This document shows positions 1 through 64,000 of a stretch of DNA of 64,000 nt, piece after piece. The DNA comes from Burkholderia sp. BCC0322 (GTDB lineage Bacteria; Pseudomonadota; Gammaproteobacteria; Burkholderiales; Burkholderiaceae), in assembly GCF_902833045.1 (NCBI RefSeq), contig NZ_CADFDU010000020.1, positions 1 through 64,000 on the forward strand, given 5' to 3'. The notes beneath the pieces are model-generated. The model did no database searches and had not been told where the DNA came from. It saw only the letters and a program-made list of their open reading frames with translations. The translations under genes and the position numbers were made by a program. Every line of letters begins with the position of its first letter. Positions within the stretch are counted from its first letter, which is position 1.

Positions 1-1
1 G

Positions 2-103
2 ACGCTGCTGCACGAGATGGCCAAGCGTGACGCAAAGCGCGGGCTGGCGTCGCTGTGCATCGGCGGCGGGATGGGCGTCGCGCTCGCGGTCGAGCGTCCG
101 TAA
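2..103 (+). CDS. phaA: Acetyl-CoA acetyltransferase (thiolase), C-terminal end only
   Basis: Only the last 33 codons and the TAA stop lie in the window; the start is beyond the left edge. The residues [17 protein letters not shown] are the conserved thiolase C-terminus, where the cysteine of CIGGG is the second active-site cysteine that deprotonates acetyl-CoA. The enzyme condenses two acetyl-CoA into acetoacetyl-CoA in the cytoplasm, the first step of polyhydroxybutyrate synthesis. phaB and phaR follow on the same strand, which supports the phaA name. The family is clear; the exact paralogue rests on the neighbours. Confidence 0.85.
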
Positions 104-224
104 CCGGCCGGTCTCGACCAGCGAACCGAATCCGTGCGCTGGCCGATTGCGGCTTCGGCCGGCGTCACGTGAAGTCAGAGGGGCCTTCGGCTGCCCTCGA
201 AACCAAAAGAATGGAGTGAGATAT

Positions 225-965
225 ATGTCTCAGCGAATTGCGTACGTAACGGGCGGGATGGGCGGCATCGGCACCAGCATTTGCCAGCGTCTGTCGAAAG
301 ACGGCTTCAAGGTCGTCGCGGGCTGCGGCCCCAACTCGCCGCGCCGTGTGAAATGGCTCGAGGAACAGAAGGCGCTCGGGTACGATTTCATCGCGTCGGA
401 AGGCAACGTCGGCGACTGGGACTCGACCAAGGAAGCGTTCGACAAGGTGAAAGCCGAAGTCGGCGAGATCGACGTGCTGGTCAACAACGCGGGCATCACC
501 CGCGACGTCGTGTTCCGCAAGATGACGCACGAAGACTGGACCGCCGTGATCGACACGAACCTGACGAGCCTGTTCAACGTGACGAAACAGGTGATCGACG
601 GGATGGTCGAACGCGGCTGGGGCCGGATCATCAACATTTCGTCGGTGAACGGCCAGAAGGGGCAGTTCGGCCAGACCAACTACTCGACCGCGAAAGCTGG
701 TATCCACGGTTTCACGATGTCGCTCGCACAGGAAGTCGCGACGAAGGGCGTGACGGTCAACACGGTGTCGCCGGGCTACATCGGCACGGACATGGTGAAG
801 GCGATTCGTCCGGACGTGCTGGAAAAGATCGTCGCGACGATCCCGGTGCGGCGTCTCGGCGCGCCGGAGGAAATCGGTTCGATCGTCGCGTGGCTCGCGT
901 CGAATGATTCCGGCTTCGCGACGGGCGCCGACTTCTCGCTGAACGGCGGCCTGCACATGGGCTGA
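225..965 (+). CDS. phaB: Acetoacetyl-CoA reductase (NADPH, SDR family)
   Basis: 246 residues, the usual length of PhaB. It reduces acetoacetyl-CoA to (R)-3-hydroxybutyryl-CoA for PHB synthesis in the cytoplasm. The Rossmann motif TGGMGGIG is at residues 9-16, NNAG at 87-90 and the SDR catalytic set at S140, Y153 and K157. The frame stays open upstream to position 27, but the ATG at 225 follows GGAGTGAG and gives the canonical MSQRIAYVTGG start, so I place it there. It lies 121 bp after the thiolase gene and is probably cotranscribed with it. Confidence 0.95.
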   Translation: MSQRIAYVTGGMGGIGTSICQRLSKDGFKVVAGCGPNSPRRVKWLEEQKALGYDFIASEGNVGDWDSTKEAFDKVKAEVGEIDVLVNNAGITRDVVFRKMTHEDWTAVIDTNLTSLFNVTKQVIDGMVERGWGRIINISSVNGQKGQFGQTNYSTAKAGIHGFTMSLAQEVATKGVTVNTVSPGYIGTDMVKAIRPDVLEKIVATIPVRRLGAPEEIGSIVAWLASNDSGFATGADFSLNGGLHMG

Positions 966-974
966 GCGTCCGCG

Positions 975-1010
975 CTGCGCGGGCCGGGCGGCCGCGCAGC
1001 CGGGCGTTTT
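975..1010 (+). terminator. Hairpin after phaB
   Basis: Arms CTGCGCGG (975-982) and CCGCGCAG (992-999) pair perfectly over a 9-nt loop and are followed by CCGGGCG and a short T run at 1007-1010. This looks like a modest intrinsic terminator or attenuator between phaB and phaR. Confidence 0.5.
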
Positions 1011-1084
1011 CCGAAGGCCCCCGCCTCCCGGATTCGGGCGGCGGGGATTCGTCACTTCCGCTACGCTGCACTCAAAGGCGTTAC

Positions 1085-1651
1085 ATGACCACTACAAAGA
1101 AGACGGCCGAACGGCTCATCAAGAAGTACCCGAACCGTCGGCTCTACGATACCGAGACAAGCACGTACATTACGCTGACCGACGTGAAGCAGCTCGTGCT
1201 CGAGCAGGAGGACTTCAAGGTCGTCGATGCGAAATCCAACGAAGACCTGACGCGCAGCATCCTTCTGCAGATCATCCTCGAAGAGGAAAGCGGCGGCGTG
1301 CCGATGTTCTCGTCGTCGATGCTGTCGCAGATCATCCGTTTCTACGGGCATGCGATGCAGGGCATGATGGGCACGTACCTGGAAAAGAACATCCAGGCGT
1401 TCATCGACATCCAGAACAAGCTCGCGGATCAGTCGAAGAACCTGTACGAAGGCAATGCGATGAATCCGGAAGTCTGGTCGCAGTTCATGAACATGCAGGC
1501 GCCGATGATGCAGGGGATGATGACCAGCTACATCGAGCAGTCGAAGAACATGTTCGTGCAGATGCAGGAGCAGATGCAGAACCAGGCGAAGTCGATGTTC
1601 AGCACGTTCCCGTTCAAGCAGCCGGGCGCGTCGGAGCCGGAAAAGAAGTAA
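1085..1651 (+). CDS. phaR: Polyhydroxyalkanoate synthesis repressor PhaR
   Basis: 188 residues, in the normal range for PhaR. The N-terminal PHB/PHA accumulation regulator DNA-binding domain is clear at about residues 10-70, with the hallmark IKKYPNRRLYDTETSTYITL. A PHB-binding region rich in M and Q follows (about 75-180, with repeats such as MQGMMGTYLEKN and MMQGMMTSYIEQ). In relatives, PhaR binds both DNA and PHB granules and represses phasin genes and its own gene until polymer accumulates. Position directly after phaA-phaB is the standard order in beta-proteobacteria. The ATG at 1085 fixes the family N-terminus. Confidence 0.95.
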   Translation: MTTTKKTAERLIKKYPNRRLYDTETSTYITLTDVKQLVLEQEDFKVVDAKSNEDLTRSILLQIILEEESGGVPMFSSSMLSQIIRFYGHAMQGMMGTYLEKNIQAFIDIQNKLADQSKNLYEGNAMNPEVWSQFMNMQAPMMQGMMTSYIEQSKNMFVQMQEQMQNQAKSMFSTFPFKQPGASEPEKK

Positions 1652-2067
1652 CGGTTTCGCGGCAGGCCGACCGCGGTGGGCAACCGGTCGGGCGTCGGTG
1701 CCGTGAAGCAACGCGGTGCGGGTCGGCCGATCGCGCATCCGTGCGCGACGATGGGCGACCGCCGCCTGCCGGATCCTCTCGCCGACGGTCGTTCATGACC
1801 GTCGGCACCGAATGCGCGTGCCGGGTACGGGCGTGCATGACCGTTGTCCGGTCGATCGAGATCCAGTCACCCGTGAATGATCCCGGCGCGCATCACGCCT
1901 GGCGGTGTGCATTCGTGCAGGCACGCGTACCGATATGCGGCGCTGCAGGGTGATGCGTGATTGCTGCCTTCGGCCAAAGGCGATACCGGTACCGCGCATC
2001 ACGGGCCATGATGGGCGATGCTGCACCGACGCAGCATGATCACGAAAAAAACCAATTGAGAGAGAGC
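1652..2067. other. Intergenic region of 416 bp after phaR
   Basis: No convincing gene. The one clear structure is a perfect 10-bp hairpin: GCCGACGGTC (1781-1790), loop GTTCAT, then GACCGTCGGC (1797-1806). No T run follows, so it is not a classical terminator. The open frame from GTG 1957 only extends the next gene in front of a better start. Confidence 0.6.
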
Positions 2068-2904
2068 ATGCGAGGGATTCGAATGGTAGGGGCCCGCAGG
2101 CTGGCGGGTCTTGCGTCGCTGTTCGCGATGGGCATTGGCGTGGCGGTGCCGGCCTTTGCGATGGATTGCGCGAAAGCCGTGCAGCCGATCGAGAAGCGTA
2201 TCTGCGCGAGCCCTGTACTGCGTGCGGCCGACGCGCGCATGAATTCGGCCTACGCGGGCGTGCTGAAGGCCGCGCCGGACACGGCCATCCGCGACATGCT
2301 GGTGCGTAGTCAGCGCCGCTGGATCGACGCGCGCAACAACCGTCTCGATGCCGATTACGAAGGCCGCCCGCTGGCCGTCGACGAAGTGCGCAAGGCAATC
2401 GATCGGCGTACCGCCGTACTGGCCGATCGATCGGCTAAAGGATTGATCGCGCGCGCACAGGCCGAGCGCCAGTGGCTCGCGAAATACATCGGCGGCCCGC
2501 TCACCGGTTTCGATGCGAACTGCGATTTCATTCCCGACGATGCACGTGGCGCGCACGTTTCCTATGCATGTTTCGGCGCGGTCCACGTGCAGCATCATGC
2601 GCGGGTCTGCAGCCAGAGCGAGGACTGGGCGACCGGCGCGGTTTATCAGTACCGGTCGGTGAGCGCGGCCGATGGCGCGAAGGTGCGACCGGTGGCGTTC
2701 TGTGAAGCGCAGGCGCATGGGAGTGCGTGCGACAACGGCGGAAAGCAATCGGCGTGGATGCGTGCGGGGGCGTCCGGTGACGATAACCGCGCGTCGGCGC
2801 CGGTCGCCGGGTTGCCGCACCTCGATGCGGAAATGTGGCCGATCGGCGATGGAGACGATGCGGTGTGGTTCGATCGGTGCTTGACGGCGTCGAAGTTTCC
2901 GTGA
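2068..2904 (+). CDS. Exported protein with LprI-type (DUF1311) domain
   Basis: 278 residues. The ATG at 2068 follows a GAGAGAGA ribosome-binding stretch and opens a signal peptide that ends near PAFA-MDC. The next part (about residues 30-115) has the LprI/DUF1311 pattern: DC at the start, an IEKRICASP element, then a D..MNSAYAGVLKA helix and a QRRWIDARN element. In the Mycobacterium founder this domain inhibits host lysozyme; in most proteobacteria its role is unproven. The C-terminal half (about 150-278) carries several further cysteines and I do not recognise it. Probably periplasmic. It stands alone and ends at a strong terminator. Confidence 0.75.
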   Translation: MRGIRMVGARRLAGLASLFAMGIGVAVPAFAMDCAKAVQPIEKRICASPVLRAADARMNSAYAGVLKAAPDTAIRDMLVRSQRRWIDARNNRLDADYEGRPLAVDEVRKAIDRRTAVLADRSAKGLIARAQAERQWLAKYIGGPLTGFDANCDFIPDDARGAHVSYACFGAVHVQHHARVCSQSEDWATGAVYQYRSVSAADGAKVRPVAFCEAQAHGSACDNGGKQSAWMRAGASGDDNRASAPVAGLPHLDAEMWPIGDGDDAVWFDRCLTASKFP

Positions 2905-2916
2905 GTGCAGGACTGG

Positions 2917-2940
2917 AAGCCCGCTTCGGCGGGCTTTTTT
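2917..2940 (+). terminator. Intrinsic terminator after the LprI-type gene
   Basis: AAGCCCGC (2917-2924), tetraloop TTCG, GCGGGCTT (2929-2936), with T residues continuing to 2940. A textbook stem with a stable UUCG loop and U tract. Confidence 0.9.
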
Positions 2941-3045
2941 ACGATTTCGTCGCTCGAGTGATTTCATGCAACCCGGGCCGGGCGTGTGCGATTGCCGGCG
3001 GCAATGCCGACGGGGCCGGTCCGAATTGTTTCGCAGCGCCGGGAA

Positions 3046-3282
3046 TTATTGCGCGTCGTCGTGCGGAGGAAGGTCGAGCACGAGCTTGACGGCGCTGTAG
3101 TTGGCCTTGAGCGAGAACACGCGGCCGATCACGAGAAACGTCTGGCGCGAATGCTCGAGTTCGACGAAATCGCCCGGTTGCGGCACGTGCGCGCCCTGGT
3201 CATACGAAAAGCTGGTGCTGGTTTGCTCGCCGATGGCGTCTGCCGCATGTTCGGTGAATTCGATCGTGATGTGGGTGGTCAT
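3046..3282 (-). CDS. Small hypothetical protein, 78 aa
   Basis: On the minus strand an ATG at 3282 gives a 78-residue acidic protein (MTTHITIEFTEHAADAIGEQ...). No signal peptide or membrane segment is visible. The body is a run of short beta-like segments (FVELEHSRQTFLVIGRVFSL, then AVKLVLDLPP). The frame is open upstream to 3480, but those codons read like non-coding DNA. It converges with the preceding exported-protein gene, is divergent from rimO, and has no visible partner. I assign no function. Confidence 0.65.
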   Translation of the reverse strand: MTTHITIEFTEHAADAIGEQTSTSFSYDQGAHVPQPGDFVELEHSRQTFLVIGRVFSLKANYSAVKLVLDLPPHDDAQ

Positions 3283-3566
3283 GCGAACCCCGTTGGGTCG
3301 ATTGAAAAGGGTGGATGCCGGGATTTTCGCATAGCGGGTAGCGGTGTCGGGACGATTGTTGCTTGATGAGGGGCGTTGGGGACAGAGCCAGAACGCGGCT
3401 TCGCGCGAAATGAAGGGGCATATCCAATACGGCTCGACGGCAGACCCGAAACGCACCGGGCATTCGAGCGGGCGATCCACATCGTCGTCAACCGCTCGTT
3501 TTTGGGTCGCCGGACACTAAATCGCTGTAAACTCTCGCTTTTGCTGCCACGCCCCCACACATCCAG

Positions 3567-4928
3567 ATGTCCCAATCCCCCAAAGTAGGGTTCGTATCCC
3601 TCGGGTGCCCGAAGGCGCTCGTCGACTCCGAACAGATCATCACGCAACTGCGCGCCGAAGGTTATGAAATCTCCGGCACGTACGACGGTGCCGACCTCGT
3701 CGTCGTGAACACCTGCGGCTTCATCGACGAAGCCGTGCAGGAAAGCCTCGACGCGATCGGCGAAGCGCTGACCGAGAACGGCAAGGTGATCGTCACCGGC
3801 TGTCTCGGCGCCAAGTCGAGCGCCAGCGGCTCGAACCTGATCGAGGAAGTCCACCCGAAGGTGCTCGCCGTCACCGGCCCGCACGCGGTGGGCGAAGTGA
3901 TGCAGGCCGTGCATTCGCACCTGCCGAAGCCGCACGACCCGTTCACCGATCTCGTGCCCGCGGCCGGCATCAAGCTCACGCCGCGCCACTACGCATACCT
4001 GAAGATTTCCGAAGGCTGCAACCACCGCTGCACGTTCTGCATCATCCCGTCGATGCGCGGCGACCTCGTGTCGCGCCCGGTCGCCGAAGTGATGCTGGAA
4101 GCGGAGAACCTGTTCAAGTCGGGCGTGAAGGAACTGCTCGTGATCTCGCAGGACACGAGCGCGTACGGCGTCGACGTGAAGTACCGCACGGGCTTCTGGA
4201 ACGGCAAGCCGATCAAGACGCGCATGACCGACCTGGTCGCCGCGCTCGGCGAACTCGCCGCGCAGTACGGCGCATGGGTGCGCCTGCACTACGTGTATCC
4301 GTATCCGAGCGTCGACGAAGTGATTCCGCTGATGGCCGAAGGCCCGTTCAAGGGGCACGTGCTGCCGTACCTCGACGTGCCGTTCCAGCACGCGCATCCG
4401 GAAGTGCTGAAGCGCATGAAGCGTCCGGCGAACGCCGAGAAGGTGCTCGAGCGTGTGCAGAAGTGGCGCGAGATCTGCCCGGACCTGACGATCCGCAGCA
4501 CGTTCATCGCAGGCTTCCCCGGTGAGACGGAAGAGCAGTTCGAAACGCTGCTCGACTTCATCCGCGAGGCGGAACTCGATCGCGTCGGCTGCTTCGCGTA
4601 TTCGCCGGTCGAAGGCGCGACCGCGAACGAACTCGACGGCGCGCTGCCGGATGAAGTCCGCGAGGCTCGCCGCGCGCGCTTCATGGAAGTCGCCGAGGAA
4701 GTGTCGGCGAACCGCATCCAGCGCAAGGTCGGCAAGACCCTCAAGGTGCTGATCGACGAAGTCAGCGAAGAAGGCGGGATCGGCCGCACGGCGGCCGATG
4801 CACCGGAGATCGACGGGGTCGTCTACGTCGAGCCGGCAGCGAAGGCATCGAAGCGCTACAAGGTCGGCGATTTCGTGTCCGTGAAGATCACGGGCGCCGA
4901 TGGCCACGATCTGTGGGGCGAGGTGTAA
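3567..4928 (+). CDS. rimO: Ribosomal protein S12 methylthiotransferase RimO
   Basis: 453 residues. A radical SAM methylthiotransferase that adds a methylthio group to the conserved aspartate of ribosomal protein S12. The N-terminal UPF0004 domain has its cluster cysteines at C14, C50 and C79. The radical SAM cluster motif CNHRCTFC is at 151-158 (C151, C155, C158). A C-terminal TRAM-like segment starts near residue 380 and ends in [20 protein letters not shown] sugar kinase gene starts 3 bp after the stop, so the two are probably cotranscribed. A possible -10 (TGTAAACT) lies near 3526-3533 with no good -35. Confidence 0.96.
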
Positions 4929-4931
4929 GCG

Positions 4932-5858
4932 ATGGCCGCCGCGTTTCCGGAGATCCTCGCGCTCGGCGAGGCGATGGTCGAATTCAACCAGTCGCAGCCG
5001 GGCCGGCCTGAATTCCTGCAGGGCTTCGGCGGCGACACGTCGAACTTCTGCATCGCCGCGGCGCGTCAGGGCGCGTCGACGGGCTTCGTGTCGGCGATCG
5101 GCGACGATCCGTTCGGCCGGCTGCTGACCGACATGTGGCGCGCGGAGCACGTCGACACGACGTACGTTCGGGTCGACCGTGCGGCGCCGACCGGCGTGTA
5201 TTTCGTCACGCATGGCGCCGACGGTCACCAGTTCGACTACCTGCGTGCAGGCTCGGCGGCGAGCCGTTATGCAACGGGCGACCTGCCGCTCGACGCGCTG
5301 GCCGCCGCGAAGGCCGTGCACCTGTCGGGCATCAGCCTTGCGATCAGCACGACCGCGTGCGACGCCGCGTTCGCGGGGATCGACCATGCGCGCCGCAACG
5401 GCGCGAAGGTCAGCTTCGACACGAACCTGCGGCTGAAGCTGTGGCCGCTGCCGCGTGCTCGCGCGGTGATGCGCGAGGCGCTGCGCCAGACGGACATCTG
5501 TCTGCCGAGCTGGGACGACGTGACGGCACTCACGGGTGCGAACGATCGCGACGCGATCGTCGATGCGATGCTCGAACATGGGCCGCAGGTCGTCGCGCTG
5601 AAGCTGGGCAAGGAAGGCGCCTACGTGGCGACGCCGAACGAGCGGCGCGTCGTGCCGGGCTTCGCGGTCGAAGCTGTCGACGCGACCGGCGCGGGCGACT
5701 GCTTCGGCGGTGCGTTCGTCGCGCGGATCGTCGCGGGCGACGATCCGTTCGCGGCGGCGCGATATGCAAACGCCGCGGCGGCGCTGTCGACGACGGGCTA
5801 CGGCGCGGTCGCGCCGATTCCGCAGCGCGATGCGGTGGAGCGCCTGATGCAACGCTGA
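4932..5858 (+). CDS. PfkB-family carbohydrate kinase
   Basis: 308 residues, a ribokinase/PfkB-type sugar kinase. The N-terminus (ILALGEAMVEFNQSQPG, then GGDTSNFCIAAARQG) forms the sugar pocket. The C-terminal signature ATGAGD at 251-256 supplies the anion hole and the catalytic base D256. Sequence style resembles 2-dehydro-3-deoxygluconokinase or fructokinase, but the substrate cannot be fixed. A second PfkB kinase, the probable kguK, lies at 56087. It starts 3 bp after rimO without its own promoter space, so expression probably depends on rimO transcription. Confidence 0.85.
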   Translation: MAAAFPEILALGEAMVEFNQSQPGRPEFLQGFGGDTSNFCIAAARQGASTGFVSAIGDDPFGRLLTDMWRAEHVDTTYVRVDRAAPTGVYFVTHGADGHQFDYLRAGSAASRYATGDLPLDALAAAKAVHLSGISLAISTTACDAAFAGIDHARRNGAKVSFDTNLRLKLWPLPRARAVMREALRQTDICLPSWDDVTALTGANDRDAIVDAMLEHGPQVVALKLGKEGAYVATPNERRVVPGFAVEAVDATGAGDCFGGAFVARIVAGDDPFAAARYANAAAALSTTGYGAVAPIPQRDAVERLMQR

Positions 5859-5927
5859 TGCGGGATGCGCACGCCGGCCACGGCATCGCGCGGACGATTC
5901 ATGCGATCAGCAGGATGAGGAGGCGAC

Positions 5928-6083
5928 GTGCAACGTGAAGCGGTGGTGGTGAGCGGCACGACGGGCGCGCAGATCACCGTCAAGGCGCTGTACGAGTTGC
6001 GGCGCGTCGGCGGCCGATATGCGCTCGTGACGATGTGCATCGGCGGCGGGCAGGGCATCGCCGCGATTTTCGAGCGAATCTGA
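5928..6083 (+). pseudogene. Internally deleted thiolase remnant, 51 codons
   Basis: GTG at 5928, four bases after a strong GAGGAGG site (5917-5923), opens a 51-codon frame. Residues 1-10 ([10 protein letters not shown]) match a thiolase N-terminus. Residues 11-51 ([20 protein letters not shown]..., with the catalytic CIGGGQG at 37-43) match the thiolase C-terminus. The roughly 330 codons between, including the acyl-accepting cysteine and the catalytic histidines, are missing, yet the frame is intact. Such a peptide cannot be a working thiolase. It is most likely the scar of an in-frame deletion that kept the translation signals; whether it is made is unknown. Confidence 0.8.
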
Positions 6084-6101
6084 AGCAAGGAGCAACGCAA
6101 G

Positions 6102-6644
6102 GTGGGTCGATATTCGCAATGGCAACGGGCGCTCGTCGTCGCGGGTGCGCTGGCGGCGGGCATGGCGATGCCGGGCGTCGTCGCGGCGCAGGCCGTCGCG
6201 CCGGGCATGCAGCAGGATGAACCGGCACTGGCGCGGCCGCTGAAGCCGAATCCCGAGTTCGCCCGCCTGCCGCGCTACGAAGGCACGCTCGGCGACCGGC
6301 CGATCGTCGTGCATCTCGGCCCGAAGACGGACGAGGAGGGCGTGCACGGCGAATACCAGTTCGTCGATACGGGCGAGGTCGTGCTGCTCGCGGGCGATCG
6401 CGACGGCGACACGCTCGAAATCGAGGAATCGAACGACGGCACGAACATCACCGGCGTGTGGATCGGCCGCTTCGACGCGACGGGCGACCTGAAGGCCGAC
6501 CGGATGAATTCGGACGAGTCGGATCCGCAGCCAGTCGTGCTGCGTCTCGCGCCGGGCAAGCGCGCGGCGCTGCAGGTGCGCGACGGCCGCGTGCAGGAAA
6601 TCGAGACGGTGGGCGGCGTCGTCAATCTGCGCACCGACGACTGA
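6102..6644 (+). CDS. Exported hypothetical protein, 180 aa
   Basis: Starts at GTG 6102 with AAGGAG (6087-6092) at correct spacing, 18 bp after the thiolase remnant. Residues 1-30 form a signal peptide ending near VVAAQA. The mature part is small and acidic, rich in beta-like segments (RYEGTLGDRPIVVHLG, GEYQFVDTGEVVLLAG, DTLEIEESNDG), and lacks cysteines. It is probably periplasmic. I recognise no family and propose no function. Confidence 0.75.
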   Translation: MGRYSQWQRALVVAGALAAGMAMPGVVAAQAVAPGMQQDEPALARPLKPNPEFARLPRYEGTLGDRPIVVHLGPKTDEEGVHGEYQFVDTGEVVLLAGDRDGDTLEIEESNDGTNITGVWIGRFDATGDLKADRMNSDESDPQPVVLRLAPGKRAALQVRDGRVQEIETVGGVVNLRTDD

Positions 6645-6757
6645 ACCCGCGCTGGCTCGGTGCGCGCGGCGCGCATTGTACCGGGCCAATTGCGCCGATT
6701 TTGGCTAATCTAACTGCATATTCCGCAACCGAACGGCCTCGTGCCCGGCTTCCTGTC

Positions 6758-7939
6758 ATGACTGCATCCACCCCCAAGCGCGCACTGCAAACCCGCATCG
6801 TTCAACCCGACGACGCGATCCCGGAAGGCTTCCGTTCATTCGTGCCGCCGGTCGCGCGCGCGTCGACGGTCGTGTTCCCCGATCTCGCGACGATGCGTGC
6901 GCTCGTCTGGCACAACGACAACCAGTGGCGCTATGGCCTGCATGCGACGCCGACGTCGCTCGCGCTCGCGCAGCGGCTCGCCGAGATCGAGGGCGGCACG
7001 CATGCGTTGCTGCAGCCGTCGGGTCTCGCGGCCATCATGAACGTCTACTTCGGGCTCGTGAAGGCCGGCGACGACGTGCTGATCCCGCACAACGTGTACG
7101 GGCCGAACGCCGATTTCGGCAACTGGCTCGCGAAGGATTTCGGCGTTGCCGCGCGCTTCTACGATCCGCTGATCGGCGCCGGCATCGCCGACCTGATCCA
7201 GCCGAACACGCGGCTGATCTGGATCGAGGCGCCCGGCTCGGTGACGATGGAAGTGCCGGACGTACAGGCGATCACGGCGGCCGCGAAGGCGCGCGGCATC
7301 GTTACCGCGATCGACAACACCTTCTCGGCCGGGCTCGCGTTCAAGCCGTTCGAACACGGCGTCGACATTTCGGTGCAGGCGCTGACCAAGTACCAGTCGG
7401 GTGGCAGCGACGTGCTGATGGGGGCGACGATCACCGCGAACGCGGAACTGCACGCGAAGCTGAAGCTCGCGCGGATGCGCTGCGGCGTCGGGGTGTCGGT
7501 CGACGATTGCTCGCTCGTGCTGCGCAGCCTGCCAAGCATGCAGGTGCGTTTCGACGCGCACAGCAAGAGCGCGCTCGCGCTCGCGCAATGGCTGAAGGCG
7601 CGGCCGGAGATTTCGGCGGTGCTGCACCCGCAAATTGCCGATTGCCCGGGGCACGCGTCGTTCATGCGCGATTTCACCGGCGCGGGCGGGTTGTTCTCGG
7701 TGGTGTTCGACGAGCGCTACAGCGCGGAGCAGGTCGACCGCTTCGTCGAGTCGCTCGAGCTGTTCGCGATCGGCTGGAGCTGGGGCGGTGCGTGCAGCCT
7801 CGCGATGCCTTACGACGTCGCGTCGATGCGTCCGGACTGGCCCCATCGCGGCACGCTGGTGCGTTTCTATGTCGGCCTGGAAGACGAGTCCGACCTGCGT
7901 GCGGATATCGAACGCGCGATGCAGGCCACGCTGGGCTGA
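6758..7939 (+). CDS. metC: Cystathionine beta-lyase (PLP-dependent)
   Basis: 393 residues, Cys/Met metabolism PLP-enzyme family. It cleaves cystathionine to homocysteine, pyruvate and ammonia in methionine synthesis. The PLP lysine is K211 in ALTKYQSGGSD. The YGLHATPTS element near residue 62, the QPSGLAA region and the IDNTFSAG segment, whose aspartate contacts the pyridine nitrogen, are all present. The IEAPGSVTMEVPD segment is typical of MetC rather than cystathionine gamma-synthase. The frame is open upstream, but the ATG at 6758 gives the normal length. Confidence 0.9.
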   Translation: MTASTPKRALQTRIVQPDDAIPEGFRSFVPPVARASTVVFPDLATMRALVWHNDNQWRYGLHATPTSLALAQRLAEIEGGTHALLQPSGLAAIMNVYFGLVKAGDDVLIPHNVYGPNADFGNWLAKDFGVAARFYDPLIGAGIADLIQPNTRLIWIEAPGSVTMEVPDVQAITAAAKARGIVTAIDNTFSAGLAFKPFEHGVDISVQALTKYQSGGSDVLMGATITANAELHAKLKLARMRCGVGVSVDDCSLVLRSLPSMQVRFDAHSKSALALAQWLKARPEISAVLHPQIADCPGHASFMRDFTGAGGLFSVVFDERYSAEQVDRFVESLELFAIGWSWGGACSLAMPYDVASMRPDWPHRGTLVRFYVGLEDESDLRADIERAMQATLG

Positions 7940-7970
7940 TCGCCAGCCGATAACGTTCGTCGGCCAAAAC

Positions 7971-8008
7971 AAAACGCCGGCGCGATGTTGCATCGCGCCG
8001 GCGTTTTT
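7971..8008. terminator. Bidirectional terminator between metC and serB
   Basis: AAAACGCCGGCGCGATG (7971-7987), loop TTG, and its exact complement CATCGCGCCGGCGTTTT (7991-8007). The stem is a perfect 17 bp with A and T tracts on the two sides, so it can stop transcription of both converging genes. Confidence 0.95.
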
Positions 8009-8026
8009 CATTTGGATCCTGCGGGA

Positions 8027-8872
8027 TCAGAACAGCCGCAGCAGCCCGTCGAGGCCGATGTGGTCGAACGCGACCGTCGCCGCGTCGCGCACGACTGGCT
8101 TCGCGTGGTACGCGACCGACAGCCCGGCTTCGGCCATCATCTTCAGGTCGTTCGACCCGTCGCCCATCGCGATCGCACGGCGCGGCTCGAGGCCGAGCGA
8201 CGCGCACGTCTCGCGCAGCAGGCGTGCCTTCACGTCGGCGTTGACGATCTCGCCGAGCACCTTGCCGGTCAGCTTGCCGTCGACGATCTCGAGCGTGTTC
8301 GCATGCGCGTAGTCGAGGCCGAGGCGGGCCTTCAGCCGTTCGGTGAAGAACGTGAAGCCGCCCGACACGAGCAGCGTCTTCATGCCGGCGGCCTTCACGC
8401 CGGCGAGCATCTTCTCGGCGCCCGGCGACAGTTGCAGACGTTCGTCGTACACGCGTTCGAGTGCGTGCGCGTCGAGCCCGGCCAGCAGTGCGACGCGGCG
8501 CGTCAGGCTTTCGTTGAAGTCTCGGATCTCGCCGCGCATCGACGCTTCGGTGATCTCGGCGACCTGCGTTTTCAGCCCGCAGAAATCGGCGATCTCGTCG
8601 ATGCACTCGATCGTGATCAGCGTCGAATCCATGTCCATCACGGCGAGCCCGAAATCGCCAAGCGAGAGGCCGGCCTCGACGAACGCGAAGTCGAGCGCGT
8701 GCGTGCCGCAGTAAGCATCGATGTCGAGGCGCTGCGCCGGATTCGCGTTGTCGATCCGCAGCGCGTGATCGTCGGTTTGCACGATGCGGGTGCCTCGGGA
8801 CAGCGCGAGCAACGGTTTGTGATGGGCGTCCGACAGCGGCGCAAGACTCTGGATGACGAGGTTGTGGGTCAT
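8027..8872 (-). CDS. serB: Phosphoserine phosphatase SerB
   Basis: 281 residues from the ATG at 8872. HAD-family phosphatase performing the last step of serine synthesis (phosphoserine to serine). The nucleophile motif is DMDST, with D80 and D82. Motif II SGG is in LLVSGGFTFF, and the Mg-binding motif III is in AIAMGDGSNDLKMM. The ~75-residue N-terminal region is ACT-like, as in longer proteobacterial SerB proteins. The frame extends 14 codons further to 8914 with no support. It shares its terminator with metC, a reasonable sulfur/serine neighbourhood. Confidence 0.95.
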   Translation of the reverse strand: MTHNLVIQSLAPLSDAHHKPLLALSRGTRIVQTDDHALRIDNANPAQRLDIDAYCGTHALDFAFVEAGLSLGDFGLAVMDMDSTLITIECIDEIADFCGLKTQVAEITEASMRGEIRDFNESLTRRVALLAGLDAHALERVYDERLQLSPGAEKMLAGVKAAGMKTLLVSGGFTFFTERLKARLGLDYAHANTLEIVDGKLTGKVLGEIVNADVKARLLRETCASLGLEPRRAIAMGDGSNDLKMMAEAGLSVAYHAKPVVRDAATVAFDHIGLDGLLRLF

Positions 8873-9039
8873 GACGGGATGGTTGGAAAGCGAGTGAAAT
8901 GCGTATGCGGCCAACGGGCAGCCGCCTGCCGATGCGGGCCCCGTCCGGCGTCGGGCCCTTGCGTGGCGAACGCGTCATTGTAGCCGGTTGGCCGCGTGCG
9001 GCGGTCGGCGGCGGATCCAGACCGTGCGCGGCGCCGCGG

Positions 9040-9981
9040 TCATTGCCCGTCCGCGCGATCCCAGTACGGCGGATCGCCGAAATGCTCGGCCAGGAACGCG
9101 ATGAAGGCGAGTGTCTTCAGCGGCACATGCGCGCGGCTCGGGTAGACGGCCCAGATCGCGATGTCTTCCGCGAAAGGATAGTCGTCGAGCACGGTGACGA
9201 GCGCGCCGCTCGCGAGCAGCGGGCCGACGTCCCAGGTGGACTTGATCGCGATCCCGAAGCCGTCGACGAGCGCCTCGCGGATCGCCTCGCCATTGCTCGC
9301 GACGAGCCGGCCGTCGACCCGCACCGTGAGCGGGCCTTGCGGCGTGGCGAACGACCAGTCGCGCTGGTCGCCAAGGATCACGCATTCGTGCTGCGCAAGG
9401 TCGGCGGGATGGCGCGGCGTGCCGTGTTCGGCGAGATACGCGGGCGAGCAGCACAGCACGCGACGATTCACGGCAAGCTTGCGCGCGACGAGCGTCGAAT
9501 CCTTCAGTGCGCCGAGGCGGATCGCGACGTCGTAGCCGTCGTCGACGAGGTCGACGATCTCGTCCGACAGCCGCAGGTCGAGCGACACGGACGGATAGCG
9601 GCGCAGGAACGCGGGAATCACCGGCGCGACATGCTGGCGGCCGAACGACGACGACATCGACACCTTCAGCCGCCCGTACGGCTCGGTGCGGCCGTGCCCG
9701 ACCGACGCGCGGGCGGCGTCGGCGGCCGACAGCAGCGTGTCGGCGTGCGCCATGAAGACGTCGCCGTCCTGCGTGAGGCTGATGCGGCGCGTGGTGCGGT
9801 GCAGCAGCCGTGCGCCGAGCTGGCGCTCGAGCTGCGCGATGCGCGCGCTCGCGACCGCGGCCGACACGCCGAACTCGCGTCCGGCCGCGGTGACGTTCGC
9901 GAGTCGCGCCGCGCGCACGAACAGCGCGACGTTGAGCAGGTCGAGCGGCTTGTCGGGGGCCGGAATCGGATCGGAGGTCAT
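9040..9981 (-). CDS. LysR-family transcriptional regulator
   Basis: 313 residues. The N-terminal winged helix-turn-helix spans about 14-75 (LDLLNVALFVRAARLANVTAAGREFG, then SAAVASARIAQLERQLGARLLHRTTRRISLT). The substrate-binding domain follows from about 95. The profile matches the subgroup of LysR proteins that often sit divergent to a quinone reductase or alcohol dehydrogenase. The neighbouring oxidoreductase gene starts 123 bp away on the other strand, with a palindrome between them, so it probably controls that gene and itself. The effector is unknown. Confidence 0.9.
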   Translation of the reverse strand: MTSDPIPAPDKPLDLLNVALFVRAARLANVTAAGREFGVSAAVASARIAQLERQLGARLLHRTTRRISLTQDGDVFMAHADTLLSAADAARASVGHGRTEPYGRLKVSMSSSFGRQHVAPVIPAFLRRYPSVSLDLRLSDEIVDLVDDGYDVAIRLGALKDSTLVARKLAVNRRVLCCSPAYLAEHGTPRHPADLAQHECVILGDQRDWSFATPQGPLTVRVDGRLVASNGEAIREALVDGFGIAIKSTWDVGPLLASGALVTVLDDYPFAEDIAIWAVYPSRAHVPLKTLAFIAFLAEHFGDPPYWDRADGQ

Positions 9982-9991
9982 TATTCTGAAA

Positions 9992-10012
9992 TTCCTGAAA
10001 ATGTTTCAGGAA
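9992..10012. promoter_or_regulatory. Palindromic operator candidate between the LysR gene and oxidoreductase gene
   Basis: Arms TTCCTGAAA (9992-10000) and TTTCAGGAA (10004-10012) are exact complements around ATG. The site begins 11 bp before the LysR start codon and lies in the shared divergent region, where a LysR autoregulatory site is expected. A related half-site, TTCCTGAA, recurs at 10085-10092 next to the ribosome-binding site of the oxidoreductase gene. Confidence 0.65.
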
Positions 10013-10103
10013 ATATAGCGGTTTTATCGAATGATCGGGTTGCCTACGATGACGTTCATGGGGCTGCGCCGCGGCCCGGAGGATTTCCTGAAGGAGTGTC
10101 GTG

Positions 10104-11120
10104 ATGAAAGCCGTTGGACTGACCCGTTATCTGCCGATCGACGATCCGCAAGCCCTGCTCGACGTGGAGCTGCCGCAGCCCGTGCCGGGCCCGCGCGATC
10201 TGCTCGTGAAGGTCGAGGCGATTTCCGTGAACCCGGTGGACACCAAGGTGCGCGCGCCGAAGCCGCAGGTCGAGGACAAGCCGCGCGTGCTCGGCTGGGA
10301 TGCCGCCGGCACGGTAATCGCGGTCGGCGCCGACGTCACGCTGTTTCGGCCCGGCGACGAAGTGTTCTACGCGGGCAGCATCACGCGGCCGGGCGCGAAC
10401 AGCGAATTCCATACGGTCGACGAGCGGATCGCCGCGCTGAAGCCGCGCACGCTGGATTTCGCCGCATCCGCCGCGCTGCCGCTGACCACGCTGACCGCGT
10501 GGGAAGCGCTGTTCGACCGGCTGCACGTGTCGCCGCAGGGCGCCGACGCCGGCCGGTCGGTGCTGATCATCGGCGGCGCGGGTGGCGTGGGTTCGATCGC
10601 GATCCAGCTCGCGAAACAGCTCGGCAAGCTGCACGTGATCGCAACCGCGTCGCGGCCGGCGTCGGCCGAATGGGTGCGCGCGCTCGGTGCGGACGCCGTG
10701 GTCGACCATTTCGGCGATCTGCCTGCGCAGTTGCGCGAAGCCGGGCATCCGAACGTCGACTACGTGCTGATTTTCAACGACACGGATCGTCACTTTCCCG
10801 CCGCTGCGGAGGTAATCCGGCCGCAGGGCGGCATTTGCACGATCGTCGAGAACGACAAGCCGGTGCCGGTCGAACTGCTGAAGGCGAAGAGCGCCGCGTT
10901 TCACTGGGAATTCATGTTCACGCGCGCAATGTTCGAGACACCGGACATGATCGAACAGCACCGGATTCTCGGCGAAGTCGCTCGGCTCGTCGACGGCGGC
11001 ACGCTGCGCACCACGCTCGGCGAGCAGCTCGGCACGATCAATGCGGCGAACGTGCGACGCGCGCACCAGTTGCTCGAGGCCGGGCGTTCGATCGGCAAGC
11101 TCGTGCTGAGCGGCTTCTGA
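10104..11120 (+). CDS. Zinc-type alcohol dehydrogenase-like / quinone reductase family protein
   Basis: 338 residues of the medium-chain dehydrogenase/reductase superfamily. The N-terminal GroES-like fold covers about 1-125 (VKVEAISVNPVDTKVRAP, then LGWDAAGTVIAVG). The NAD(P)H Rossmann motif IIGGAGGVGSIAIQLAKQLG lies near 155. The cysteine and histidine zinc ligands of true alcohol dehydrogenases are absent, so an NADPH:quinone reductase or enone reductase role is more likely. ATG 10104 is seven bases after AAGGAG; GTG 10101 is possible. It is divergent from, and probably regulated by, the LysR gene. Confidence 0.85.
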   Translation: MKAVGLTRYLPIDDPQALLDVELPQPVPGPRDLLVKVEAISVNPVDTKVRAPKPQVEDKPRVLGWDAAGTVIAVGADVTLFRPGDEVFYAGSITRPGANSEFHTVDERIAALKPRTLDFAASAALPLTTLTAWEALFDRLHVSPQGADAGRSVLIIGGAGGVGSIAIQLAKQLGKLHVIATASRPASAEWVRALGADAVVDHFGDLPAQLREAGHPNVDYVLIFNDTDRHFPAAAEVIRPQGGICTIVENDKPVPVELLKAKSAAFHWEFMFTRAMFETPDMIEQHRILGEVARLVDGGTLRTTLGEQLGTINAANVRRAHQLLEAGRSIGKLVLSGF

Positions 11121-11279
11121 GCAGGTAGCGCGCGTAAGGTTGCGGCGCCGCGAACGCAAGCGGGGTAACACCCGATGCGTTCGAGGCGCACTGCATGCGG
11201 CTTGGCGGTAGACTGGCAGCGCATCATGCATCGAAAACCGCGCGGCACGCGCGTGCCGCCGCATACCAAGGAGGTCAGC

Positions 11280-11831
11280 ATGAGCCAGCACAGCTTGTCA
11301 GTCGCCGCATCGTGGTCGGTCGTGTTCGCGGCGGCGTGCGTCAGCGCGAGCGTATTCGCGGCGCCGCCGGTCAAGGGCAGCCTGAAGGGCGGCGGTACCG
11401 GCCAGCTCGAATACACCGTCAAGGTCGACTCGAAGACCTTCGGCAATACGCAGGAGACCCGCAAGATCCGTTCGGGCGAGACGGACGACTTCAACTGGAA
11501 GTCGGTGCCGCCGAGCGGCGCGGTCGCGATGCCCGACGGTTGCCCGAACGCCGACAGCCTGCCGCGCGACGAGAACGGCGCGATGGTGCGCCAGACCCAG
11601 GTGCGGCTCGCGCCGTCGATCGACGCAAAGGGGATCGCCAACGTGCAGATGAGCTTCCAGGCGGCCGCACCGAAGGGCACGCGCAGCGTGACGGCCGGCG
11701 GCAAGTCGCTGCAGTGCCCGGACGTCGTGTCGGTGAGCCAGGTGAAGTGGGTGTCGATCCCGACCAACGGCGGGTCGAAGTCCGTCACGATGAGCGACGG
11801 CACGAAAGTGACCGTGTCGATCAAGCGCTGA
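11280..11831 (+). CDS. Exported hypothetical protein, 183 aa (DUF6013-like)
   Basis: ATG 11280 follows a strong AAGGAGGT (11269-11276). Residues 1-29 form a signal peptide ending near SVFAA. The mature protein is basic with alternating short strands (GTGQLEYTVKVDSKTFG, then SVTMSDGTKVTVSIKR) and two cysteines (about residues 87 and 146). I believe it corresponds to a Burkholderia-restricted family annotated DUF6013, but this is from memory. It stands alone; no function is assigned. Confidence 0.75.
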   Translation: MSQHSLSVAASWSVVFAAACVSASVFAAPPVKGSLKGGGTGQLEYTVKVDSKTFGNTQETRKIRSGETDDFNWKSVPPSGAVAMPDGCPNADSLPRDENGAMVRQTQVRLAPSIDAKGIANVQMSFQAAAPKGTRSVTAGGKSLQCPDVVSVSQVKWVSIPTNGGSKSVTMSDGTKVTVSIKR

Positions 11832-12080
11832 GCGGCGAGCGCCGGCCGGCGCCGGAGCCGGTGTGCGCGCAACGATTCGACCGGCGGGCCGGCCCGGCGA
11901 CATGTGGCCGTTTCGTGTCGCCGTCACGGTGTTTCCCGCTACCTGCTGCGCGGTACCGTGTTGCTGCAACGGCAGGGTAGTCGTTTGACGTCCGACAGCG
12001 TCGCGTGGCGACCTGCGTGACGTCATGCGAATGGCGCGCTATGCTCGCCCGCATCATCACCTTCCTGTCACGACATCCCG

Positions 12081-12554
12081 ATGAAATGCCGAATGCGCGC
12101 GTTGCTGTGTGCCTTTGCGTTCGTCGCCGCGCACGCGCATGCGGCCGACGATTGCAGTTTCGTGAAGAAGGTCGAGCTGCCGTCGCGGCAGCAGGTGGCG
12201 GTCGTGTCGAGCGGCGTGCTCGAACCGTGCTCGACCGGCAGCTACGCGGTGCGCGTGTATTCGACCGCGCATGCCGCCCCCGGCTTCGATACCGACGATT
12301 ACGTAACGGGCGTGCTGCATGCGCGTGACGGTACGGTCACCGATGCGTTCACGGCCGACCTCGGCGCACGTGCGCCGCAGGCGCTCGTCGTGACGATGCG
12401 CTCGGCCGGCAGCGGCGGCTATGTCGGCGCGCAGGCCTATGTGACGACGCCGCGCGCGGTGAGGCTCGTCGCGTCGGTCGACGGCCTCGCGCCGGACGCG
12501 GACATCGCGGCCGCGTTGCGGCGGGCGGTCGGCAAGCGCCGCAGCGTGCGCTGA
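12081..12554 (+). CDS. Exported protein resembling PliI-type lysozyme inhibitor
   Basis: 157 residues. A signal peptide (1-21) ends at AHA-ADDCSF. The mature domain has paired cysteines (DDCSF and LEPCSTGSYAVRVYS) and the element MRSAGSGGYVGAQAYV. These resemble the PliI family of periplasmic inhibitors of invertebrate-type lysozyme, in which an exposed S-G-x-Y-like loop enters the enzyme active site. The match is from pattern recall and needs a profile search. It stands alone, convergent with fetB. Confidence 0.6.
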   Translation: MKCRMRALLCAFAFVAAHAHAADDCSFVKKVELPSRQQVAVVSSGVLEPCSTGSYAVRVYSTAHAAPGFDTDDYVTGVLHARDGTVTDAFTADLGARAPQALVVTMRSAGSGGYVGAQAYVTTPRAVRLVASVDGLAPDADIAAALRRAVGKRRSVR

Positions 12555-12595
12555 CCGGCGAACCGCGCGAACGCATCGCGCGTTGGCGCCGCGTG

Positions 12596-13399
12596 TCAGT
12601 GCGCGCGTTCTTCGAGCCGCGCCGCGAGAAAGCGGTGATCGGCCGAGAACAGTCGGCGATAGGTCATCAGCACCGCGCCGACCGTGCCGAGCGCCGAGGC
12701 CGCGGCGATCAGGAACATGATCACGATCTGGTAGCGCACGGCCTGCAGCGGCGACTGGCCGGCCAGCACCTGGCCCGTCATCATCCCCGGCAGGCTCACG
12801 ACGCCAACGACGGCCATCTGGTTCAGCGTCGGCAGCATACCGGCGCGCACGGCCTGGCGCGCAGCGTCCTGCGCGGCTTCCCAGCGCGTCGCGCCGAGCG
12901 CGAGTGCGGTTTCGACGCGATCGCGGCGCGCCGTGAGCTCTTCCATCATCCGCTCGACGCCGAGCGACACGCCCGTGAGCGTATTGCCGAGAATCATCCC
13001 GAGGATCGGAATCGCGTATTGCGGTGCGTACCACGGATGGATGCGGATCACGACGAACAGGCCGACCGCCGCGACGAACCAGCTGCTGAACCAGATCGAC
13101 GCGATGCTGTCGATGCGCTGGCCGCGATACGTGCGCTTGCCGCGCCCCGCGCCGGCGAACCCGGCGATCAGCGTCATCAGCGCGGTGAGCGGCAGCACGA
13201 CGGTCCAGTGAGGATGACCGAACACCCAGCCGAGCACGTAGCCGATCGCGAGCAACTGCACGACGGTGCGCACGGCCGCGAGCGCGAGCTTGCGGCCGAG
13301 GCCGAGCGACAGGGCCATCGAGATCGCGCCGTTGACCGCGACGAGCGCGGCGGCGATGCCGACGTCGACGAGGCTCAGGTCCTGCAGTGCGGGGCTCAT
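12596..13399 (-). CDS. fetB: ABC exporter permease FetB
   Basis: 267 residues of the UPF0014/FetB family, with about seven hydrophobic segments and the conserved central stretch AIPILGMILGNTLTGVSLG. The product is an inner-membrane protein. With FetA it exports iron in E. coli and protects against peroxide under iron stress. The ATG at 13399 overlaps the fetA stop (ATGA), so the two are translationally coupled. The C-terminal EMQ-type segment (MAVVGVVSLPGMMTGQVLAG) is the family hallmark. Confidence 0.9.
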   Translation of the reverse strand: MSPALQDLSLVDVGIAAALVAVNGAISMALSLGLGRKLALAAVRTVVQLLAIGYVLGWVFGHPHWTVVLPLTALMTLIAGFAGAGRGKRTYRGQRIDSIASIWFSSWFVAAVGLFVVIRIHPWYAPQYAIPILGMILGNTLTGVSLGVERMMEELTARRDRVETALALGATRWEAAQDAARQAVRAGMLPTLNQMAVVGVVSLPGMMTGQVLAGQSPLQAVRYQIVIMFLIAAASALGTVGAVLMTYRRLFSADHRFLAARLEERAH

Positions 13400-14097
13400 T
13401 GCGTGGCCTCCGTCGGGTTGGCGACCTGCATCACGCCGGCCTGCATCACGAGCCGCCTCGTGCCGATCCGCGCGGCCTGGGCCGGATCGTGCGAGATCCA
13501 CATGTACGCGCGGGCGCCGGGCGCCGCGTCGAACCATGCGCCGACGAGCGCCTCGATCGCGCGCGCCGACTCGGGGTCGAGCGCGGACGTCGGTTCGTCG
13601 AGCAGCAGCACGTCGGGATCGAGCTGCAGCACGCGCAGCAGCGCGGCGATCTGCGCTTCGCCGCCCGACAGGTCGCTCGCGCGCTTGTCGAGAAAGTCGG
13701 GGCCGCGGCCGGCCTGCGCGGCGAGCGCTTCGGCCCGCGCGCGATCGAACGCAACGTCGCGATAGATCGCGAGCGAATACGGATAGCGCAACTGCGATTC
13801 GACGGTGCCGTCCATCTGCGCGGGACGCTGGCGTACATAGGCGACGCTGCGACGGTAACGCGGGATCGCATTGCGCCGGATCGGTTTGCCGCGCCACAGG
13901 ATGTGGCCGCCGTCGAGCGGATCGAGCAGCGCGAGCGCGCGCAGCAGCACGCTCTTGCCCGACCCGGACGGCCCGGTGATAGCAATGCGCGATCCCGCGG
14001 CGAGGCTGAAATCGGTCGGGGCGAGCAGGGTCTTGCCGCTGCTGGCATCGCGTCGCGTGATGCGCTGTGCATCGATGAGGCCGGTGGGGGCTGTCAT
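13396..14097 (-). CDS. fetA: ABC exporter ATPase FetA
   Basis: 233 residues. Walker A GPSGSGKS is at 42-49, the signature is LSGGEAQ, Walker B is [12 protein letters not shown] and the H-loop is in MWISHDP. It energises FetB for iron export. The frame is open upstream to 14286 but ATG 14097 (MTAPTGLID) gives the normal length. It is divergent from the AsmA-family gene, with 152 bp between the starts. Confidence 0.9.
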   Translation of the reverse strand: MTAPTGLIDAQRITRRDASSGKTLLAPTDFSLAAGSRIAITGPSGSGKSVLLRALALLDPLDGGHILWRGKPIRRNAIPRYRRSVAYVRQRPAQMDGTVESQLRYPYSLAIYRDVAFDRARAEALAAQAGRGPDFLDKRASDLSGGEAQIAALLRVLQLDPDVLLLDEPTSALDPESARAIEALVGAWFDAAPGARAYMWISHDPAQAARIGTRRLVMQAGVMQVANPTEATQ

Positions 14098-14249
14098 GTC
14101 ACAAATGAAAAAAAGCGTTAATGGCGCCGAAACGTCACTACGGCGTGCGTCATAATACCGATTGAAAAGCCGCGGGTGTCGTGCGCCGTTCGTCCACGCA
14201 AGCGGCCCGGCATGGCGCGGCATCATTTCAGAACAACTACGGAACCGCC

Positions 14250-16544
14250 ATGACGCTAACCCGAGCCATCGGCAAATCGGCTGCATGGATCGTCGGTATC
14301 GTCGCGGTGCTCATCGCGGCGGCCGGCGTCTTTCTCTTCGCCTTCGACTGGAACCGCGCGAAACCGTGGGTCAACGAACAGGTCACAGCCGCACTCGGCC
14401 GCCCATTCGCGATCAACGGCGACCTGAAGATCGGCTGGCGCCGCCCCGACGGCGAAACCGGCTGGCGCGCGTGGGTGCCCTGGCCGAGCTTTACGGCCAC
14501 CCAGCTCGAGATCGGCAACCCCGACTGGGCGAAGTCGCCCAAGTTCGTCACGCTCGACGCCGCGCACTTCGATCTCGCGATCCTGCCGCTGCTCGCGCAT
14601 GAAATCGTGATCCCGTCGATCGACGTCGTGAATCCGGCCGTCGACCTCGAGCGCCTTGCCGACGGCCGTAACACGTGGACCTTCCAGTTCAAGCAATCGT
14701 CGCAGCCGTCGCCGTGGAAAGTGCGGCTCGACAGCTTCGGCTTCGCGACGGGTACCGTCACGTATCGCGACGCGATCACGAAGGCCGACCTGACCGTCGC
14801 GATCGATACGCTCGGGCAGCCGATTCCGCTCGGCGACGTGCTGAAGGAGCAGGAGCAGACCTCGCGCGCGGCATCGGCGCAGCGTGTCGGCAAGCACGGC
14901 GCCGCGCAACTGAGCGCGAAGGCCAATGCGGAGGCCGCGTCGAGCGCTTCCGCCGCGCAGGCTGCGAGTGCGGCGTCGGCAACGGGCGCGTCGGCCGCGT
15001 CTGCCGTGGCGGCGGCTTCGTCTTCTTCGGCCACCTCTTCGGCATCGGCGGCTGCCGCCGCCGCCGCATCCAGTGCAAGCGGCGTCGCGGCGCCCGCGAA
15101 GCCGTCCGGCCCGACCTATGCGTTCGGGCTGAAGGTCGACGGCCGCTACAAGAACGTGCCGATCAGCGGTACCGGCAAGCTGGGCGGCGTGCTCGCGATC
15201 CAGGACGCGTCGCGGCCGTTCCCGCTGCAGGCCGACGTGAAGGCCGGCGACACGCGACTCGCGATCGTCGGCACGCTGACCGATCCGATGCATCTCGCGG
15301 CCATCGACCTGCGGCTGTGGCTGCAGGGCACGTCGATGTCGCATCTCTATCAGCTCAGCGGCATCACGCTGCCCGATACGCCGCCTTACGCGACCGAAGG
15401 TCGGCTGATCGGCAACTTCAAGCGGAAGGCCAGCACGTTCCGCTACGAGAATTTCAACGGCCGCGTCGGCGGCAGCGATCTCGGCGGCACGCTGGTCTAC
15501 GAGCAGCGCGAACCGCGCCCGAAGCTGTCGGGCGAGCTCGTGTCGAACCTGCTGCAGTTCTCCGATCTCGCTCCGGTGATCGGCGCGGATACGGCCGCGA
15601 GCAAGGCCAGGCGCGGCGACACGACGAAACAGCCGTCGAGCCGCGTGCTGCCGGTTGAAACCTTCCGCACCGACCGCTGGCGCGCACTCGACGCGGACGT
15701 CAAGTTCACGGGCCGCAAGCTGGTCAAGAGTTCGGACCTGCCGATCACCAACCTGTACACGCACATCGTGATGACGGACGGGGTGCTGTCGCTCGAGCCG
15801 CTGCAGTTCGGCGTCGCGGGCGGCACGCTCGCAACGACCGCGCATCTGGACGGCAGCGGTGCGCCGCTGAAGGGCCGCTTCACGGTGGCCGCGCGGCATC
15901 TGAAGCTCAAGCAACTGTTCCCGGCGCAGAAGGTCATGCAGTCGGCGCTCGGCGAGATCAACGGCGATGCGTCGCTATCGGCGACCGGCAATTCGCCGGC
16001 CGCGCTGGCCGCGACGTCGACCGGCGAGGTGAAGGCGCTCGTGACGGACGGCCGTATCAGCCGCCTGCTGATGGAAGCGGCGGGGCTGAACGTCGCGAAC
16101 GTCGTCTACGAGAAGCTGTTCGGCAACAACGACGTGAAGATCAACTGCGCAGCGATCGACTTCGTCGCGACCAACGGCATCCTCGACCCTAAGGTGTTCG
16201 CGCTCGATACGGACGACGCGCTGATCAACGTCGACGGCCCGATCAGCCTGCGCGACGAAACGTTGAACCTGAAGATCCACCCGCACACGAAGGGGTTCCG
16301 GATCTTCTCGCTGCGCTCGCCGCTGTACGCGAAGGGTACGTTCAAGAACCCGGACGTCGGCGTCGATGCCGGCGCGCTCGCGTTGCGTGCCGGTGCGATG
16401 GTCGGCCTCGGGCTGATCAACCCGTTCGCGGCCCTGATTCCGCTGATCGCACCGAGCAACAACAGGGATGTGCCTTGCTCGGAACTGTTCGGTCAGATGA
16501 ATGCGAAGGCGGCGCAGCGGGCGGCCGCGAAGGCCGGCAAGTGA
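14250..16544 (+). CDS. AsmA-family protein with Ala/Ser-rich insert
   Basis: 764 residues from ATG 14250. One N-terminal membrane anchor (about 10-33) is followed by an AsmA N-terminal domain (WVNEQVTAALGRPFAINGDLKIGW) and a long beta-rich body, ending in the AsmA-2 type region (NPDVGVDAGALALRAGAMVGLGLINPFAALIPLI). Family members are periplasmic, bridge-like proteins linked to outer-membrane lipid homeostasis. Residues about 215-290 are almost pure Ala and Ser with no predicted fold, an insert separating the N-terminal domain from the body. The gene converges with the lipocalin-like gene 6 bp away. Confidence 0.85.
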   Translation: MTLTRAIGKSAAWIVGIVAVLIAAAGVFLFAFDWNRAKPWVNEQVTAALGRPFAINGDLKIGWRRPDGETGWRAWVPWPSFTATQLEIGNPDWAKSPKFVTLDAAHFDLAILPLLAHEIVIPSIDVVNPAVDLERLADGRNTWTFQFKQSSQPSPWKVRLDSFGFATGTVTYRDAITKADLTVAIDTLGQPIPLGDVLKEQEQTSRAASAQRVGKHGAAQLSAKANAEAASSASAAQAASAASATGASAASAVAAASSSSATSSASAAAAAAASSASGVAAPAKPSGPTYAFGLKVDGRYKNVPISGTGKLGGVLAIQDASRPFPLQADVKAGDTRLAIVGTLTDPMHLAAIDLRLWLQGTSMSHLYQLSGITLPDTPPYATEGRLIGNFKRKASTFRYENFNGRVGGSDLGGTLVYEQREPRPKLSGELVSNLLQFSDLAPVIGADTAASKARRGDTTKQPSSRVLPVETFRTDRWRALDADVKFTGRKLVKSSDLPITNLYTHIVMTDGVLSLEPLQFGVAGGTLATTAHLDGSGAPLKGRFTVAARHLKLKQLFPAQKVMQSALGEINGDASLSATGNSPAALAATSTGEVKALVTDGRISRLLMEAAGLNVANVVYEKLFGNNDVKINCAAIDFVATNGILDPKVFALDTDDALINVDGPISLRDETLNLKIHPHTKGFRIFSLRSPLYAKGTFKNPDVGVDAGALALRAGAMVGLGLINPFAALIPLIAPSNNRDVPCSELFGQMNAKAAQRAAAKAGK
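14910..15095 (+). repeat. Low-complexity Ala/Ser coding tract inside the AsmA gene
   Basis: Codons here are mostly GCG, GCC, GCA, TCG, TCC and AGC, giving a stretch of alternating Ala and Ser in the protein. It has no fixed repeat unit but is clearly low complexity. It probably acts as a flexible linker and is a likely site of length variation between strains. Confidence 0.75.
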
Positions 16545-16550
16545 CGGGCG

Positions 16551-17009
16551 TCAGCGGCCCGCGCGCACCCAGAGCAGCACGGCATCGACTTCCCGGCCGT
16601 CGATCCGTACCGGGGCGGCGGTGCCGAGCTGCAGGCGATCGCCGCCGCCGTCGAGCCTGACCGCGCGCGGCTGGACGTTGCCGATCCAGTTCGGGAACAG
16701 GCTGACGTCCATTTCGTGGGTCAGCGTGCCGTCGTCGGCGACGTGAAAGGGGCCGGAATAGGCGATGTAGCCGCCGGCCGCCGCCGCGCGTTCGTCGGCG
16801 GTGCCGCCCTGCAGGTCGCCGTCCGCGTAGGGCGGCCGGCCGGCGGCCATCAGTTGGGCAGACATGTAGCCGTCAGGCGTGTAGAGGATCCAGCCGCGCG
16901 CGTCGCGGCCGAGCGGGTAGGTGACCGCGCTGCCGTCGCGCGGGCGGATTTCGTAGGACACGAGGCGCCACGCGCCGACGAGTTGTTCGCGAAGCTGGCT
17001 GGCAAGCAT
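16551..17009 (-). CDS. Lipocalin-like domain protein, 152 aa
   Basis: ATG 17009 gives MLASQLREQLVGAWRLVSYE, the usual opening of the lipocalin-like family (PF13924 type). The LVGAWRLVSYEIR start, the GWILYTPDGYMSAQL strand pair, the GGYIAYSGPFHVADDG segment and the NWIGNVQPRAVRLDGGGDRLQLGT strands are all family marks. There is no signal peptide, so it is probably cytosolic. The family is common but its ligand is unknown. The frame runs open to 17129 without a better start. Confidence 0.8.
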   Translation of the reverse strand: MLASQLREQLVGAWRLVSYEIRPRDGSAVTYPLGRDARGWILYTPDGYMSAQLMAAGRPPYADGDLQGGTADERAAAAGGYIAYSGPFHVADDGTLTHEMDVSLFPNWIGNVQPRAVRLDGGGDRLQLGTAAPVRIDGREVDAVLLWVRAGR

Positions 17010-17177
17010 GCGGGATTCCGGTAAGGCGGCGGTGGGGCGCGTGCCGCCGTGTTGGCGGGCTGCCGGGCGCCGGGCCAGGGGGCTTGAAATACGCTGCCGG
17101 AACGGCGTGGTCGGCAGTTTCTCCGACACCTGCTAAAATACACGGTTTTCCGTCGATTTATCCTTTCGGGACCTGCC

Positions 17178-18770
17178 GTGCTTTCTACTGCCAACATCAC
17201 GATGCAATTCGGGCCGAAGCCCTTGTTCGAGAACATCTCGGTCAAATTCGGCGAGGGCAACCGCTATGGTCTGATCGGCGCAAACGGCTGCGGCAAGTCG
17301 ACCTTCATGAAGATCCTCGGCGGCGACCTCGAGCCGAGCGCCGGCAACGTCGCGCTGGAGCCGAACGTCCGCCTGGGCAAGCTGCGCCAGGACCAGTTCG
17401 CGTACGAAGACGTGCGCGTGCTCGACGTCGTGATGATGGGCCACACCGAGATGTGGGCCGCCATGACCGAGCGTGACGCGATCTACGCGAACCCGGAAGC
17501 CACCGACGACGACTACATGCATGCCGCCGAGCTCGAAGGCAAGTTCGCCGAATACGGCGGCTACGACGCCGAGGCGCGCGCGGGCGCGCTGCTGCTCGGC
17601 ATCGGCATCGAGGAGAAGTTCCACAACGGCACGATGGCCGACGTCGCGCCGGGCTGGAAGCTGCGGGTGCTGCTCGCACAGGCGCTGTTCTCGAAGCCGG
17701 ACGTGCTGCTGCTCGACGAACCGACCAACAACCTCGACATCAACTCGATCCGTTGGCTCGAGCACACGCTCAACGAGTACAACTCGACGATGATCATCAT
17801 CTCGCACGATCGTCACTTCCTGAACTCGGTGTGCACGCACATGGCCGACATGGACTTCGGCACGCTGAAGGTCTGGCCGGGCAACTACGACGACTACATG
17901 CTCGCATCGGCACAGGCGCGCGAGCGCCAGGCCGCGGCGAACGCACGTGCGAAGGAGCGCGTGGCCGAGCTGCAGGACTTCGTGCGCCGCTTCTCGGCAA
18001 ACAAGTCGAAGGCCCGCCAGGCGACGAGCCGCGCGAAGCAGATCGACAAGATCAAGATCGAGGAATTCAAGCCGTCGTCGCGCCAGAACCCGTTCATTCG
18101 TTTCGAGTTCGAGAAGAAGCTGCACAACGTCGCGGTGGTGGCTGAAGAGATCACGAAGAAGTACGAGCGCACGATCTTCCAGAACTTCAACCTGTCGGTG
18201 CAGCCGGGCGAGCGGATTGCGATCATCGGCGAGAACGGCGCGGGCAAGACGACGCTGCTGCGTTCGCTGCTCGGCGCGCTCGAGCTTGATCACGGCACGG
18301 TGAAGTGGTCGGAGAACGCGAATGTCGGCTACATGCCGCAGGACACGTACGAGGAGTTCCCGAACGACATCACGCTGATGGACTGGATCGACCAGTACCG
18401 CAAGGACGGCGACGACGAAACGATGGTGCGCGGCACGCTGGGCCGCCTGCTGTTCTCGTCGGACGACATCAAGAAGTCGGTGAAGGTGCTGTCGGGCGGC
18501 GAGAAGGGCCGCATGATCTGGGGCAAGCTGATGCTCGGCCGCCACAACGTGCTGCTGATGGACGAGCCGACCAACCACATGGACATGGAATCCATCGAGT
18601 CGCTGCAGATTGCGCTCGAGCAGTTCGAAGGCACGCTGATCTTCGTGTCGCACGACCGTGAGTTCGTGAGCGGGCTGGCGAACCGGATCATCGAAGTGCG
18701 CACGGACGGCACGCTGTTCGACTTCGGCGGCAATTACGAGGAGTTCCTGACGAGCCAGGGGCAGGAATAA
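17178..18770 (+). CDS. ybiT: ABC-F family ATPase YbiT
   Basis: 530 residues with two ABC domains in one chain and no membrane segments. Walker A sites are at about 34-42 (GANGCGKST) and 351-359 (GENGAGKTT), each with a DEPTN Walker B and an SHDRHF or SHDREF H-loop. The inter-domain linker (about 240-310) is charged and helical ([23 protein letters not shown]). The sequence follows E. coli YbiT closely throughout. ABC-F proteins act on the ribosome and translation. The start is GTG 17178. A TAAAAT -10 lies at 17134-17139, with no clear -35. Confidence 0.92.
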
Positions 18771-18860
18771 TTGCCCTGACGCTTCCGTTCATGTGTCGCG
18801 GCCAGGCAGCAGTACGAAGCCGGCGCGCCTAGCAGCGCGAAGCCGCCGCAAACGCATCGG

Positions 18861-18895
18861 GCCCGCATCGACCGCATTGTCGATGCGGGCTTTTT
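18861..18895 (+). terminator. Terminator after ybiT
   Basis: GCCCGCATCGAC (18861-18872), loop CGCATT, GTCGATGCGGGC (18879-18890), then TTTTT to 18895. A perfect 12-bp stem with a U tract, which separates ybiT from the cluster that starts at 19015. Confidence 0.92.
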
Positions 18896-19014
18896 CATTT
18901 CCATGCCGGTGCAGCACGGCAGTCTTCCGCATTCTCGTTTCCTTCCCTCGATCGACTTCGGGTAAATTACGCTCCGAATACTTATCTCAATTCCGACCCG
19001 GAGCCGCCCCCTCG

Positions 19015-19764
19015 ATGCAGGACCATCCTCTCCCGCTCGACCTGTCCGGCCTTGCGCAAAGCCTGTACGCGCAGGGCACCGAGGAAGGCATCCTGTCGCG
19101 CCTGATGGAGCGGATCGCGCCGACCCACCGCTTCTGCGTCGATATCGGTGCAAGCGACGGCCTGCGCAACAGCAACACCGCGCGGTTGCTTCGCGAACAG
19201 GATTGGTCCGGCGTGCTGGTGGAAGGCAGCGCATACCGTTTCGGCAAGCTGGCGGCCCACTACGCGGGCGCGGATCGCGTCCGCTTGCACCATGACCGCG
19301 TTCAGCCCGACACGATCGACACGTTGCTCGCCGATGCGAACACGCCAACCGACTTCGACCTGCTGTCGATCGACATCGACGGCAACGACTACTGGGTCTG
19401 GCGCGGCCTGCAGGCATTCCAGCCGCGCATCGTCGTGATCGAATACAACCCGTACTACACACCGCCCGAGCGTTGGGTCATGTGCTTCAACCCGGACCAC
19501 GAATGGGACGGTTCGACGTACTACGGCGCGAGCCTCGAATCGCTCGTCCATCTCGGCAGGCAGAAGGGCTATGAACTCGTCTGCTGCGACGACATGGGCA
19601 ACAACGCGTTCTTCGTGCGGCAGGACCTGTATCCGCTGCTCGGCATCGCGAACAACGCTTCGTCGGTGCTGTTCCGCCCGGCGATGTACAAGGTGCGCTA
19701 TGTCGGGCACAACACGTTCCTGAGCGGCCATCCGTATCGATACGGGCCGGCCGAGCACATCTGA
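19015..19764 (+). CDS. Methyltransferase-like protein (FkbM-like fold), first gene of the 19-24 kb cluster
   Basis: 249 residues. The SAM-binding-like motif VDIGASDG is at 42-49 and an acidic LSIDIDGNDYWVW segment at about 117-129. Both are typical of class I or FkbM-type methyltransferases found in glycan and natural-product loci. The C-terminal third (FNPDHEWDGSTYYGASLESLVHLGR, FLSGHPYRYG) is unlike common housekeeping methyltransferases. The next gene begins on the base after its stop, so it is translationally coupled to it. The acceptor is unknown. An open frame extends to 18793, but the ATG at 19015 aligns with the domain start. Confidence 0.7.
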   Translation: MQDHPLPLDLSGLAQSLYAQGTEEGILSRLMERIAPTHRFCVDIGASDGLRNSNTARLLREQDWSGVLVEGSAYRFGKLAAHYAGADRVRLHHDRVQPDTIDTLLADANTPTDFDLLSIDIDGNDYWVWRGLQAFQPRIVVIEYNPYYTPPERWVMCFNPDHEWDGSTYYGASLESLVHLGRQKGYELVCCDDMGNNAFFVRQDLYPLLGIANNASSVLFRPAMYKVRYVGHNTFLSGHPYRYGPAEHI

Positions 19765-20757
19765 ATGGGCCCGCTCGCCGCGACCTTCGACGAGATCCGC
19801 GAGGCCTATGCATTGGGCCGAAGCGGGCAGCCGCGCCAGGTCGGCGAACGCGTGTGGCGCCTGCCGACCGATGACGGCGGCGTAGCGGTCAAGCTCTACG
19901 CGTCCGAACACCATGCGCGTGCGGCCAAGGAAGCGGCCGTCCTTGCGCACTTCGAGACGCACGGCGATGCGCGTTTCCATGTGCAGGCGCTGAAACGCAC
20001 GGCAGCCGGCGCACCGCTCTGGACGGGGTCGACTGCCCACGCGATGCTGACGCGTTGGGAAACCGGGCAGTGCAGAACCTACGACACGTTTTCACCGGCC
20101 GAATGGGATGCGCTCGGCGAGAGTCTGGCGGCGTTGCATCTGAGCCTCGAGCAGCTTCATCTACCGCAGGTCGACACGATCCGCGCACGGCTGACCGCGA
20201 TCGACGCGGACGCGGTGCGCAGCAGCCTGCTCGACGCGCTGGATCGCGGCCGCTCGAACGACGGCGCGGAGAACCTGCGCCGCTACGTCGATCTCGCGCT
20301 GCGCCTGCTCGAGCGCTACTATCCGGGCAGCATCGACGCGTTTCCCGCCGGCGATCCGCAATGCCCGATCCACAACGACTACAACCAGTTCAACTATCTG
20401 TTCACCGGCACCCTGCCACCGCTCATTCTCGACTGGGAAGCGTCGATCGGCGCACCGCGCGAATACGAACTGGTGCGTTGCCTGAACCATCTGCCGCTGG
20501 AGGCGCCGCATCTGGCGGCAGCGTTCGTGCTGGCATACCGGCGGACCCGGCCGGTGGATCCCGCACGTATCGCATGGGCGGTCGATGCCGCGTGTCTGCA
20601 GCACGCGCTCAAGCTCTGGATCGTGCAAGGCTGGCTCGACGATCCGTCGCGCTTTGCATCGCATCTGAACGGCGCGGTGACGATGGCGTCCGCGATGGTG
20701 GATGCGCGCGACCATCTGGTCGATTTCTTTTCCCGTTGTGTGGAAACAGGACGCTGA
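19765..20757 (+). CDS. APH-type phosphotransferase
   Basis: 330 residues with the aminoglycoside phosphotransferase/choline kinase fold. The catalytic loop HNDYNQFN is at 203-210 (D205 as base, N210 for Mg) and the metal aspartate is D223 in LILDWE. The N-lobe lysine is in GGVAVKLYASE. It probably phosphorylates a hydroxyl of a small molecule. It abuts the methyltransferase-like gene with no spacing and is followed 1 bp later by the radical SAM start. Resistance, activation and biosynthetic roles are all possible. Confidence 0.75.
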   Translation: MGPLAATFDEIREAYALGRSGQPRQVGERVWRLPTDDGGVAVKLYASEHHARAAKEAAVLAHFETHGDARFHVQALKRTAAGAPLWTGSTAHAMLTRWETGQCRTYDTFSPAEWDALGESLAALHLSLEQLHLPQVDTIRARLTAIDADAVRSSLLDALDRGRSNDGAENLRRYVDLALRLLERYYPGSIDAFPAGDPQCPIHNDYNQFNYLFTGTLPPLILDWEASIGAPREYELVRCLNHLPLEAPHLAAAFVLAYRRTRPVDPARIAWAVDAACLQHALKLWIVQGWLDDPSRFASHLNGAVTMASAMVDARDHLVDFFSRCVETGR

Positions 20758-20758
20758 A

Positions 20759-21637
20759 GTGAATGCGAATCTGAACCGGATGTCGAATCCGACGCCGCCG
20801 GCCGAGCGGCAGCATGTGTTTCCGCCGCCGCTGGATCGCGATTACCGCGTCGAAGACGGGCGCGTGCTGACGCGCTCGCTGGAAGCGCATGTCGTCGATC
20901 ACTGCAACCTGACCTGCGCGGAATGCTGCTCGCTGTCGCCGTTGCTGCCCGAGTGGTACGCGCGCCCCGAATCGCTCGAGGCCGATCTGCGCAAGGCGGC
21001 GAAGGTGCTGCGCCCGCGCCTGTTCAAGCTGGTCGGCGGCGAGCCGCTGCTGCATCCGGCGCTCGTCGAACTTGTCCAGCGGGTGCGTGCCACGGGCATC
21101 GCGCCGGTGATCTCCGTCACGACGAACGGCCTGAAGCTCGGCGAGATGACGGACGCGTTCTGGCAGGCGGTGGATGCGCTGACGATCTCGCGCTATCCGA
21201 AGCCGGCGCTGTCGCCCGACCTGGTCGCGCACATCGAGCGCCAGGCCGCGCGCTTCGACGTGCGCCTGAACTGGAAGGTGCAGGATGTGTTCACGACGAT
21301 GAACCGCGCGGAGCCCGGCACCGATCGCGACGCCGCGCAGCGCCTTTATCACGATTGCTGGATACGCGAGCGCTGCCACATGATTCGCGACGGCATGTTC
21401 TACACATGCACGCGTCCGGCGCATTTCCATACGCTCTACAAGGGCGAGAAGGATTTTCAAGCCGACGGCCTGCCGCTGCGCGACGACGCCGGCATGCTCG
21501 ACGCGATGCTCGCCTATCTGCAACGCGAGGCGCCGCTCGAAGCGTGCCTGCATTGCCAGGGCGGCAGCGCGCCGGTGGCGCCGCACCGCATCCTCAAACG
21601 CATTGAAGTACACGCCTTGAAGGCTCGTTATCCATGA
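20759..21637 (+). CDS. Radical SAM protein
   Basis: 292 residues. GTG 20759 is placed behind AGGA (20748-20751); an ATG at 20780 is the alternative. The 4Fe-4S motif CNLTCAEC has cysteines at 49, 53 and 56, with the GGEPLL segment about 35 residues later. The C-terminal third has more cysteines (DCWIRERCHMIRDGMFYTC and CLHCQGG), which could bind an auxiliary cluster as in SPASM or twitch domains. The reaction is unknown. It sits inside a coupled run with a kinase, an amide ligase and a glycosyltransferase, which argues for a biosynthetic modification. Confidence 0.75.
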   Translation: MNANLNRMSNPTPPAERQHVFPPPLDRDYRVEDGRVLTRSLEAHVVDHCNLTCAECCSLSPLLPEWYARPESLEADLRKAAKVLRPRLFKLVGGEPLLHPALVELVQRVRATGIAPVISVTTNGLKLGEMTDAFWQAVDALTISRYPKPALSPDLVAHIERQAARFDVRLNWKVQDVFTTMNRAEPGTDRDAAQRLYHDCWIRERCHMIRDGMFYTCTRPAHFHTLYKGEKDFQADGLPLRDDAGMLDAMLAYLQREAPLEACLHCQGGSAPVAPHRILKRIEVHALKARYP

Positions 21638-22695
21638 TCGTCGGCACGCGCGACCTGTTCGGCTTCGACCGGCTTCACTACCATCCACGCAGCGGTGCGA
21701 CGGCGTCCGGCATCCGGGCCGTCCTGCACGCAGCGGGGCAACCGGCCGGCGAGCCGGACGTGGCGGCCATCGCCGGCTACCTGAGCGGCGATCGGCCGAT
21801 CGGCCGCACCGTGCTGCGCGACGTGCGCGCGGTGCCGCCCGGCCATGCGCTGGTCCGCTCACCGCAAGGGCTGACCGTGCAGCCGGCGCCCGAGCGGCCG
21901 CGGCAAGCCGATCTGGAAACCGTGCTGCGCGCATCGCTGCAGCGCGCGCTCGACAGCGGCAAGCGTGCCGCGCTGGCGTTGAGCGGCGGGCTCGATTCGG
22001 CGCTGCTGCTCGCGTTGCTGCGCGAACTCGGTGCGCAGCGGCACGTGACGTCCTACGTGCTCGTGACCGACATGCCGGACTATTGCGAACGCGATGCCGC
22101 ACTCGAACTTGCCGAGCAGATGCAGGCGAACGTGAAGATCGTGCGCGCGAACGAGGCCGATTTCGTCGCGGCGCTGCCGAGAACGACGCATGCGGTCGAG
22201 GAGCCGATGTTCAACCTGCATCCGGTCGCGAAGCTGTTGCTCGCCGAGGCGATGGCCGCGGACGGCGTCGAGGTGGCCATTACCGGCGACGGCGCGGACC
22301 AGGTGCTGCGTCGCGACCGGTCGGCCAACTACCTGCCGCTGTGCCATGCGCTGTTCGACGCGGCGTCGGTCGAGCTGCATCCGCCGTTCGTCGACGATGC
22401 CGTCGTCGCGCATTTGACGAGCATCGCGCCCGATCCGGACAAGCAATGCCTGCGCGATCTCGGTGCGCGCCTGAATTTGCCGGACCGGCTCGTGCATGGC
22501 CCCAAGCGTGGGCGGCTCGCCCCGGCGATGGACCTCGCGGCGCTGCTCGATCGCGACCGCACGCACGCGCTGGCCGACAAACTGGGTCTGGCCGCACCTG
22601 CGCTGCAGACGGACAACGAACGCGTGCTGTGGACGACGCTGTCGCTGATCCTCGATCATTTCGACCCACGCGATGCCGTGCATCGCCCAACCTGA
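21634..22695 (+). CDS. Asparagine-synthase-like amide ligase lacking the glutaminase cysteine
   Basis: 353 residues, overlapping the preceding stop by 4 bp (ATGA). The ATP-pyrophosphatase motif SGGLDS is at 117-122 and GDGAD at 218-222, as in asparagine synthetase B, beta-lactam synthetase and lasso-peptide cyclases. The N-terminal ~95 residues keep a remnant of the glutaminase fold (RDLFGFDRLHYHP, VPPGHALV) but lack the Cys2 nucleophile, and the domain is much shorter than in AsnB. It should therefore use ammonia or an amine substrate rather than glutamine. The product is an adenylated carboxylate turned into an amide; the substrate is unknown. Confidence 0.75.
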   Translation: MIVGTRDLFGFDRLHYHPRSGATASGIRAVLHAAGQPAGEPDVAAIAGYLSGDRPIGRTVLRDVRAVPPGHALVRSPQGLTVQPAPERPRQADLETVLRASLQRALDSGKRAALALSGGLDSALLLALLRELGAQRHVTSYVLVTDMPDYCERDAALELAEQMQANVKIVRANEADFVAALPRTTHAVEEPMFNLHPVAKLLLAEAMAADGVEVAITGDGADQVLRRDRSANYLPLCHALFDAASVELHPPFVDDAVVAHLTSIAPDPDKQCLRDLGARLNLPDRLVHGPKRGRLAPAMDLAALLDRDRTHALADKLGLAAPALQTDNERVLWTTLSLILDHFDPRDAVHRPT

Positions 22696-22702
22696 GTCGT
22701 TC

Positions 22703-23911
22703 ATGAAACGCATCCTGTTCTGCGTGGTGCCCGAGAAAGGGCACGTCAATCCGTGCATCGGCCCGGCCCAGCATCTGCGCGCCGCCGGTTGCGACGTCGC
22801 GTTCTACGCGCCGGCCGATATCAGCGCCCAGCTCGACGGCGCGGGCGGCTTCGCGTTCGTCGGGCCGCGCGAGACGCCCGAGCGCCACGACCTGTCGCGC
22901 GGCGCGAGCTTTGCCGCGAACATTCGCGACGCGGACTGGCTGCGGCACTGGATCCGCACGCTGCTGATCGATCTTGCACCCGCGCAGGTAGACGGCATTC
23001 GCGCGGTGCTGCGCGACTGGCAGCCCGACGTGGTCGTGATCGACCCGCTGCTCTATGCGGCGGCGATCGCCGCGGAGCTGGAAGGGCTGCCGTGGGTTTC
23101 GATGTCGAATTCGCTGAATCCGGTGCTGCCGGACGATCTCGATTCGGAACTGCTGCGCACGGTGCGATGGCTCGCGCCGGAGCGCACGCGGCTGTTCGCG
23201 CGCTACGGGCTCGATGCGCGTTTTCGCGGTTGCGACGTCCTGTCGCCGCACCTGACGCTCGCATTCACGACCGACGCGCTGGTCGGTGCGCCGCCGCCCG
23301 GCGTCGAGCTGGTCGGCCCGGCAATGCCGTCCGGCCCGCGCGGCGATGAGGCGCCGTTTCCGTGGGAGCGCCTCGATGCCGGTCGTCCGCTCGTCTACAT
23401 GTCGCTCGGCAGCCAGCTCTACTACCATCCCGACGTGTTTGCGAAGGTCATCGACGCGACGCGCGCGACGTCGGCGCAACTGGTGCTGTCGGTGGGCGAG
23501 CTGGTCGATTCGGATCTGCTGCCGGCCGGCGACGAGCGCGTGGTCGCGGTGCGTTACGTGCCGCAACTGGCGCTGCTGCGTCGCACGCACGCGTTCGTCA
23601 GTCATGGCGGCGCGAATTCGGTGATGGAGTCGCTTGCCTGCGGCGTGCCGATGCTGCTGTCGCCGTTCTGCAACGACCAGTTCCATTCGGCGCACTTCGT
23701 CGAGCGGGCCGGTGCGGGGTGCGTGCTGGATCTGCAGCAGGCCGGCGTGGCGGACATCACCGACGCGCTCGAACGGCTGTTGCGGCCCGGATCGTTGCGC
23801 GAGCAGGCGGCGCGGGTCCGCGCGAGCTATGCTGCGCGCGACGGTTCGGCCGAGGCGGCGCGCCTGATCAGCGCACTCGCTTCAGGAAACCGCCGGGCGA
23901 CAGCGTCATGA
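22703..23911 (+). CDS. GT1-family glycosyltransferase (UGT/MGT-like)
   Basis: 402 residues starting at ATG 22703, 7 bp after the amide-ligase gene. The N-terminus ILFCVVPEKGHVNPCIGPAQHL is the acceptor half, and the nucleotide-sugar motif SHGGANSVMESLACGVPML has H301 in the donor half. This is the macrolide/flavonoid-type GT-B fold that transfers sugars to small hydrophobic molecules or lipids. Its end overlaps the convergent CmcI-like gene by 44 bp. Its place at the end of the coupled run suggests it finishes the cluster product. Confidence 0.8.
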   Translation: MKRILFCVVPEKGHVNPCIGPAQHLRAAGCDVAFYAPADISAQLDGAGGFAFVGPRETPERHDLSRGASFAANIRDADWLRHWIRTLLIDLAPAQVDGIRAVLRDWQPDVVVIDPLLYAAAIAAELEGLPWVSMSNSLNPVLPDDLDSELLRTVRWLAPERTRLFARYGLDARFRGCDVLSPHLTLAFTTDALVGAPPPGVELVGPAMPSGPRGDEAPFPWERLDAGRPLVYMSLGSQLYYHPDVFAKVIDATRATSAQLVLSVGELVDSDLLPAGDERVVAVRYVPQLALLRRTHAFVSHGGANSVMESLACGVPMLLSPFCNDQFHSAHFVERAGAGCVLDLQQAGVADITDALERLLRPGSLREQAARVRASYAARDGSAEAARLISALASGNRRATAS

Positions 23912-24557
23912 GGACGCGGTCCTCGATGTCGTAGTCGACCTCGAACCGGTCGTCGCGGGCGAGGAATTCATGCGCGGCGGTGGCCGGGTTATTGCCTTTG
24001 CCGTACGGCTTGCCGTCGAACATCGACGCGGGCAGGTACTCCATGATGGTGTCCATCACGATCGCATAGCTGCCGGGCGTCACGAGCGGCGCATAGCATT
24101 CGAGTTCGCGCAGCACGTGCGCGTGCGTATGCGTGAGATCGAGGATCGCCATCACGCGCGCGCCGTCGCCGATCTGTGCGCGCACCGACGCGAGCGTGTC
24201 GGCCGCGCACGATTCGCCTTCGAGCAGTGTCATGCGATGGGCGAGCCGGTGCGATTGCAGGCGCTGCCTGACTTCGTCGCGCAGGCGCGGTTCGATCGCG
24301 ACGACGCGGCCGCTGCCGCCCGCCAGTTCCAGCATCGACGCGGAGAACACGACGCCGCCGCCCGCCGCGATGCCGGTCTGCACGATGCAGTCGGGACGCG
24401 CGCGCCAGATCAGTTCCTGGAGCGCGAGCATGTCGCCGGGCAGATGGAAGAAGCGCTCGCCGAGCCAGCGCGTCTGGAACAGATGGTCGAATTCGGCGGC
24501 GCGCGTCAGCCAATCGATATTGATGTCCCGCATGCGGGCCGAGGGACGCTCTGACAT
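23868..24557 (-). CDS. CmcI-like methyltransferase/hydroxylase family protein
   Basis: 229 residues from ATG 24557 (alternative ATG 24533). The CmcI/rhamnosyl O-methyltransferase family is suggested by HLPGDMLALQELIWRARPDCIVQTGIAAGGG (about 38-68), VVAIEPRLRDEVR, the DLTHTHAHVLRELECYAPLVTPGSYAIVMDT segment and the FLARDDRFEVDYDIEDRVLMTLSPGGFLKR end. Family members O-methylate sugars or act in cephalosporin tailoring. It runs against the glycosyltransferase gene and overlaps it by 44 bp. It starts 25 bp from the divergent kinase gene. The substrate is unknown. Confidence 0.75.
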   Translation of the reverse strand: MSERPSARMRDINIDWLTRAAEFDHLFQTRWLGERFFHLPGDMLALQELIWRARPDCIVQTGIAAGGGVVFSASMLELAGGSGRVVAIEPRLRDEVRQRLQSHRLAHRMTLLEGESCAADTLASVRAQIGDGARVMAILDLTHTHAHVLRELECYAPLVTPGSYAIVMDTIMEYLPASMFDGKPYGKGNNPATAAHEFLARDDRFEVDYDIEDRVLMTLSPGGFLKRVR

Positions 24558-24582
24558 GGTCAATGCAACGAGTAGGAGTGAC

Positions 24583-25548
24583 GTGAAAACGCTGGAACCG
24601 TGGCTTCACCGGTGCTGGAACATCGGGCCGGCGCACCTGCAGGCGCTGGCGTCGGGCCATACTAACAAAACGTATCTCGTCGAGTGTGATGCGAGGCGCG
24701 CGGTGCTGCGCGTGTCGTGGTCCGGCAAGGCGGCCGAACAGGTGCATCGCGAGGCGGCGATACTCGGCCACCTCGGCCACCCGCGCACGGCGCCGAGGCT
24801 GCCCGTGCTGCCGCGCCTGCGGCCGACCGTGGATGGGCAATCCGGTGTGCAACTGCCCGACGGGCGCTGGCTGCATTTGTTCGAGCATATCGACGGCAGC
24901 CCCGGCCTGCCGGACGATGCGGAGGCGGGCGCGATCGATGCGATGCGTGCGCTTGCGCACCTGCATGCGGCGATGGCGGCGATACCCACGACCGAATCGG
25001 CGCCGCTGGCCTGGCTGTCGGCACGCCACGCACGCGTAGCGGCGCGTGCCGCTCCGTCGTTGCCGGGTGACTTGAGCGGCCACTACGAGACGATGATTCG
25101 CCGGATCGGTGCACATCTCGACGCTGCCGCGCGCTGGCTGACAGGGGCGGCGCACTGGCTGCACGGCGATTATCACGCGGGCAACTTGCTGTACGTCGGG
25201 CACGCGGTGAACGGCGTGCTCGATTTCGACGATGTCGGGCAGGGCGCGCAGTGGCTCGAAGCGGCCTTTGCGCTGTTCGCGCTGTCGCGCGATGCGGGCA
25301 GGGACGATCGCTTCGTATTCGATGCGCAGCGCTGGGAGGCCGGCCTGCAAGCCTATGCCGCGACGCGTCCCGATGCCGCACCGGACTGGATGCATGAGCG
25401 CCGCGATGCGCTGATGGCCCTGTTTTGCGTGGACCAGACGCTGATCCATCTCGAAGCCGCGCAGCGCGGCCTGTGGACGCCGGGGCCCGGCATCGGGTTT
25501 CTCGGCGGCTGGTGGCAGTTGCTGGATGGTGCGACGCCCGGACGCTAG
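24583..25548 (+). CDS. Second APH-type phosphotransferase
   Basis: 321 residues from GTG 24583 behind AGGAG (24574-24578); an ATG at 24556 is an in-frame alternative. The catalytic loop HGDYHAGN is at 194-201 (D196, N201) and the metal motif DFDD starts at D214. The N-lobe has ASGHTNKTYLVECDARRAVLRVSW. It resembles homoserine-kinase-II or Fub/SrkA-like kinases more than true aminoglycoside enzymes. It is divergent from the CmcI-like gene with almost no room for two promoters. The substrate is unknown. Confidence 0.75.
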   Translation: MKTLEPWLHRCWNIGPAHLQALASGHTNKTYLVECDARRAVLRVSWSGKAAEQVHREAAILGHLGHPRTAPRLPVLPRLRPTVDGQSGVQLPDGRWLHLFEHIDGSPGLPDDAEAGAIDAMRALAHLHAAMAAIPTTESAPLAWLSARHARVAARAAPSLPGDLSGHYETMIRRIGAHLDAAARWLTGAAHWLHGDYHAGNLLYVGHAVNGVLDFDDVGQGAQWLEAAFALFALSRDAGRDDRFVFDAQRWEAGLQAYAATRPDAAPDWMHERRDALMALFCVDQTLIHLEAAQRGLWTPGPGIGFLGGWWQLLDGATPGR

Positions 25549-25560
25549 CCGGCCGCTGCG

Positions 25561-26136
25561 TCAACGCGACCGATTCAGGAACAGGCGCACCGCTTCGACC
25601 GTGTTGGGCCGCGCCTCGCCGTGCCGCGATCCGTCGTGCAGGCAAAACAGCACGTCGCGCTGCCGTGCCGCGCTGGCGTCGACATGCGCGCACATCGCGT
25701 CGAATAGCGCCTGCGGCGACGGCGCGGGTCGCTGCCAGTCGTCCAGTATCGCGGTCCAGCCCGTGTGTTCGCGCTGCAGCCGCGTCAGCACGCCGGCGCG
25801 GTTGTCCTGCGGCACCAGTCCATAAGGCAGGCGTAGCGGGATCGTGTCCGGAGCCGGAACACCGGCGCGGCGATAGGCTTCGCGGATCAGCGTATCAGTC
25901 GTCTCGATCTCGTCGATCAGCGCGTCGTCCGCCAGCACGCCGGGCTTCGCGTGCGAATGGGTGTGATTGCCGAGTGGATGGCCGTCACTCGCCATTCTCG
26001 CGGCGACGTCGAGCGCGCCTGCGAGATTCTGGCCGAGGAGGAAGAAGGTCGCGTGGCAGGAGGCGGCGCGCAGGACGTCGAGCAAGGGGAGCGTCGAAGG
26101 GCCGGGGCCGTCGTCGAAACTGAGGCGAATGGACAT
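25561..26136 (-). CDS. Polysaccharide deacetylase (NodB homology domain)
   Basis: 191 residues from ATG 26136. It opens directly with the NodB motif SFDDGPGPST (D8 as base, D9 as metal ligand), then H58 and H62 in NHTHSH complete the metal site. Later motifs are RLPYG (arginine) and FCLHDG. There is no signal peptide, which is unusual for a cell-wall or capsule deacetylase, so a cytosolic substrate is suggested. It converges with the second kinase gene 12 bp away and may belong to the 19-26 kb cluster. Confidence 0.8.
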   Translation of the reverse strand: MSIRLSFDDGPGPSTLPLLDVLRAASCHATFFLLGQNLAGALDVAARMASDGHPLGNHTHSHAKPGVLADDALIDEIETTDTLIREAYRRAGVPAPDTIPLRLPYGLVPQDNRAGVLTRLQREHTGWTAILDDWQRPAPSPQALFDAMCAHVDASAARQRDVLFCLHDGSRHGEARPNTVEAVRLFLNRSR

Positions 26137-26221
26137 CGCGGGTGGGAGCGCCTTTCGAGGTGTACCGGAGGAACAATAGCGCAAGTCGTGGCGAGCGGCG
26201 GCTCGCGCATCCGTTGGCCTG

Positions 26222-26785
26222 CTAGTGGAGCGGCTCGACCGCCAGCGGACAGGTGCCGATCCGGCGCAATTGCGTGCCGGTCCACTCATAGAAGAACCGG
26301 GCGGCCTTCGTGTTGCTGTCGTCGCAATCGTCGTTGAAGCAGCCCGCGACGATCAGCAGCCTGCTGCCGGGCCGGAAATCGACGCGCTCCTCGTCGTTGC
26401 CCATCACGCCCGCAATGGCCTGCACGCCGGGCATCGTATACGTCGCGCCCGTGTATTTGTCGACGATCGCGAAATTCCGGCAATCCGTTCCGCAACCCCA
26501 GATCGCGACCCGGTAGTGGCCGGCAAAATTGGCCGGTTGCGTGAATTCGTCGCGAATGACGGTGCGGTAGAGGCGGGCTTCCTTGCTGGTCAGGCGTGGC
26601 GCCGTGACCGGCTTGCGCGGCGCGCTTGCCGACGGTGCCGGATAGCGGTCGAACGAAGGCGACGGGCATGCGGCGGCGGATGTGGCCGCCGCCGCGCGAG
26701 CGGCGCCTGCGCCGCAAAGCAGCGCGGCCGATGCGCCGGCGATCAGCAGAAATCGATGGGCAGGCGTCACGCGAGCATCCTTCAT
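26222..26785 (-). CDS. Exported hypothetical protein, 187 aa
   Basis: A signal peptide covers about 1-32 (FLLIAGASAALLCGAGAARA). The mature part has cysteine pairs IWGCGTDCRNF and VAGCFNDDCDD, which may form disulfides in the periplasm, and the segment RLYRTVIRDEFTQPANFAGHYRVAIWGCG. Similar proteins are found as conserved hypotheticals in proteobacteria. It ends 85 bp before the deacetylase start on the same strand. I assign no function. Confidence 0.75.
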   Translation of the reverse strand: MKDARVTPAHRFLLIAGASAALLCGAGAARAAAATSAAACPSPSFDRYPAPSASAPRKPVTAPRLTSKEARLYRTVIRDEFTQPANFAGHYRVAIWGCGTDCRNFAIVDKYTGATYTMPGVQAIAGVMGNDEERVDFRPGSRLLIVAGCFNDDCDDSNTKAARFFYEWTGTQLRRIGTCPLAVEPLH

Positions 26786-27054
26786 GTTCGGGATGGGGAT
26801 CGGGCCGGAGGATCCGAACGGCCGGCGACGACGATTCTATGACGCTTCGCGCGCCGGCGATCCGGAGCGGCGATCGCGATTGGGTGCAATCCCCGGCCTT
26901 CCGCGCACGGCCCGCCGTCAAGCTTTGTCAAATTGCGGCGATCTCACGATACCTGACGTTTCAGCGCGCATTCGAAGGCTGTATTGCACGGGTTGATTGA
27001 GTATCCTTGGATTCGATTCGCGGTACTCATGCAGTCACAACCGGGAGGCTTCAC

Positions 27055-27534
27055 ATGAATGCACGTCTATACCGCGCGACCGTTGCCGGCGCGCTGATCG
27101 GATTGCTCGCACCGTTTTCGGTGGCGCATGCGCAGCTTGGCGATGTCCTGAAGCAGGTCGGCGGCGGTGGCGATTCAGGCGGCAGCGCGGGCGGTGCGCT
27201 CGGCAATCTCGGTGGCCTCGGCGGTGCGCTGACGGGCGGGGGCGGTGCATCGCTGATGCCGGGCAGCACCGGCAACGTCGCGGGCATCCTGCAGTTCTGC
27301 ATCCAGAACAATTATCTCGGCGGGGCGTCCGGCGGCGCGTCGTCGGTGAAGGACGCGCTGATGGGCAAGCTCGGCGGCAACGCGTCGTCCGACAGCGGGT
27401 ATACCAGCGGCGCAAGCGGGATTCTCGATGCCGGCAACGGCGGCAAGCTCGACCTGAGCGGCGGTGGGCTGAAGCAGCAGGTCACCAAGCAGATCTGCGA
27501 CAAGGTGCTGACGCAGGCGAAGTCGCTGTTGTAA
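27055..27534 (+). CDS. DUF2501 (YjjA-like) exported protein
   Basis: 159 residues. ATG 27055 follows GGGAGG and starts a signal peptide that ends at AHA. A Gly-rich tract (about 35-80) precedes the conserved block AGILQFCIQNNYLGGASGGASSVKDALMGKLGG, then KQQVTKQICDKVLTQAKSLL at the end, the pattern of the E. coli YjjA/DUF2501 family. Two conserved cysteines are likely disulfide-bonded in the periplasm. The role in the cell is not established. Confidence 0.85.
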   Translation: MNARLYRATVAGALIGLLAPFSVAHAQLGDVLKQVGGGGDSGGSAGGALGNLGGLGGALTGGGGASLMPGSTGNVAGILQFCIQNNYLGGASGGASSVKDALMGKLGGNASSDSGYTSGASGILDAGNGGKLDLSGGGLKQQVTKQICDKVLTQAKSLL

Positions 27535-27677
27535 GCGTCTCGGCGCGTGGCGGTTGCGCGTTGCGCAACACGAGGTGCGGTGCGAGGTGTTCCGCGCCAG
27601 TCGGCGATCGCGACTGCCACGTGCACATCGACGAACGGACGGGCGGCCGCGCGATGCCGCGGCCCGCACGCATGGAC

Positions 27678-28043
27678 TCAATCGGCCAGCCGCTTGTCGG
27701 CGAGCGCCTTGCAGCAGTCTTCGTACACCCATTGCACGAGTTTCGCCCGATAGTCGAGATCGTCGGTATCGACGATTTCCTCGACCGCGTCGCGCGCCCA
27801 CGACGCATCCACGAACCCGGCATGCCGCTTCGCGATGTCCTGCGCGAGCGCCGCGAGCTTGGCAACGGCCAGCCAGTCGGCCTGGCGGTGATGGCGGTCG
27901 AGCCAGCGGTGCGCGGCCTGGACCTGGAACGTGGCGTCCGGCCACGATTCGTTGAGGTAAAACGCGCCGAGATTGCCGCAGGTGAGCCAGCAAAGCAGTT
28001 CCAGGCGGTCTTGCGAGCCGAGGGTATGGGGTGCGTCGGACAT
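27678..28043 (-). CDS. Hypothetical protein, 121 aa
   Basis: ATG 28043 gives MSDAPHTLGSQDRLELLCW. It is soluble, helix-rich and tryptophan-rich (ESWPDATFQVQAAHRWLDRHHRQADWLA, FVDASWARDAVEEIVDTDDLDYRAKLVQWVYEDCCKAL). The frame runs open to 28163 with less protein-like codons. No domain is recognised. It converges with the DUF2501 gene. Confidence 0.65.
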   Translation of the reverse strand: MSDAPHTLGSQDRLELLCWLTCGNLGAFYLNESWPDATFQVQAAHRWLDRHHRQADWLAVAKLAALAQDIAKRHAGFVDASWARDAVEEIVDTDDLDYRAKLVQWVYEDCCKALADKRLAD

Positions 28044-28321
28044 GGCAGCGCTCACGAAATTCGTCGATTCCGGGCGGCGCCGGTTGGTTGCAATGGGCCG
28101 GTGCCGATAATAAAAACATAGCACGACGCGGGCCCGGCCGCGCACCCGGGCGGATGCTGACATAGCGGTGGCGAAGTGGACGCTGCGCCGGCGTGGGTGG
28201 CCGACGGCAGAGCGAGGGGGGAGCGGGAACGGGAAGCGCGCGAACGCATGAGGAACCGCGCGGGAAGAAGCGGCCCGGAACCGGCCGCTTGCGCCGCGCC
28301 GCGGGCCGGTGGCCGTGCCCG

Positions 28322-28346
28322 CCGCAGCCCGGCGCGCGGGCTGCGG
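28322..28346 (-). terminator. GC-rich hairpin after the 28357 gene
   Basis: CCGCAGCCC (28322-28330), loop GGCGCGC, GGGCTGCGG (28338-28346). A perfect 9-bp stem 10 bp beyond the stop of the minus-strand gene. No T run follows, so termination would be weak or factor-assisted. Confidence 0.4.
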
Positions 28347-28356
28347 ATGAGCGGGA

Positions 28357-29118
28357 TCAGGCCGTCGGGTGCGTGGCGCGCGCGATCGAGCGGATGCTGC
28401 GCTCGACGCGGATCAGGATGATCAGCACCGCGAGCGACACGAACGAATACAGTGCGACGAGCGCGGCGACGCCCGCGTAGCGCGCGGTCTGGCCATTCTC
28501 GGCAGCCGTTTCTTCCGCGGCCTTCTTCTCGTTGTCGATCGCGGTCCGGCGCGCATCGTAGCGCTCGGAGAAGTCGCGCATGACCGCCGACACGACGTCG
28601 GTGTAAGCCTGCTCGCGCGCATATTCGTCGCCGTGCCCGGAGACCTTCTTCTTGACGCTGGCCGCGACGTCCGCGCGCGACAGCACCTTGTCGAGATACG
28701 CGATCTGCTGCTCGTAGTACGCGACGTCCGGATGGTCGTCGTCGCCGAGCACGCGCTGGAACGACGGCTCGTACGCGTCGCGATCGACCGCGTAGTCTGG
28801 CGACAGGGCCGCCCGGCCGTGCTTCTGCACGATGCCCGACAGGCGCGTCGACAGGCGCAGCGCGGGCGACGCGTCGTCGTCCTTGGCTGCCGCGCCGTCG
28901 GCGGCCGGCGTGGCCTTGGCGGGTGCGTCGTTCTCCCACGCGAACGATGCTGGATCGACCTGGATGGCCGAATCGACCTTCGGCGGTTTCGAGAGGCGTG
29001 CATCGAGTGCGATCGCGCCGAAAATGACCCCGCCGATCAGGACTGCGGTCGCGAACAACAGCACGATCACGCGCAGTACCTGAAGATAGCCGCCCTCGAT
29101 TTTGGTCAGGATGCTCAA
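28357..29118 (-). CDS. Membrane protein with two transmembrane segments, 253 aa
   Basis: TTG 29118 is chosen because AAGGAG lies six bases upstream and the frame then opens [22 protein letters not shown]. One membrane segment is at about 12-38 and the second near 215-240. Between them is a charged domain of about 175 residues ([51 protein letters not shown]) with coiled-coil potential. N- and C-termini should be cytosolic with the middle in the periplasm. I recognise no family. It is divergent from the aldehyde dehydrogenase gene. Confidence 0.7.
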
Positions 29119-29242
29119 GGCATTCTCCTTTCTTATGATGAATGAGGCGCCGAGGCTAAAGACCTTTCCAATGGCTGTCAATCGTCACACCGGCGGACTG
29201 AAACGCTCGCTAGAATGTCGGCTTTCCTGGAGGCGGAAAGCG

Positions 29243-30679
29243 ATGAAAATCTACGACCAGTTCTATATCGACGGCGCGTGGCGCAAACCGGCCGGCACCG
29301 GCACGATCGACGTGATCGACTCGGGCACCGAAGCCGTGATCGGCCGGATTCCGGAAGGCGTCGCGTCCGACGCGCAGGACGCGATCCGCGCGGCGCGCGC
29401 AGCCTTCGATGCCTGGGCGGCCACGCCCGCCGCGACGCGCGCGGGCTACCTGCGCAAGATCGTCGAGCATCTGCAGGCGCGCAGCGAGGAACTCGCGCAG
29501 TCGATCACCGGCGAAGTCGGGATGCCGATCAAGCTGTCGCGTGCGATCCAAGTCGGCGGCCCGATCTACAACTGGAAGGCGTACGCGAAGCTTGCGGAGT
29601 CGTTCGAGTTCGAGGCACAGGTCGGCAACTCGCTCGTCGTGCGCGAGCCGGTTGGCGTCGTCGCGGCGATCACGCCGTGGAACTACCCGCTCAACCAGGT
29701 GACGCTGAAGGTCGCGCCGGCGCTCGCAGCCGGCTGCACGGTCGTCCTGAAGCCGTCCGAAGTCGCGCCGCTCAACGCGTTCATGCTCGCCGAAGCGATT
29801 CACGAAGCCGGGCTGCCGGCCGGCGTGTTCAACCTCGTGTGCGGCTACGGCCCGGTGGTCGGCGAGGTGCTGGCCACCGACCCGGACGTCGACATGGTGT
29901 CGTTCACCGGCTCGACGCGCGCCGGCAAGCGCGTGGCCGAGCTGGCGGCCGCGGGCGTCAAGCGCGTCGCGCTCGAACTGGGCGGCAAGTCGGCGTCGGT
30001 GATCCTCGACGATGCCGATTTCGCGACGGCGGTGAAGGGCACCGTCAACGCGTGCTACCTGAACGCGGGGCAGACCTGCTCGGCGCACACGCGGATGCTG
30101 GTGCCGGAAGCGCGCTACGAAGAGGCGCGCGAGATCGCAAAGGCGGCGGCCGAAACCTACGTCGCCGGTGATCCGCGGCAGGATGCGACGCGCCTTGGGG
30201 CGCTTGCATCGGCTGTCCAGCAGCAGCGTGTACAGGACTACATCCAGCGCGGGATCGACGAAGGCGCGGAACTCGTGACGGGCGGCACGGGCATGCCGGA
30301 AGGGCTCGCGAAGGGCTTCTTCGTGAAGCCGACCGTGTTCGGCCGGGTCGACCCGAAATCGACGATCGCGCAGGAAGAAATCTTCGGGCCCGTGCTGTCG
30401 ATCATCACGTATCGCGATGAAGACGAGGCCGTGCGAATCGCGAACGATTCGCCGTACGGGCTCGGCGGCGCGGTGTGGGCCGGCAGCGACGAACGCGCGA
30501 TGCGCATCGCGCGCCGCATCCGTACCGGGCAGGTCGACATCAACGGCGGCACGTGGAACATGGCCGCGCCGTTCGGCGGCTACAAGCAGTCGGGGCACGG
30601 CCGCGAGAACGGCGTGTACGGGCTCGAGGAATATCTCGAGTACAAGTCGATGCAGCTCAAGCCCGCGAAGCCGGCCTGA
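29243..30679 (+). CDS. Aldehyde dehydrogenase family protein
   Basis: 478 residues. NAD(P)-dependent aldehyde oxidation. The catalytic C279 is in GQTCSA, the general base E245 is in LELGGKSA, and the oxyanion asparagine is in [10 protein letters not shown]. The C-terminal [19 protein letters not shown] is a family hallmark. The start at ATG 29243 follows GGAGGCGGAAAG. The substrate is not predictable; it stands alone and ends at a terminator. Confidence 0.9.
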
Positions 30680-30706
30680 GCGTTTCTCACGGCCCGAACC
30701 GGAAAT

Positions 30707-30730
30707 GGCACGCTCGCGTGCCGTTTTTTT
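30707..30730 (+). terminator. Terminator after the aldehyde dehydrogenase gene
   Basis: GGCACGC (30707-30713) and GCGTGCC (30716-30722) pair around TC, followed by G and seven T residues. Confidence 0.88.
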
Positions 30731-30802
30731 ATTGACGGCCGTCAAGGTGCGCGTCGGTGGATCGTCGATCATCGCGGTTCCGATGTTCCGATGAGGTTTC
30801 AG

Positions 30803-31993
30803 ATGACCGTACGCACTTCCTTTCCGCCGCTGACGATTCGCGGCCGCACCTTGCTGCCCGTCGTGCAGGGCGGCATGGGCGTCGGTATCTCCGCGCACCG
30901 GCTGGCGGGCAGCGTCGCGCGCGAAGGCGCGGTCGGCACGATCGCGAGCATCGACCTGCGTCACCATCATGCGGACCTGCTCGCGCGTTGCCGCGCGCAA
31001 CCCGATCGCGCGACGCTCGAGGCCGCGAACCTCGAGGCGCTCGCACGCGAGATCCGCCTTGCGAAGACCTACAGCGAAGGGCGCGGGATGATCGCGGTCA
31101 ACGTGATGAAGGCCGTGAGCGCGCATGCGGACTACGTGCGGGTGGCGTGTGACGAGGGCGCGGACGCGATCGTGATGGGCGCGGGCCTGCCGCTCGACCT
31201 GCCCGACCTGACGCAAGGACACGACATCGCGCTGATCCCGATCCTGTCGGACAGCCGCGGGATCGCGCTCGTGCTGAAGAAGTGGATGAAGAAGGGGCGC
31301 CTGCCCGACGCGATCGTGATCGAGCATCCGGCGCATGCGGGCGGCCATCTCGGCGTCACGCAGATCGACGACATGCACGACCTTCGATTCGATTTCGCGC
31401 GCGTGCTCGACGAAACCGCTCAGGTGATGGCATCGCTCGGGCTCGCGCGCGAAACGATTCCGTTGATCGTTGCGGGCGGAATCAACAGTCATGACGCGGT
31501 GCGCGCGGCGCTCGAGGCCGGCGCGAACGGCGTGCAGGTCGGGACACCGTTCGCGGTGACGGAAGAAGGCGATGCGCATCCGCACTTCAAGCGCGTGCTG
31601 GCTGATGCGACGCCCGACGACATCGTCGAATTCGTCAGCGTGACGGGGCTGCCTGCACGTGCGGTGAAGACGCCGTGGCTCGATCGTTACCTGCGCAACG
31701 AGACGCGCATCCGCACCAAGCTCGGTGCGCTGAAGCAGCGTTGCCCGACCGCGCTCGAATGCCTGAGCGTATGCGGCTTGCGCGACGGCATCGAGAAGTT
31801 CGGCCATTTCTGCATCGATACGCGGCTCGCGGCTGCATTGCGCGGCGACGTCGCGAACGGGCTGTTCTTCCGTGGCCGCGAAGCGCTGCCGTTCGGTCGT
31901 GCGATCCGCAGCGTGCGCGATTTGCTCGATCTGCTGCTGACGGGCTGTGCGACCGAGCCTGCGGCAAACCGTCCCACGTTTACGCTGGCTTGA
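30803..31993 (+). CDS. Nitronate monooxygenase-like flavin oxidoreductase
   Basis: 396 residues from ATG 30803, six bases after TGAGG; ATG 30791 is an alternative. It is an FMN-dependent TIM-barrel protein of the 2-nitropropane dioxygenase family. The GRTLLPVVQGGMGVGIS start, the EHPAHAGGHLGV segment with the catalytic-type histidine, IVAGGINSHDAVRAALEAGANGVQVGTPF and three late cysteines (CPTALECLSVCGL) are visible. Members oxidise nitronates or serve as enoyl-ACP reductases (FabK), so the exact reaction is open. Confidence 0.85.
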   Translation: MTVRTSFPPLTIRGRTLLPVVQGGMGVGISAHRLAGSVAREGAVGTIASIDLRHHHADLLARCRAQPDRATLEAANLEALAREIRLAKTYSEGRGMIAVNVMKAVSAHADYVRVACDEGADAIVMGAGLPLDLPDLTQGHDIALIPILSDSRGIALVLKKWMKKGRLPDAIVIEHPAHAGGHLGVTQIDDMHDLRFDFARVLDETAQVMASLGLARETIPLIVAGGINSHDAVRAALEAGANGVQVGTPFAVTEEGDAHPHFKRVLADATPDDIVEFVSVTGLPARAVKTPWLDRYLRNETRIRTKLGALKQRCPTALECLSVCGLRDGIEKFGHFCIDTRLAAALRGDVANGLFFRGREALPFGRAIRSVRDLLDLLLTGCATEPAANRPTFTLA

Positions 31994-32058
31994 CGGATAT
32001 CAACATGACGAAAAGACCCTACGAGGAGAATGGAAACCATTCTTTGGGGGTCCGTACC

Positions 32059-32700
32059 ATGCATAAAACGATTCGAACTTGTGTTGTCGCTGCCGCCGTT
32101 GCGGCTGCTTTCGCCGCGATGCCTTCGCTGTCGCACGCGGCCTCTCCCGGCGACGGCATCAACCAGGGCGACGTCCTGGTCCGGCTGCGTGCGATCAGCA
32201 TCCAGCCGAACGAACGCGCGAGCGATACGCTGGGCGCGCTGAACGTCGGCGTGAACAACGCGATCGTGCCCGAGCTCGACTTCACGTACATGATCCGCGA
32301 CTACCTCGGCGTCGAGCTGATCCTCGGCACGTCGAGGCACCAGCTGACGTCGAGCCTCGGCAATCTCGGCGGCGTGGGCGTGCTGCCGCCGACGCTGCTG
32401 CTGCAGTACCACTTCAACCACGCCGGCAAGGTGCGTCCGTACGTCGGCGCGGGGGTGAACTACACGTACTTCTACAACAACGGGCTCAACGTCGGCGGGG
32501 AGGGCGTGTCGATCAACAAGAGCAGCTTCGGCCCGGCGCTGCAGTTCGGCGTTGACGTGCAGTTGACGAAGAAGGTGTTCATGAACGTCGACGTGAAGAA
32601 GATCTGGATGAGCACCGATGCGACGCTCGGCGACAAGGGCATCGGCACGCTGCACATCGATCCGCTGATCGTCGGGGTGGGCGTCGGGATGAAGTTCTAG
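32059..32700 (+). CDS. ompW: OmpW-family outer membrane protein
   Basis: 213 residues from ATG 32059. A signal peptide ends at SHA-ASPGDG. The beta-barrel body has alternating amphipathic strands (VLVRLRAISIQPN, LDFTYMIRDYLGVELILGTSRH, LLQYHFNHAGKVRPYVGAGVNYTYF) and ends in the aromatic residue of GVGMKF, a sorting signal for barrels. OmpW proteins form narrow channels for hydrophobic compounds. An in-frame ATG at 32005 would add 18 residues, but the signal peptide starts best at 32059. Confidence 0.88.
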   Translation: MHKTIRTCVVAAAVAAAFAAMPSLSHAASPGDGINQGDVLVRLRAISIQPNERASDTLGALNVGVNNAIVPELDFTYMIRDYLGVELILGTSRHQLTSSLGNLGGVGVLPPTLLLQYHFNHAGKVRPYVGAGVNYTYFYNNGLNVGGEGVSINKSSFGPALQFGVDVQLTKKVFMNVDVKKIWMSTDATLGDKGIGTLHIDPLIVGVGVGMKF

Positions 32701-32731
32701 GCGCGTTCGGAAAAGAACAGAGTTGGGGTTG

Positions 32732-32762
32732 GCGGCATGGCGGTCGGCATGCCGCTTTTTTT
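32732..32762 (+). terminator. Terminator after ompW
   Basis: GCGGCATG (32732-32739), 8-nt loop, CATGCCGC (32748-32755), then seven T residues. A clear intrinsic terminator between ompW and the convergent DUF1289 gene. Confidence 0.9.
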
Positions 32763-32775
32763 ATGCGCGGCGGAT

Positions 32776-32979
32776 TTACAGCTTGTCGTACTGGAAGCGC
32801 ATCGCGGTGCCTTCGCGCTGGATGCGCTCCCACACCGCGCGCTTTTCGTCGTCGCTCAGGAACACCCAGTTCGACACCTCGGCGGCCGTGCGGCCGCAGC
32901 CCTTGCAGACTTCGTCGAAGAGGGTCGAGCACACGCCGATGCAGGGGCTGTCGGGAAGGTCGTGGAGATTGGAGGCCAT
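32776..32979 (-). CDS. DUF1289 family protein, 67 aa
   Basis: ATG 32979 gives MASNLHDLPDSPCIGVCSTLFDEVCKGCGRTAAE, the DUF1289 signature with four cysteines that can bind a metal (C-x3-C ... C-x2-C). The end EKRAVWERIQREG is conserved. A start at 33015 would add 12 codons without a better ribosome-binding site. Function is unknown; the family is widespread in proteobacteria. Confidence 0.85.
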   Translation of the reverse strand: MASNLHDLPDSPCIGVCSTLFDEVCKGCGRTAAEVSNWVFLSDDEKRAVWERIQREGTAMRFQYDKL

Positions 32980-33403
32980 CGGAAGGGTGCGCGCAGTTGA
33001 ATCGTCAGCCGCCATTTTAATGCATCGCGGGCGGGCGGGCGGTCGGACGGGTGCGGCCGGCATGCCGCACCGGTGCCGTGACTCGACAGTGCGGCCGGGT
33101 TCGGGCACAGCCGCCAGGCGGTTCGCAGCCGGCCGGCGCACGCGGTTTCGCCGCCGCCCGTTTTTCCCGGTGGACAGCCGCCGATTACCCGATAGAATTC
33201 CCCGGGAACACCCCGCCGCACGGGCGGCCAGCCTGGCCGGCGGCGGGAATCTGTTCCGTTTGCGCGACATCGGTATGATTTTTTTGTGACGGCGCGCGAA
33301 TGATGGTAGTTTTCGGGGTTTTCGAGGGGCGGCGCGCCAGAATGCGCCGCCATGACGAGGCAGACGGCAGCCGGACACACGGTCCGGCCGGAGGGAGAAC
33401 GGG
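32980..33403. other. 424-bp leader before potF with two hairpins
   Basis: A compound hairpin has CCCGCCGC (33212-33219) pairing with GCGGCGGG (33240-33247), with an inner GGCCA/TGGCC stem. It is followed by a TATGAT -10-like box at 33274-33279 and a T run. Nearer the gene GGCGGCGC (33328-33335) pairs perfectly with GCGCCGCC (33344-33351). GGAGGGAG precedes the potF ATG. No gene is seen. Confidence 0.5.
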
Positions 33404-34498
33404 ATGAAAGCAAAGGTAGTGGGCCGGTTCGCAGCGCTCGCGCTGTGCGTGGGTGCATCGGCGGCAGCGGCGAAGGATACGCAGCTCAATGTCTATAACT
33501 GGTCGGACTACATTGCGAAGGACACGATCCCGAACTTCGAGAAGCAGACGGGGGTCAAGGTCCGCTACGACAACTACGACAGCGACGACACGCTGCAGGC
33601 GAAGCTGCTGACGGGCAGCTCGGGCTACGACATCGTCGTGCCGACCAGCAACTACGCGGGCAAGCAGATCGCCGCCGGCATCTTCGCGCCGCTCGACAAG
33701 TCGAAGCTGCCGAACCTCAAGTACCTCGATCCGCAACTGATGGCGCTCGTCGCCGGCGCGGACCCGGGCAACAAGTACTCGGTGCCCTGGGCATACGGCA
33801 CGACCGGTCTCGCCTACAACCTGACGAAGGCGCAGCAGGCGCTCGGCAAGGTCCCGCTCGACAACTGGGACATCCTGTTCAAGCCGGAAAACCTGTCGAA
33901 GCTCAAGAGCTGCGGCGTGTCGGTGCTCGACGCGCCCGACCAGATGTTCGCGGCGGCGCTGCACTACATCGGCAAGGATCCGATGAGCACGAACCCGGCC
34001 GACTACAAGGCCGCGATGGACGTGCTGAAGAAGATCCGCCCGTTCATCACGCAATTCAACTCGTCGGGCTACATCAACGACCTGGTCGGCGGCGACATCT
34101 GCTTCGCGTTCGGCTGGTCGGGCGACGTCGTGATCGCGAAGCATCGCGCGATCGAGGCGAAGAAGCCGTACAAGATCGAGTACTACATTCCGAAGGGCGG
34201 CGCGCCGGTCTGGTTCGACGTGATGGCGATTCCGAAGGACGCGAAGAACAAGGAAGCGGCCCTCGAGTGGATCAACTACATCGAGGACCCGAAGGTCCAC
34301 GCGGCGATCACGAACGCGGTGTACTACCCGAGCGCCAACGCCGAGGCTCGCAAGTACGTGCGGCCCGACGTCGCGAACGACCCGGCCGTCTATCCGCCGG
34401 CCGACGTCGTGAAGACGTTGTTCCTGCTCAAGCCGTTGCCGCCGGAAGTCCAGCGTCTGCAGACGCGTCTGTGGACCGAGCTGAAGTCGGGCCGCTGA
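33404..34498 (+). CDS. potF: Polyamine ABC transporter periplasmic binding protein
   Basis: 364 residues. A signal peptide (about 1-23) ends at AAAA-KDTQL. The mature part is a PotD/PotF-type solute-binding protein (LNVYNWSDYIAKDTIPNFEKQTGVKVRYDNYDS, then SGYDIVVPTSNY), which binds putrescine or spermidine in the periplasm. It leads the potFGHI operon; potG starts 85 bp later across a short hairpin. The choice of PotF over PotD is based on the overall pattern and operon order. Confidence 0.9.
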   Translation: MKAKVVGRFAALALCVGASAAAAKDTQLNVYNWSDYIAKDTIPNFEKQTGVKVRYDNYDSDDTLQAKLLTGSSGYDIVVPTSNYAGKQIAAGIFAPLDKSKLPNLKYLDPQLMALVAGADPGNKYSVPWAYGTTGLAYNLTKAQQALGKVPLDNWDILFKPENLSKLKSCGVSVLDAPDQMFAAALHYIGKDPMSTNPADYKAAMDVLKKIRPFITQFNSSGYINDLVGGDICFAFGWSGDVVIAKHRAIEAKKPYKIEYYIPKGGAPVWFDVMAIPKDAKNKEAALEWINYIEDPKVHAAITNAVYYPSANAEARKYVRPDVANDPAVYPPADVVKTLFLLKPLPPEVQRLQTRLWTELKSGR

Positions 34499-34525
34499 TA
34501 CGCGCCGATGTTCCCAGCAGTCATG

Positions 34526-34550
34526 AAGCCCCTGGTGCCCCCGGGGGCTT
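34526..34550 (+). terminator. Intra-operon hairpin between potF and potG
   Basis: AAGCCCC (34526-34532) pairs with GGGGCTT (34544-34550), followed by TGTTCGTTC. A weak attenuator or 3' stabilising stem that could keep binding-protein mRNA in excess over the membrane components, as in many import operons. Confidence 0.45.
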
Positions 34551-34583
34551 TGTTCGTTCAACGCAGGAGAGAAGCAGCACATC

Positions 34584-35744
34584 ATGAATAGCCAGTCGGG
34601 TGCGCCGGTCGCGGGCGCATCGTCCTCCGTTTCCTCCTCCGGCGCCGATGCGCGCGCCGAGAACTTTGTCCAGATCGTCGACGTCGTCAAGAAGTTCGGC
34701 GACACCGAAGCCGTGCGCAGCGTCAACCTGACCGTGCGCCAGGGCGAGCTGTTCGCGCTGCTCGGCAGCTCGGGCTGCGGCAAGTCGACGTTGCTGCGGA
34801 TGCTCGCGGGCCTCGAGACGGTCACGTCGGGCAAGATCCTGATCGACGGCGAGGACCTCGCGCAGATGCCGCCGTACAAGCGGCCCGTGAACATGATGTT
34901 CCAGTCGTATGCGCTGTTCCCGCACATGTCGGTCGAGTCGAACGTCGCGTTCGGTCTCAAGCAGGAAGGCACGCCGAAGGCCGAGCTGAAGGAGCGTGTC
35001 GCTTCGGCGCTCGAACTCGTGCAGATGAGCAAGTACGCGAAGCGCAAGCCGCATCAGCTGTCCGGCGGCCAGCAGCAGCGCGTCGCGCTCGCGCGCTCGC
35101 TGGTCAAGCGGCCGAAGCTGCTGCTGCTCGACGAGCCGATGTCCGCGCTCGACAAGCAGATCCGCCAGCGCACGCAGATCGAGCTCGTCAACATCCTGAA
35201 CAAGGTCGGCGTCACCTGCATCATGGTCACGCACGACCAGGAAGAGGCGATGACGATGGCCAATCGCCTCGCGGTGATGAGCGAAGGGCAGATCGTGCAG
35301 ATCGGCTCGCCGAACGAAGTGTACGAATATCCGAACAGCCGCTTCTCGGCCGAATTCATCGGCTCGACGAACCTGTTCGACGGCGTGACGGTCGAGGACG
35401 AACCCGACCACGTGTATATCGAGTCGCCGGAGCTGCCGAGCCGGCTGTACGTGAGCCACGGGATTTCGGGCCCGCTCGGGATGCCGGTCACGGTGTCGGT
35501 GCGCCCCGAACGGATCGCGCTGACGCGCAAGCCGCCCGAAGGCGCGTTCAACTGGGCGCGCGGCCGGATCAGCAACGTCGCGTACATGGGCGGCTATTCG
35601 CTGTATCACGTGAAGCTCGATGCGGGCAAGACGGTGATCGCGAACGTGTCGAGCCTCGCGATTTCGGAGCTCGACACACCGGCGCTCGGCGACGAGATCT
35701 ACGTGCGCTGGAGCGCGACGGCCGGCGTGGTGCTGACGTCATGA
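34584..35744 (+). CDS. potG: Polyamine ABC transporter ATPase
   Basis: 386 residues. Walker A GSSGCGKST is at 61-69, the signature is LSGGQQQR, Walker B is LLLLDEPMSALD, and the H-loop is in MVTHDQEEAMTMANRLAVM. The C-terminal part is a TOBE-type regulatory domain. It powers putrescine/spermidine import with PotH and PotI. An extra Ser/Gly-rich stretch of about 25 residues precedes the domain. Its stop overlaps the potH start (ATGA). Confidence 0.92.
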   Translation: MNSQSGAPVAGASSSVSSSGADARAENFVQIVDVVKKFGDTEAVRSVNLTVRQGELFALLGSSGCGKSTLLRMLAGLETVTSGKILIDGEDLAQMPPYKRPVNMMFQSYALFPHMSVESNVAFGLKQEGTPKAELKERVASALELVQMSKYAKRKPHQLSGGQQQRVALARSLVKRPKLLLLDEPMSALDKQIRQRTQIELVNILNKVGVTCIMVTHDQEEAMTMANRLAVMSEGQIVQIGSPNEVYEYPNSRFSAEFIGSTNLFDGVTVEDEPDHVYIESPELPSRLYVSHGISGPLGMPVTVSVRPERIALTRKPPEGAFNWARGRISNVAYMGGYSLYHVKLDAGKTVIANVSSLAISELDTPALGDEIYVRWSATAGVVLTS

Positions 35745-36667
35745 GCGCGTTCAAGTCCCTGCTCGAGTGGCCGGTGCGGCGCTTCAACCTGACGGGCGCC
35801 ACGGCGGTCGTCGCCGGGCCGTTCACGTGGCTCGTGCTGTTCTTCCTCGTGCCGTTCGTGCTGGTCGTCAAGATCAGCTTCGCGGAACTGCAGCTCGGCA
35901 TCCCGCCGTACACGGAGCTCGCGTCGTACGCGGACGGCGTCGTGCACGTCGCGCTGAACCTGTCGCACTATGCGTTCCTGTTCACCGACAGCCTGTATTT
36001 CGCGACCTACGTGAACTCGGTGTGGGTGGCCGCCGTGACGACGCTGCTGTGTCTGCTGATCGGCTATCCGATGGCGTACTACATCGCGCGCTCGAACCCG
36101 GCGACCCGCAACCTGCTGATGATGGGCGTGATGCTGCCGTTCTGGACGTCGTTCCTGATCCGCGTGTACGCGTGGATCGGCATCCTGAAGAACAACGGGC
36201 TGCTGAACAACTTCCTGATGTGGATCGGCCTCACGCATACGCCGATCGAGCTGTATCGCACCAACTACGCGGTGTACATCGGGATGGTCTATTCGTACCT
36301 GCCGTTCCTCGTGATGCCGCTCTACGCGCACCTCGTGAAGATGGACCTGCGCCTGCTCGAAGCCGCGTACGACCTGGGCGCCAAGCCCTGGAAGGCGTTC
36401 GTGCAGATCACGCTGCCGCTGTCGAAGAACGGGATCATCGCGGGCTGCCTGCTCGTGTTCATCCCGGCGGTGGGCGAGTACGTGATTCCCGAGCTGCTCG
36501 GCGGCGCGAACACGCTGATGATCGGCCGCGTGATGTGGAATGAGTTCTTCAACAACGCAGACTGGCCGATGGCGTCGGCGGTGACCTGCGCAATGGTGCT
36601 GCTGCTGCTCGTGCCGATGGCGATGTTCCAGCACTTCCAGGCGAAGGAGCAGGGGGGCCGTCGATGA
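35741..36667 (+). CDS. potH: Polyamine ABC transporter permease
   Basis: 308 residues with about six membrane segments. The EAA-loop, which docks the ATPase, is EAAYDLGAKPWKAFVQITLPLSKNGI. Inner membrane. The ATG overlaps the potG stop by 4 bp, and its own stop overlaps the potI start in the same way, so all three are translationally coupled. Confidence 0.92.
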   Translation: MSAFKSLLEWPVRRFNLTGATAVVAGPFTWLVLFFLVPFVLVVKISFAELQLGIPPYTELASYADGVVHVALNLSHYAFLFTDSLYFATYVNSVWVAAVTTLLCLLIGYPMAYYIARSNPATRNLLMMGVMLPFWTSFLIRVYAWIGILKNNGLLNNFLMWIGLTHTPIELYRTNYAVYIGMVYSYLPFLVMPLYAHLVKMDLRLLEAAYDLGAKPWKAFVQITLPLSKNGIIAGCLLVFIPAVGEYVIPELLGGANTLMIGRVMWNEFFNNADWPMASAVTCAMVLLLLVPMAMFQHFQAKEQGGRR

Positions 36668-37485
36668 AGCCGAATCGTTACCTGCAGTTCGCGGCGCTGT
36701 TTGCCGGCTTTGCGTTCCTGTACATCCCGATCATCAGCCTGATCGTCTATTCGTTCAACGAGTCGAAGCTCGTCACCGTGTGGTCGGGTTTCTCGTTCAA
36801 GTGGTACTCGGCGCTCGTCGAGGACGACGAGTTGCTGACCGCCGCGTGGCTGTCGCTGAAGATCGGCGTGCTGACCGCGTTCGCGTCGGTGTTCATCGGC
36901 ACGTGGGCCGGCTTCGTGCTCGCGCGGATGGGGCGCTTTCGCGGTTTCGCGCTGTTCAGCGGGATGATCAACGCGCCGCTCGTGATCCCCGAGGTGATCC
37001 AGGGGATCTCGCTGCTGCTGCTGTTCATCGAGCTGGCGAAGTGGATCGGCTGGCCGGCCGAGCGCGGCATCTTCACGATCTGGCTCGGCCACGTGATGCT
37101 GTGCATCTCGTACGTCGCGATCATCGTGCAGTCGCGTGTGCGCGAGCTGAATCCGTCGCTGGAAGAGGCCGCGCTCGATCTCGGCGCGACGCCGCTGAAA
37201 GTGTTCTTCACGATCACGCTGCCGCTGATCTCGCAGGCGCTGATCGCGGGCTGGCTGCTGTCGTTCACGCTGTCGATCGACGACCTCGTGCTGTCGGCGT
37301 TCCTGTCGGGCCCCGGCTCGACGACGCTGCCGCTCGTCGTGTTCTCGCGCGTGCGCCTCGGGCTGAACCCGGAAATGAACGCGCTCGCGACGCTGTTCAT
37401 CGTTGCGGTGACGGCCGGCGTCGTGATCGCGAACTTCGTGATGCTGCGGCAGGAGCGCAAGCGGATGGCGGGGTTCGCGACCTGA
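36664..37485 (+). CDS. potI: Polyamine ABC transporter permease
   Basis: 273 residues with six membrane segments and the EAA-type loop EEAALDLGATPLKVFFTITLPLISQALIAG. It pairs with PotH to form the channel of the importer. It is the last gene of the operon, and a strong terminator follows. Confidence 0.92.
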   Translation: MKPNRYLQFAALFAGFAFLYIPIISLIVYSFNESKLVTVWSGFSFKWYSALVEDDELLTAAWLSLKIGVLTAFASVFIGTWAGFVLARMGRFRGFALFSGMINAPLVIPEVIQGISLLLLFIELAKWIGWPAERGIFTIWLGHVMLCISYVAIIVQSRVRELNPSLEEAALDLGATPLKVFFTITLPLISQALIAGWLLSFTLSIDDLVLSAFLSGPGSTTLPLVVFSRVRLGLNPEMNALATLFIVAVTAGVVIANFVMLRQERKRMAGFAT

Positions 37486-37508
37486 CGTTCAGGTCATGAT
37501 CGCCATGG

Positions 37509-37550
37509 AAAACGCCCGGTGCCGACGACGAGTCGGGCCGGGCGTTTTGT
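37509..37550 (+). terminator. Terminator after potI
   Basis: AAAACGCCCGG (37509-37519) and CCGGGCGTTTT (37538-37548) are exact complements around an 18-nt loop. The A and T tracts on both sides allow it to serve both directions. Confidence 0.88.
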
Positions 37551-37657
37551 TGGGTGGCGCTGCGTGCGGATCGGCGCCGGTCAGGATGCGATTGCGACGG
37601 ACGAAGGGCGCCAGCGCCACGGCATGGGTTCGATGTCCGTGCCCGACCGTGGCCGCC

Positions 37658-38464
37658 TCATGCGTGGAACGCCGCCTTCGCCAGCAGCCCGAGCGCGACG
37701 CACACGAGCACGGCCGCGAATCCGGCCTGCACGTGCCGGGCGGCGAGGTGGCGTGACGCGCCGCGACCGGCGGCCATGCCGAGCGCGGTCGCGACGGTGA
37801 ACCACAACGTCACGTCGAGCGGTGCGCGCGTGCCCGACACGAGCGTGGCGATGACACCGCCGGTGCCGACGAGCGCGATCACCATCAGCGACGTCGCGAC
37901 GACGCCGTGCATCGACACGTTCGTGAACTTGCGCAGCATCGGCACGATCACGAAGCCGCCGCCCACGCCGAGCAGCCCCGTCATCAGGCCCGTCATCGCA
38001 CCGGTCGACGCAAGCGCGACGCCGACCGGCCAGGACCAGACGAGCCGGCCCGTATCGGGATTCACGCGGCCGACGCACAGCGGCGACGCTGCCGCGTCGA
38101 CCGGCGCGTGCCGCAGCGCCTGCAACAACAGGCGGCCGGCGACGACCAGCATCGTCAGCGCGAACAGCGCGAGCAGCAGGCGTTGCGGCAGCACATGCGC
38201 GAGCCGTACGCCGAGCGTGGTCAGCGGCACGCCGGCCACGGCCATCAGCAGCGCCGCGCGGTAGCGCACGAGCCCGCGGCGGAAACCTTCGAGCGCGCCG
38301 AGCGCGGCGCTGCCCGCCACCGCGACGAGCGCGACGGGCGTGGCCTGCTGCATCGGCCAGCCCATGCCGACGACGAGCGCGGGCACCGCGAGGATGCCAC
38401 CGCCGGCGCCGGTCAGGCCGAGCACGGCGCCGACGAAACCGCCCAGTACGAGGGAAATCAGCAT
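37658..38464 (-). CDS. TauE/SafE-family sulfite exporter
   Basis: 268 residues with about eight membrane segments and the duplicated glycine-rich start GGFVGAVLGLTGAGGGILAVPALV and GLMTGLLGVGGGFVIVPML. Family members export sulfite or other small sulfonates. It is the last gene of a leftward operon (start 18 bp after the SQR fusion), so it most plausibly exports sulfite or a sulfur oxyanion made by sulfide oxidation. Confidence 0.87.
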   Translation of the reverse strand: MLISLVLGGFVGAVLGLTGAGGGILAVPALVVGMGWPMQQATPVALVAVAGSAALGALEGFRRGLVRYRAALLMAVAGVPLTTLGVRLAHVLPQRLLLALFALTMLVVAGRLLLQALRHAPVDAAASPLCVGRVNPDTGRLVWSWPVGVALASTGAMTGLMTGLLGVGGGFVIVPMLRKFTNVSMHGVVATSLMVIALVGTGGVIATLVSGTRAPLDVTLWFTVATALGMAAGRGASRHLAARHVQAGFAAVLVCVALGLLAKAAFHA

Positions 38465-38482
38465 GACGTCATCGCGCTCCGG

Positions 38483-40153
38483 TCAACGTGCGATCGCGGG
38501 CTTCGCGAGCCATTCGCGGCCCTTGAGCATCGCCTTCCAGTAGAGCGGCGGCAGCACGCGTTCCTTGAGCAGCCACGCGAGGCGCGACGGACGCTTGCCG
38601 TCGATCAGCCACGCGGGGAAGGTCGGTGCGACCTTGCCGCCGTACAGGAATTCGGCGAGCACGATCTTGCCGCGCTCAACCGTGAGCGGGCATGAGCCAT
38701 AGCCGTCGTACGCGGCGTCGCCGTGTGCGTGGCCGAGCGACGCGAGCAGGTTGTGTGCCACCACCGGTGCCTGCTTGCGGGCGGCCGCGGCCGTTTTCGC
38801 ATTGGTCGTGTTGGTGGCGTCGCCGAGCGCGTAGATGTCCGGAAACTGCTTGTGGCGCAGTGTCGCCGGATCGACGTCGATCCAGCCGGCCGCGTCGGCG
38901 AGCGGGCTCGAACGCACGAAGTCGGGCGCCTTCTGCGGCGGCACGACGTGGATCATGTCGAACGCGCGCACGACGGTTTCCTTGCCGCCGTCCGGCAGCG
39001 CGCGCGCGAACGTCGCGCGGCGCGCGGGCCCGTCGATCGACACGAGGTTGTGGCCGAACGACAGCGCGATGTCATAGCTTTTCACATACTCCATCAGCGC
39101 GGGCACGTAGTCGGCGACACCGAACAGCGCGGCGCCCGCATTCAGGAACTCGACGTTCGCGGCTTCGAGGCGGCCCGCGCGCCGCCAGTGATCGCACGAC
39201 AGGTACATCGCCTTCTGTGGCGCGCCCGCGCACTTGATCGGCATCGGCGGTTGCGTGAAGAGCGCGTTGCCGCCGCGGAACGCGCGCACGAGCTCCCACG
39301 TGTACGGCGCGAGATCGTAGCGGTAGTTGGACGTGACGCCGTTGCGGCCGAGCGTGTCGGCGAGCCCTTCGATCGCGTGCCAGTCGAGCTTGAGCCCCGG
39401 ACACACGACGAGCTTGCGATACCCGATGCGGCGACAGCCGTCGAGGACGACGGTGTGCGCGTCGGGCTCGAAGCCCGCGACGGCGGCCTGGATCCGCTGC
39501 ACGCCACGCGGCAGCACGTCGGTCATTCGGCGTGCGGTGGTCTCGGGCCGGAACACGCCCGCGCCGACCATCGTCCAGCCGGGCTGGTAGTAGTGGACGT
39601 CGGCCGGGTCGATCACCGCGATGTCGAGCGACGCATCGCGCGCGAGCAGGCTCGACGCGACCGCGATGCCGGCAGCGCCCGCGCCGACGATCACGATGTC
39701 GTGCCGCGCATCGACGGCCGGTGCCGCCTGCCTGCCGCCTTGCACGACACGCGAGGCGAGCGCGCGCAGGTCGTAGCCGGCTGCGCCGGCCGTCGCGACG
39801 ATGTCGTTCAGCGGCCGCAGGCCGGCTTGCGACAGCGCCCACAGCGTGGCCGAGCGCGTGCCGCTGCGGCAATACGCGAGCACCGGGCCTTCGAGCGACG
39901 CGAGGAGCGCGCCGAACTGCGCGGCCTGGTCGTCGGTCACCTTGCCCGTATCGACCGGCAGGTAGTGCACGTCGATGCCGAGCGGCACGGCGGCCGCGCG
40001 GATCTCGGTGACGGTCGGCTGGTCGGGGCCTTCTCCGTCGGGGCGGTTGCAGATGATCGCGCGGATGCCGGTTGCGTGAAGCGCGGGCAGGTCGGCCGCC
40101 GCGATCTGCGGCGAGACCGACAGCGTGTCGGTCAGCTTGCGGATGGTGGTCAT
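38483..40153 (-). CDS. sqr: DUF442 phosphatase-like domain fused to sulfide:quinone oxidoreductase
   Basis: 556 residues. Residues 1-135 form a DUF442 domain with the cysteine motif YCRSGTR (C95), as in the Blh-type sulfurtransferase/phosphatase family. Residues 150-556 form a flavoprotein with the FAD motif IVGAGAAG at about 155-162 and the ALGDATNTTNAKTAAAARKQ segment. The type II SQR cysteines are C308 (IKCAGAPQK) and C488 (YGSCPL). It oxidises sulfide to persulfide and passes electrons to quinone at the membrane. The fusion probably hands sulfane sulfur between domains. It sits 30 bp after the persulfide dioxygenase gene. Confidence 0.9.
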   Translation of the reverse strand: MTTIRKLTDTLSVSPQIAAADLPALHATGIRAIICNRPDGEGPDQPTVTEIRAAAVPLGIDVHYLPVDTGKVTDDQAAQFGALLASLEGPVLAYCRSGTRSATLWALSQAGLRPLNDIVATAGAAGYDLRALASRVVQGGRQAAPAVDARHDIVIVGAGAAGIAVASSLLARDASLDIAVIDPADVHYYQPGWTMVGAGVFRPETTARRMTDVLPRGVQRIQAAVAGFEPDAHTVVLDGCRRIGYRKLVVCPGLKLDWHAIEGLADTLGRNGVTSNYRYDLAPYTWELVRAFRGGNALFTQPPMPIKCAGAPQKAMYLSCDHWRRAGRLEAANVEFLNAGAALFGVADYVPALMEYVKSYDIALSFGHNLVSIDGPARRATFARALPDGGKETVVRAFDMIHVVPPQKAPDFVRSSPLADAAGWIDVDPATLRHKQFPDIYALGDATNTTNAKTAAAARKQAPVVAHNLLASLGHAHGDAAYDGYGSCPLTVERGKIVLAEFLYGGKVAPTFPAWLIDGKRPSRLAWLLKERVLPPLYWKAMLKGREWLAKPAIAR

Positions 40154-40183
40154 GTCGGGGTTCTCGGTTGGGGGCGGCGGCGC

Positions 40184-41068
40184 TCAGATCGCGTCGAGCG
40201 GGATCTTCAGGTAGCGCACGCCGTTGTTTTCGGGCTCGGGCAGGTGGCCGGCGCGCATGTTGACCTGCACGGACGGCAGCATCAGCACGGGCATCGCGAG
40301 CGTGGCGTCGCGTGCGGTGCGCATCGCGACGAAATCGTCCTCGGTCACGCCGTCCTTCACGTGCACGTTCGCGCGGCGCTGCTCGGCCACGGTCGTCTCG
40401 AACCGCACGTCGCGGCCGCCCGGCTGGTAGTCGTGGCACAGGTACAGGCGCGTGTCGGGCGGCAGCGCGAGCACGCGGGCGATCGAGCGGTACAGCGTGC
40501 GCGCGTCGCCGCCGGGGAAGTCGCAGCGGGCCGTGCCGTAGTCGGGCATGAACAGCGTGTCGCCGACGAATGCCGCGTGCTGCGTCGCATCGTCGACGCA
40601 GTAGGTCATGCATGCTGGCGTATGGCCCGGCGTATGCAGCGCGCGGATCGTCAGCGCGCCGAGCGCGAGCGTGTCGCCGTCGTCGAGCAGCCGGTCGAAC
40701 TGGCGGCCGTCGTGCGCGAAGCCGGGGCCTGCGTTGAACAGCGTGCCGAACACGTGCTGCACGCGGCGCACGTGCGAACCGATCGCGATCTGGCCGCCGA
40801 CGTGTTCCTTCAGGTACGGTGCGGCCGACAGGTGGTCGGCGTGCACATGGGTTTCGAGCAGCCAGTGAACGTCCGCGCCGAGTTCGGCGACGCGGGCGAT
40901 CAGCCGGTCGGCGCTCGCCGTGTGCGTGCGGCCGGATTTAGGGTCGTAGTCGAGCACGCTGTCGATCAGCGCGCATGCGCGGCTCGCGGTATCGAGCAGC
41001 AGATAGCTGACGGTGTGGGTCGCCGGGTCGAAAAAGCCTTCGACCGACAGCGTGGGGGCGTTGCTCAC
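40184..41068 (-). CDS. pdo: Persulfide dioxygenase (ETHE1-like metallo-beta-lactamase fold)
   Basis: 294 residues from GTG 41068. The GTG has GAGGA seven bases upstream and starts ~36 nt after the expected sigma-54 start site; the upstream ATG at 41095 would leave a leader of about 9 nt with no ribosome site. The metal motif HVHADH is at 74-79, then TPGHTPACMTY and GDTLFMPDYGTARCDFPGG. It is a non-heme iron enzyme that oxidises glutathione persulfide to sulfite and GSH, working after SQR. First gene of the operon. Confidence 0.9.
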   Translation of the reverse strand: MSNAPTLSVEGFFDPATHTVSYLLLDTASRACALIDSVLDYDPKSGRTHTASADRLIARVAELGADVHWLLETHVHADHLSAAPYLKEHVGGQIAIGSHVRRVQHVFGTLFNAGPGFAHDGRQFDRLLDDGDTLALGALTIRALHTPGHTPACMTYCVDDATQHAAFVGDTLFMPDYGTARCDFPGGDARTLYRSIARVLALPPDTRLYLCHDYQPGGRDVRFETTVAEQRRANVHVKDGVTEDDFVAMRTARDATLAMPVLMLPSVQVNMRAGHLPEPENNGVRYLKIPLDAI

Positions 41069-41114
41069 GGGGGTATCCTCGATCAGGTTCTGCATCTGCA
41101 ATCGGGATCGGTAA

Positions 41115-41130
41115 CTCAAGAAGCGTGCCA
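41115..41130 (-). promoter_or_regulatory. Sigma-54 promoter of the pdo-sqr-tauE operon
   Basis: On the minus strand TGGCACG, CTTC, TTGAG matches the -24/-12 consensus TGGCACG-N4-TTGCW except for A in place of C in the -12 GC. Spacing between GG and G(A) is the required 10 nt. Transcription would start near 41104 and run into pdo. The divergent gene encodes a sigma-54 activator. Confidence 0.8.
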
Positions 41131-41238
41131 GCCTGCATCGTGGTACCGGCCGATCTGCCAGGGACTTGATTCGGCTCGGATTTTCGGTGCAACCGCGGCG
41201 ATGCGCAGGTGTCGGCGGCACCGGTTCGCCACGGTGAA

Positions 41239-41286
41239 CTGCCACAACTGGCAGTGCCGTGGCAGAATTGGCAGTCTGCGTGGCAG
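41239..41286. promoter_or_regulatory. Cluster of TGGCAG sites, probable FisR upstream activating sequence
   Basis: CTGCCA-CAAC-TGGCAG (41239-41254) is an exact inverted repeat. TGGCAG then recurs at 41260, 41269 and 41281, and TGCCGTGGCA is a second short palindrome (41255-41264). The cluster is about 110-170 bp upstream of the sigma-54 -12 element, the usual distance for NtrC-type enhancers, and lies just before the fisR start. Confidence 0.7.
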
Positions 41287-41318
41287 TTCGTCAGGCAGCC
41301 CCTACACCGAGCGTCCGC

Positions 41319-42716
41319 ATGAATCCGCACGACACCATCCCGATCGTCCCCGCGCCGCGCCGCGACGTCATGCCCGACGTGCGCGCGCTCGTCGCGTATC
41401 TCGAGCAGGATCCGCAGCCGATGATCGTCGTCGATCCCGACTACCGCATCCTCGCGGCGAACGATGCGTACCGGCGCCAGTTCGGCGTCGCGGGCGTCGA
41501 GCACGTGGGCCGGCACTGCTTCCAGGTCTCGCATCACTACGACGTGCCGTGCGACCAGGCCGGCGAGCATTGCCCGATGAAGCAGGCGCTCGAATCGCGC
41601 GGGCTGAACCGCGTGCTGCACATCCACCACACGCCGCGCGGCCCCGAGCATGTCGACGTCGAATTGCGGCCGATCTTCGATGCGCAGGGCAACGTGATCG
41701 CGTACGTCGAGCGGCTGACGACGGTGCGCAGCGCGTCCGCGCAGCCGAGTGCGGAAGGGCTCGTCGGCGGCGCGGACGCGTTCAATGCGGCGCTCGGCGC
41801 ATTGCAGCGCGTCGCGCCCTCGATGCTGCCGGTGCTGCTGCTCGGCGAATCGGGCACCGGCAAGGAACTGTTCGCCCGCGCGCTGCACGAGGCGAGCGAC
41901 CGCGCAATGGGGCCGTTCGTCGTCGTCGATTGCTCGGGGATCGCCGAGACGCTGTTCGAGAGCGAACTGTTCGGCTACGAGAAGGGCGCGTTCACCGGCG
42001 CGAACCAGCGCAAGCCGGGCCTCGTCGAGACCGCGCAGGGCGGCACGCTGTTTCTCGACGAGATCGGCGACGTGCCGCTGCCGATGCAGGTGAAGCTGCT
42101 GCGGCTGATCGAGTCGGGCACGTTCCGGCGCGTCGGCGGCGTCGAGGCGCTGCGCGCGGATTTCCGGCTCGTCGCGGCCACGCACAAGCCGCTGCGCGAG
42201 ATGATCGACGACGGCCGGTTCCGGCAGGATCTCTATTACCGGATCAACGCGTTTCCGATTCCGTTGCCGGCGCTGCGCGACCGGCGCGGCGACGTCGCGC
42301 TGCTGGCCGAATCGATCCTGCGGCGGATCGCGAATGCGCGTACCGGCGCGGGCGACGCGAGCGCCCGGCCGTTCGCGGCCCGGCCGTTCGTGCTGACCGA
42401 GCCCGCACGGGCGTGCCTCGAAGCGTATGGATGGCCGGGCAACATCCGCGAGCTGCGCAACGTGCTCGAGCGCGCGTGCCTGTTCGCGGACGACGGGACG
42501 ATCCGCATCGAGCACCTGCCAGCGGAGCTGGTCGCCGCATCGGCGGCGCCGCAGGACCATACGGCCGATGCGCGCGGCGTGTCGGACGCGGAGCTGGTGC
42601 GGATCGCGCACACGTTCGACGGCACGCGCAAGGCGCTCGCCGAACAGGTCGGCATGAGCGAGCGGACGTTGTACCGGCGGATGAAAGCGCTCGGGCTCGG
42701 ATCGCGCGAGCGCTGA
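41319..42716 (+). CDS. fisR: FisR-like sigma-54-dependent activator sensing persulfide
   Basis: 465 residues from ATG 41319. Residues 20-145 form a sensor (PAS-like) domain with cysteines C67, C78 and C85. The 11- and 7-residue spacing equals that of the three sensor cysteines I recall for FisR of Cupriavidus. The AAA+ domain has Walker A GESGTGKE at 176-183 and the sigma-54 contact GAFTGA at 223-228. The C-terminal Fis-type helix-turn-helix has [21 protein letters not shown]. It should activate the divergent pdo-sqr-tauE operon when sulfane sulfur accumulates. Confidence 0.88.
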
Positions 42717-42788
42717 ACGGGAGGGCGGCTGGCAGCGGCAGGCGGCTTTGTCGATAATGGCGCGTTCGATCCTGCCTCCACGTCAACG

Positions 42789-43319
42789 ATGAAGACACGC
42801 TTCCTTTCGCCCGGTCTGTTTCTTGCGGCCACTGCGCTGTGCAATCCGGCACAAGCCGCCGCCCAATACACATGGACCGACGCGGCCGGCGCCCATGCGG
42901 TGACGCTCGCCAGGACCGAATCCGGCGACGACGTCGAACTCAAGGTGGCCGCGACGCTCGACGGCCGGCCCGACTGGACCGTACGCGACTACGTGAAGGC
43001 CTGCCCGGTCGACGTGATCCTCGACGTCGTGCCCGCGTCGATCGAAATGCGCGACCTGCTCGGCAACGGCCGCAAGCAGTTCCTGTTCGCGTACAAGATC
43101 GGCTGCCGCGGCGACGTCAGTGCCGACCAGGTCAAGTACTTCCTGGTCGACCAGGGCACGAAGTACGTGCTCCGCGGCGAGGAAACCGTCACGGTCAACG
43201 GCAAGTTCATGGACGGCGGCGCGGCGCCCGTGCCGAATGCGGACCTGAAAGCCCAACCCGCGTTTCTGCGCTACATGACGAAGCATTGGCACGGGATCAG
43301 CGTGCGCGACTATCGATAG
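42789..43319 (+). CDS. Exported hypothetical protein, 176 aa
   Basis: A signal peptide covers about 1-24 (LFLAATALCNPAQA). The mature domain is beta-rich (YTWTDAAGAHAVTLARTESGDDVELKVAATLDG) with two cysteines (KACPVD and KIGCRGD) likely to pair in the periplasm. It includes the segment QFLFAYKIGCRGDVSADQVKYFLVDQGTKYVLRG. It resembles other proteobacterial proteins in which a predicted outer-surface response is measured, but I cannot name a family. It stands alone, convergent with the MerR regulator. Confidence 0.7.
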   Translation: MKTRFLSPGLFLAATALCNPAQAAAQYTWTDAAGAHAVTLARTESGDDVELKVAATLDGRPDWTVRDYVKACPVDVILDVVPASIEMRDLLGNGRKQFLFAYKIGCRGDVSADQVKYFLVDQGTKYVLRGEETVTVNGKFMDGGAAPVPNADLKAQPAFLRYMTKHWHGISVRDYR

Positions 43320-43327
43320 GCGCGCAC

Positions 43328-44356
43328 TCAACGCGCAGGCGCGAGCTGCGCCATCGCCTCCCGCACGAAGCCGATCAGCGTGTCGTCGATCCACGAATCC
43401 TGCGTCAGCGACGGCTCGTTCATCAGCGCCTGGCGGAATTTCGCATGCGTGGCCGGATCGTTGCCGGCATAGCTGCAGAACAGCGCGAGCCAGCGCTGCG
43501 CGAGCGCGCGGCCCTCCGGTGAATCCGGCCTGGCGCCCGCATCGATCGCGTCGCGTACGTCGCCCATCAGTTGCGGCCATGCCATCGCGCTTTCACCGTA
43601 GTGGGCGCGCATGAAGCGAATCTCGTCCGGCGCGAGATACTTCTCGAAGATCCGCATCTTGGTTTCCGACGACGCGCGCAGCACATAGTCGCGCAGCGCG
43701 GTCGAAATGCCGATCTTCGACTGCATCGCCGGTTCGTGCTCGTGCATCAGGTTCAGCTTCGCCAGCAGCCGCGGGTCGTTGTTCGTGTCGCGCACGAGCA
43801 GCGACATCCAGCTGCTGGCGAGCGCACGGGTGCGTTCGTCCTCGGCGGGTACGCCCGCATCGTGCAGCGCACGCACCTCGTCGACGAGTGCGATCCATTC
43901 GGCGTCGCCCGCCTGGCTCTTCTGGTACATCGGCAGGCGCGCGAGTTCTTCCGCGGAAAAATATTTGTCGTACACGGTCATCAACTCCAGTGTGGTGAGC
44001 CAATCGGCCAGCTCCGGCTCCGTGCCCGCGGCGAGCTGCGCGTGCAGGCTCACGAGCCGTTCGCGCAGCTGCGCGGTCTGCGCGAGCTGACGGTCGAGCA
44101 GCGCGATCTGCTTCGCGACGATCTCGACGAGCGGGGTGTCGGGCTGGTTCAGGTGGTCGCCGATTTCGGCGAGCGACAGGCCGAAGCGACGCAGCGCCTG
44201 GATCTGGTGGAGCCGGGCGATGTCGTGGCGGTCGTACAGCCGGTAGCCGTTGTCGGCGCGCGCCGAAGGCGTCAGCAGACCGATCGCGTGATAGTGATGA
44301 AGCGTGCGGACGGTCAGCCCGCTGCGTTTCGCCAGTTCTCCCACTTTCAGTCGCAT
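43328..44356 (-). CDS. MerR-family regulator with C-terminal TipAS-like domain
   Basis: 342 residues. The N-terminal MerR helix-turn-helix is at 1-75 (KVGELAKRSGLTVRTLHHYHAIGLLTPSARADNGYRLYD). A coiled-coil dimer helix follows (LVEIVAKQIALLDRQLAQTAQLRERLVSLHAQL). From about 120 the helical TipAS domain (TVYDKYFSAEELARLPMYQKS) binds drug-like ligands in relatives. A second TipAS-like block is at about 215-335. It probably autoregulates through the MerR-type promoter just upstream. The inducer is unknown. Confidence 0.9.
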   Translation of the reverse strand: MRLKVGELAKRSGLTVRTLHHYHAIGLLTPSARADNGYRLYDRHDIARLHQIQALRRFGLSLAEIGDHLNQPDTPLVEIVAKQIALLDRQLAQTAQLRERLVSLHAQLAAGTEPELADWLTTLELMTVYDKYFSAEELARLPMYQKSQAGDAEWIALVDEVRALHDAGVPAEDERTRALASSWMSLLVRDTNNDPRLLAKLNLMHEHEPAMQSKIGISTALRDYVLRASSETKMRIFEKYLAPDEIRFMRAHYGESAMAWPQLMGDVRDAIDAGARPDSPEGRALAQRWLALFCSYAGNDPATHAKFRQALMNEPSLTQDSWIDDTLIGFVREAMAQLAPAR

Positions 44357-44384
44357 TCGTTCCTCCGTTCGGGTCGCACACTGG

Positions 44385-44415
44385 AGTCTCGAACGTTACG
44401 CTACGTGAGGGTCAA
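44385..44415 (-). promoter_or_regulatory. MerR-type promoter/operator of the TipAS regulator
   Basis: On the minus strand TTGACC (44410-44415) is the -35 and GAGACT (44385-44390) the -10, with a 19-bp spacer. The spacer contains CTCACGTAGCGTAACG, the inverted-repeat type used by MerR regulators to twist the long spacer. It lies 29 bp upstream of the start. Confidence 0.75.
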
Positions 44416-44476
44416 GCGGAAGATCGGGAATCGGGTGCGCGGGGAAATGCCGCGCGCACCCGACGGCAGGGCCGGC

Positions 44477-46051
44477 TTATTGCGGCGAAGGCGGGGCGCC
44501 CGCGGTGGCGGCGCGCGCTTGCTGACCGGTTGCGGCGTCGCCGGCTGCCGGGTCGGTCTTGCCGGACCGGCCGGACCGGCCGGCCTGGTCGACCGGCGGC
44601 GTGCCCATCGCCTGGTAAAGCCGCGCAGTATCCGCGAACCGCGCGCCGGTCGCGCGGATCTCGTCGAGCCGCGCGTTGCGGTACTGCAGCTCGCTGGCGC
44701 GCGCGGCCGACGGTGGCAGCGCGCCGAGCCGCACGCGGGCCGCCGCGTCGTCGTACGCGCCGCGCGCGGACAGTGCGGCACGCGACGACGCGTCGAGCGC
44801 CTCCGCGTCATGCTCGAGCGCCGCGAGCGAATCGGCGACGTTCTGAAACGCGCCGAGCACGGCCTGCTTGTACTGGTCGACGGCGGCCTCGTAGGTCGCC
44901 TTCGCCGCGCGGCGCTGCGCGAGCAGTGCGCCGCCATGGAAGATCGGCTGGCTCAGCGACGCGCCGACGTTCCAGATCGCGCCGGCGCCCGACAGCATCG
45001 CCGGCCAGCTGAAGCCGCCTTTGCCCATCGCGGCCGACAGCGACAGCTGCGGGAACATCTGCGCGGTCGCGAGCCCCACTTCGGCCGCGGCGGCCTTCAG
45101 CCCCGCGTCGGCTGCCTGGATGTCCGGGCGGCTTTGCAGCAGGTCGGACGGCACGACGACGGGCACTTGCTCGGGCAGGTGCAGGTCGGCGAGCGTGAGA
45201 TCGGCCGGCGGTTGGTCGGGCGTGCGGCCGATCAGCACCGCGAGCGCATGGCGCGCCGAGTCGCGCTGCTGGCGCAGCGCGGGCAGGCTCGCCGCGAACG
45301 TGTCGGCGCTTTGCCGTGCGTTCAGCGCGTCGCTGCGCGAGGCCGAACCGAGCGCGTAGCGGCGTTCGGCATCGTGCGCCTGGTCGTTCGCGAGCGCGAC
45401 GAGCCGCTCGGTCGTGCTGATCTGCGCGTTGAGCACCGATACCGTGATCGACGCGGTGACGATGTTCGCGGCCAGCGCGCGCCGCGCGGATTCGAGCTGG
45501 AACGCGCTGACGTCGACGCGCCGCGCCAGCGCACGGTTCGCGAAACGCGACGCGCCGAACAGGTCGATCGTGTAGCTCGCCTGCAGTTGGCCGACGAACG
45601 TGTCGTACAACAGCGTCGGCGCGCCGAGCGCGGGAATCGGCACGCCGAGCGCACGCTGGCGCGTGGCCTGGCCGCCCGCGTCGATCGACGGCAGCATCGA
45701 GCTGCCGATCTGCCCGCGCAACTGTTCGCGCGCGGCATCGAGCGAGTGCGATGCCGCGCTCAACGTCGGGCTGTTGCGCAGCCCTTCGTCGACGAGCGCG
45801 TTCAGCGCGTCGGAGCGGTACTGCTTCCACCAGTCGGGCACCGGTTGCGCGCCGACCTCGAACTGCTGTGCGACGCCTTGCGCGGACACGGTCTGCTGGG
45901 CTTGCGGCGTGGTGCCGTAATGCGCGGGCGACGGCATCGCGGGCGGCTCGCCGCTCGGCGCGAACCAGGCGCAGCCCGCGAGCGGGCCGGCGAGGCTCGC
46001 CACGGCGAGTGCCCGCACGGCTTGGGTTTTCAGGTTCATCGATCGATCCAT
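44477..46051 (-). CDS. RND efflux outer membrane lipoprotein (NodT/OprM family)
   Basis: 524 residues from ATG 46051, preceded by GGGAG. The signal peptide ends in a lipobox LAGC, so it is lipidated. The paired outer-membrane efflux protein domains follow (DWWKQYRSDALNALVDEGLRNSPTL, then DVLQSRPDIQAADAGLKAAAAEVGLATAQMFPQLSL). It is the TolC-like channel for the preceding RND pump gene, which ends 2 bp before it. A Pro/Ala-rich tail of about 45 residues closes the protein. Confidence 0.9.
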   Translation of the reverse strand: MDRSMNLKTQAVRALAVASLAGPLAGCAWFAPSGEPPAMPSPAHYGTTPQAQQTVSAQGVAQQFEVGAQPVPDWWKQYRSDALNALVDEGLRNSPTLSAASHSLDAAREQLRGQIGSSMLPSIDAGGQATRQRALGVPIPALGAPTLLYDTFVGQLQASYTIDLFGASRFANRALARRVDVSAFQLESARRALAANIVTASITVSVLNAQISTTERLVALANDQAHDAERRYALGSASRSDALNARQSADTFAASLPALRQQRDSARHALAVLIGRTPDQPPADLTLADLHLPEQVPVVVPSDLLQSRPDIQAADAGLKAAAAEVGLATAQMFPQLSLSAAMGKGGFSWPAMLSGAGAIWNVGASLSQPIFHGGALLAQRRAAKATYEAAVDQYKQAVLGAFQNVADSLAALEHDAEALDASSRAALSARGAYDDAAARVRLGALPPSAARASELQYRNARLDEIRATGARFADTARLYQAMGTPPVDQAGRSGRSGKTDPAAGDAATGQQARAATAGAPPSPQ

Positions 46052-46053
46052 GG

Positions 46054-49000
46054 TCAGGCTCCCGACGGCGCCGCCGGCGTGCCGCCGCGAGGCGGCGGGC
46101 CGTCCTGCGGGTCGCGTTCGTCGCGCTTCACGCGGAACCACGTCGCATACAGCGCGGGCAGGTAGAACAGCGTCAGCACGGTCGCACTCGTGATGCCGCC
46201 CATCAGCGCGGTCGCCATCGGCCCGAAGAAGTTCGAGCGCAACAGCGGGATCAGCGCGAGCACGGCGGCCGCGGCCGTCAGCGTGATCGGGCGGAAGCGC
46301 CGCACGGTCGCGCCGATGATCGCGTCAATACGCCGGTGGCCGGCCGCGATGTCCTGTTCGATCTGGTCGACGAGGATCACCGAGTTGCGCATGATGATCC
46401 CGAACATCGCGATCACGCCGAGCATCGCGACGAAGCCGAACGGCTGGCCGAACAGCAGCAGCGTGGCAACCACACCGATCAACCCGAGCGGTGCGGTCAG
46501 CACGACCATCAGCACGCGCGAGAAGCTCTGCAGCTGGATCATCAGCAGCGTGAACACGGCGATCGCCATCAACGGCATTTGCGCATTGATCGATTTCTGC
46601 GCCTTCGCGCTTTCCTCGACCGAGCCGCCGATGTTGATCTGATAGCCGACCGGCAGTTGCGCGCGCAACGTGTTCAGCTTGGCGTCGACCGCATGCGTGA
46701 CGTCGATGCCCTGCGCGCCGGCGCGCACGTCCGACTGCACGGTGATGGTCGGCTGGCGGTCGCGTTCCCACACGACGCCGTATTCGAGCGTCGGCTTGAA
46801 GCGGCCGAGCGAGCCGAGCGGCACCGGGCCGTTCGGGGTCGGCAGCGCGAGGCCGGCGAGCTTCGCGGGATCGACTCGGTCGGCCTTTGGCGCGCGCAGG
46901 TCGACCGCGATCAGCTTGTCGCGCTCGCGGTATTGCGTGACGGTCGTGCCGGACAGCGTCATCGCGAGGAAGCTCGAGACGTCCTGCGACGTGACGTTCA
47001 GCTCGCGCGCCTTCTTCTGGTCGATCTCGAAGCGTACCGAACGCTCGGCCGGCTCGTCCCAGTCGAACTGCACGTTGACCGTGCGTGCGTCGCCGCGCAT
47101 CGTCGCCGCGACCTTCTCGGCGATCGAGCGGACCGTCGCGATGCTGTCGCCGCTCACGCGGAACTGCACCGGATAGCCGACCGGCGGGCCGTTCTCGAGC
47201 CGCGACAGCCGCCAGCGCACGGCCGGGAACTGCTCGCGCAACGTGGTTTCGAGCCAGGTCGCGAGCTTCTCGCGGTCCTTCACCGAGTGCGCGGTGATCA
47301 CGAACTGCGCGAAGTTCGGCAACTGAAGCTGCTGGTCGAGCGGCAGGTAGAAGCGCGGCGCGCCGCTGCCGACGAAGTTCACCGAATGATCGATCTCGGG
47401 GCGTTTGTCGATCACTTTCTCGAGGCGTTCGGTCTCGCGCAGCGTCGCCGCGAACGATGCGCCTTCGGGCAGCCGCAGGTCGACCAGCAGTTCGGGGCGA
47501 TCGGAACTCGGGAAGAACTGCTGCGGCACGAGCGAGAAACCCATCATCGCCACGACGAAGAGCGCGCCCGTGATCAGCAGCACGACGAAGCGCCGCTCGA
47601 TGCACCAGTCGATCCAGCCGCGCAGCCGCCGGTAGAAACGCGTGTCGTAGATGTCGTGCTCGTGGTCGTCGGGCAGGTGCGCCTCGTGCGCCTGCCGCTT
47701 GCGCTCGGGCAGCAGGTGGAAGCCGAGCAGCGGGATCAGCACGACCGCCGCGAACCACGACGCGATCAGCGCGATCGCCGACACCTCGAAGATCGAGCGC
47801 GTGTATTCGCCGGTGCTCGATTTCGCGAGCGCGATCGGCAGAAAGCCCGACACGGTAACGAGCGTGCCGGTCAGCATCGGGAACGCGGTGCTCGTATAGG
47901 CGAACGCGGCGGCGCGTGCGCGGGTGTAGCCCTGCTCGAGCTTCACGGCCATCATCTCGACCGCGATGATCGCATCGTCGACGAGCAGCCCGAGCGCGAG
48001 CACGAGCGTGCCGAGCGACACCTTGTGCAGCCCGATGTCGAACAGGTACATGAAGAGGGCGGTGACCGCGAGCACGACGGGAATCGAGATCACGACCACC
48101 ATCCCGGTGCGCAGGCCGAGCGACACGAGGCTCACGACCAGCACGATCGCGACCGCTTCCGCGACGGCCTCGAGGAAGTCGTCGACCGAATGCGCGACCG
48201 CGTGCGGCATGCTTGATACCAGCGTCAGCTTGAGGCCGGCCGGCAGTTGCGCCTGCAGGTCCTTCGATTCCTCGTCGAGCGCCTTGCCGAGCCGGATCAC
48301 GTCGCCGCCCGGCTGCATCGTGACGCCGATGCCGAGCACTGCCTTGCCGTTCGCGCGCATCTGCGTGACGGCCGGATCGTCGTAGCCGCGCGTCACCGTC
48401 GCGAGATCGCCGAGCCGGAACGTGCGACCGTTGATGCGGATCAGCGTGTCGGCGATCGCGCCGACGTTGTCGAACTGGCCGCTCGGCCGCACGAACACGC
48501 GGTCGTCGGCGGTCGTCAGCGTGCCTGCCGACGAGATGTCGTTCTGCGCGTTGATCGCCTGCCCGAGCTGCTGCGGCGAGATGCCGAGGCGCGTGAGCTG
48601 CGCGTTGTTGACCTCGATGAAGATCCGCTGGTCGGGGTCGCCGAAATAGTTGACCTTGCCGACGCCCGGCACGCGCAGCAGCACGGTGCGGAGCTGGTCG
48701 GCGTAGTCGTGCAGCTGCGCGGGCGTGAAGCCGTCGCCCTCGAGGGTCCAGATGTTGGTGTAGACGTCGCCGAATTCATCGTTGAAGAACGGGCCCTGCA
48801 CGCCGGGCGGCAGCGTATAGCCGATGTCGCCGACCTTCTTGCGGATCTGGTACCAGGTCTCGGGCACGTCCTTCACGAGCGCCGAATCCTTCATCGTGAA
48901 GAAGATCAGCGATTCGCCGGGGCGCGAATAGCTGCGCAGGAAGTCGATGGCCGGCGTTTCCTGCAGCTTGCGGCCGATCCGGTCGGTCACCTGTTCCTGC

Positions 49001-49203
49001 ACCTGCCGCGCGCTCGCGCCGGGCCAGAACGTGCGGATCACCATCACGCGGAACGTGAACGGCGGGTCTTCGGACTGCGCGAGGCGCGTGTAAGCGAGGA
49101 TGCCCGCGAGCGTCGCGAGCGCGATCAGGTAGACGACCAGCGCCTGGTGGCGCAGCGCCCACGCCGACAGGTTGAAGCGGCCTTCTTCGTAGGAAACGCT
49201 CAC
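46054..49203 (-). CDS. RND multidrug efflux permease
   Basis: 1049 residues from GTG 49203, which overlaps the periplasmic adaptor stop (GTGA). It has 12 membrane segments in the RND arrangement, two large periplasmic loops (about 40-330 and 560-860) and the DD motif GLLVDDAIIAVE in TM4. It is an inner-membrane proton antiporter for drugs or similar compounds. The GTG is preferred over upstream frame-open codons, which look non-coding. The substrate cannot be told from sequence. Confidence 0.92.
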   Translation of the reverse strand: MSVSYEEGRFNLSAWALRHQALVVYLIALATLAGILAYTRLAQSEDPPFTFRVMVIRTFWPGASARQVQEQVTDRIGRKLQETPAIDFLRSYSRPGESLIFFTMKDSALVKDVPETWYQIRKKVGDIGYTLPPGVQGPFFNDEFGDVYTNIWTLEGDGFTPAQLHDYADQLRTVLLRVPGVGKVNYFGDPDQRIFIEVNNAQLTRLGISPQQLGQAINAQNDISSAGTLTTADDRVFVRPSGQFDNVGAIADTLIRINGRTFRLGDLATVTRGYDDPAVTQMRANGKAVLGIGVTMQPGGDVIRLGKALDEESKDLQAQLPAGLKLTLVSSMPHAVAHSVDDFLEAVAEAVAIVLVVSLVSLGLRTGMVVVISIPVVLAVTALFMYLFDIGLHKVSLGTLVLALGLLVDDAIIAVEMMAVKLEQGYTRARAAAFAYTSTAFPMLTGTLVTVSGFLPIALAKSSTGEYTRSIFEVSAIALIASWFAAVVLIPLLGFHLLPERKRQAHEAHLPDDHEHDIYDTRFYRRLRGWIDWCIERRFVVLLITGALFVVAMMGFSLVPQQFFPSSDRPELLVDLRLPEGASFAATLRETERLEKVIDKRPEIDHSVNFVGSGAPRFYLPLDQQLQLPNFAQFVITAHSVKDREKLATWLETTLREQFPAVRWRLSRLENGPPVGYPVQFRVSGDSIATVRSIAEKVAATMRGDARTVNVQFDWDEPAERSVRFEIDQKKARELNVTSQDVSSFLAMTLSGTTVTQYRERDKLIAVDLRAPKADRVDPAKLAGLALPTPNGPVPLGSLGRFKPTLEYGVVWERDRQPTITVQSDVRAGAQGIDVTHAVDAKLNTLRAQLPVGYQINIGGSVEESAKAQKSINAQMPLMAIAVFTLLMIQLQSFSRVLMVVLTAPLGLIGVVATLLLFGQPFGFVAMLGVIAMFGIIMRNSVILVDQIEQDIAAGHRRIDAIIGATVRRFRPITLTAAAAVLALIPLLRSNFFGPMATALMGGITSATVLTLFYLPALYATWFRVKRDERDPQDGPPPRGGTPAAPSGA

Positions 49204-50309
49204 GATGCGAAGTCCTCCGGATGCAGCGGCGCGATCGCGCGTACCTTCTCGCCCGCGCTGACCGTGTGCACACCCTGCAGCACCACGCGTTCGCCGGGCT
49301 GCAGCCCGTGCGACACCGTCACCGTGCGCTCGTTGAAGCGCGCGACGTCGACGCGGCGCAGCTCGAGCGTGTCGTCCTTCGTGCGTACGACCCATACGGC
49401 CGGTTGCTGGCCATCGTGGAACAGCGCGGTCGCGGGCAGCGTGATCGACGGCGCGGCGCCGGCGGCCGGCGCGCCGTCGAACGCGACGCTGGCCGTCATG
49501 CCGAGCTTGATTGCCGGATCGGGCGCGGCGAGCGTGAGCTTCACGCGATAGGTGCGGCTTTGCGGATCGGCGGCCGGCGCGATTTCGCGCACCTTCGCGG
49601 CGAACGAGCGGCCCGGCAGCGACGGCAGTGTGACGCTAGCCGCGTGGCCGGGCGTGAGCGACGCAAGCGCGGCCTCGGGCACGTCGCTGATCACGTCGAC
49701 GTCGCCGGACCACGCGAGCTGGTAGACGGCCTGGCCGGCCGACACGTTCTGGCCGGTATCGGCCTGTTCGGCGGTGATGGTGCCCGCGTGATCGGCGACG
49801 AGCGTGGCGTAGCGGAGCTGGTTCTTCGCGAGCGCGAGCTGCTGCTGCGCCTGGTCGTGCTGCGCGAGCGCCGACGTGTAGCTGTTCTCGGTCTGCTCGA
49901 GCTGCGCGGTGGCGATCAGGTTTTCGCGCGCCTGCGCGCGATCGCGGTCGAGCTGCTGCTTCGCGAACGCGAGGCTGTGCGTCGCGGCATCGAGTTGCGC
50001 CTGCGCGCTCGCGGCGTTCTTCTCGACGTCGGACGGATCGAGCAGCGCGACGACCTGGCCGACCTTGACCGTATCGCCGAGGCGTACCTTGCGCTCGATG
50101 ATCTTGCCGGCGATGCGGAACGACAGCGGGGTGGCATAGCGAGGCTGGATCTCGCCGGGGAGCGTGCTGGCGACGGCGGCGCCGTCGGCATGGGCGGGCA
50201 GTGCGACGACGGGGCGCGGCGCGGGCGGCGCGGATTCTTTCGGATGACAGGCGGCGAGGACGAGCGCGGCGCCGACCAACAGCGCGGCGCGGGAACCGGA
50301 GCGATTCAC
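49200..50309 (-). CDS. RND efflux periplasmic adaptor (HlyD/AcrA family)
   Basis: 369 residues from GTG 50309, with GGGGG about five bases upstream. The lipobox is in LVLAACHP, so it is a lipoprotein adaptor. A barrel-sandwich, hairpin and beta-barrel pattern follows (IIERKVRLGDTVKVGQVVALLDPSDVEKN, the coiled coil to about 190, then ATLVADHAGTITAEQADTGQNVSAGQAVYQLA). It is the first gene of the operon and links the RND pump to the outer-membrane channel. Confidence 0.9.
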   Translation of the reverse strand: MNRSGSRAALLVGAALVLAACHPKESAPPAPRPVVALPAHADGAAVASTLPGEIQPRYATPLSFRIAGKIIERKVRLGDTVKVGQVVALLDPSDVEKNAASAQAQLDAATHSLAFAKQQLDRDRAQARENLIATAQLEQTENSYTSALAQHDQAQQQLALAKNQLRYATLVADHAGTITAEQADTGQNVSAGQAVYQLAWSGDVDVISDVPEAALASLTPGHAASVTLPSLPGRSFAAKVREIAPAADPQSRTYRVKLTLAAPDPAIKLGMTASVAFDGAPAAGAAPSITLPATALFHDGQQPAVWVVRTKDDTLELRRVDVARFNERTVTVSHGLQPGERVVLQGVHTVSAGEKVRAIAPLHPEDFAS

Positions 50310-50427
50310 GAAACCCCCAGATGAGGTGAGAGCGAGAGCGGAACGAAGCCGGCAAGCGCGGCGGGCGCTTGCCCCGAGCGGCGCCGGGCACGGGCGCGCG
50401 GACACCATCTTTCAGAAACTGTGGCGA

Positions 50428-50457
50428 ATTCTAATACACACCTGTATCTGAATGCAA
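50428..50457 (-). promoter_or_regulatory. Efflux operon promoter overlapped by TetR operator
   Basis: On the minus strand TAGAAT (-10, 50428-50433) and TTGCAT (-35, 50452-50457) are 18 bp apart. The same DNA contains an extended palindrome: ATTC (50428), ATACA (50434), CACC, TGTAT (50443), GAAT (50450), centred at 50440.5. A repressor bound there would block the promoter; the divergent gene encodes a TetR regulator. Confidence 0.75.
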
Positions 50458-50496
50458 AGATGAATCCGAAAGGGGATTGGTGCTAGACTGCGCGCC

Positions 50497-51117
50497 ATGA
50501 AACCTCAGCGCTTAACCCGCGAGCAGAGCAGGGACCAGACGCGCGAACGTCTGCTGAATGCCGCGCATCGTATTTTTCTGAAGAAAGGCTTTGTGGCCGC
50601 GAGCGTCGAGGACATTGCGGCCGCGGCGGGCTTTACGCGCGGTGCGTTCTACTCGAATTTCCGCAGCAAGTCGGAACTGCTGCTCGAACTGCTCGCGCGC
50701 GACCATGATTCGGTGCGGGCCGATTTCGAAGCGATCTTCGAGGAAGGCGGCCCGCGCGAGCAGATGGAGTCGATGGCGCTCGCGTACTACCGGACGCTGT
50801 TTCGCGACGACGAATATTCGCTGCTATGGGGCGAGGCGAAGCTGCAAGCGGCGCGCGACGCGAAGTTTCGCGTGCGCTTCAACCAGTTCCTGCACGCCAA
50901 GCGGCTGCAGATGGCCGAGTTCATCCAGCGCTTCGCCGAGCGCGCGGGCACGCCGCTGCTCTTGCCGGCCGAGACGCTCGCGTTCGGCCTGATGTGCCTG
51001 TGCGACGGTGTGCAGTCGTTTTACACGGCCGATCCGCAGCATGTGTCGGCCGACTCGGCCGAAGCGGTGCTCGCCGGGTTCTTCGCGCGGGTCGTGCTGG
51101 GCCGCGCGCCGGACTGA
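50497..51117 (+). CDS. TetR-family transcriptional regulator
   Basis: 206 residues. The N-terminal TetR helix-turn-helix is at about 13-60 (RERLLNAAHRIFLKKGFVAASVEDIAAAAGFTRGAFYSNFRSKSELLLEL). The ligand-binding helical domain follows. It is divergent from the HlyD-RND-NodT operon with a palindromic site between, so it most likely represses efflux. The effector is unknown. Confidence 0.9.
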   Translation: MKPQRLTREQSRDQTRERLLNAAHRIFLKKGFVAASVEDIAAAAGFTRGAFYSNFRSKSELLLELLARDHDSVRADFEAIFEEGGPREQMESMALAYYRTLFRDDEYSLLWGEAKLQAARDAKFRVRFNQFLHAKRLQMAEFIQRFAERAGTPLLLPAETLAFGLMCLCDGVQSFYTADPQHVSADSAEAVLAGFFARVVLGRAPD

Positions 51118-51217
51118 GCGGGGCGGCGGGTGCACGGGCGTCGTGCTCGCCCGCGGCAGACGGCAGACGGCAGGCGGCATGCGATGAAGCGGTGCGGCGC
51201 GCGCCGCGCCACGCGCG

Positions 51218-52951
51218 TCAGCGCTCGCCCGTCATCCGCCGATACGCGTCGAGCAGCGACGTCTTGTAGACCACCCCCGCGAGCGTCGGCTCGGCCTCGC
51301 TCTCGATCACCGGCAGCCGTTCGCCCTGGAACGCCATGAAGCGTTCGAGCGCGGTGGCCAGCGGCATGTCGGGCGTGAGGAGCGGAAACGGCGTGTGCGC
51401 GTAGTGTGCGGCCGTCTTGTCGGTCGTGTCGCGCTTGTCGAGCAGGTCCGACGTGATGTCCTTCAGCGCGACCGCGCCGCGAAAGCGCCCGGCGTCGTCG
51501 GTCACGTACAGGTACTTCACCGGATATTCGAGGAACACGCGCGTCATGTCCGCGACGCTCGCCGAGAGCGGCACGACCGTCTGCGCGGGCTGGATCAGCT
51601 CGCGCATCTGCGTGGTGCGCAGCCGCATCCGCTCCTGCGCGTCCTGGTAGTGGTGCAGCGTGATCTCGTACATCGACGTCGTGCCCGTCGCACGGGCGAC
51701 GAAATACGCGAACACGCACGACACCAGCAGCGGCAGCACGACCTGGTAGCTCAGCGTCATCTCGAAGATCATCAGGATCGCCATCAGCGGCGCCTGCGTG
51801 GCGCCCGCCATGAACGCGCCCATCCCGACGATCGCATACGCGAAGTACGCCGACGTATGGCCGGGCCACAGCGCTTCCATCACGAGCCCGAACAACGAAC
51901 CGAACACCGCGCCGACGAACAGCGTCGGCGTGAAGACGCCGCCGATCGCGCCCGAGCCGGCGGTCGCGGCGGTGGCGATCACCTTGAACACGAGCACCGC
52001 GACGAGCGCCTGCCAGGTCCATGGCGAATGGAGGATATGGTTCACGACGCTGTAGCCGTTGCCCCACACGTCCGGAGTCCACACCGAGATCACGCCGACG
52101 ACGAGGCCGCCGAGCGCGAGCCGCGCGGGCAACGGCACCGGCAGCCGCTTGAACTGGTTCTTCGACGCGTCGAGCAGGTGCAGGAACTGCGGCGCGAGCA
52201 CGCCGCACAGCGCGCCGAGCACGACGAACAGCAGCACCTCGGGGCCGGTGACGGCCGGAAACACCGGCATCTCGTACGGCGGACGGTAGCCGACGAATTC
52301 GCGCATCACGATGTTCGCGACGACCGACGCGACGACCATCGGCCCGAAACTCTCCATCGCGATCGTGCCGAGCACGATCTCAGATACGAAGAAGGCGCCG
52401 GCGATCGGCGCGTTGTAGGCGGACGTGATGCCGGCCGCCGCCCCGCAGGCGACCAGCAGGCGCAGGCGCGGCGGGTCGAAGTGCGCGAAGCGGCCGACGA
52501 GCGACGCGGCGAGCGCCGCGAGCTGCACCATCGGGCCTTCGCGGCCGATCGAGCCGCCGCTGCCGATCGTCAGCAGCGACGACACGCTGCGCCACAGGCT
52601 CTGGCGGACCGGCACGATGCCGTTGCCGAGCGCGACCGATTCCATGTAGTCGGTCTTGCCGGCCTTCTTGTCGTCGCGCGTCGCGAGCAGCAGCACGCAG
52701 CCGGCGAGGAAGCCGCCCGCGGCCGGCATCCAGAACCGCACGTACCACGGCAGGCTCTTCGCCATCTGCACGAAGCTGCCGCTGTGCCCGGAGATCATGC
52801 GCTGCATCAGGTCGATGCCTTCGCGGAACGCCATCGTGGCAAAGGCGCCGCCGACGCCGACGATGGCCGACCAGATCAGCATCGTATGGGCGTCCGACAG
52901 GCGGAACAGCGTTTGGGCGCGAGTGCGCAGCTTCAGCAGGAACGAGAGCAC
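51218..52951 (-). CDS. ClC-type chloride channel/transporter with CBS domains
   Basis: 577 residues with about 10-12 membrane segments. The selectivity motifs GSGGSIGREGP (about 132-142) and GAIGGVFTP (about 335-345) are intact, with the gating glutamate in REGP. The C-terminal ~130 residues form a pair of CBS-type modules (MRELIQPAQTVVPLSASVADMTRVFLEYP, then FPLLTPDMPLATALERFMAFQGERLPVI). It moves chloride, possibly in exchange for protons, at the inner membrane. A stand-alone gene. Confidence 0.9.
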   Translation of the reverse strand: MLSFLLKLRTRAQTLFRLSDAHTMLIWSAIVGVGGAFATMAFREGIDLMQRMISGHSGSFVQMAKSLPWYVRFWMPAAGGFLAGCVLLLATRDDKKAGKTDYMESVALGNGIVPVRQSLWRSVSSLLTIGSGGSIGREGPMVQLAALAASLVGRFAHFDPPRLRLLVACGAAAGITSAYNAPIAGAFFVSEIVLGTIAMESFGPMVVASVVANIVMREFVGYRPPYEMPVFPAVTGPEVLLFVVLGALCGVLAPQFLHLLDASKNQFKRLPVPLPARLALGGLVVGVISVWTPDVWGNGYSVVNHILHSPWTWQALVAVLVFKVIATAATAGSGAIGGVFTPTLFVGAVFGSLFGLVMEALWPGHTSAYFAYAIVGMGAFMAGATQAPLMAILMIFEMTLSYQVVLPLLVSCVFAYFVARATGTTSMYEITLHHYQDAQERMRLRTTQMRELIQPAQTVVPLSASVADMTRVFLEYPVKYLYVTDDAGRFRGAVALKDITSDLLDKRDTTDKTAAHYAHTPFPLLTPDMPLATALERFMAFQGERLPVIESEAEPTLAGVVYKTSLLDAYRRMTGER

Positions 52952-53059
52952 GGCTGAACTGAAAGAAGGCGATGGAAAACGACGCGAAGCATAGCACTGC
53001 GCCGCGCCCGCGGAACCATCCCGTCGGGCGCGGCGCGCGAAGTGTCACGGGCGGGCAAC

Positions 53060-54127
53060 TCAGCCAAGCCAGTGCTGCACGGCCCAGGTGATCCCGTAGC
53101 CGCCGGCGATCAGCCAGACGTACAGGATCAGGCCGGTCATCAGCGCACGGGGGCCGGCTGCGCGGATCTGCGCGACGCGGGTTTCGATGCCGAGCGCGGT
53201 CATCGCCATCGTCAGCGCGAAGGTGTCGAGCACGTTCAGCGTGTGCGTGACGTCGGCGGGCAGCACGTTCAGCGAGTTGACGATCACGAAGCCGAGGAAA
53301 CCGAGCGCGAACCAGGGCACGGCCACCTTGCGCTTGCCTTGCGCGCCGCCGGCGGTGGCATGCGCCGAGCGGGCGAGCCACCAGCCGAGCACCAGCAGCA
53401 CCGGCACGAGCAGCATCACGCGGGTCATCTTGACGATCGTCGCGACGTGCGCGACCTGCGGGCTGATGTCGCTCGCCGCGCCGACCACCTGCGCGACCTC
53501 GTGGATCGTGCCGCCGAAGAACAGGCCGAGGCCGGCCGGATCGAGATTCAGCAGCCCGGCGTGATACGCGAGCGGGTACAGGAACATCGACAGCGTGCCG
53601 AACAGCACGACACTGCCCACGGCCATCGCGCTCTGGTGCGGCTTCGACTGCAGCGTCGACTCGAACGCGAGCACGGCGGCCGCGCCGCAGATCGCGCTGC
53701 CTGCGGCGGTCAGCAAGGCGGAGTCGCGGTCGAGCTTCATGATCTTCATGCCGGCCCAGGTGCCGATCACGAGCGTGCTGACGACGACCAGTACCGACAC
53801 CGTCAGGCCCGGCAGCCCGACCTGCGCGATTTCCTGCAGGCTCACGCGCAACCCGAAGAACGCGACCGCGATGCGCAGCAGCTTGCGCGCGGAGAAATTG
53901 ACGCCGGCCGCCCAGCTGGCCGGCATGCCGTCGCGCAGCGCGTTGCCGTACAGCGCACCGGCGACGATGCCGACGATCAGCGGCGACAGGCCGAGCCCCG
54001 CGATCGCGGGAAGCTGGGACAGGCTCGTGACGGCGGCGGCGAACAGCGCGACGAACAGCACGCCGTTCAATTGGCCGCGCATCGACGGCGCGGCGGGGCT
54101 GAGATGGGGAGTCGGGGCAGTGGACAT
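53060..54127 (-). CDS. YeiH-family membrane protein (putative sulfate exporter)
   Basis: 355 residues with about ten membrane segments. The conserved segment GGTIHEVAQVVGAASDISPQVAHVATIVKMTRVMLLVPVLL is the mark of the YeiH/UPF0324 family, annotated as a putative sulfate exporter in several databases but little studied. It is divergent from a LysR gene, the same arrangement as yeiH-yeiE of E. coli. Inner membrane. Confidence 0.88.
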   Translation of the reverse strand: MSTAPTPHLSPAAPSMRGQLNGVLFVALFAAAVTSLSQLPAIAGLGLSPLIVGIVAGALYGNALRDGMPASWAAGVNFSARKLLRIAVAFFGLRVSLQEIAQVGLPGLTVSVLVVVSTLVIGTWAGMKIMKLDRDSALLTAAGSAICGAAAVLAFESTLQSKPHQSAMAVGSVVLFGTLSMFLYPLAYHAGLLNLDPAGLGLFFGGTIHEVAQVVGAASDISPQVAHVATIVKMTRVMLLVPVLLVLGWWLARSAHATAGGAQGKRKVAVPWFALGFLGFVIVNSLNVLPADVTHTLNVLDTFALTMAMTALGIETRVAQIRAAGPRALMTGLILYVWLIAGGYGITWAVQHWLG

Positions 54128-54176
54128 GGGAGCACCGTGATGGAGCGTGTTGCGATGCTGTAATCCTAATTTCGTT

Positions 54177-54186
54177 ATATCGATAT
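54177..54186. promoter_or_regulatory. Palindrome between the yeiH-like gene and LysR gene
   Basis: ATATCGATAT (54177-54186) is an exact palindrome inside an AT-rich patch (TTCGTTATATCGATATGAAA) that stands out from the GC-rich surroundings. It lies midway between the divergent starts and fits a LysR binding site or an overlapping promoter. Confidence 0.5.
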
Positions 54187-54239
54187 GAAAAATTGTGATT
54201 TGTGACGTAAACTATCCGGAAAGCCGATAATTCTTCCTC

Positions 54240-55133
54240 ATGACCCCGGATCAACTGATAACGTTCGCCGCCGTCGCCGAACACCTGAACATCAGCCACG
54301 CCGCCGTGTCGCTGCATCTGTCGCAGCCGGCCGTGTCGGGCCAGTTGCGGCTGTTGCAGGACGAATTCGGCGAGCCGCTGTACCAGCGCGAAGGCCGCGG
54401 CATCCGCCTGACCCCGGTCGGCGAACAGCTCGCGCAGTACGCGAGGGCGCAGCGCGACACCTTTGCGCAGGCGCGCGCGTTTCGTGACGCGGTACGCGGC
54501 CTCGAGGCCGGCACGCTGCGCATCGGCGCGAGCACGACCCCCGCGAGCTACCTGCTGCCGTACTTGATCGCGGCGTTCCAGCCGCGCGCGCCACGCGTGG
54601 CGATCCATACGATGAGCGGCAACACGGCCGACGTGGTCGCGGCGCTGCCGTCGCTCGATATCGCGATGATCGAAGGGCCGCCCGGCGAGGCACTGCCGCC
54701 GGGCACCGTGGTGCATGCGTGGCGCGAGGACGAGATCGTGGCGATCGTGCCGGCCGGTCATCCGCTGGCCGCGCCCGAATATGCGCCGGGGGTCACGCTC
54801 GACGCGCTGGCGGCCCATCCGCTCGTACTGCGCGAGGCGGGCTCCGCCGTGCGGCAACTCGTCGAGCGCGCGTTCGCGCAAGGCGCGGCGCCGATGCGCG
54901 TCGCGTTCGAGATCGCGGGCGTCGAGGCGGTGAAGGAAGCCGTGCGGGCCGGGATGGGCGTCGGGTTCGTATCGGCGATGTCGCTGCGTCACGACGATGC
55001 CGCGCTCGTCCTGCGCTCGCTCGCGCCCGCGTCGCTCACACGCCACTTTTCCATCCTCGTGCCGCATGGCGGCGCGCCGTCGCGGGTCGCCGCCCAATTC
55101 CTCGAAATGAGCCTCGCGCACGACATCGCGTGA
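54240..55133 (+). CDS. LysR-family regulator (YeiE-like)
   Basis: 297 residues. The winged helix-turn-helix is at 1-60 (DQLITFAAVAEHLNISHAAVSLHLSQPAVSGQLRLLQDEFG). The effector domain follows (GTLRIGASTTPASYLLPYLIAAFQPRAPRVAIHTMSGNTADVV). It resembles CysB/YeiE-type activators. It is divergent from the YeiH-type exporter gene, which it probably controls. A sulfite- or sulfur-related signal is an inference from the E. coli counterpart. Confidence 0.87.
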   Translation: MTPDQLITFAAVAEHLNISHAAVSLHLSQPAVSGQLRLLQDEFGEPLYQREGRGIRLTPVGEQLAQYARAQRDTFAQARAFRDAVRGLEAGTLRIGASTTPASYLLPYLIAAFQPRAPRVAIHTMSGNTADVVAALPSLDIAMIEGPPGEALPPGTVVHAWREDEIVAIVPAGHPLAAPEYAPGVTLDALAAHPLVLREAGSAVRQLVERAFAQGAAPMRVAFEIAGVEAVKEAVRAGMGVGFVSAMSLRHDDAALVLRSLAPASLTRHFSILVPHGGAPSRVAAQFLEMSLAHDIA

Positions 55134-55257
55134 ACGGCCGGATCCGGCCCGGGAACGCGCGATGCGAACCGTCAGGTGCGCGATTTCGTGATGCCCCATC
55201 TTAGGGATTTTCTCTATGGCGTGGGTCTGACGCGAAGCGCACCATCCGTCTCAAGCA

Positions 55258-55275
55258 AATGGAACCGGTTCCATT
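55258..55275. promoter_or_regulatory. PtxS-type LacI-family operator before kguE
   Basis: AATGGAACCGGTTCCATT is a perfect 18-bp palindrome with the central CG that LacI-family repressors use. It is close to the TGAAACCGGTTTCA site I recall for PtxS of Pseudomonas aeruginosa. It lies 18 bp before the first kgu gene and would block transcription of the operon. Confidence 0.85.
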
Positions 55276-55293
55276 CCGGTGAAAAAGGGCAAA

Positions 55294-56058
55294 ATGACAG
55301 ATATCGTGATCGTGGCGAGCGCATTCGGGATGGATCGCGTGCGTCAGGAGGGCCACGGCGCATTCATCGCGACCGCGGCGGCATCCGGTGCGGCCGGCTT
55401 CGAGGTGCGGCGCGAACTGTTCGCGTCCGAAGCGGAAGCCGCACCCGCCGCGCTGGCCGCGCTCGGCGCGCAACTGGCGAGCCACGGGCTGTGGTCGGTC
55501 TATTCGACGCCGGCCAACCTGTACACGGAAACGGGTGCGCTCGATGCGGACGCGTTGCGCAGCGCGCTTGCGGAAGCCGACGCGCTCGGTGCGCGCTTCG
55601 TGAAATTCCAGCTCGGCGGCTTCGCCGGCGACGCGCACGCCGCGGACATCGTCGCGCTGTCGCGCGGCGCGCGGGCCCGTGTGGTGGTCGAGAACGGCCA
55701 GCTTCCGGTGGGCGGCGCGCTCGCGCAGTTCCGCGAGCTGTTCGCGGCGTTGGCCGCGGCGGGCACGCCCGATGCGCTCGGGATGACCTTCGACATCGGC
55801 AACTGGCAGTGGCCGGGCGAAGCGCCGCTTGACTGCGCGCAAGTGCTCGCGCCGCATGTGGAATACATTCATTGCAAGGCGGTCGCGGGCGAGGGTGCGC
55901 GCCGTTTCGCCGCCGCGCCAGCGCCGAACGACCCGCTCGTGACCGGCGTGCTCGCGGCGCTGCCGCGGCAGGCGCCGCGCGGTATCGAGTTCCCGTTCGA
56001 CGCGGCCGACCTGGCGGGCGACGCATGCCGGCGCGTCGCGTGGCTCGCGACCGCGTGA
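55294..56058 (+). CDS. kguE: TIM-barrel sugar-phosphate isomerase/epimerase (kguE-like)
   Basis: 254 residues from ATG 55294. It is an AP-endonuclease-2-type TIM barrel with metal and acid ligands in RVVVENGQLP, GMTFDIGNWQWPG, YIHCKAVAG and GIEFPFDAADL. It is the first gene of the kgu cluster; kguE is required for 2-ketogluconate use in Pseudomonas but its exact reaction is not settled. GTG 55279 is a less likely start. The PtxS-type operator sits just upstream. Confidence 0.8.
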   Translation: MTDIVIVASAFGMDRVRQEGHGAFIATAAASGAAGFEVRRELFASEAEAAPAALAALGAQLASHGLWSVYSTPANLYTETGALDADALRSALAEADALGARFVKFQLGGFAGDAHAADIVALSRGARARVVVENGQLPVGGALAQFRELFAALAAAGTPDALGMTFDIGNWQWPGEAPLDCAQVLAPHVEYIHCKAVAGEGARRFAAAPAPNDPLVTGVLAALPRQAPRGIEFPFDAADLAGDACRRVAWLATA

Positions 56059-56086
56059 CGGCGGAAGGATCCTGGAGAGTTCATTC

Positions 56087-57079
56087 ATGAAAGCAGCACT
56101 CGATGTCGTGACCTACGGCGAAGCGATGGCGATGTTCGTCGCGACCGAGCCCGGCCATCTCGCGCACGCGACGCAATTCACGAAGCGGATCGCGGGCGCC
56201 GACCTGAACGTCGCGATCGGCCTGTCGCGGCTCGGCTTCCGGGTCGGCTGGATGAGCCGTGTCGGTCGCGATTCGTTCGGCGGCTACGTGCTCGACACGC
56301 TGGCGCGCGAGGGCATCGACGCGTCGTGCGTGACGGTCGACCCGCGTTATCTGACCGGCTTCCAGCTGAAGTCCCGCAACGACGACGGCAGCGACCCGAC
56401 CGTCGAATATTTTCGCAAGGGCTCGGCCGCGAGCCACCTGTCGTGCGACGACTACGTGGCCGACTATGTGCTCGGCGCGCGCCACCTGCACCTGACGGGC
56501 GTCGCGCCGGCGATCTCCGCGACGTCGTGCGAGCTCGCGTTCAAGCTCGCGCGCGAAATGCGCGCGGCCGGCAAGACGATCTCGTTCGACCCGAACCTGC
56601 GCCCGACGCTGTGGCCGTCCGCCGACGTCATGGCGAAGACGCTGAACGCGCTCGCGTCGCTGGCGGACTGGGTGCTGCCGGGCATCGCCGAAGGGCGGCA
56701 ACTGACCGGGCACGACACGCCGGCCGACATCGCGGGCTTCTATCTGGCGCAGGGTGCGCGCGGTGTCGTGATCAAGCTTGGTGCCGACGGCGCGTACTAC
56801 CGGACGGCCGACGGTCATGACGGCACGGTGGCGGGCGAGCGCGTGCAGAACGTCGTCGACACGGTCGGCGCCGGCGACGGCTTCGCGGTCGGCGTGGTCA
56901 GCGCGCTGCTGGAGGGCAAGACGATCGAGCAGGCCGTGGCGCGCGGCAACCGGATCGGCGCGTTCGCGATCCAGGTGATCGGCGACTCGGAAGGGCTGCC
57001 GACCCGCGCCGCGCTCGATCGATTCGAAAACGTCAGCAATCGCGCCGATCGCTTAGAGGAAACCTTCACCGCGCAATGA
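56087..57079 (+). CDS. kguK: 2-Ketogluconate kinase (PfkB family)
   Basis: 330 residues. The N-terminus DVVTYGEAMAMFVATEPGHL and the C-terminal GAGDG with catalytic D264 mark a PfkB-type sugar acid kinase, close to 2-dehydro-3-deoxygluconokinase. In this context, between kguE and the transporter and upstream of a 2-ketoaldonate reductase, it should phosphorylate 2-ketogluconate to 2-keto-6-phosphogluconate. AGGATCCTGGAGAG lies before ATG 56087. Confidence 0.85.
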   Translation: MKAALDVVTYGEAMAMFVATEPGHLAHATQFTKRIAGADLNVAIGLSRLGFRVGWMSRVGRDSFGGYVLDTLAREGIDASCVTVDPRYLTGFQLKSRNDDGSDPTVEYFRKGSAASHLSCDDYVADYVLGARHLHLTGVAPAISATSCELAFKLAREMRAAGKTISFDPNLRPTLWPSADVMAKTLNALASLADWVLPGIAEGRQLTGHDTPADIAGFYLAQGARGVVIKLGADGAYYRTADGHDGTVAGERVQNVVDTVGAGDGFAVGVVSALLEGKTIEQAVARGNRIGAFAIQVIGDSEGLPTRAALDRFENVSNRADRLEETFTAQ

Positions 57080-57188
57080 GAGGCCGGACACGGCACAATC
57101 CGCGGACTCTTTCGCCGTGCACGCGCACGGCAACGTACGGGACCGGGGCGCGCGCCGAAGCGTGCGTTCCGACACAGGAGACATTCTG

Positions 57189-58469
57189 ATGGCCAACACA
57201 CTTGCTGCCCGCCGCTGGTGGACGATCATGCCGATCGTCTTCATCACGTACAGCCTCGCCTACCTCGACCGCGCGAACTACGGATTCGCGGCCGCGGCCG
57301 GCATCAACCAGGACCTCGGGATCAGCAAGGGCCTGTCGTCGCTGATCGGCGCGCTGTTCTTTCTCGGCTACTTCTTCTTCCAGATCCCCGGCGCGATCTA
57401 TGCGGAACGCCGCAGCGTGAAGAAGCTCGTGTTCGTCAGCCTCATCCTGTGGGGCGCTTGCGCGGCGCTCACGGGCGTGGTCAGCAACATCCCGTCGCTG
57501 ATGGCGATCCGCTTCGTGCTCGGCGTCGTCGAGGCGGCCGTGATGCCGGCGATGCTGATCTACATCAGCAACTGGTTCACGAAGAACGAGCGCTCGCGCG
57601 CGAATACGTTCCTGATCCTCGGCAACCCGGTCACCGTGCTGTGGATGTCGATCGTGTCGGGCTATCTCGTGCACGAATTCGGCTGGCGCCACATGTTCAT
57701 CGCCGAAGGCGTGCCGGCCGTCCTCTGGGCCGTGTGCTGGTGGTTCCTCGTGCAGGACAAGCCGGCCGATTCGCCGTGGCTCAACGCGCAGGAAAAGCGT
57801 GACCTCGACGCCGCACTCGCGGCCGAGCAGGCAGCGATCAAGCCCGTGCGCAACTATGGCGAGGCGTTCCGTTCGCCGGCCGTGATCAAGCTGTGCGCAC
57901 AGTATTTCTGCTGGAGCATCGGCGTGTACGGCTTCGTGCTGTGGCTGCCGTCGATCGTCAAGAACGGCTCCGACCTCGGGATGGTCGCGACCGGCTGGCT
58001 GTCCGCGCTGCCGTATCTCGCCGCGACGATCGCGATGCTTGCCGCATCGTGGGCGTCCGACAAGGTCGGTTCGCGCCGCGGTTTCGTGTGGCCGTTCCTG
58101 CTGATCGGCGCGGCTGCATTCGCCGCATCGTACGCACTCGGCTCGTCGCACTTCTGGATTTCGTATGCGCTGCTGGTCGTCGCAGGTGCCGCGATGTACG
58201 CGCCGTACGGCCCGTTCTTCGCGATCGTGCCCGAACTGCTGCCGAAGAACGTCGCCGGCGGCGCGATGGCGCTGATCAACAGCATGGGCGCGCTCGGCTC
58301 GTTCGTCGGCTCGTACTTCGTCGGCTACCTGAACGGTGCGACCGGCTCGCCCGTCGCGTCGTACGCATTCATGAGCGCCGCGCTCGTCGCGGCGGTGATC
58401 CTCACGCTGTCCGTCAAACCCCAGGCGCGCGATACGCATTCGCTCGCGACGCCGCTGCAAGGAAAATGA
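57189..58469 (+). CDS. kguT: 2-Ketogluconate transporter (MFS, ACS family)
   Basis: 426 residues with about twelve membrane segments and the ACS-type motif SLAYLDRANYGFAAAAGI near the start. AGGAGA lies before ATG 57189. Anion:cation symporters of this family take up hexonates such as gluconate, galactonate and 2-ketogluconate. Its position in the kguE-K-T-D order, with ptxS after, supports 2-ketogluconate. The stop overlaps a possible kguD start. Confidence 0.85.
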   Translation: MANTLAARRWWTIMPIVFITYSLAYLDRANYGFAAAAGINQDLGISKGLSSLIGALFFLGYFFFQIPGAIYAERRSVKKLVFVSLILWGACAALTGVVSNIPSLMAIRFVLGVVEAAVMPAMLIYISNWFTKNERSRANTFLILGNPVTVLWMSIVSGYLVHEFGWRHMFIAEGVPAVLWAVCWWFLVQDKPADSPWLNAQEKRDLDAALAAEQAAIKPVRNYGEAFRSPAVIKLCAQYFCWSIGVYGFVLWLPSIVKNGSDLGMVATGWLSALPYLAATIAMLAASWASDKVGSRRGFVWPFLLIGAAAFAASYALGSSHFWISYALLVVAGAAMYAPYGPFFAIVPELLPKNVAGGAMALINSMGALGSFVGSYFVGYLNGATGSPVASYAFMSAALVAAVILTLSVKPQARDTHSLATPLQGK

Positions 58470-58474
58470 ATCAG

Positions 58475-59440
58475 ATGAAGCCCCGTATCGTCGCGTACAA
58501 GCCGCTGCCCGATGACGTCCTCGCGTACCTGCGCGAGCATGCGGACGTCGTGCGGGCCGACGGCGCCGCAGCCCTCGCCGATGCACTCGGCGACGCGGAC
58601 GGCGCGATCGGCGCGAGCCTGAAGGTCACGCCGCAGATGCTCGACCGCGCCCCGCGGCTGAAGGCGTGGTCGACGATCTCGGTCGGCTACGACAACTTCG
58701 ACGTCGCGGATCTCACGCGGCGCGGCATCGTGCTCGCGCATACGCCGGACGTACTGACCGAGTCGACCGCCGATACGGTGTTTTCGCTGATTCTCGCGTC
58801 CGCGCGACGCGTGGTCGAGCTGGCCGAGTGGGTGAAGGCCGGCCACTGGCATCACAGTATCGGCCCCGACCTGTACGGCACCGACGTGCAGGGCAAGACG
58901 CTCGGCATCGTCGGGCTCGGGCGGATCGGCGGCGCGGTCGCGCGCCGCGCCGCGCTCGGCTTCCGGATGCAGGTGCTGTACGCGAACCGCTCCGCGCACG
59001 GGGAAGCCGAGACGCAGTACGGCGCGCGGCGCGTCACGCTCGACGAACTGCTCGCGCAATCGGATTTCGTGTGCCTGCAGGTGCCGCTGTCTGCGCAAAC
59101 GCACCACCTGATCGGCGCGGCCGAATTCGCGAAGATGAAGCGCGGCGCGATCCTGATCAACGCATCGCGCGGGCCGGTGGTCGACGAAGCCGCGCTGATC
59201 GATGCGCTGCGCGCGGGCACGATCCGTGGCGCGGGGCTCGACGTGTTCGAGAAGGAGCCGTTGCCGGCCGATTCGCCGCTGTTGCAGATGAAAAATGTCG
59301 TCGCGCTGCCGCATATCGGCTCGGCGACGCACGAGACGCGCCACGCGATGGCGCGCTGCGCCGCGGAAAACCTGGTCGGCGCGCTGGCCGGCACGCTGCG
59401 CACGAATCTCGTCAATCCGGATGCGCTCGCGCACGCCTGA
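58475..59440 (+). CDS. kguD: 2-Ketogluconate-6-phosphate reductase (D-isomer 2-hydroxyacid dehydrogenase family)
   Basis: 321 residues from ATG 58475; ATG 58466 overlaps the kguT stop but leaves only 2 nt after AAGGA. The Rossmann motif GLGRIGGAVARR is near 145-156, NASRGPVVDE holds the active-site arginine, and H280 is in LPHIGSAT with the acid pair upstream. It reduces 2-keto-6-phosphogluconate to 6-phosphogluconate with NADPH, feeding the Entner-Doudoroff pathway. Confidence 0.88.
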   Translation: MKPRIVAYKPLPDDVLAYLREHADVVRADGAAALADALGDADGAIGASLKVTPQMLDRAPRLKAWSTISVGYDNFDVADLTRRGIVLAHTPDVLTESTADTVFSLILASARRVVELAEWVKAGHWHHSIGPDLYGTDVQGKTLGIVGLGRIGGAVARRAALGFRMQVLYANRSAHGEAETQYGARRVTLDELLAQSDFVCLQVPLSAQTHHLIGAAEFAKMKRGAILINASRGPVVDEAALIDALRAGTIRGAGLDVFEKEPLPADSPLLQMKNVVALPHIGSATHETRHAMARCAAENLVGALAGTLRTNLVNPDALAHA

Positions 59441-59878
59441 GCCGCGGCGGGTAGCGGGGCGGGCACCGGTCGATGGTTGGCCGGTGGTCGGCCGATAGGG
59501 GCCGGCTTCGTTAGAGTCGATGGTCTTGGTGCCGGAGCGCTGGCTGCGTTATGATCGCCCGCGTCGCATCGACGGCCCGGCAACGCTGCCGGCGGCGTCC
59601 CGCGACGGGTATCCGCGCCAGGTCCGGTGCGGCCGACTGCTTTTGCAGGTGACCGGGGCGGGTGCCGACGCGCCGGCGCCGATCGGCAGAAGCAGGGGAT
59701 CAGCGTAAGCTCAAGCATCAACGCTGACCGACTGCGAAGCATGGGATCCGCGTAAGTGCCGAAGCGCTGGAGCGCTACCGCGGGTCGACAGGAGATTCCA
59801 CCGGGTGGCTTACGTTTCCAACAACAAAGGTCCGTCTGCTCACGAAGCGGCGCGGATCGTACGTCGCGAGGCACGACA
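59441..59878. other. 438-bp region between kguD and ptxS with direct repeats
   Basis: No gene is convincing. GGGATCAGCGTAAG (59696-59709) recurs as GGGATCCGCGTAAG (59743-59756), 13 of 14 bases, 47 nt apart. TCAGCGT (59700-59706) pairs with ACGCTGA (59721-59727). CCACC-G-GGTGG (59798-59808) lies before the ptxS ribosome-binding site and could be a weak operator. A structured leader or small RNA is possible. Confidence 0.4.
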
Positions 59879-60922
59879 GTGACCGATTCGCAACCAACCA
59901 CGACGCGTCCGGCGACGATCAGCGATGTCGCGCGCGAGGCCGGCACGGGCAAGACCAGTGTGTCGCGCTACCTGAACGGCGAGACACACGTGCTGTCCAC
60001 CGATCTGCGCCAGCGGATCGAATCGGCCATCGCGCGGCTCAACTACCGGCCGAACCAGATGGCGCGCGGGCTCAAGCGCGGCCGCAATCGCTTGCTCGGC
60101 ATGCTCGCGGCCGACCTGACCAATCCCTATACCGTCGAAGTGCTGCAGGGCGTCGAGGCCGCGTGCCACGCGCTCGGCTACATGCCGCTGATCTGTCACG
60201 CGGCAAACGAAGTCGAGATGGAGCGCCGCTTCCTGCAGTTGCTCACGACTTACCGCGTCGAAGGGCTGATCGTCAACGCGCTCGGCGCCGACGAGGACGT
60301 GCTGCGCCCGCTGCGCGGGGCCGGCATTCCGGCCGTGCTCGTCGACCGGACGGTCGAGGGCTTCGAGGCCGACCTGATCGGCCTCGACAACGCCGACGCG
60401 ATCGAGACGGCACTCGCGCACCTGGTCGAACACGGTTTCGACGCGATCCATTTCGTCGTGCAGCCGTTCGAGCGCGTCAGTTCGCGGCGCCTGCGCGAGG
60501 CTGCGTTCCGCGCGGCACTGGCGGCGCGCGGGCTGACGGTGCCGTCGACGGTCGTGCTCGACCTGAACGCGCCCGACGCAGCCACGGCGGCGCTGGCCGA
60601 CATCGATGCCCGCATCGACGACGCGGCGCGGCGCGGCGCGCGCGCGGCGCTGTTCGCCGCGAACGCGCCGGTCGCGCTCGCGATCGCGCGCCACCTGCGC
60701 GCGCGGTTCGGCGCCGCATGGCAGCAGAAGGCGGCGCTGCTGTCGATCGACGACCCGGAATGGGCCGAACTGATCGGCATCACGACGATCCGCCAGCCGA
60801 CCTACGAAATCGGCTACAAGGCTGTCGAATTCGTGCACGAGCGGATCGACGGCGCGGCGGGCGACGTACGCGTCTCGCTGTTGCCGGGCGAGCTGGTTGC
60901 GCGCGCGTCGACCGCAAGCTGA
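59879..60922 (+). CDS. ptxS: LacI-family regulator PtxS
   Basis: 347 residues from GTG 59879, seven bases after GAGG. The LacI helix-turn-helix (ATISDVAREAGTGKTSVSRYLNGETHVLSTDLRQRIESAIARLNYRPNQMARGLKRGR) covers about 11-65. The periplasmic-binding-type effector domain follows (LLGMLAADLTNPYTVEVLQGVEAACHALGYMP). In Pseudomonas PtxS binds 2-ketogluconate and releases the kgu operon. The palindrome before kguE fits. An open frame to 59756 is upstream but adds no domain. Confidence 0.85.
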   Translation: MTDSQPTTTRPATISDVAREAGTGKTSVSRYLNGETHVLSTDLRQRIESAIARLNYRPNQMARGLKRGRNRLLGMLAADLTNPYTVEVLQGVEAACHALGYMPLICHAANEVEMERRFLQLLTTYRVEGLIVNALGADEDVLRPLRGAGIPAVLVDRTVEGFEADLIGLDNADAIETALAHLVEHGFDAIHFVVQPFERVSSRRLREAAFRAALAARGLTVPSTVVLDLNAPDAATAALADIDARIDDAARRGARAALFAANAPVALAIARHLRARFGAAWQQKAALLSIDDPEWAELIGITTIRQPTYEIGYKAVEFVHERIDGAAGDVRVSLLPGELVARASTAS

Positions 60923-60928
60923 GTATCA

Positions 60929-60965
60929 TTCGGGGCACGCAGCGCGCCAGATGCGCTGCCCCGAA
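60929..60965 (+). terminator. Bulged hairpin between ptxS and the YhfC-type gene
   Basis: TTCGGGGC (60929-60936) pairs with GCCCCGAA (60958-60965), and AGCGC (60941-60945) with GCGCT (60953-60957) inside it, leaving a small asymmetric bulge. No T run follows; the stem ends 12 bp before the next start, so it could terminate, or control translation of, the following gene. Confidence 0.5.
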
Positions 60966-60976
60966 CAAGGAAATAC

Positions 60977-61765
60977 ATGACTGTCGCTCCCGTCACGCTG
61001 GCGGTGCTGATCGCCGCCACGCTGATCATCGCGCTCCTGCCGCTCGTCCTCTTCCGACTCCTGCGCAAGCCGCTGGCGCTGAACCGCCGCGACACGATCG
61101 TCGGCGTCGCCGTCTTCACGTTGTTTGCGATGATCCTCGAACGCGCGTTCCACGGGCTCGTGCTGAGCCAGACGCCGCCGGACGGCTGGCTCACGCAGCC
61201 GCTTGCGTTCGTCGCGTACAGCGCGCTCGCGACCGCCGTGTTCGAGGAAGTCGGCCGCTATCTCGGGATGCGTTTCCTGAACCGCCGCTACGGCCCGTCA
61301 GCGGGCGACAGCCGCGGAATCGGCTACGGGATCGGTCACGGTGGCGCCGAAGCATGGTTCGTCGGCGTACTCGTGTGGGGCCAGTGGTCGTATCTCGCGT
61401 GGCTCGCGAGCCGCGGCCAGCTCGAAACGCAACTCGCCGACCTGCCGGGCGATACCGTCGTGCGGCTGCACGTGATGCTTGCGACGCTGTCGGCACAGTC
61501 GATCCTGCTGTTGCTGCTCGAACGCTGCGCGGCATTCGTGCTGCAGCTTGCGCTGTCGGTGCTGGTCTGGCGCGGCGTGCGCGCCGGCCGCGCGGGCGTG
61601 TTGCCGCTCGCGATCGTGCTGCATGCGCTGGCGGCTGCGCCGGCATTGCTGTATCAGGTTCGCGTGCTGCCGGCCGGCTGGGTCGAGGCCGCGCATTTCA
61701 TGCTGGCCGCGATCCTGGCCGTCGTGCTGGTGAAGGTGTGCCGGCCGTCGCAATCGGCAGCCTGA
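60977..61765 (+). CDS. YhfC-family intramembrane metalloprotease-like protein
   Basis: 262 residues with about seven membrane segments. The EE-x2-RY motif (FEEVGRYLGMRFLNRRY) and the second motif GIGHGGAEAWF define the YhfC family, related to CPBP/Rce1 proteases, in which the glutamates and histidines form the active site. AAGGAAATAC precedes ATG 60977. The role is unknown; some relatives lie near bacteriocin or prenyl loci. The stop is 13 bp before the next gene. Confidence 0.8.
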   Translation: MTVAPVTLAVLIAATLIIALLPLVLFRLLRKPLALNRRDTIVGVAVFTLFAMILERAFHGLVLSQTPPDGWLTQPLAFVAYSALATAVFEEVGRYLGMRFLNRRYGPSAGDSRGIGYGIGHGGAEAWFVGVLVWGQWSYLAWLASRGQLETQLADLPGDTVVRLHVMLATLSAQSILLLLLERCAAFVLQLALSVLVWRGVRAGRAGVLPLAIVLHALAAAPALLYQVRVLPAGWVEAAHFMLAAILAVVLVKVCRPSQSAA

Positions 61766-61778
61766 CGGGAGAGACGGA

Positions 61779-62141
61779 ATGGATGACTATCTGATCGAAT
61801 GCCAGAGCGCGGAATTCGACGCGCTTGCCCGCGTGATTTGCGAGCTCTTTCCGGAGCAGACGCGTTTTGCCGAAAGCAGCGACGCCCGCGGGCGCTTCCT
61901 GTCCGTTCACTGGCTCGCGATGCGTTTCGGCTCGACGCCGAAGCGGATGACGCTCGATATCCGTATCGTGCCGGCCGCGCTCGCGCGCTACCTGGCGCTC
62001 AAGGCGATGCAGCGCGCACGCAGCCATGCGGTGCTGCATGCGTATACGGAAGCGATGCTCGGGTCGCTCGAGGAGCGTCACGCGGCCGGTGAGGCCGTCG
62101 AGCGCGACGCGGAACTCGAACTCGACGAAGACTTTGCGTGA
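61779..62141 (+). CDS. Hypothetical protein (DUF3022-like), 120 aa
   Basis: A small acidic protein (MDDYLIECQSAEFDALARVICELFPEQTRF, then KRMTLDIRIVPAALARYLAL) with a long helix near residue 75 and an acidic C-terminus (ELELDEDFA). GGGAGAGACGG precedes ATG 61779. I believe it matches a Burkholderia family annotated DUF3022, recalled rather than checked. It is probably cotranscribed with the YhfC-type gene. Confidence 0.7.
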   Translation: MDDYLIECQSAEFDALARVICELFPEQTRFAESSDARGRFLSVHWLAMRFGSTPKRMTLDIRIVPAALARYLALKAMQRARSHAVLHAYTEAMLGSLEERHAAGEAVERDAELELDEDFA

Positions 62142-62174
62142 CCGTTCGCGCCGGCGCCATGCCGGCGCGTCGCA

Positions 62175-62606
62175 TTACGCGTCGCGGTAAACCTGCGCGA
62201 AGCGCTGCGCCTGCACGACACCGTAGTCGCCGGGCGCATACTGCATCACCCAGTCGCCGGCGACGCCGCGCAGCATGTCGCCGTTTTCCGAGCGGGCGAT
62301 CGTGAAGGGCTCGTCCATCCGGCGGGCGAGCACGACGGCAGGCCGGTTCCGGTAGTCGCCCGGTTCGCCGTGCGCGAGCGCCGGATCGGCGGGCAGGTAT
62401 TTGGCGTCGAAGCGCGCGCGCGACACGACCCAGCGGTCGCCGGTCGAGCCCGTGATCAGCGCGTCGCCCGCGGCATAGCGGTTCGGGCCTTCGAGGCTCA
62501 TCAATTCGCCGTCGGCCTCCGCGAAGGACACGGCGACGGTTTCGTCCTTGACGACGCGGCGGGCCTGCGGATCGGTACGCAGGTCGAGGTGCTTGAGTTC
62601 GAGCAT
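62175..62606 (-). CDS. PGDYG-motif hypothetical protein, 143 aa
   Basis: Contains two PGDY elements (GEPGDYRNRPAVVL near 82 and APGDYGVVQAQRF near 125) and AAGDALITGSTGDRWVVSRARFDAKYLP. It resembles the small PGDYG domain family seen in several proteobacteria, which may bind a metal or act with oxygenase-like partners; the role is unknown. Cytosolic, no signal peptide. Confidence 0.7.
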   Translation of the reverse strand: MLELKHLDLRTDPQARRVVKDETVAVSFAEADGELMSLEGPNRYAAGDALITGSTGDRWVVSRARFDAKYLPADPALAHGEPGDYRNRPAVVLARRMDEPFTIARSENGDMLRGVAGDWVMQYAPGDYGVVQAQRFAQVYRDA

Positions 62607-62740
62607 GGCGGGGAAGTGCGGGAAAGCTGGAAAGCCCGGAGCTTATCCCGAATCCGGCGCGCCGTGTGACGCGCCGGTCGCCTGGCGTGGCGCGGCGCCG
62701 TTCGGCCCGGACGGGCGGTACGGCGCCTGCGGGGAGGGCG

Positions 62741-63286
62741 TCAGGGCTGCGCGGGTGCGCTGGCGGCCGGTGCGGCTGCCGCCTTGGCTTCCTTGCCTTT
62801 CGTCTTGCCCTTGCCGCGGTGTTCGCCGCCGTGGTGCAGCCAGCTGCGGAACGTCGTGTCGGCCAGCGCCTTCTGGTCGGCCGGGAAGCTCTCGTAGAGC
62901 GGCGCAAAGGCGTCGGCGAGCTTCTTTGCGCCGTCGGCGTTGGCCTGCGACAGTTCCGCGTACTGTTTCATGTCGTCGAGTGCGGAGACGTCGTGCTTGG
63001 CCATCCGTTCGCGATAGAGGCGCCCCATCGTGTCGCCGTTGTCGCGCATCGTGTCGGCGAACGTCTTCCACTGCGGTTCCTGCGCCGACGTGATCTTCAA
63101 CTGGTCGTGCAGGTACTTGATGCGCTGCTCGACGCGCGCTTCGTGGCGCGCCTCGCGCTGCTCGGCGCTCGGGGCCGAAGCCGCGGCCGTCGTGGCCTGG
63201 GCGGGCGCTTGCGGCTGTGCCGGGGTTTGCGCGAACGCGCTGGCCGCAACCGCGAGCGTCGCGAGGGTGAGCGAGATTTTCTTCAT
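62741..63286 (-). CDS. Periplasmic Spy/CpxP-like protein, 181 aa
   Basis: ATG 63286 with GGAG upstream gives MKKISLTLATLAVAASAFAQ, a signal peptide. The mature part is helical (LHDQLKITSAQEPQWKTFADTMRDNGDTMGRLYRERM, and FAPLYESFPADQKALADTTFRSWLHH), as in the LTxxQ/Spy family of periplasmic ATP-independent chaperones. A Lys/Ala-rich tail of about 30 residues closes the protein. A stress-inducible promoter cannot be confirmed here. Confidence 0.8.
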   Translation of the reverse strand: MKKISLTLATLAVAASAFAQTPAQPQAPAQATTAAASAPSAEQREARHEARVEQRIKYLHDQLKITSAQEPQWKTFADTMRDNGDTMGRLYRERMAKHDVSALDDMKQYAELSQANADGAKKLADAFAPLYESFPADQKALADTTFRSWLHHGGEHRGKGKTKGKEAKAAAAPAASAPAQP

Positions 63287-63672
63287 GATTGGCTCTCCGG
63301 GGTGGTGTCTTGCGAGCGGGCGCGGCGGCAATTGCCGCAAGCGCGCTTCTCGCGTCGCCTGCTATTAGTAGCACGTTGCGTGCGGCGCGGCAGTGAATGC
63401 GACACTTGCTTACATCCGATACGAATCGAAATTGAAAGGGATATCGCGGGTCGACACGGGGCCCGCGATGGTGCGGCGCGTACCGGCACCCGGCGCGGAA
63501 AGTGGGCGGCAAGTGCGATCCGGATGCGGTCGTGGCGCACGGACAAGGCAGCGCCACTGCATGACGGCGCGCGATCGCGCAGTCGTGCGATGCCGTTTGG
63601 GCGTACCGGCGTTCGGCGCTATCATCGCGTCACATTCCACTTAGCCGGCGCGTGTCGCGCCGGCCCAGCCTC
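63287..63672. other. 386-bp intergenic region before the Lrp-type gene
   Basis: No gene is seen. TTGGGC (63597-63602) and TATCAT (63620-63625), 17 bp apart, form a plausible promoter for the Lrp/AsnC-type gene, with a start near 63632 and a leader of about 40 nt. The remainder shows no clear structure. Confidence 0.4.
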
Positions 63673-64000
63673 ATGCGTCCACCCCGCCTCGACCAACTCG
63701 ACGATCTCGACCGGCAACTCGTCGCGCTGTTGCAAGCCGATGCGCGCGCAAGCGTCGCGGATCTCGCGCGCCAGCTCGACGTCGCGCGCACGACGGTCGT
63801 CGCACGCATCGCGCGGCTCGAACGCACCAACGTGATCGCCGGCTATAGCGTCCGGCTCGGGCAGGACGTGCTCGACGCGAGCATTTACGCGTATGTCGGC
63901 ATCATCCTCACGCCGAAGTTCGGCAAGGATGTGTTGCGCAAGCTCGACCGGATGCCCGAAGTGCAGTTGCTTTGTGCGGTGAGCGGCGAGTACGACTACG
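63673..64000 (+). CDS. Lrp/AsnC-family regulator, N-terminal part
   Basis: The frame runs into the right window edge after 109 codons. The helix-turn-helix (LDQLDDLDRQLVALLQADARASVADLARQLDVARTTVVARIARLERTNVIAGYSVRLG) is at about 5-65, and the start of the RAM/effector domain (IYAYVGIILTPKFGKDVLRKLDRMPEVQLLCAVSGEYDY) follows. The family responds to amino acids. ATG 63673 is the only good start. Confidence 0.9.
   Translation, partial: MRPPRLDQLDDLDRQLVALLQADARASVADLARQLDVARTTVVARIARLERTNVIAGYSVRLGQDVLDASIYAYVGIILTPKFGKDVLRKLDRMPEVQLLCAVSGEYDY

Follow-up and report, generated by a model that had tools for sequence, protein, structure and literature searches.

The eight genes at positions 19015-26136 of the window (the whole 64,000-nucleotide stretch of Burkholderia sp. 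BCC0322 DNA that was analysed) form one cassette, a larger unit than the compact five-gene run of the original prediction. We give a slightly better than even chance to the reading in which this cassette moves horizontally as one block and encodes a cytosolic pathway towards a small amino-sugar glycoside. This reading is based on the protein families, the conserved motif residues, the co-occurrence and order of the genes, their varied genomic sites together with an empty site, the relationship of one enzyme to SpeY, and the truncated glutaminase part of another. The original interpretation was partly supported by these data.

Organization and conservation of the cassette

The cassette contains, in this order, genes for an FkbM protein (Pfam family FkbM), APH kinase 1 (APH), a radical SAM enzyme (Radical_SAM), an Asn-synthetase-like protein (Asn_synthase), a GT1 glycosyltransferase (UDPGT), a CmcI-like protein (RMNT_CmcI), APH kinase 2 (APH), and a NodB-type deacetylase (Polysacc_deac_1) (Table 1). 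The claimed spacings of 0 bp, 1 bp, a 4-bp overlap, and 7 bp among the first five genes were confirmed on the coordinates; they were computed with the originally chosen start codons, which the alignments favour. Other upstream in-frame starts lie at 18793 (FkbM), 20702 (radical SAM), and 22673 (GT1), and additional possible starts are 20780 in the radical SAM gene and a TTG at 24563 in the CmcI-like gene. The latter gene overlaps the 3' end of the GT1 gene by 44 bp, its start codon and that of APH kinase 2 overlap each other, and all intergenic gaps within the cassette are at most 12 bp. The terminator claimed to end ybiT was found again as a terminator-like hairpin at nearly the same position; the scan as a whole yielded 6 sites where chance predicts 8.5, so this hairpin is distinguished by its stem length alone.

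Table 1. Coordinates (window positions) of the cassette genes and associated features
Feature	Position	Strand	Remarks
FkbM-family O-methyltransferase	19015..19764	+	249 aa; SAM motif DIGASDG; Pfam PF05050 36.6 bits (cut-off 22.7)
APH-fold small-molecule kinase 1	19765..20757	+	330 aa; PF01636 47.8 bits; HxDxxxxN and catalytic D present
Twitch radical SAM enzyme, predicted sugar epimerase	20759..21637	+	292 aa; GTG start at 20759
Asn-synthetase-type ATP-dependent amide synthetase (predicted)	21634..22695	+	353 aa; PP-loop SGGLDS; first part of glutaminase domain absent
GT1 soluble glycosyltransferase (UGT/MGT-type)	22703..23911	+	402 aa; PF00201 72.4 bits
CmcI / rhamnosyl O-methyltransferase-like protein	23868..24557	-	229 aa; PF04989 208 bits; ATG at 24557
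APH-fold small-molecule kinase 2	24556..25548	+	330 aa; PF01636 79.9 bits
NodB/CE4-type N-deacetylase	25561..26136	-	191 aa; PF01522 72.9 bits
Extent of mobile unit	18996..26153	.	homology limits in genomes carrying the cassette elsewhere
Terminator-like hairpin after ybiT, flank outside cassette	18859..18892	+	stem of 14 pairs (original prediction: 18861-18895)

Gene order and orientation were identical in all 25 complete loci examined (22/22 plus 3/3 further loci). The CmcI-like, second APH, and NodB genes, previously described as adjacent, are members of the same unit. The eight genes are under purifying selection (dN/dS 0.06-0.32 in comparison with three relatives), and the residues checked in 26 sequences were invariant except R292 of the Asn-synthetase-like protein and T144 of the CmcI-like protein; these values and the near-complete residue invariance imply that the genes are real beyond chance.

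Distribution and mobility

Scattering of the genes over other genomes, which the original prediction regarded as evidence against it, was not seen. The Asn-synthetase-like, NodB-type, and CmcI-like genes have identical distributions over 65 Burkholderia genomes (present in 31), as do the radical SAM and FkbM genes over 398 Burkholderiaceae genomes (present in 34), except that FkbM had 4 extra distant matches at 30-33% identity. A strong match was absent from 34 of the 65 Burkholderia genomes. Three genomes carry the cassette at other sites, and in these the homology to window positions 17000-38000 stops at the cassette edges (18996-26153, 19009-26125, and 19003-26138, one range per genome); an empty site without the cassette was found as well. 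The other genomic sites and the genomes without a strong match indicate that the cassette moved or was lost. The earlier view that recent transfer is not indicated thus holds for base composition (GC of the eight genes 0.64-0.70, like the neighbourhood) but needs revision in view of the distribution.

In gene trees of 26 rows, the Bordetella group was recovered in 8/8, and 7/8, all but CmcI, separated the main Burkholderia group from the remaining rows. One to four conflicting splits at a support of at least 0.9 occurred in 19 of the 28 gene pairs, so exchange within the cassette or tree error is possible. Relatives in the plasmid collection were found for FkbM (11 records), CmcI (57), and GT1 (213), and one plasmid region inspected for each contained no annotated radical SAM or Asn-synthase gene. 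The Asn-synthetase-like protein and both APH kinases had no match in this collection, and the radical SAM enzyme had two, one of them from Streptomyces. In the broader samples the centre genome was the only one with a match, both for the radical SAM enzyme (1/398 genomes of the phylum sample, E 1e-15) and for the Asn-synthetase-like protein (1/399 genomes of the order sample, E 1e-20).

The radical SAM enzyme is related to SpeY and probably to HygY

The radical SAM enzyme scores 27.4 bits against Pfam Radical_SAM, below the gathering score of 29.5, and its sole strong relative of solved structure is SpeY (7wzv, E 1.4e-41; next best 0.0021), according to the structure entry title a twitch radical SAM dehydrogenase that takes part in making the antibiotic spectinomycin. 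The relationship is near full-length, with 27-33% identity in structure alignments, and both proteins have the CxxxCxxC motif and four auxiliary cysteines. The cluster motif (C49, C53, C56) and the auxiliary (twitch) residues C200, C217, C263, and C266, which align with the SpeY cysteines, were invariant in 26/26 sequences, and the latter four are inferred from the alignment to bind an auxiliary cluster. Because the predicted structure is poor (mean pLDDT 46.4) and unfit for an active-site argument, the relationship to SpeY is drawn from sequence.

The enzyme is 38% identical to the radical SAM protein of a hygromycin-B-like locus in Streptomyces sp. SAT1, which like the cassette has glycosyltransferases together with genes for a radical SAM enzyme and an APH-type kinase. 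APH(7''), phytanoyl-CoA dioxygenase, and SIS-domain protein genes are among those of that locus, and it differs from the cassette by its genes for aminotransferases, dehydrogenases, a dioxygenase, and an ABC transporter. Cys206, invariant in 26/26, aligns with Cys183 of the Streptomyces protein, which we take to be HygY-like with Cys183 as the HygY donor cysteine, and with a serine in SpeY; Cys206 is therefore a candidate hydrogen donor of the kind that an epimerase should have. A paper on HygY, listed among the references of PMC10991966, states in its title that a one-cysteine mutation reveals dehydrogenase activity of the epimerase, and if the proposed function is correct, a change of Cys206 is predicted to turn the cassette enzyme likewise from an epimerase into a dehydrogenase.

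The remaining enzymes

The Asn-synthetase-like protein has the PP-loop SGGxDS and an AsnB-like fold, and its residue 3 corresponds to position 137 of the family model, with about 134 N-terminal model residues absent. Its open reading frame opens at the first start codon following a stop. The structure prediction can be aligned with AsnB and beta-lactam synthetase starting at about residue 57-82, the model being aligned to AsnB from residue 193, and neither the family model nor the structure alignment revealed an N-terminal glutaminase domain with a nucleophilic Cys. In the Asn-synthetase family, this missing part includes the end of the glutaminase domain at which catalysis takes place. Apart from the shortened N terminus, the protein differs from asparagine synthetase B and beta-lactam synthetase by its motif GDGADQ, in which Gln223 (26/26) replaces the final Glu that is usual in the family. 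The original prediction had missed both the aminoglycoside SpeY-type of the radical SAM enzyme and the absence of the first glutaminase part.

The GT1 protein is related to 8h5d (E 1.1e-35) and scores 137 bits against TIGR01426, below the cut-off of 260; neither GT1 nor the two APH kinases reached an NCBIfam cut-off. H203, D205, N210, and D223 of APH kinase 1 and the catalytic residues of APH kinase 2 were invariant in 26/26 sequences, and the best NCBIfam match for each kinase was homoserine kinase. Weak matches of APH kinase 2 were 9o56, titled 'Aminoglycoside phosphotransferase' (E 5e-5), and the glucosamine kinase 6hwj (E 1.1e-4).

FkbM is 78-98% identical in an alignment of 9 rows. The CmcI-like protein matches the family of CmcI and mycobacterial rhamnosyl O-methyltransferase in Pfam, yet it scores 65.3 bits against the rhamnosyl O-methyltransferase model NF045824, below the equivalog cut-off of 400, and has Gln62, Leu143, Thr144, and Met170 at positions that in CmcI enzymes hold different, for the most part acidic, residues; because of these differences it may be no methyltransferase.

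The motifs of CE4 enzymes are a catalytic Asp, a metal-binding Asp-His-His triad, RxPY, DxW, and LxH, and the corresponding residues of the NodB-type protein (D8, D9, H58, H62, R102, P104, Y105, D133, W134, H167) were present in 26/26 sequences. The protein is related to the peptidoglycan GlcNAc deacetylases (PgdA 2c1g, E 2.2e-20) and scores 70 bits against the NodB model TIGR04243, under the equivalog score of 240. It begins straight at the catalytic domain, and a signal peptide was absent by inspection, so that, unlike NodB and PgdA, it is apparently cytosolic.

Proposed pathway and alternative explanations

The best reading of the pathway chemistry is radical sugar epimerisation, amide formation, O-methylation, and phosphorylation; the substrates, step order, product, and use of the product are what we infer beyond the enzyme families. 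GT1 would use a nucleotide sugar to place a hexose or an N-acetylhexosamine on a small acceptor, and the NodB-type enzyme would remove the N-acetyl group inside the cell to yield a free amine. The radical SAM enzyme would invert one carbinol carbon of the sugar: a 5'-deoxyadenosyl radical would abstract the carbinol hydrogen and Cys206 would return a hydrogen from the opposite face, which is the mechanism described for NeoN. HygY uses the same inversion mechanism, with hydrogen abstraction and return by a cysteine. The Asn-synthetase-like enzyme, which has no functional glutaminase, would adenylate a carboxylate and form an amide with the amine or with free ammonia, and the FkbM and CmcI-like enzymes would O-methylate hydroxyl groups. 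Of the two APH kinases, one probably phosphorylates an intermediate or the acceptor itself; the second may serve self-protection by phosphorylating the product. Pfam placed none of the eight proteins in a nucleotide-sugar, aminocyclitol, or acyl-donor family, so the cell must supply the building blocks from outside the cassette. The glycosylated, amide-containing small molecule of the original prediction is compatible with this enzyme set.

Tentatively, and with considerable doubt, the pathway may be characterized further as a minimal proteobacterial aminoglycoside-like one that combines deacetylation of an N-acetylhexosaminide, HygY-type inversion, amidation by a near stand-alone Asn-synthetase, methylation, and phosphorylation in eight soluble enzymes encoded on a 7.1-kb block passed between genera. 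It would differ from the SpeY and HygY systems in its Burkholderiaceae host and in having no aminocyclitol genes; Pfam detected no aminocyclitol-forming cyclase, aminotransferase, or dehydrogenase among the eight proteins. Burkholderia are rich makers of natural products, and radical SAM sugar epimerisation is known from actinobacterial aminoglycosides; if the proposal is correct, this chemistry extends to Proteobacteria, in a set of enzymes small enough for test-tube reconstitution. The cassette occurs in nearly half of the 65 Burkholderia genomes examined, yet the open-licence literature searched contained no matching pathway and no paper describing the eight-gene set.

Neither an exporter nor a regulator moves with the cassette, as judged from the Pfam families of the eight proteins and the relocated loci, which is odd for a secreted antibiotic and would suit a retained intracellular metabolite, for example a low-molecular-weight thiol or a compatible solute. 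Mycothiol and bacillithiol synthesis involves a glycosyltransferase, a deacetylase, and a ligase, and GT1, the deacetylase, and the amide ligase would act in the same formal reaction order. However, a radical SAM epimerase and two methyltransferases exceed the needs of such pathways and the patchy occurrence speaks against a core role, which leaves this explanation improbable in our analysis.

Somewhat less probable still is the decoration of a surface glycan, in which LPS, capsule, or exopolysaccharide would carry an unusual sugar built or altered by these enzymes. FkbM, CmcI-like, and CE4 deacetylase genes often lie near polysaccharide genes, and among the distant relatives one FkbM is on a plasmid carrying mannose-1-phosphate guanylyltransferase and one CmcI is close to neuB. 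The surface sugar put forward as a second option in the original prediction nevertheless found no support: flippase, polymerase, exporter (including ABC), and nucleotide-sugar families were absent from the eight proteins (Pfam), the stretches compared from the three other genomes have no flank in common with window positions 17000-38000, GT1 is of the soluble UGT/MGT type, and no signal peptide was seen in the deacetylase by inspection.

An island in which kinases, GT1, and methyltransferases inactivate incoming antibiotics is very unlikely, since the matches of GT1 to macrolide glycosyltransferase models (137 and 95 bits) and of APH kinase 2 to aminoglycoside-kinase models (17 bits, very weak) all fall under the NCBIfam cut-offs, both kinases match homoserine kinase best, and a fixed eight-gene order with a radical SAM enzyme and an amide synthetase is not known from such islands. 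Equally hard to sustain is RiPP maturation by the radical SAM enzyme and an Asn-synthetase-like cyclase acting on a ribosomal peptide: lasso-peptide cyclases are Asn-synthetase-like, but the match here is weak (25.6 bits against a cut-off of 525), the largest gap of 12 bp leaves no room for a separate precursor gene between the cassette genes (as opposed to an overlapping small ORF or a distant site), and the radical SAM enzyme is nearest to SpeY rather than to peptide maturases. A defence function was rejected as well: PADLOC gave nothing beyond two viperin-type hits to the core of the radical SAM enzyme, both weak (40.5 and 29 bits), and viperins ranked below SpeY in the fold comparison.

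Gene organization, distribution, and selection

The original prediction of a five-gene run with spacings of 0, 1, -4, and 7 bp, together with three adjacent genes, was found as described, although these spacings hinge on the chosen starts, which are favored by alignments with relatives, and three of the genes have earlier in-frame starts. The hairpin proposed 3' of ybiT is likewise present; a scan revealed no excess of such sites (6 found versus 8.5 expected). All eight family names are supported by Pfam, the Radical_SAM match falling slightly short of the curated score. Moreover, purifying selection acts on all eight genes, with dN/dS values of 0.06-0.32 against three relatives, as compared to 0.03-0.06 for ybiT against two.

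In the named genome collection, 22 of 23 loci are complete, and in all 22 the order and orientation of the eight genes are the same; the remaining locus is truncated at a contig boundary and retains the last five genes, the first of these partial. In one of the 22, from Bordetella genomosp. 13, the kinase 2 match covers just 64% of the gene. The arrangement is identical in three more genomes. The named hosts belong to Burkholderia, Paraburkholderia, Trinickia, and Bordetella, the Burkholderia species being mostly members of the cepacia complex. Strong matches to the Asn-synthetase-like gene were detected in 31 of 65 genomes of the nearest genus (split over two contigs in one), and the NodB-type and CmcI-like genes occur in the same 31. 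Within the family sample (398 genomes), the radical SAM and FkbM genes were encountered in the same 34 genomes, and four further genomes had distant FkbM matches only (30-33% identity). In wider samples only the centre genome matched (1/398 in the phylum, 1/399 in the order). Gene trees of 26 rows concur on the deep groups (8/8 and 7/8), and conflicting splits, 1 to 4 at support of at least 0.9, were found in 19 of 28 gene pairs.

Coordinates of the features discussed
Feature	Sequence	Position	Remark
Eight-gene cassette	Window	19015-26136	FkbM methyltransferase, APH kinase 1, radical SAM, Asn-synthetase-like, GT1, CmcI-like, APH kinase 2, NodB-type deacetylase
Hairpin 3' of ybiT	Window	18859-18892	
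CmcI-like gene	Window	23868-24563	Minus strand
Kinase 2	L042, Bordetella genomosp. 13	12905-14213	Match spans only 64% of length
Kinase 2, flagged	L036	12920-14305	In-frame stop in an extended stretch
ORF directly after cassette	L038, Trinickia soli	14667-16487	Beginning resembles that of an intact asparagine synthetase with a glutaminase domain (MCGLAG...)
Putative hygromycin-B-type locus	L044, Streptomyces sp. SAT1	5251-16059	End of 840-kb linear plasmid
ybiT 3' end, both sides of insert	L021	1971-2141 and 7024-7266	Insert of about 5 kb with resolvase-like ORF (by inspection)
ybiT 3' end, both sides of insert	L100	1420-1590 and 6601-6728	Insert of about 5 kb with integrase-like ORF (by inspection)

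Enzymes and predicted product

Comparison of a nine-row radical SAM profile with solved structures yielded one strong relative over nearly the whole chain (7wzv/7wzx/7x0b; E 1.4e-41), entitled 'The structure of a Twitch Radical SAM Dehydrogenase SpeY', the next structure being at E 0.0021. The best relative among plasmid records (38% identity over 91% of the query) is from Streptomyces sp. SAT1, where its gene lies near one 94.9% identical to APH(7'')-Ia, with a phytanoyl-CoA dioxygenase, a SIS-domain protein, and aminotransferases as other neighbours; we take this locus to be of the hygromycin B type and its radical SAM protein to be HygY-like. All 26 sequences share the three cluster cysteines, the four auxiliary cysteines, and Cys206. 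Since Cys206 aligns to Cys183 of the Streptomyces protein and to a serine in SpeY, the cassette enzyme is predicted to be an epimerase rather than a dehydrogenase. Its predicted structure is of poor quality.

The APH catalytic residues of both kinases, the CE4 motifs of the deacetylase, and the histidine, aspartate, and C-terminal motif of the GT1 are also kept in 26/26 sequences. Both kinases remained below every NCBIfam cut-off, their best match being homoserine kinase. Kinase 1 matched no solved structure at E 0.001; kinase 2 has weak similarity to aminoglycoside phosphotransferase and glucosamine kinase, and the lowest identity to Bordetella among the eight genes. The CmcI-like protein, for which no solved structure passed E 1e-5, contains the unusual residues Gln62, Leu143, Thr144 (24/26), and Met170 at the expected metal positions, which are acidic or polar in CmcI, and may have an altered metal site or activity.

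The enzyme families are all soluble, the unit contains no exporter, the deacetylase lacks a signal peptide, the GT is of the UGT/MGT type, and the radical SAM enzyme is of the aminoglycoside type. These features point towards a small amino-sugar glycoside with amide, methyl, and phosphate groups; substrates, reaction order, and product are inferred. Because it contains no aminocyclitol genes, the cassette falls outside what is usually defined as an aminoglycoside cluster; its chemistry may work like that of such clusters. The gene set was not found described in openly licensed literature.

Mobility and insertion site

Eleven stretches downstream of ybiT were compared, from ten genomes without the cassette and one carrying it elsewhere, and none of the eight genes was found in any of them. 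One is a clean empty site, in which homology to the window ends at 18776, just past ybiT, and restarts at 26223 after 98 bp. Homology restarts at 26915 in three others, and later, or never within the stretch, in the remainder. Three genomes with the cassette elsewhere shared, in the stretches compared with window 17000-38000, only 18996-26153, 19009-26125, and 19003-26138, so that the unit extends no more than 19 bp upstream of the first start codon and no more than 17 bp past the last gene. Transfer is not revealed by the base composition of the cassette. In one of the three genomes with an off-site cassette, a Burkholderia (G016; locus L107, compared with L106), ybiT is 93% identical to that of the window and the cassette proteins just 64-84%, with cassette and ybiT on different contigs; separate transfer is the best account of this diverged off-site cassette and suggests a second acquisition.

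Finally, the ybiT 3' end is present in single copy in the window, and its occurrence on both sides of the inserts in loci L021 and L100 suggests that ybiT serves other elements as an integration site.
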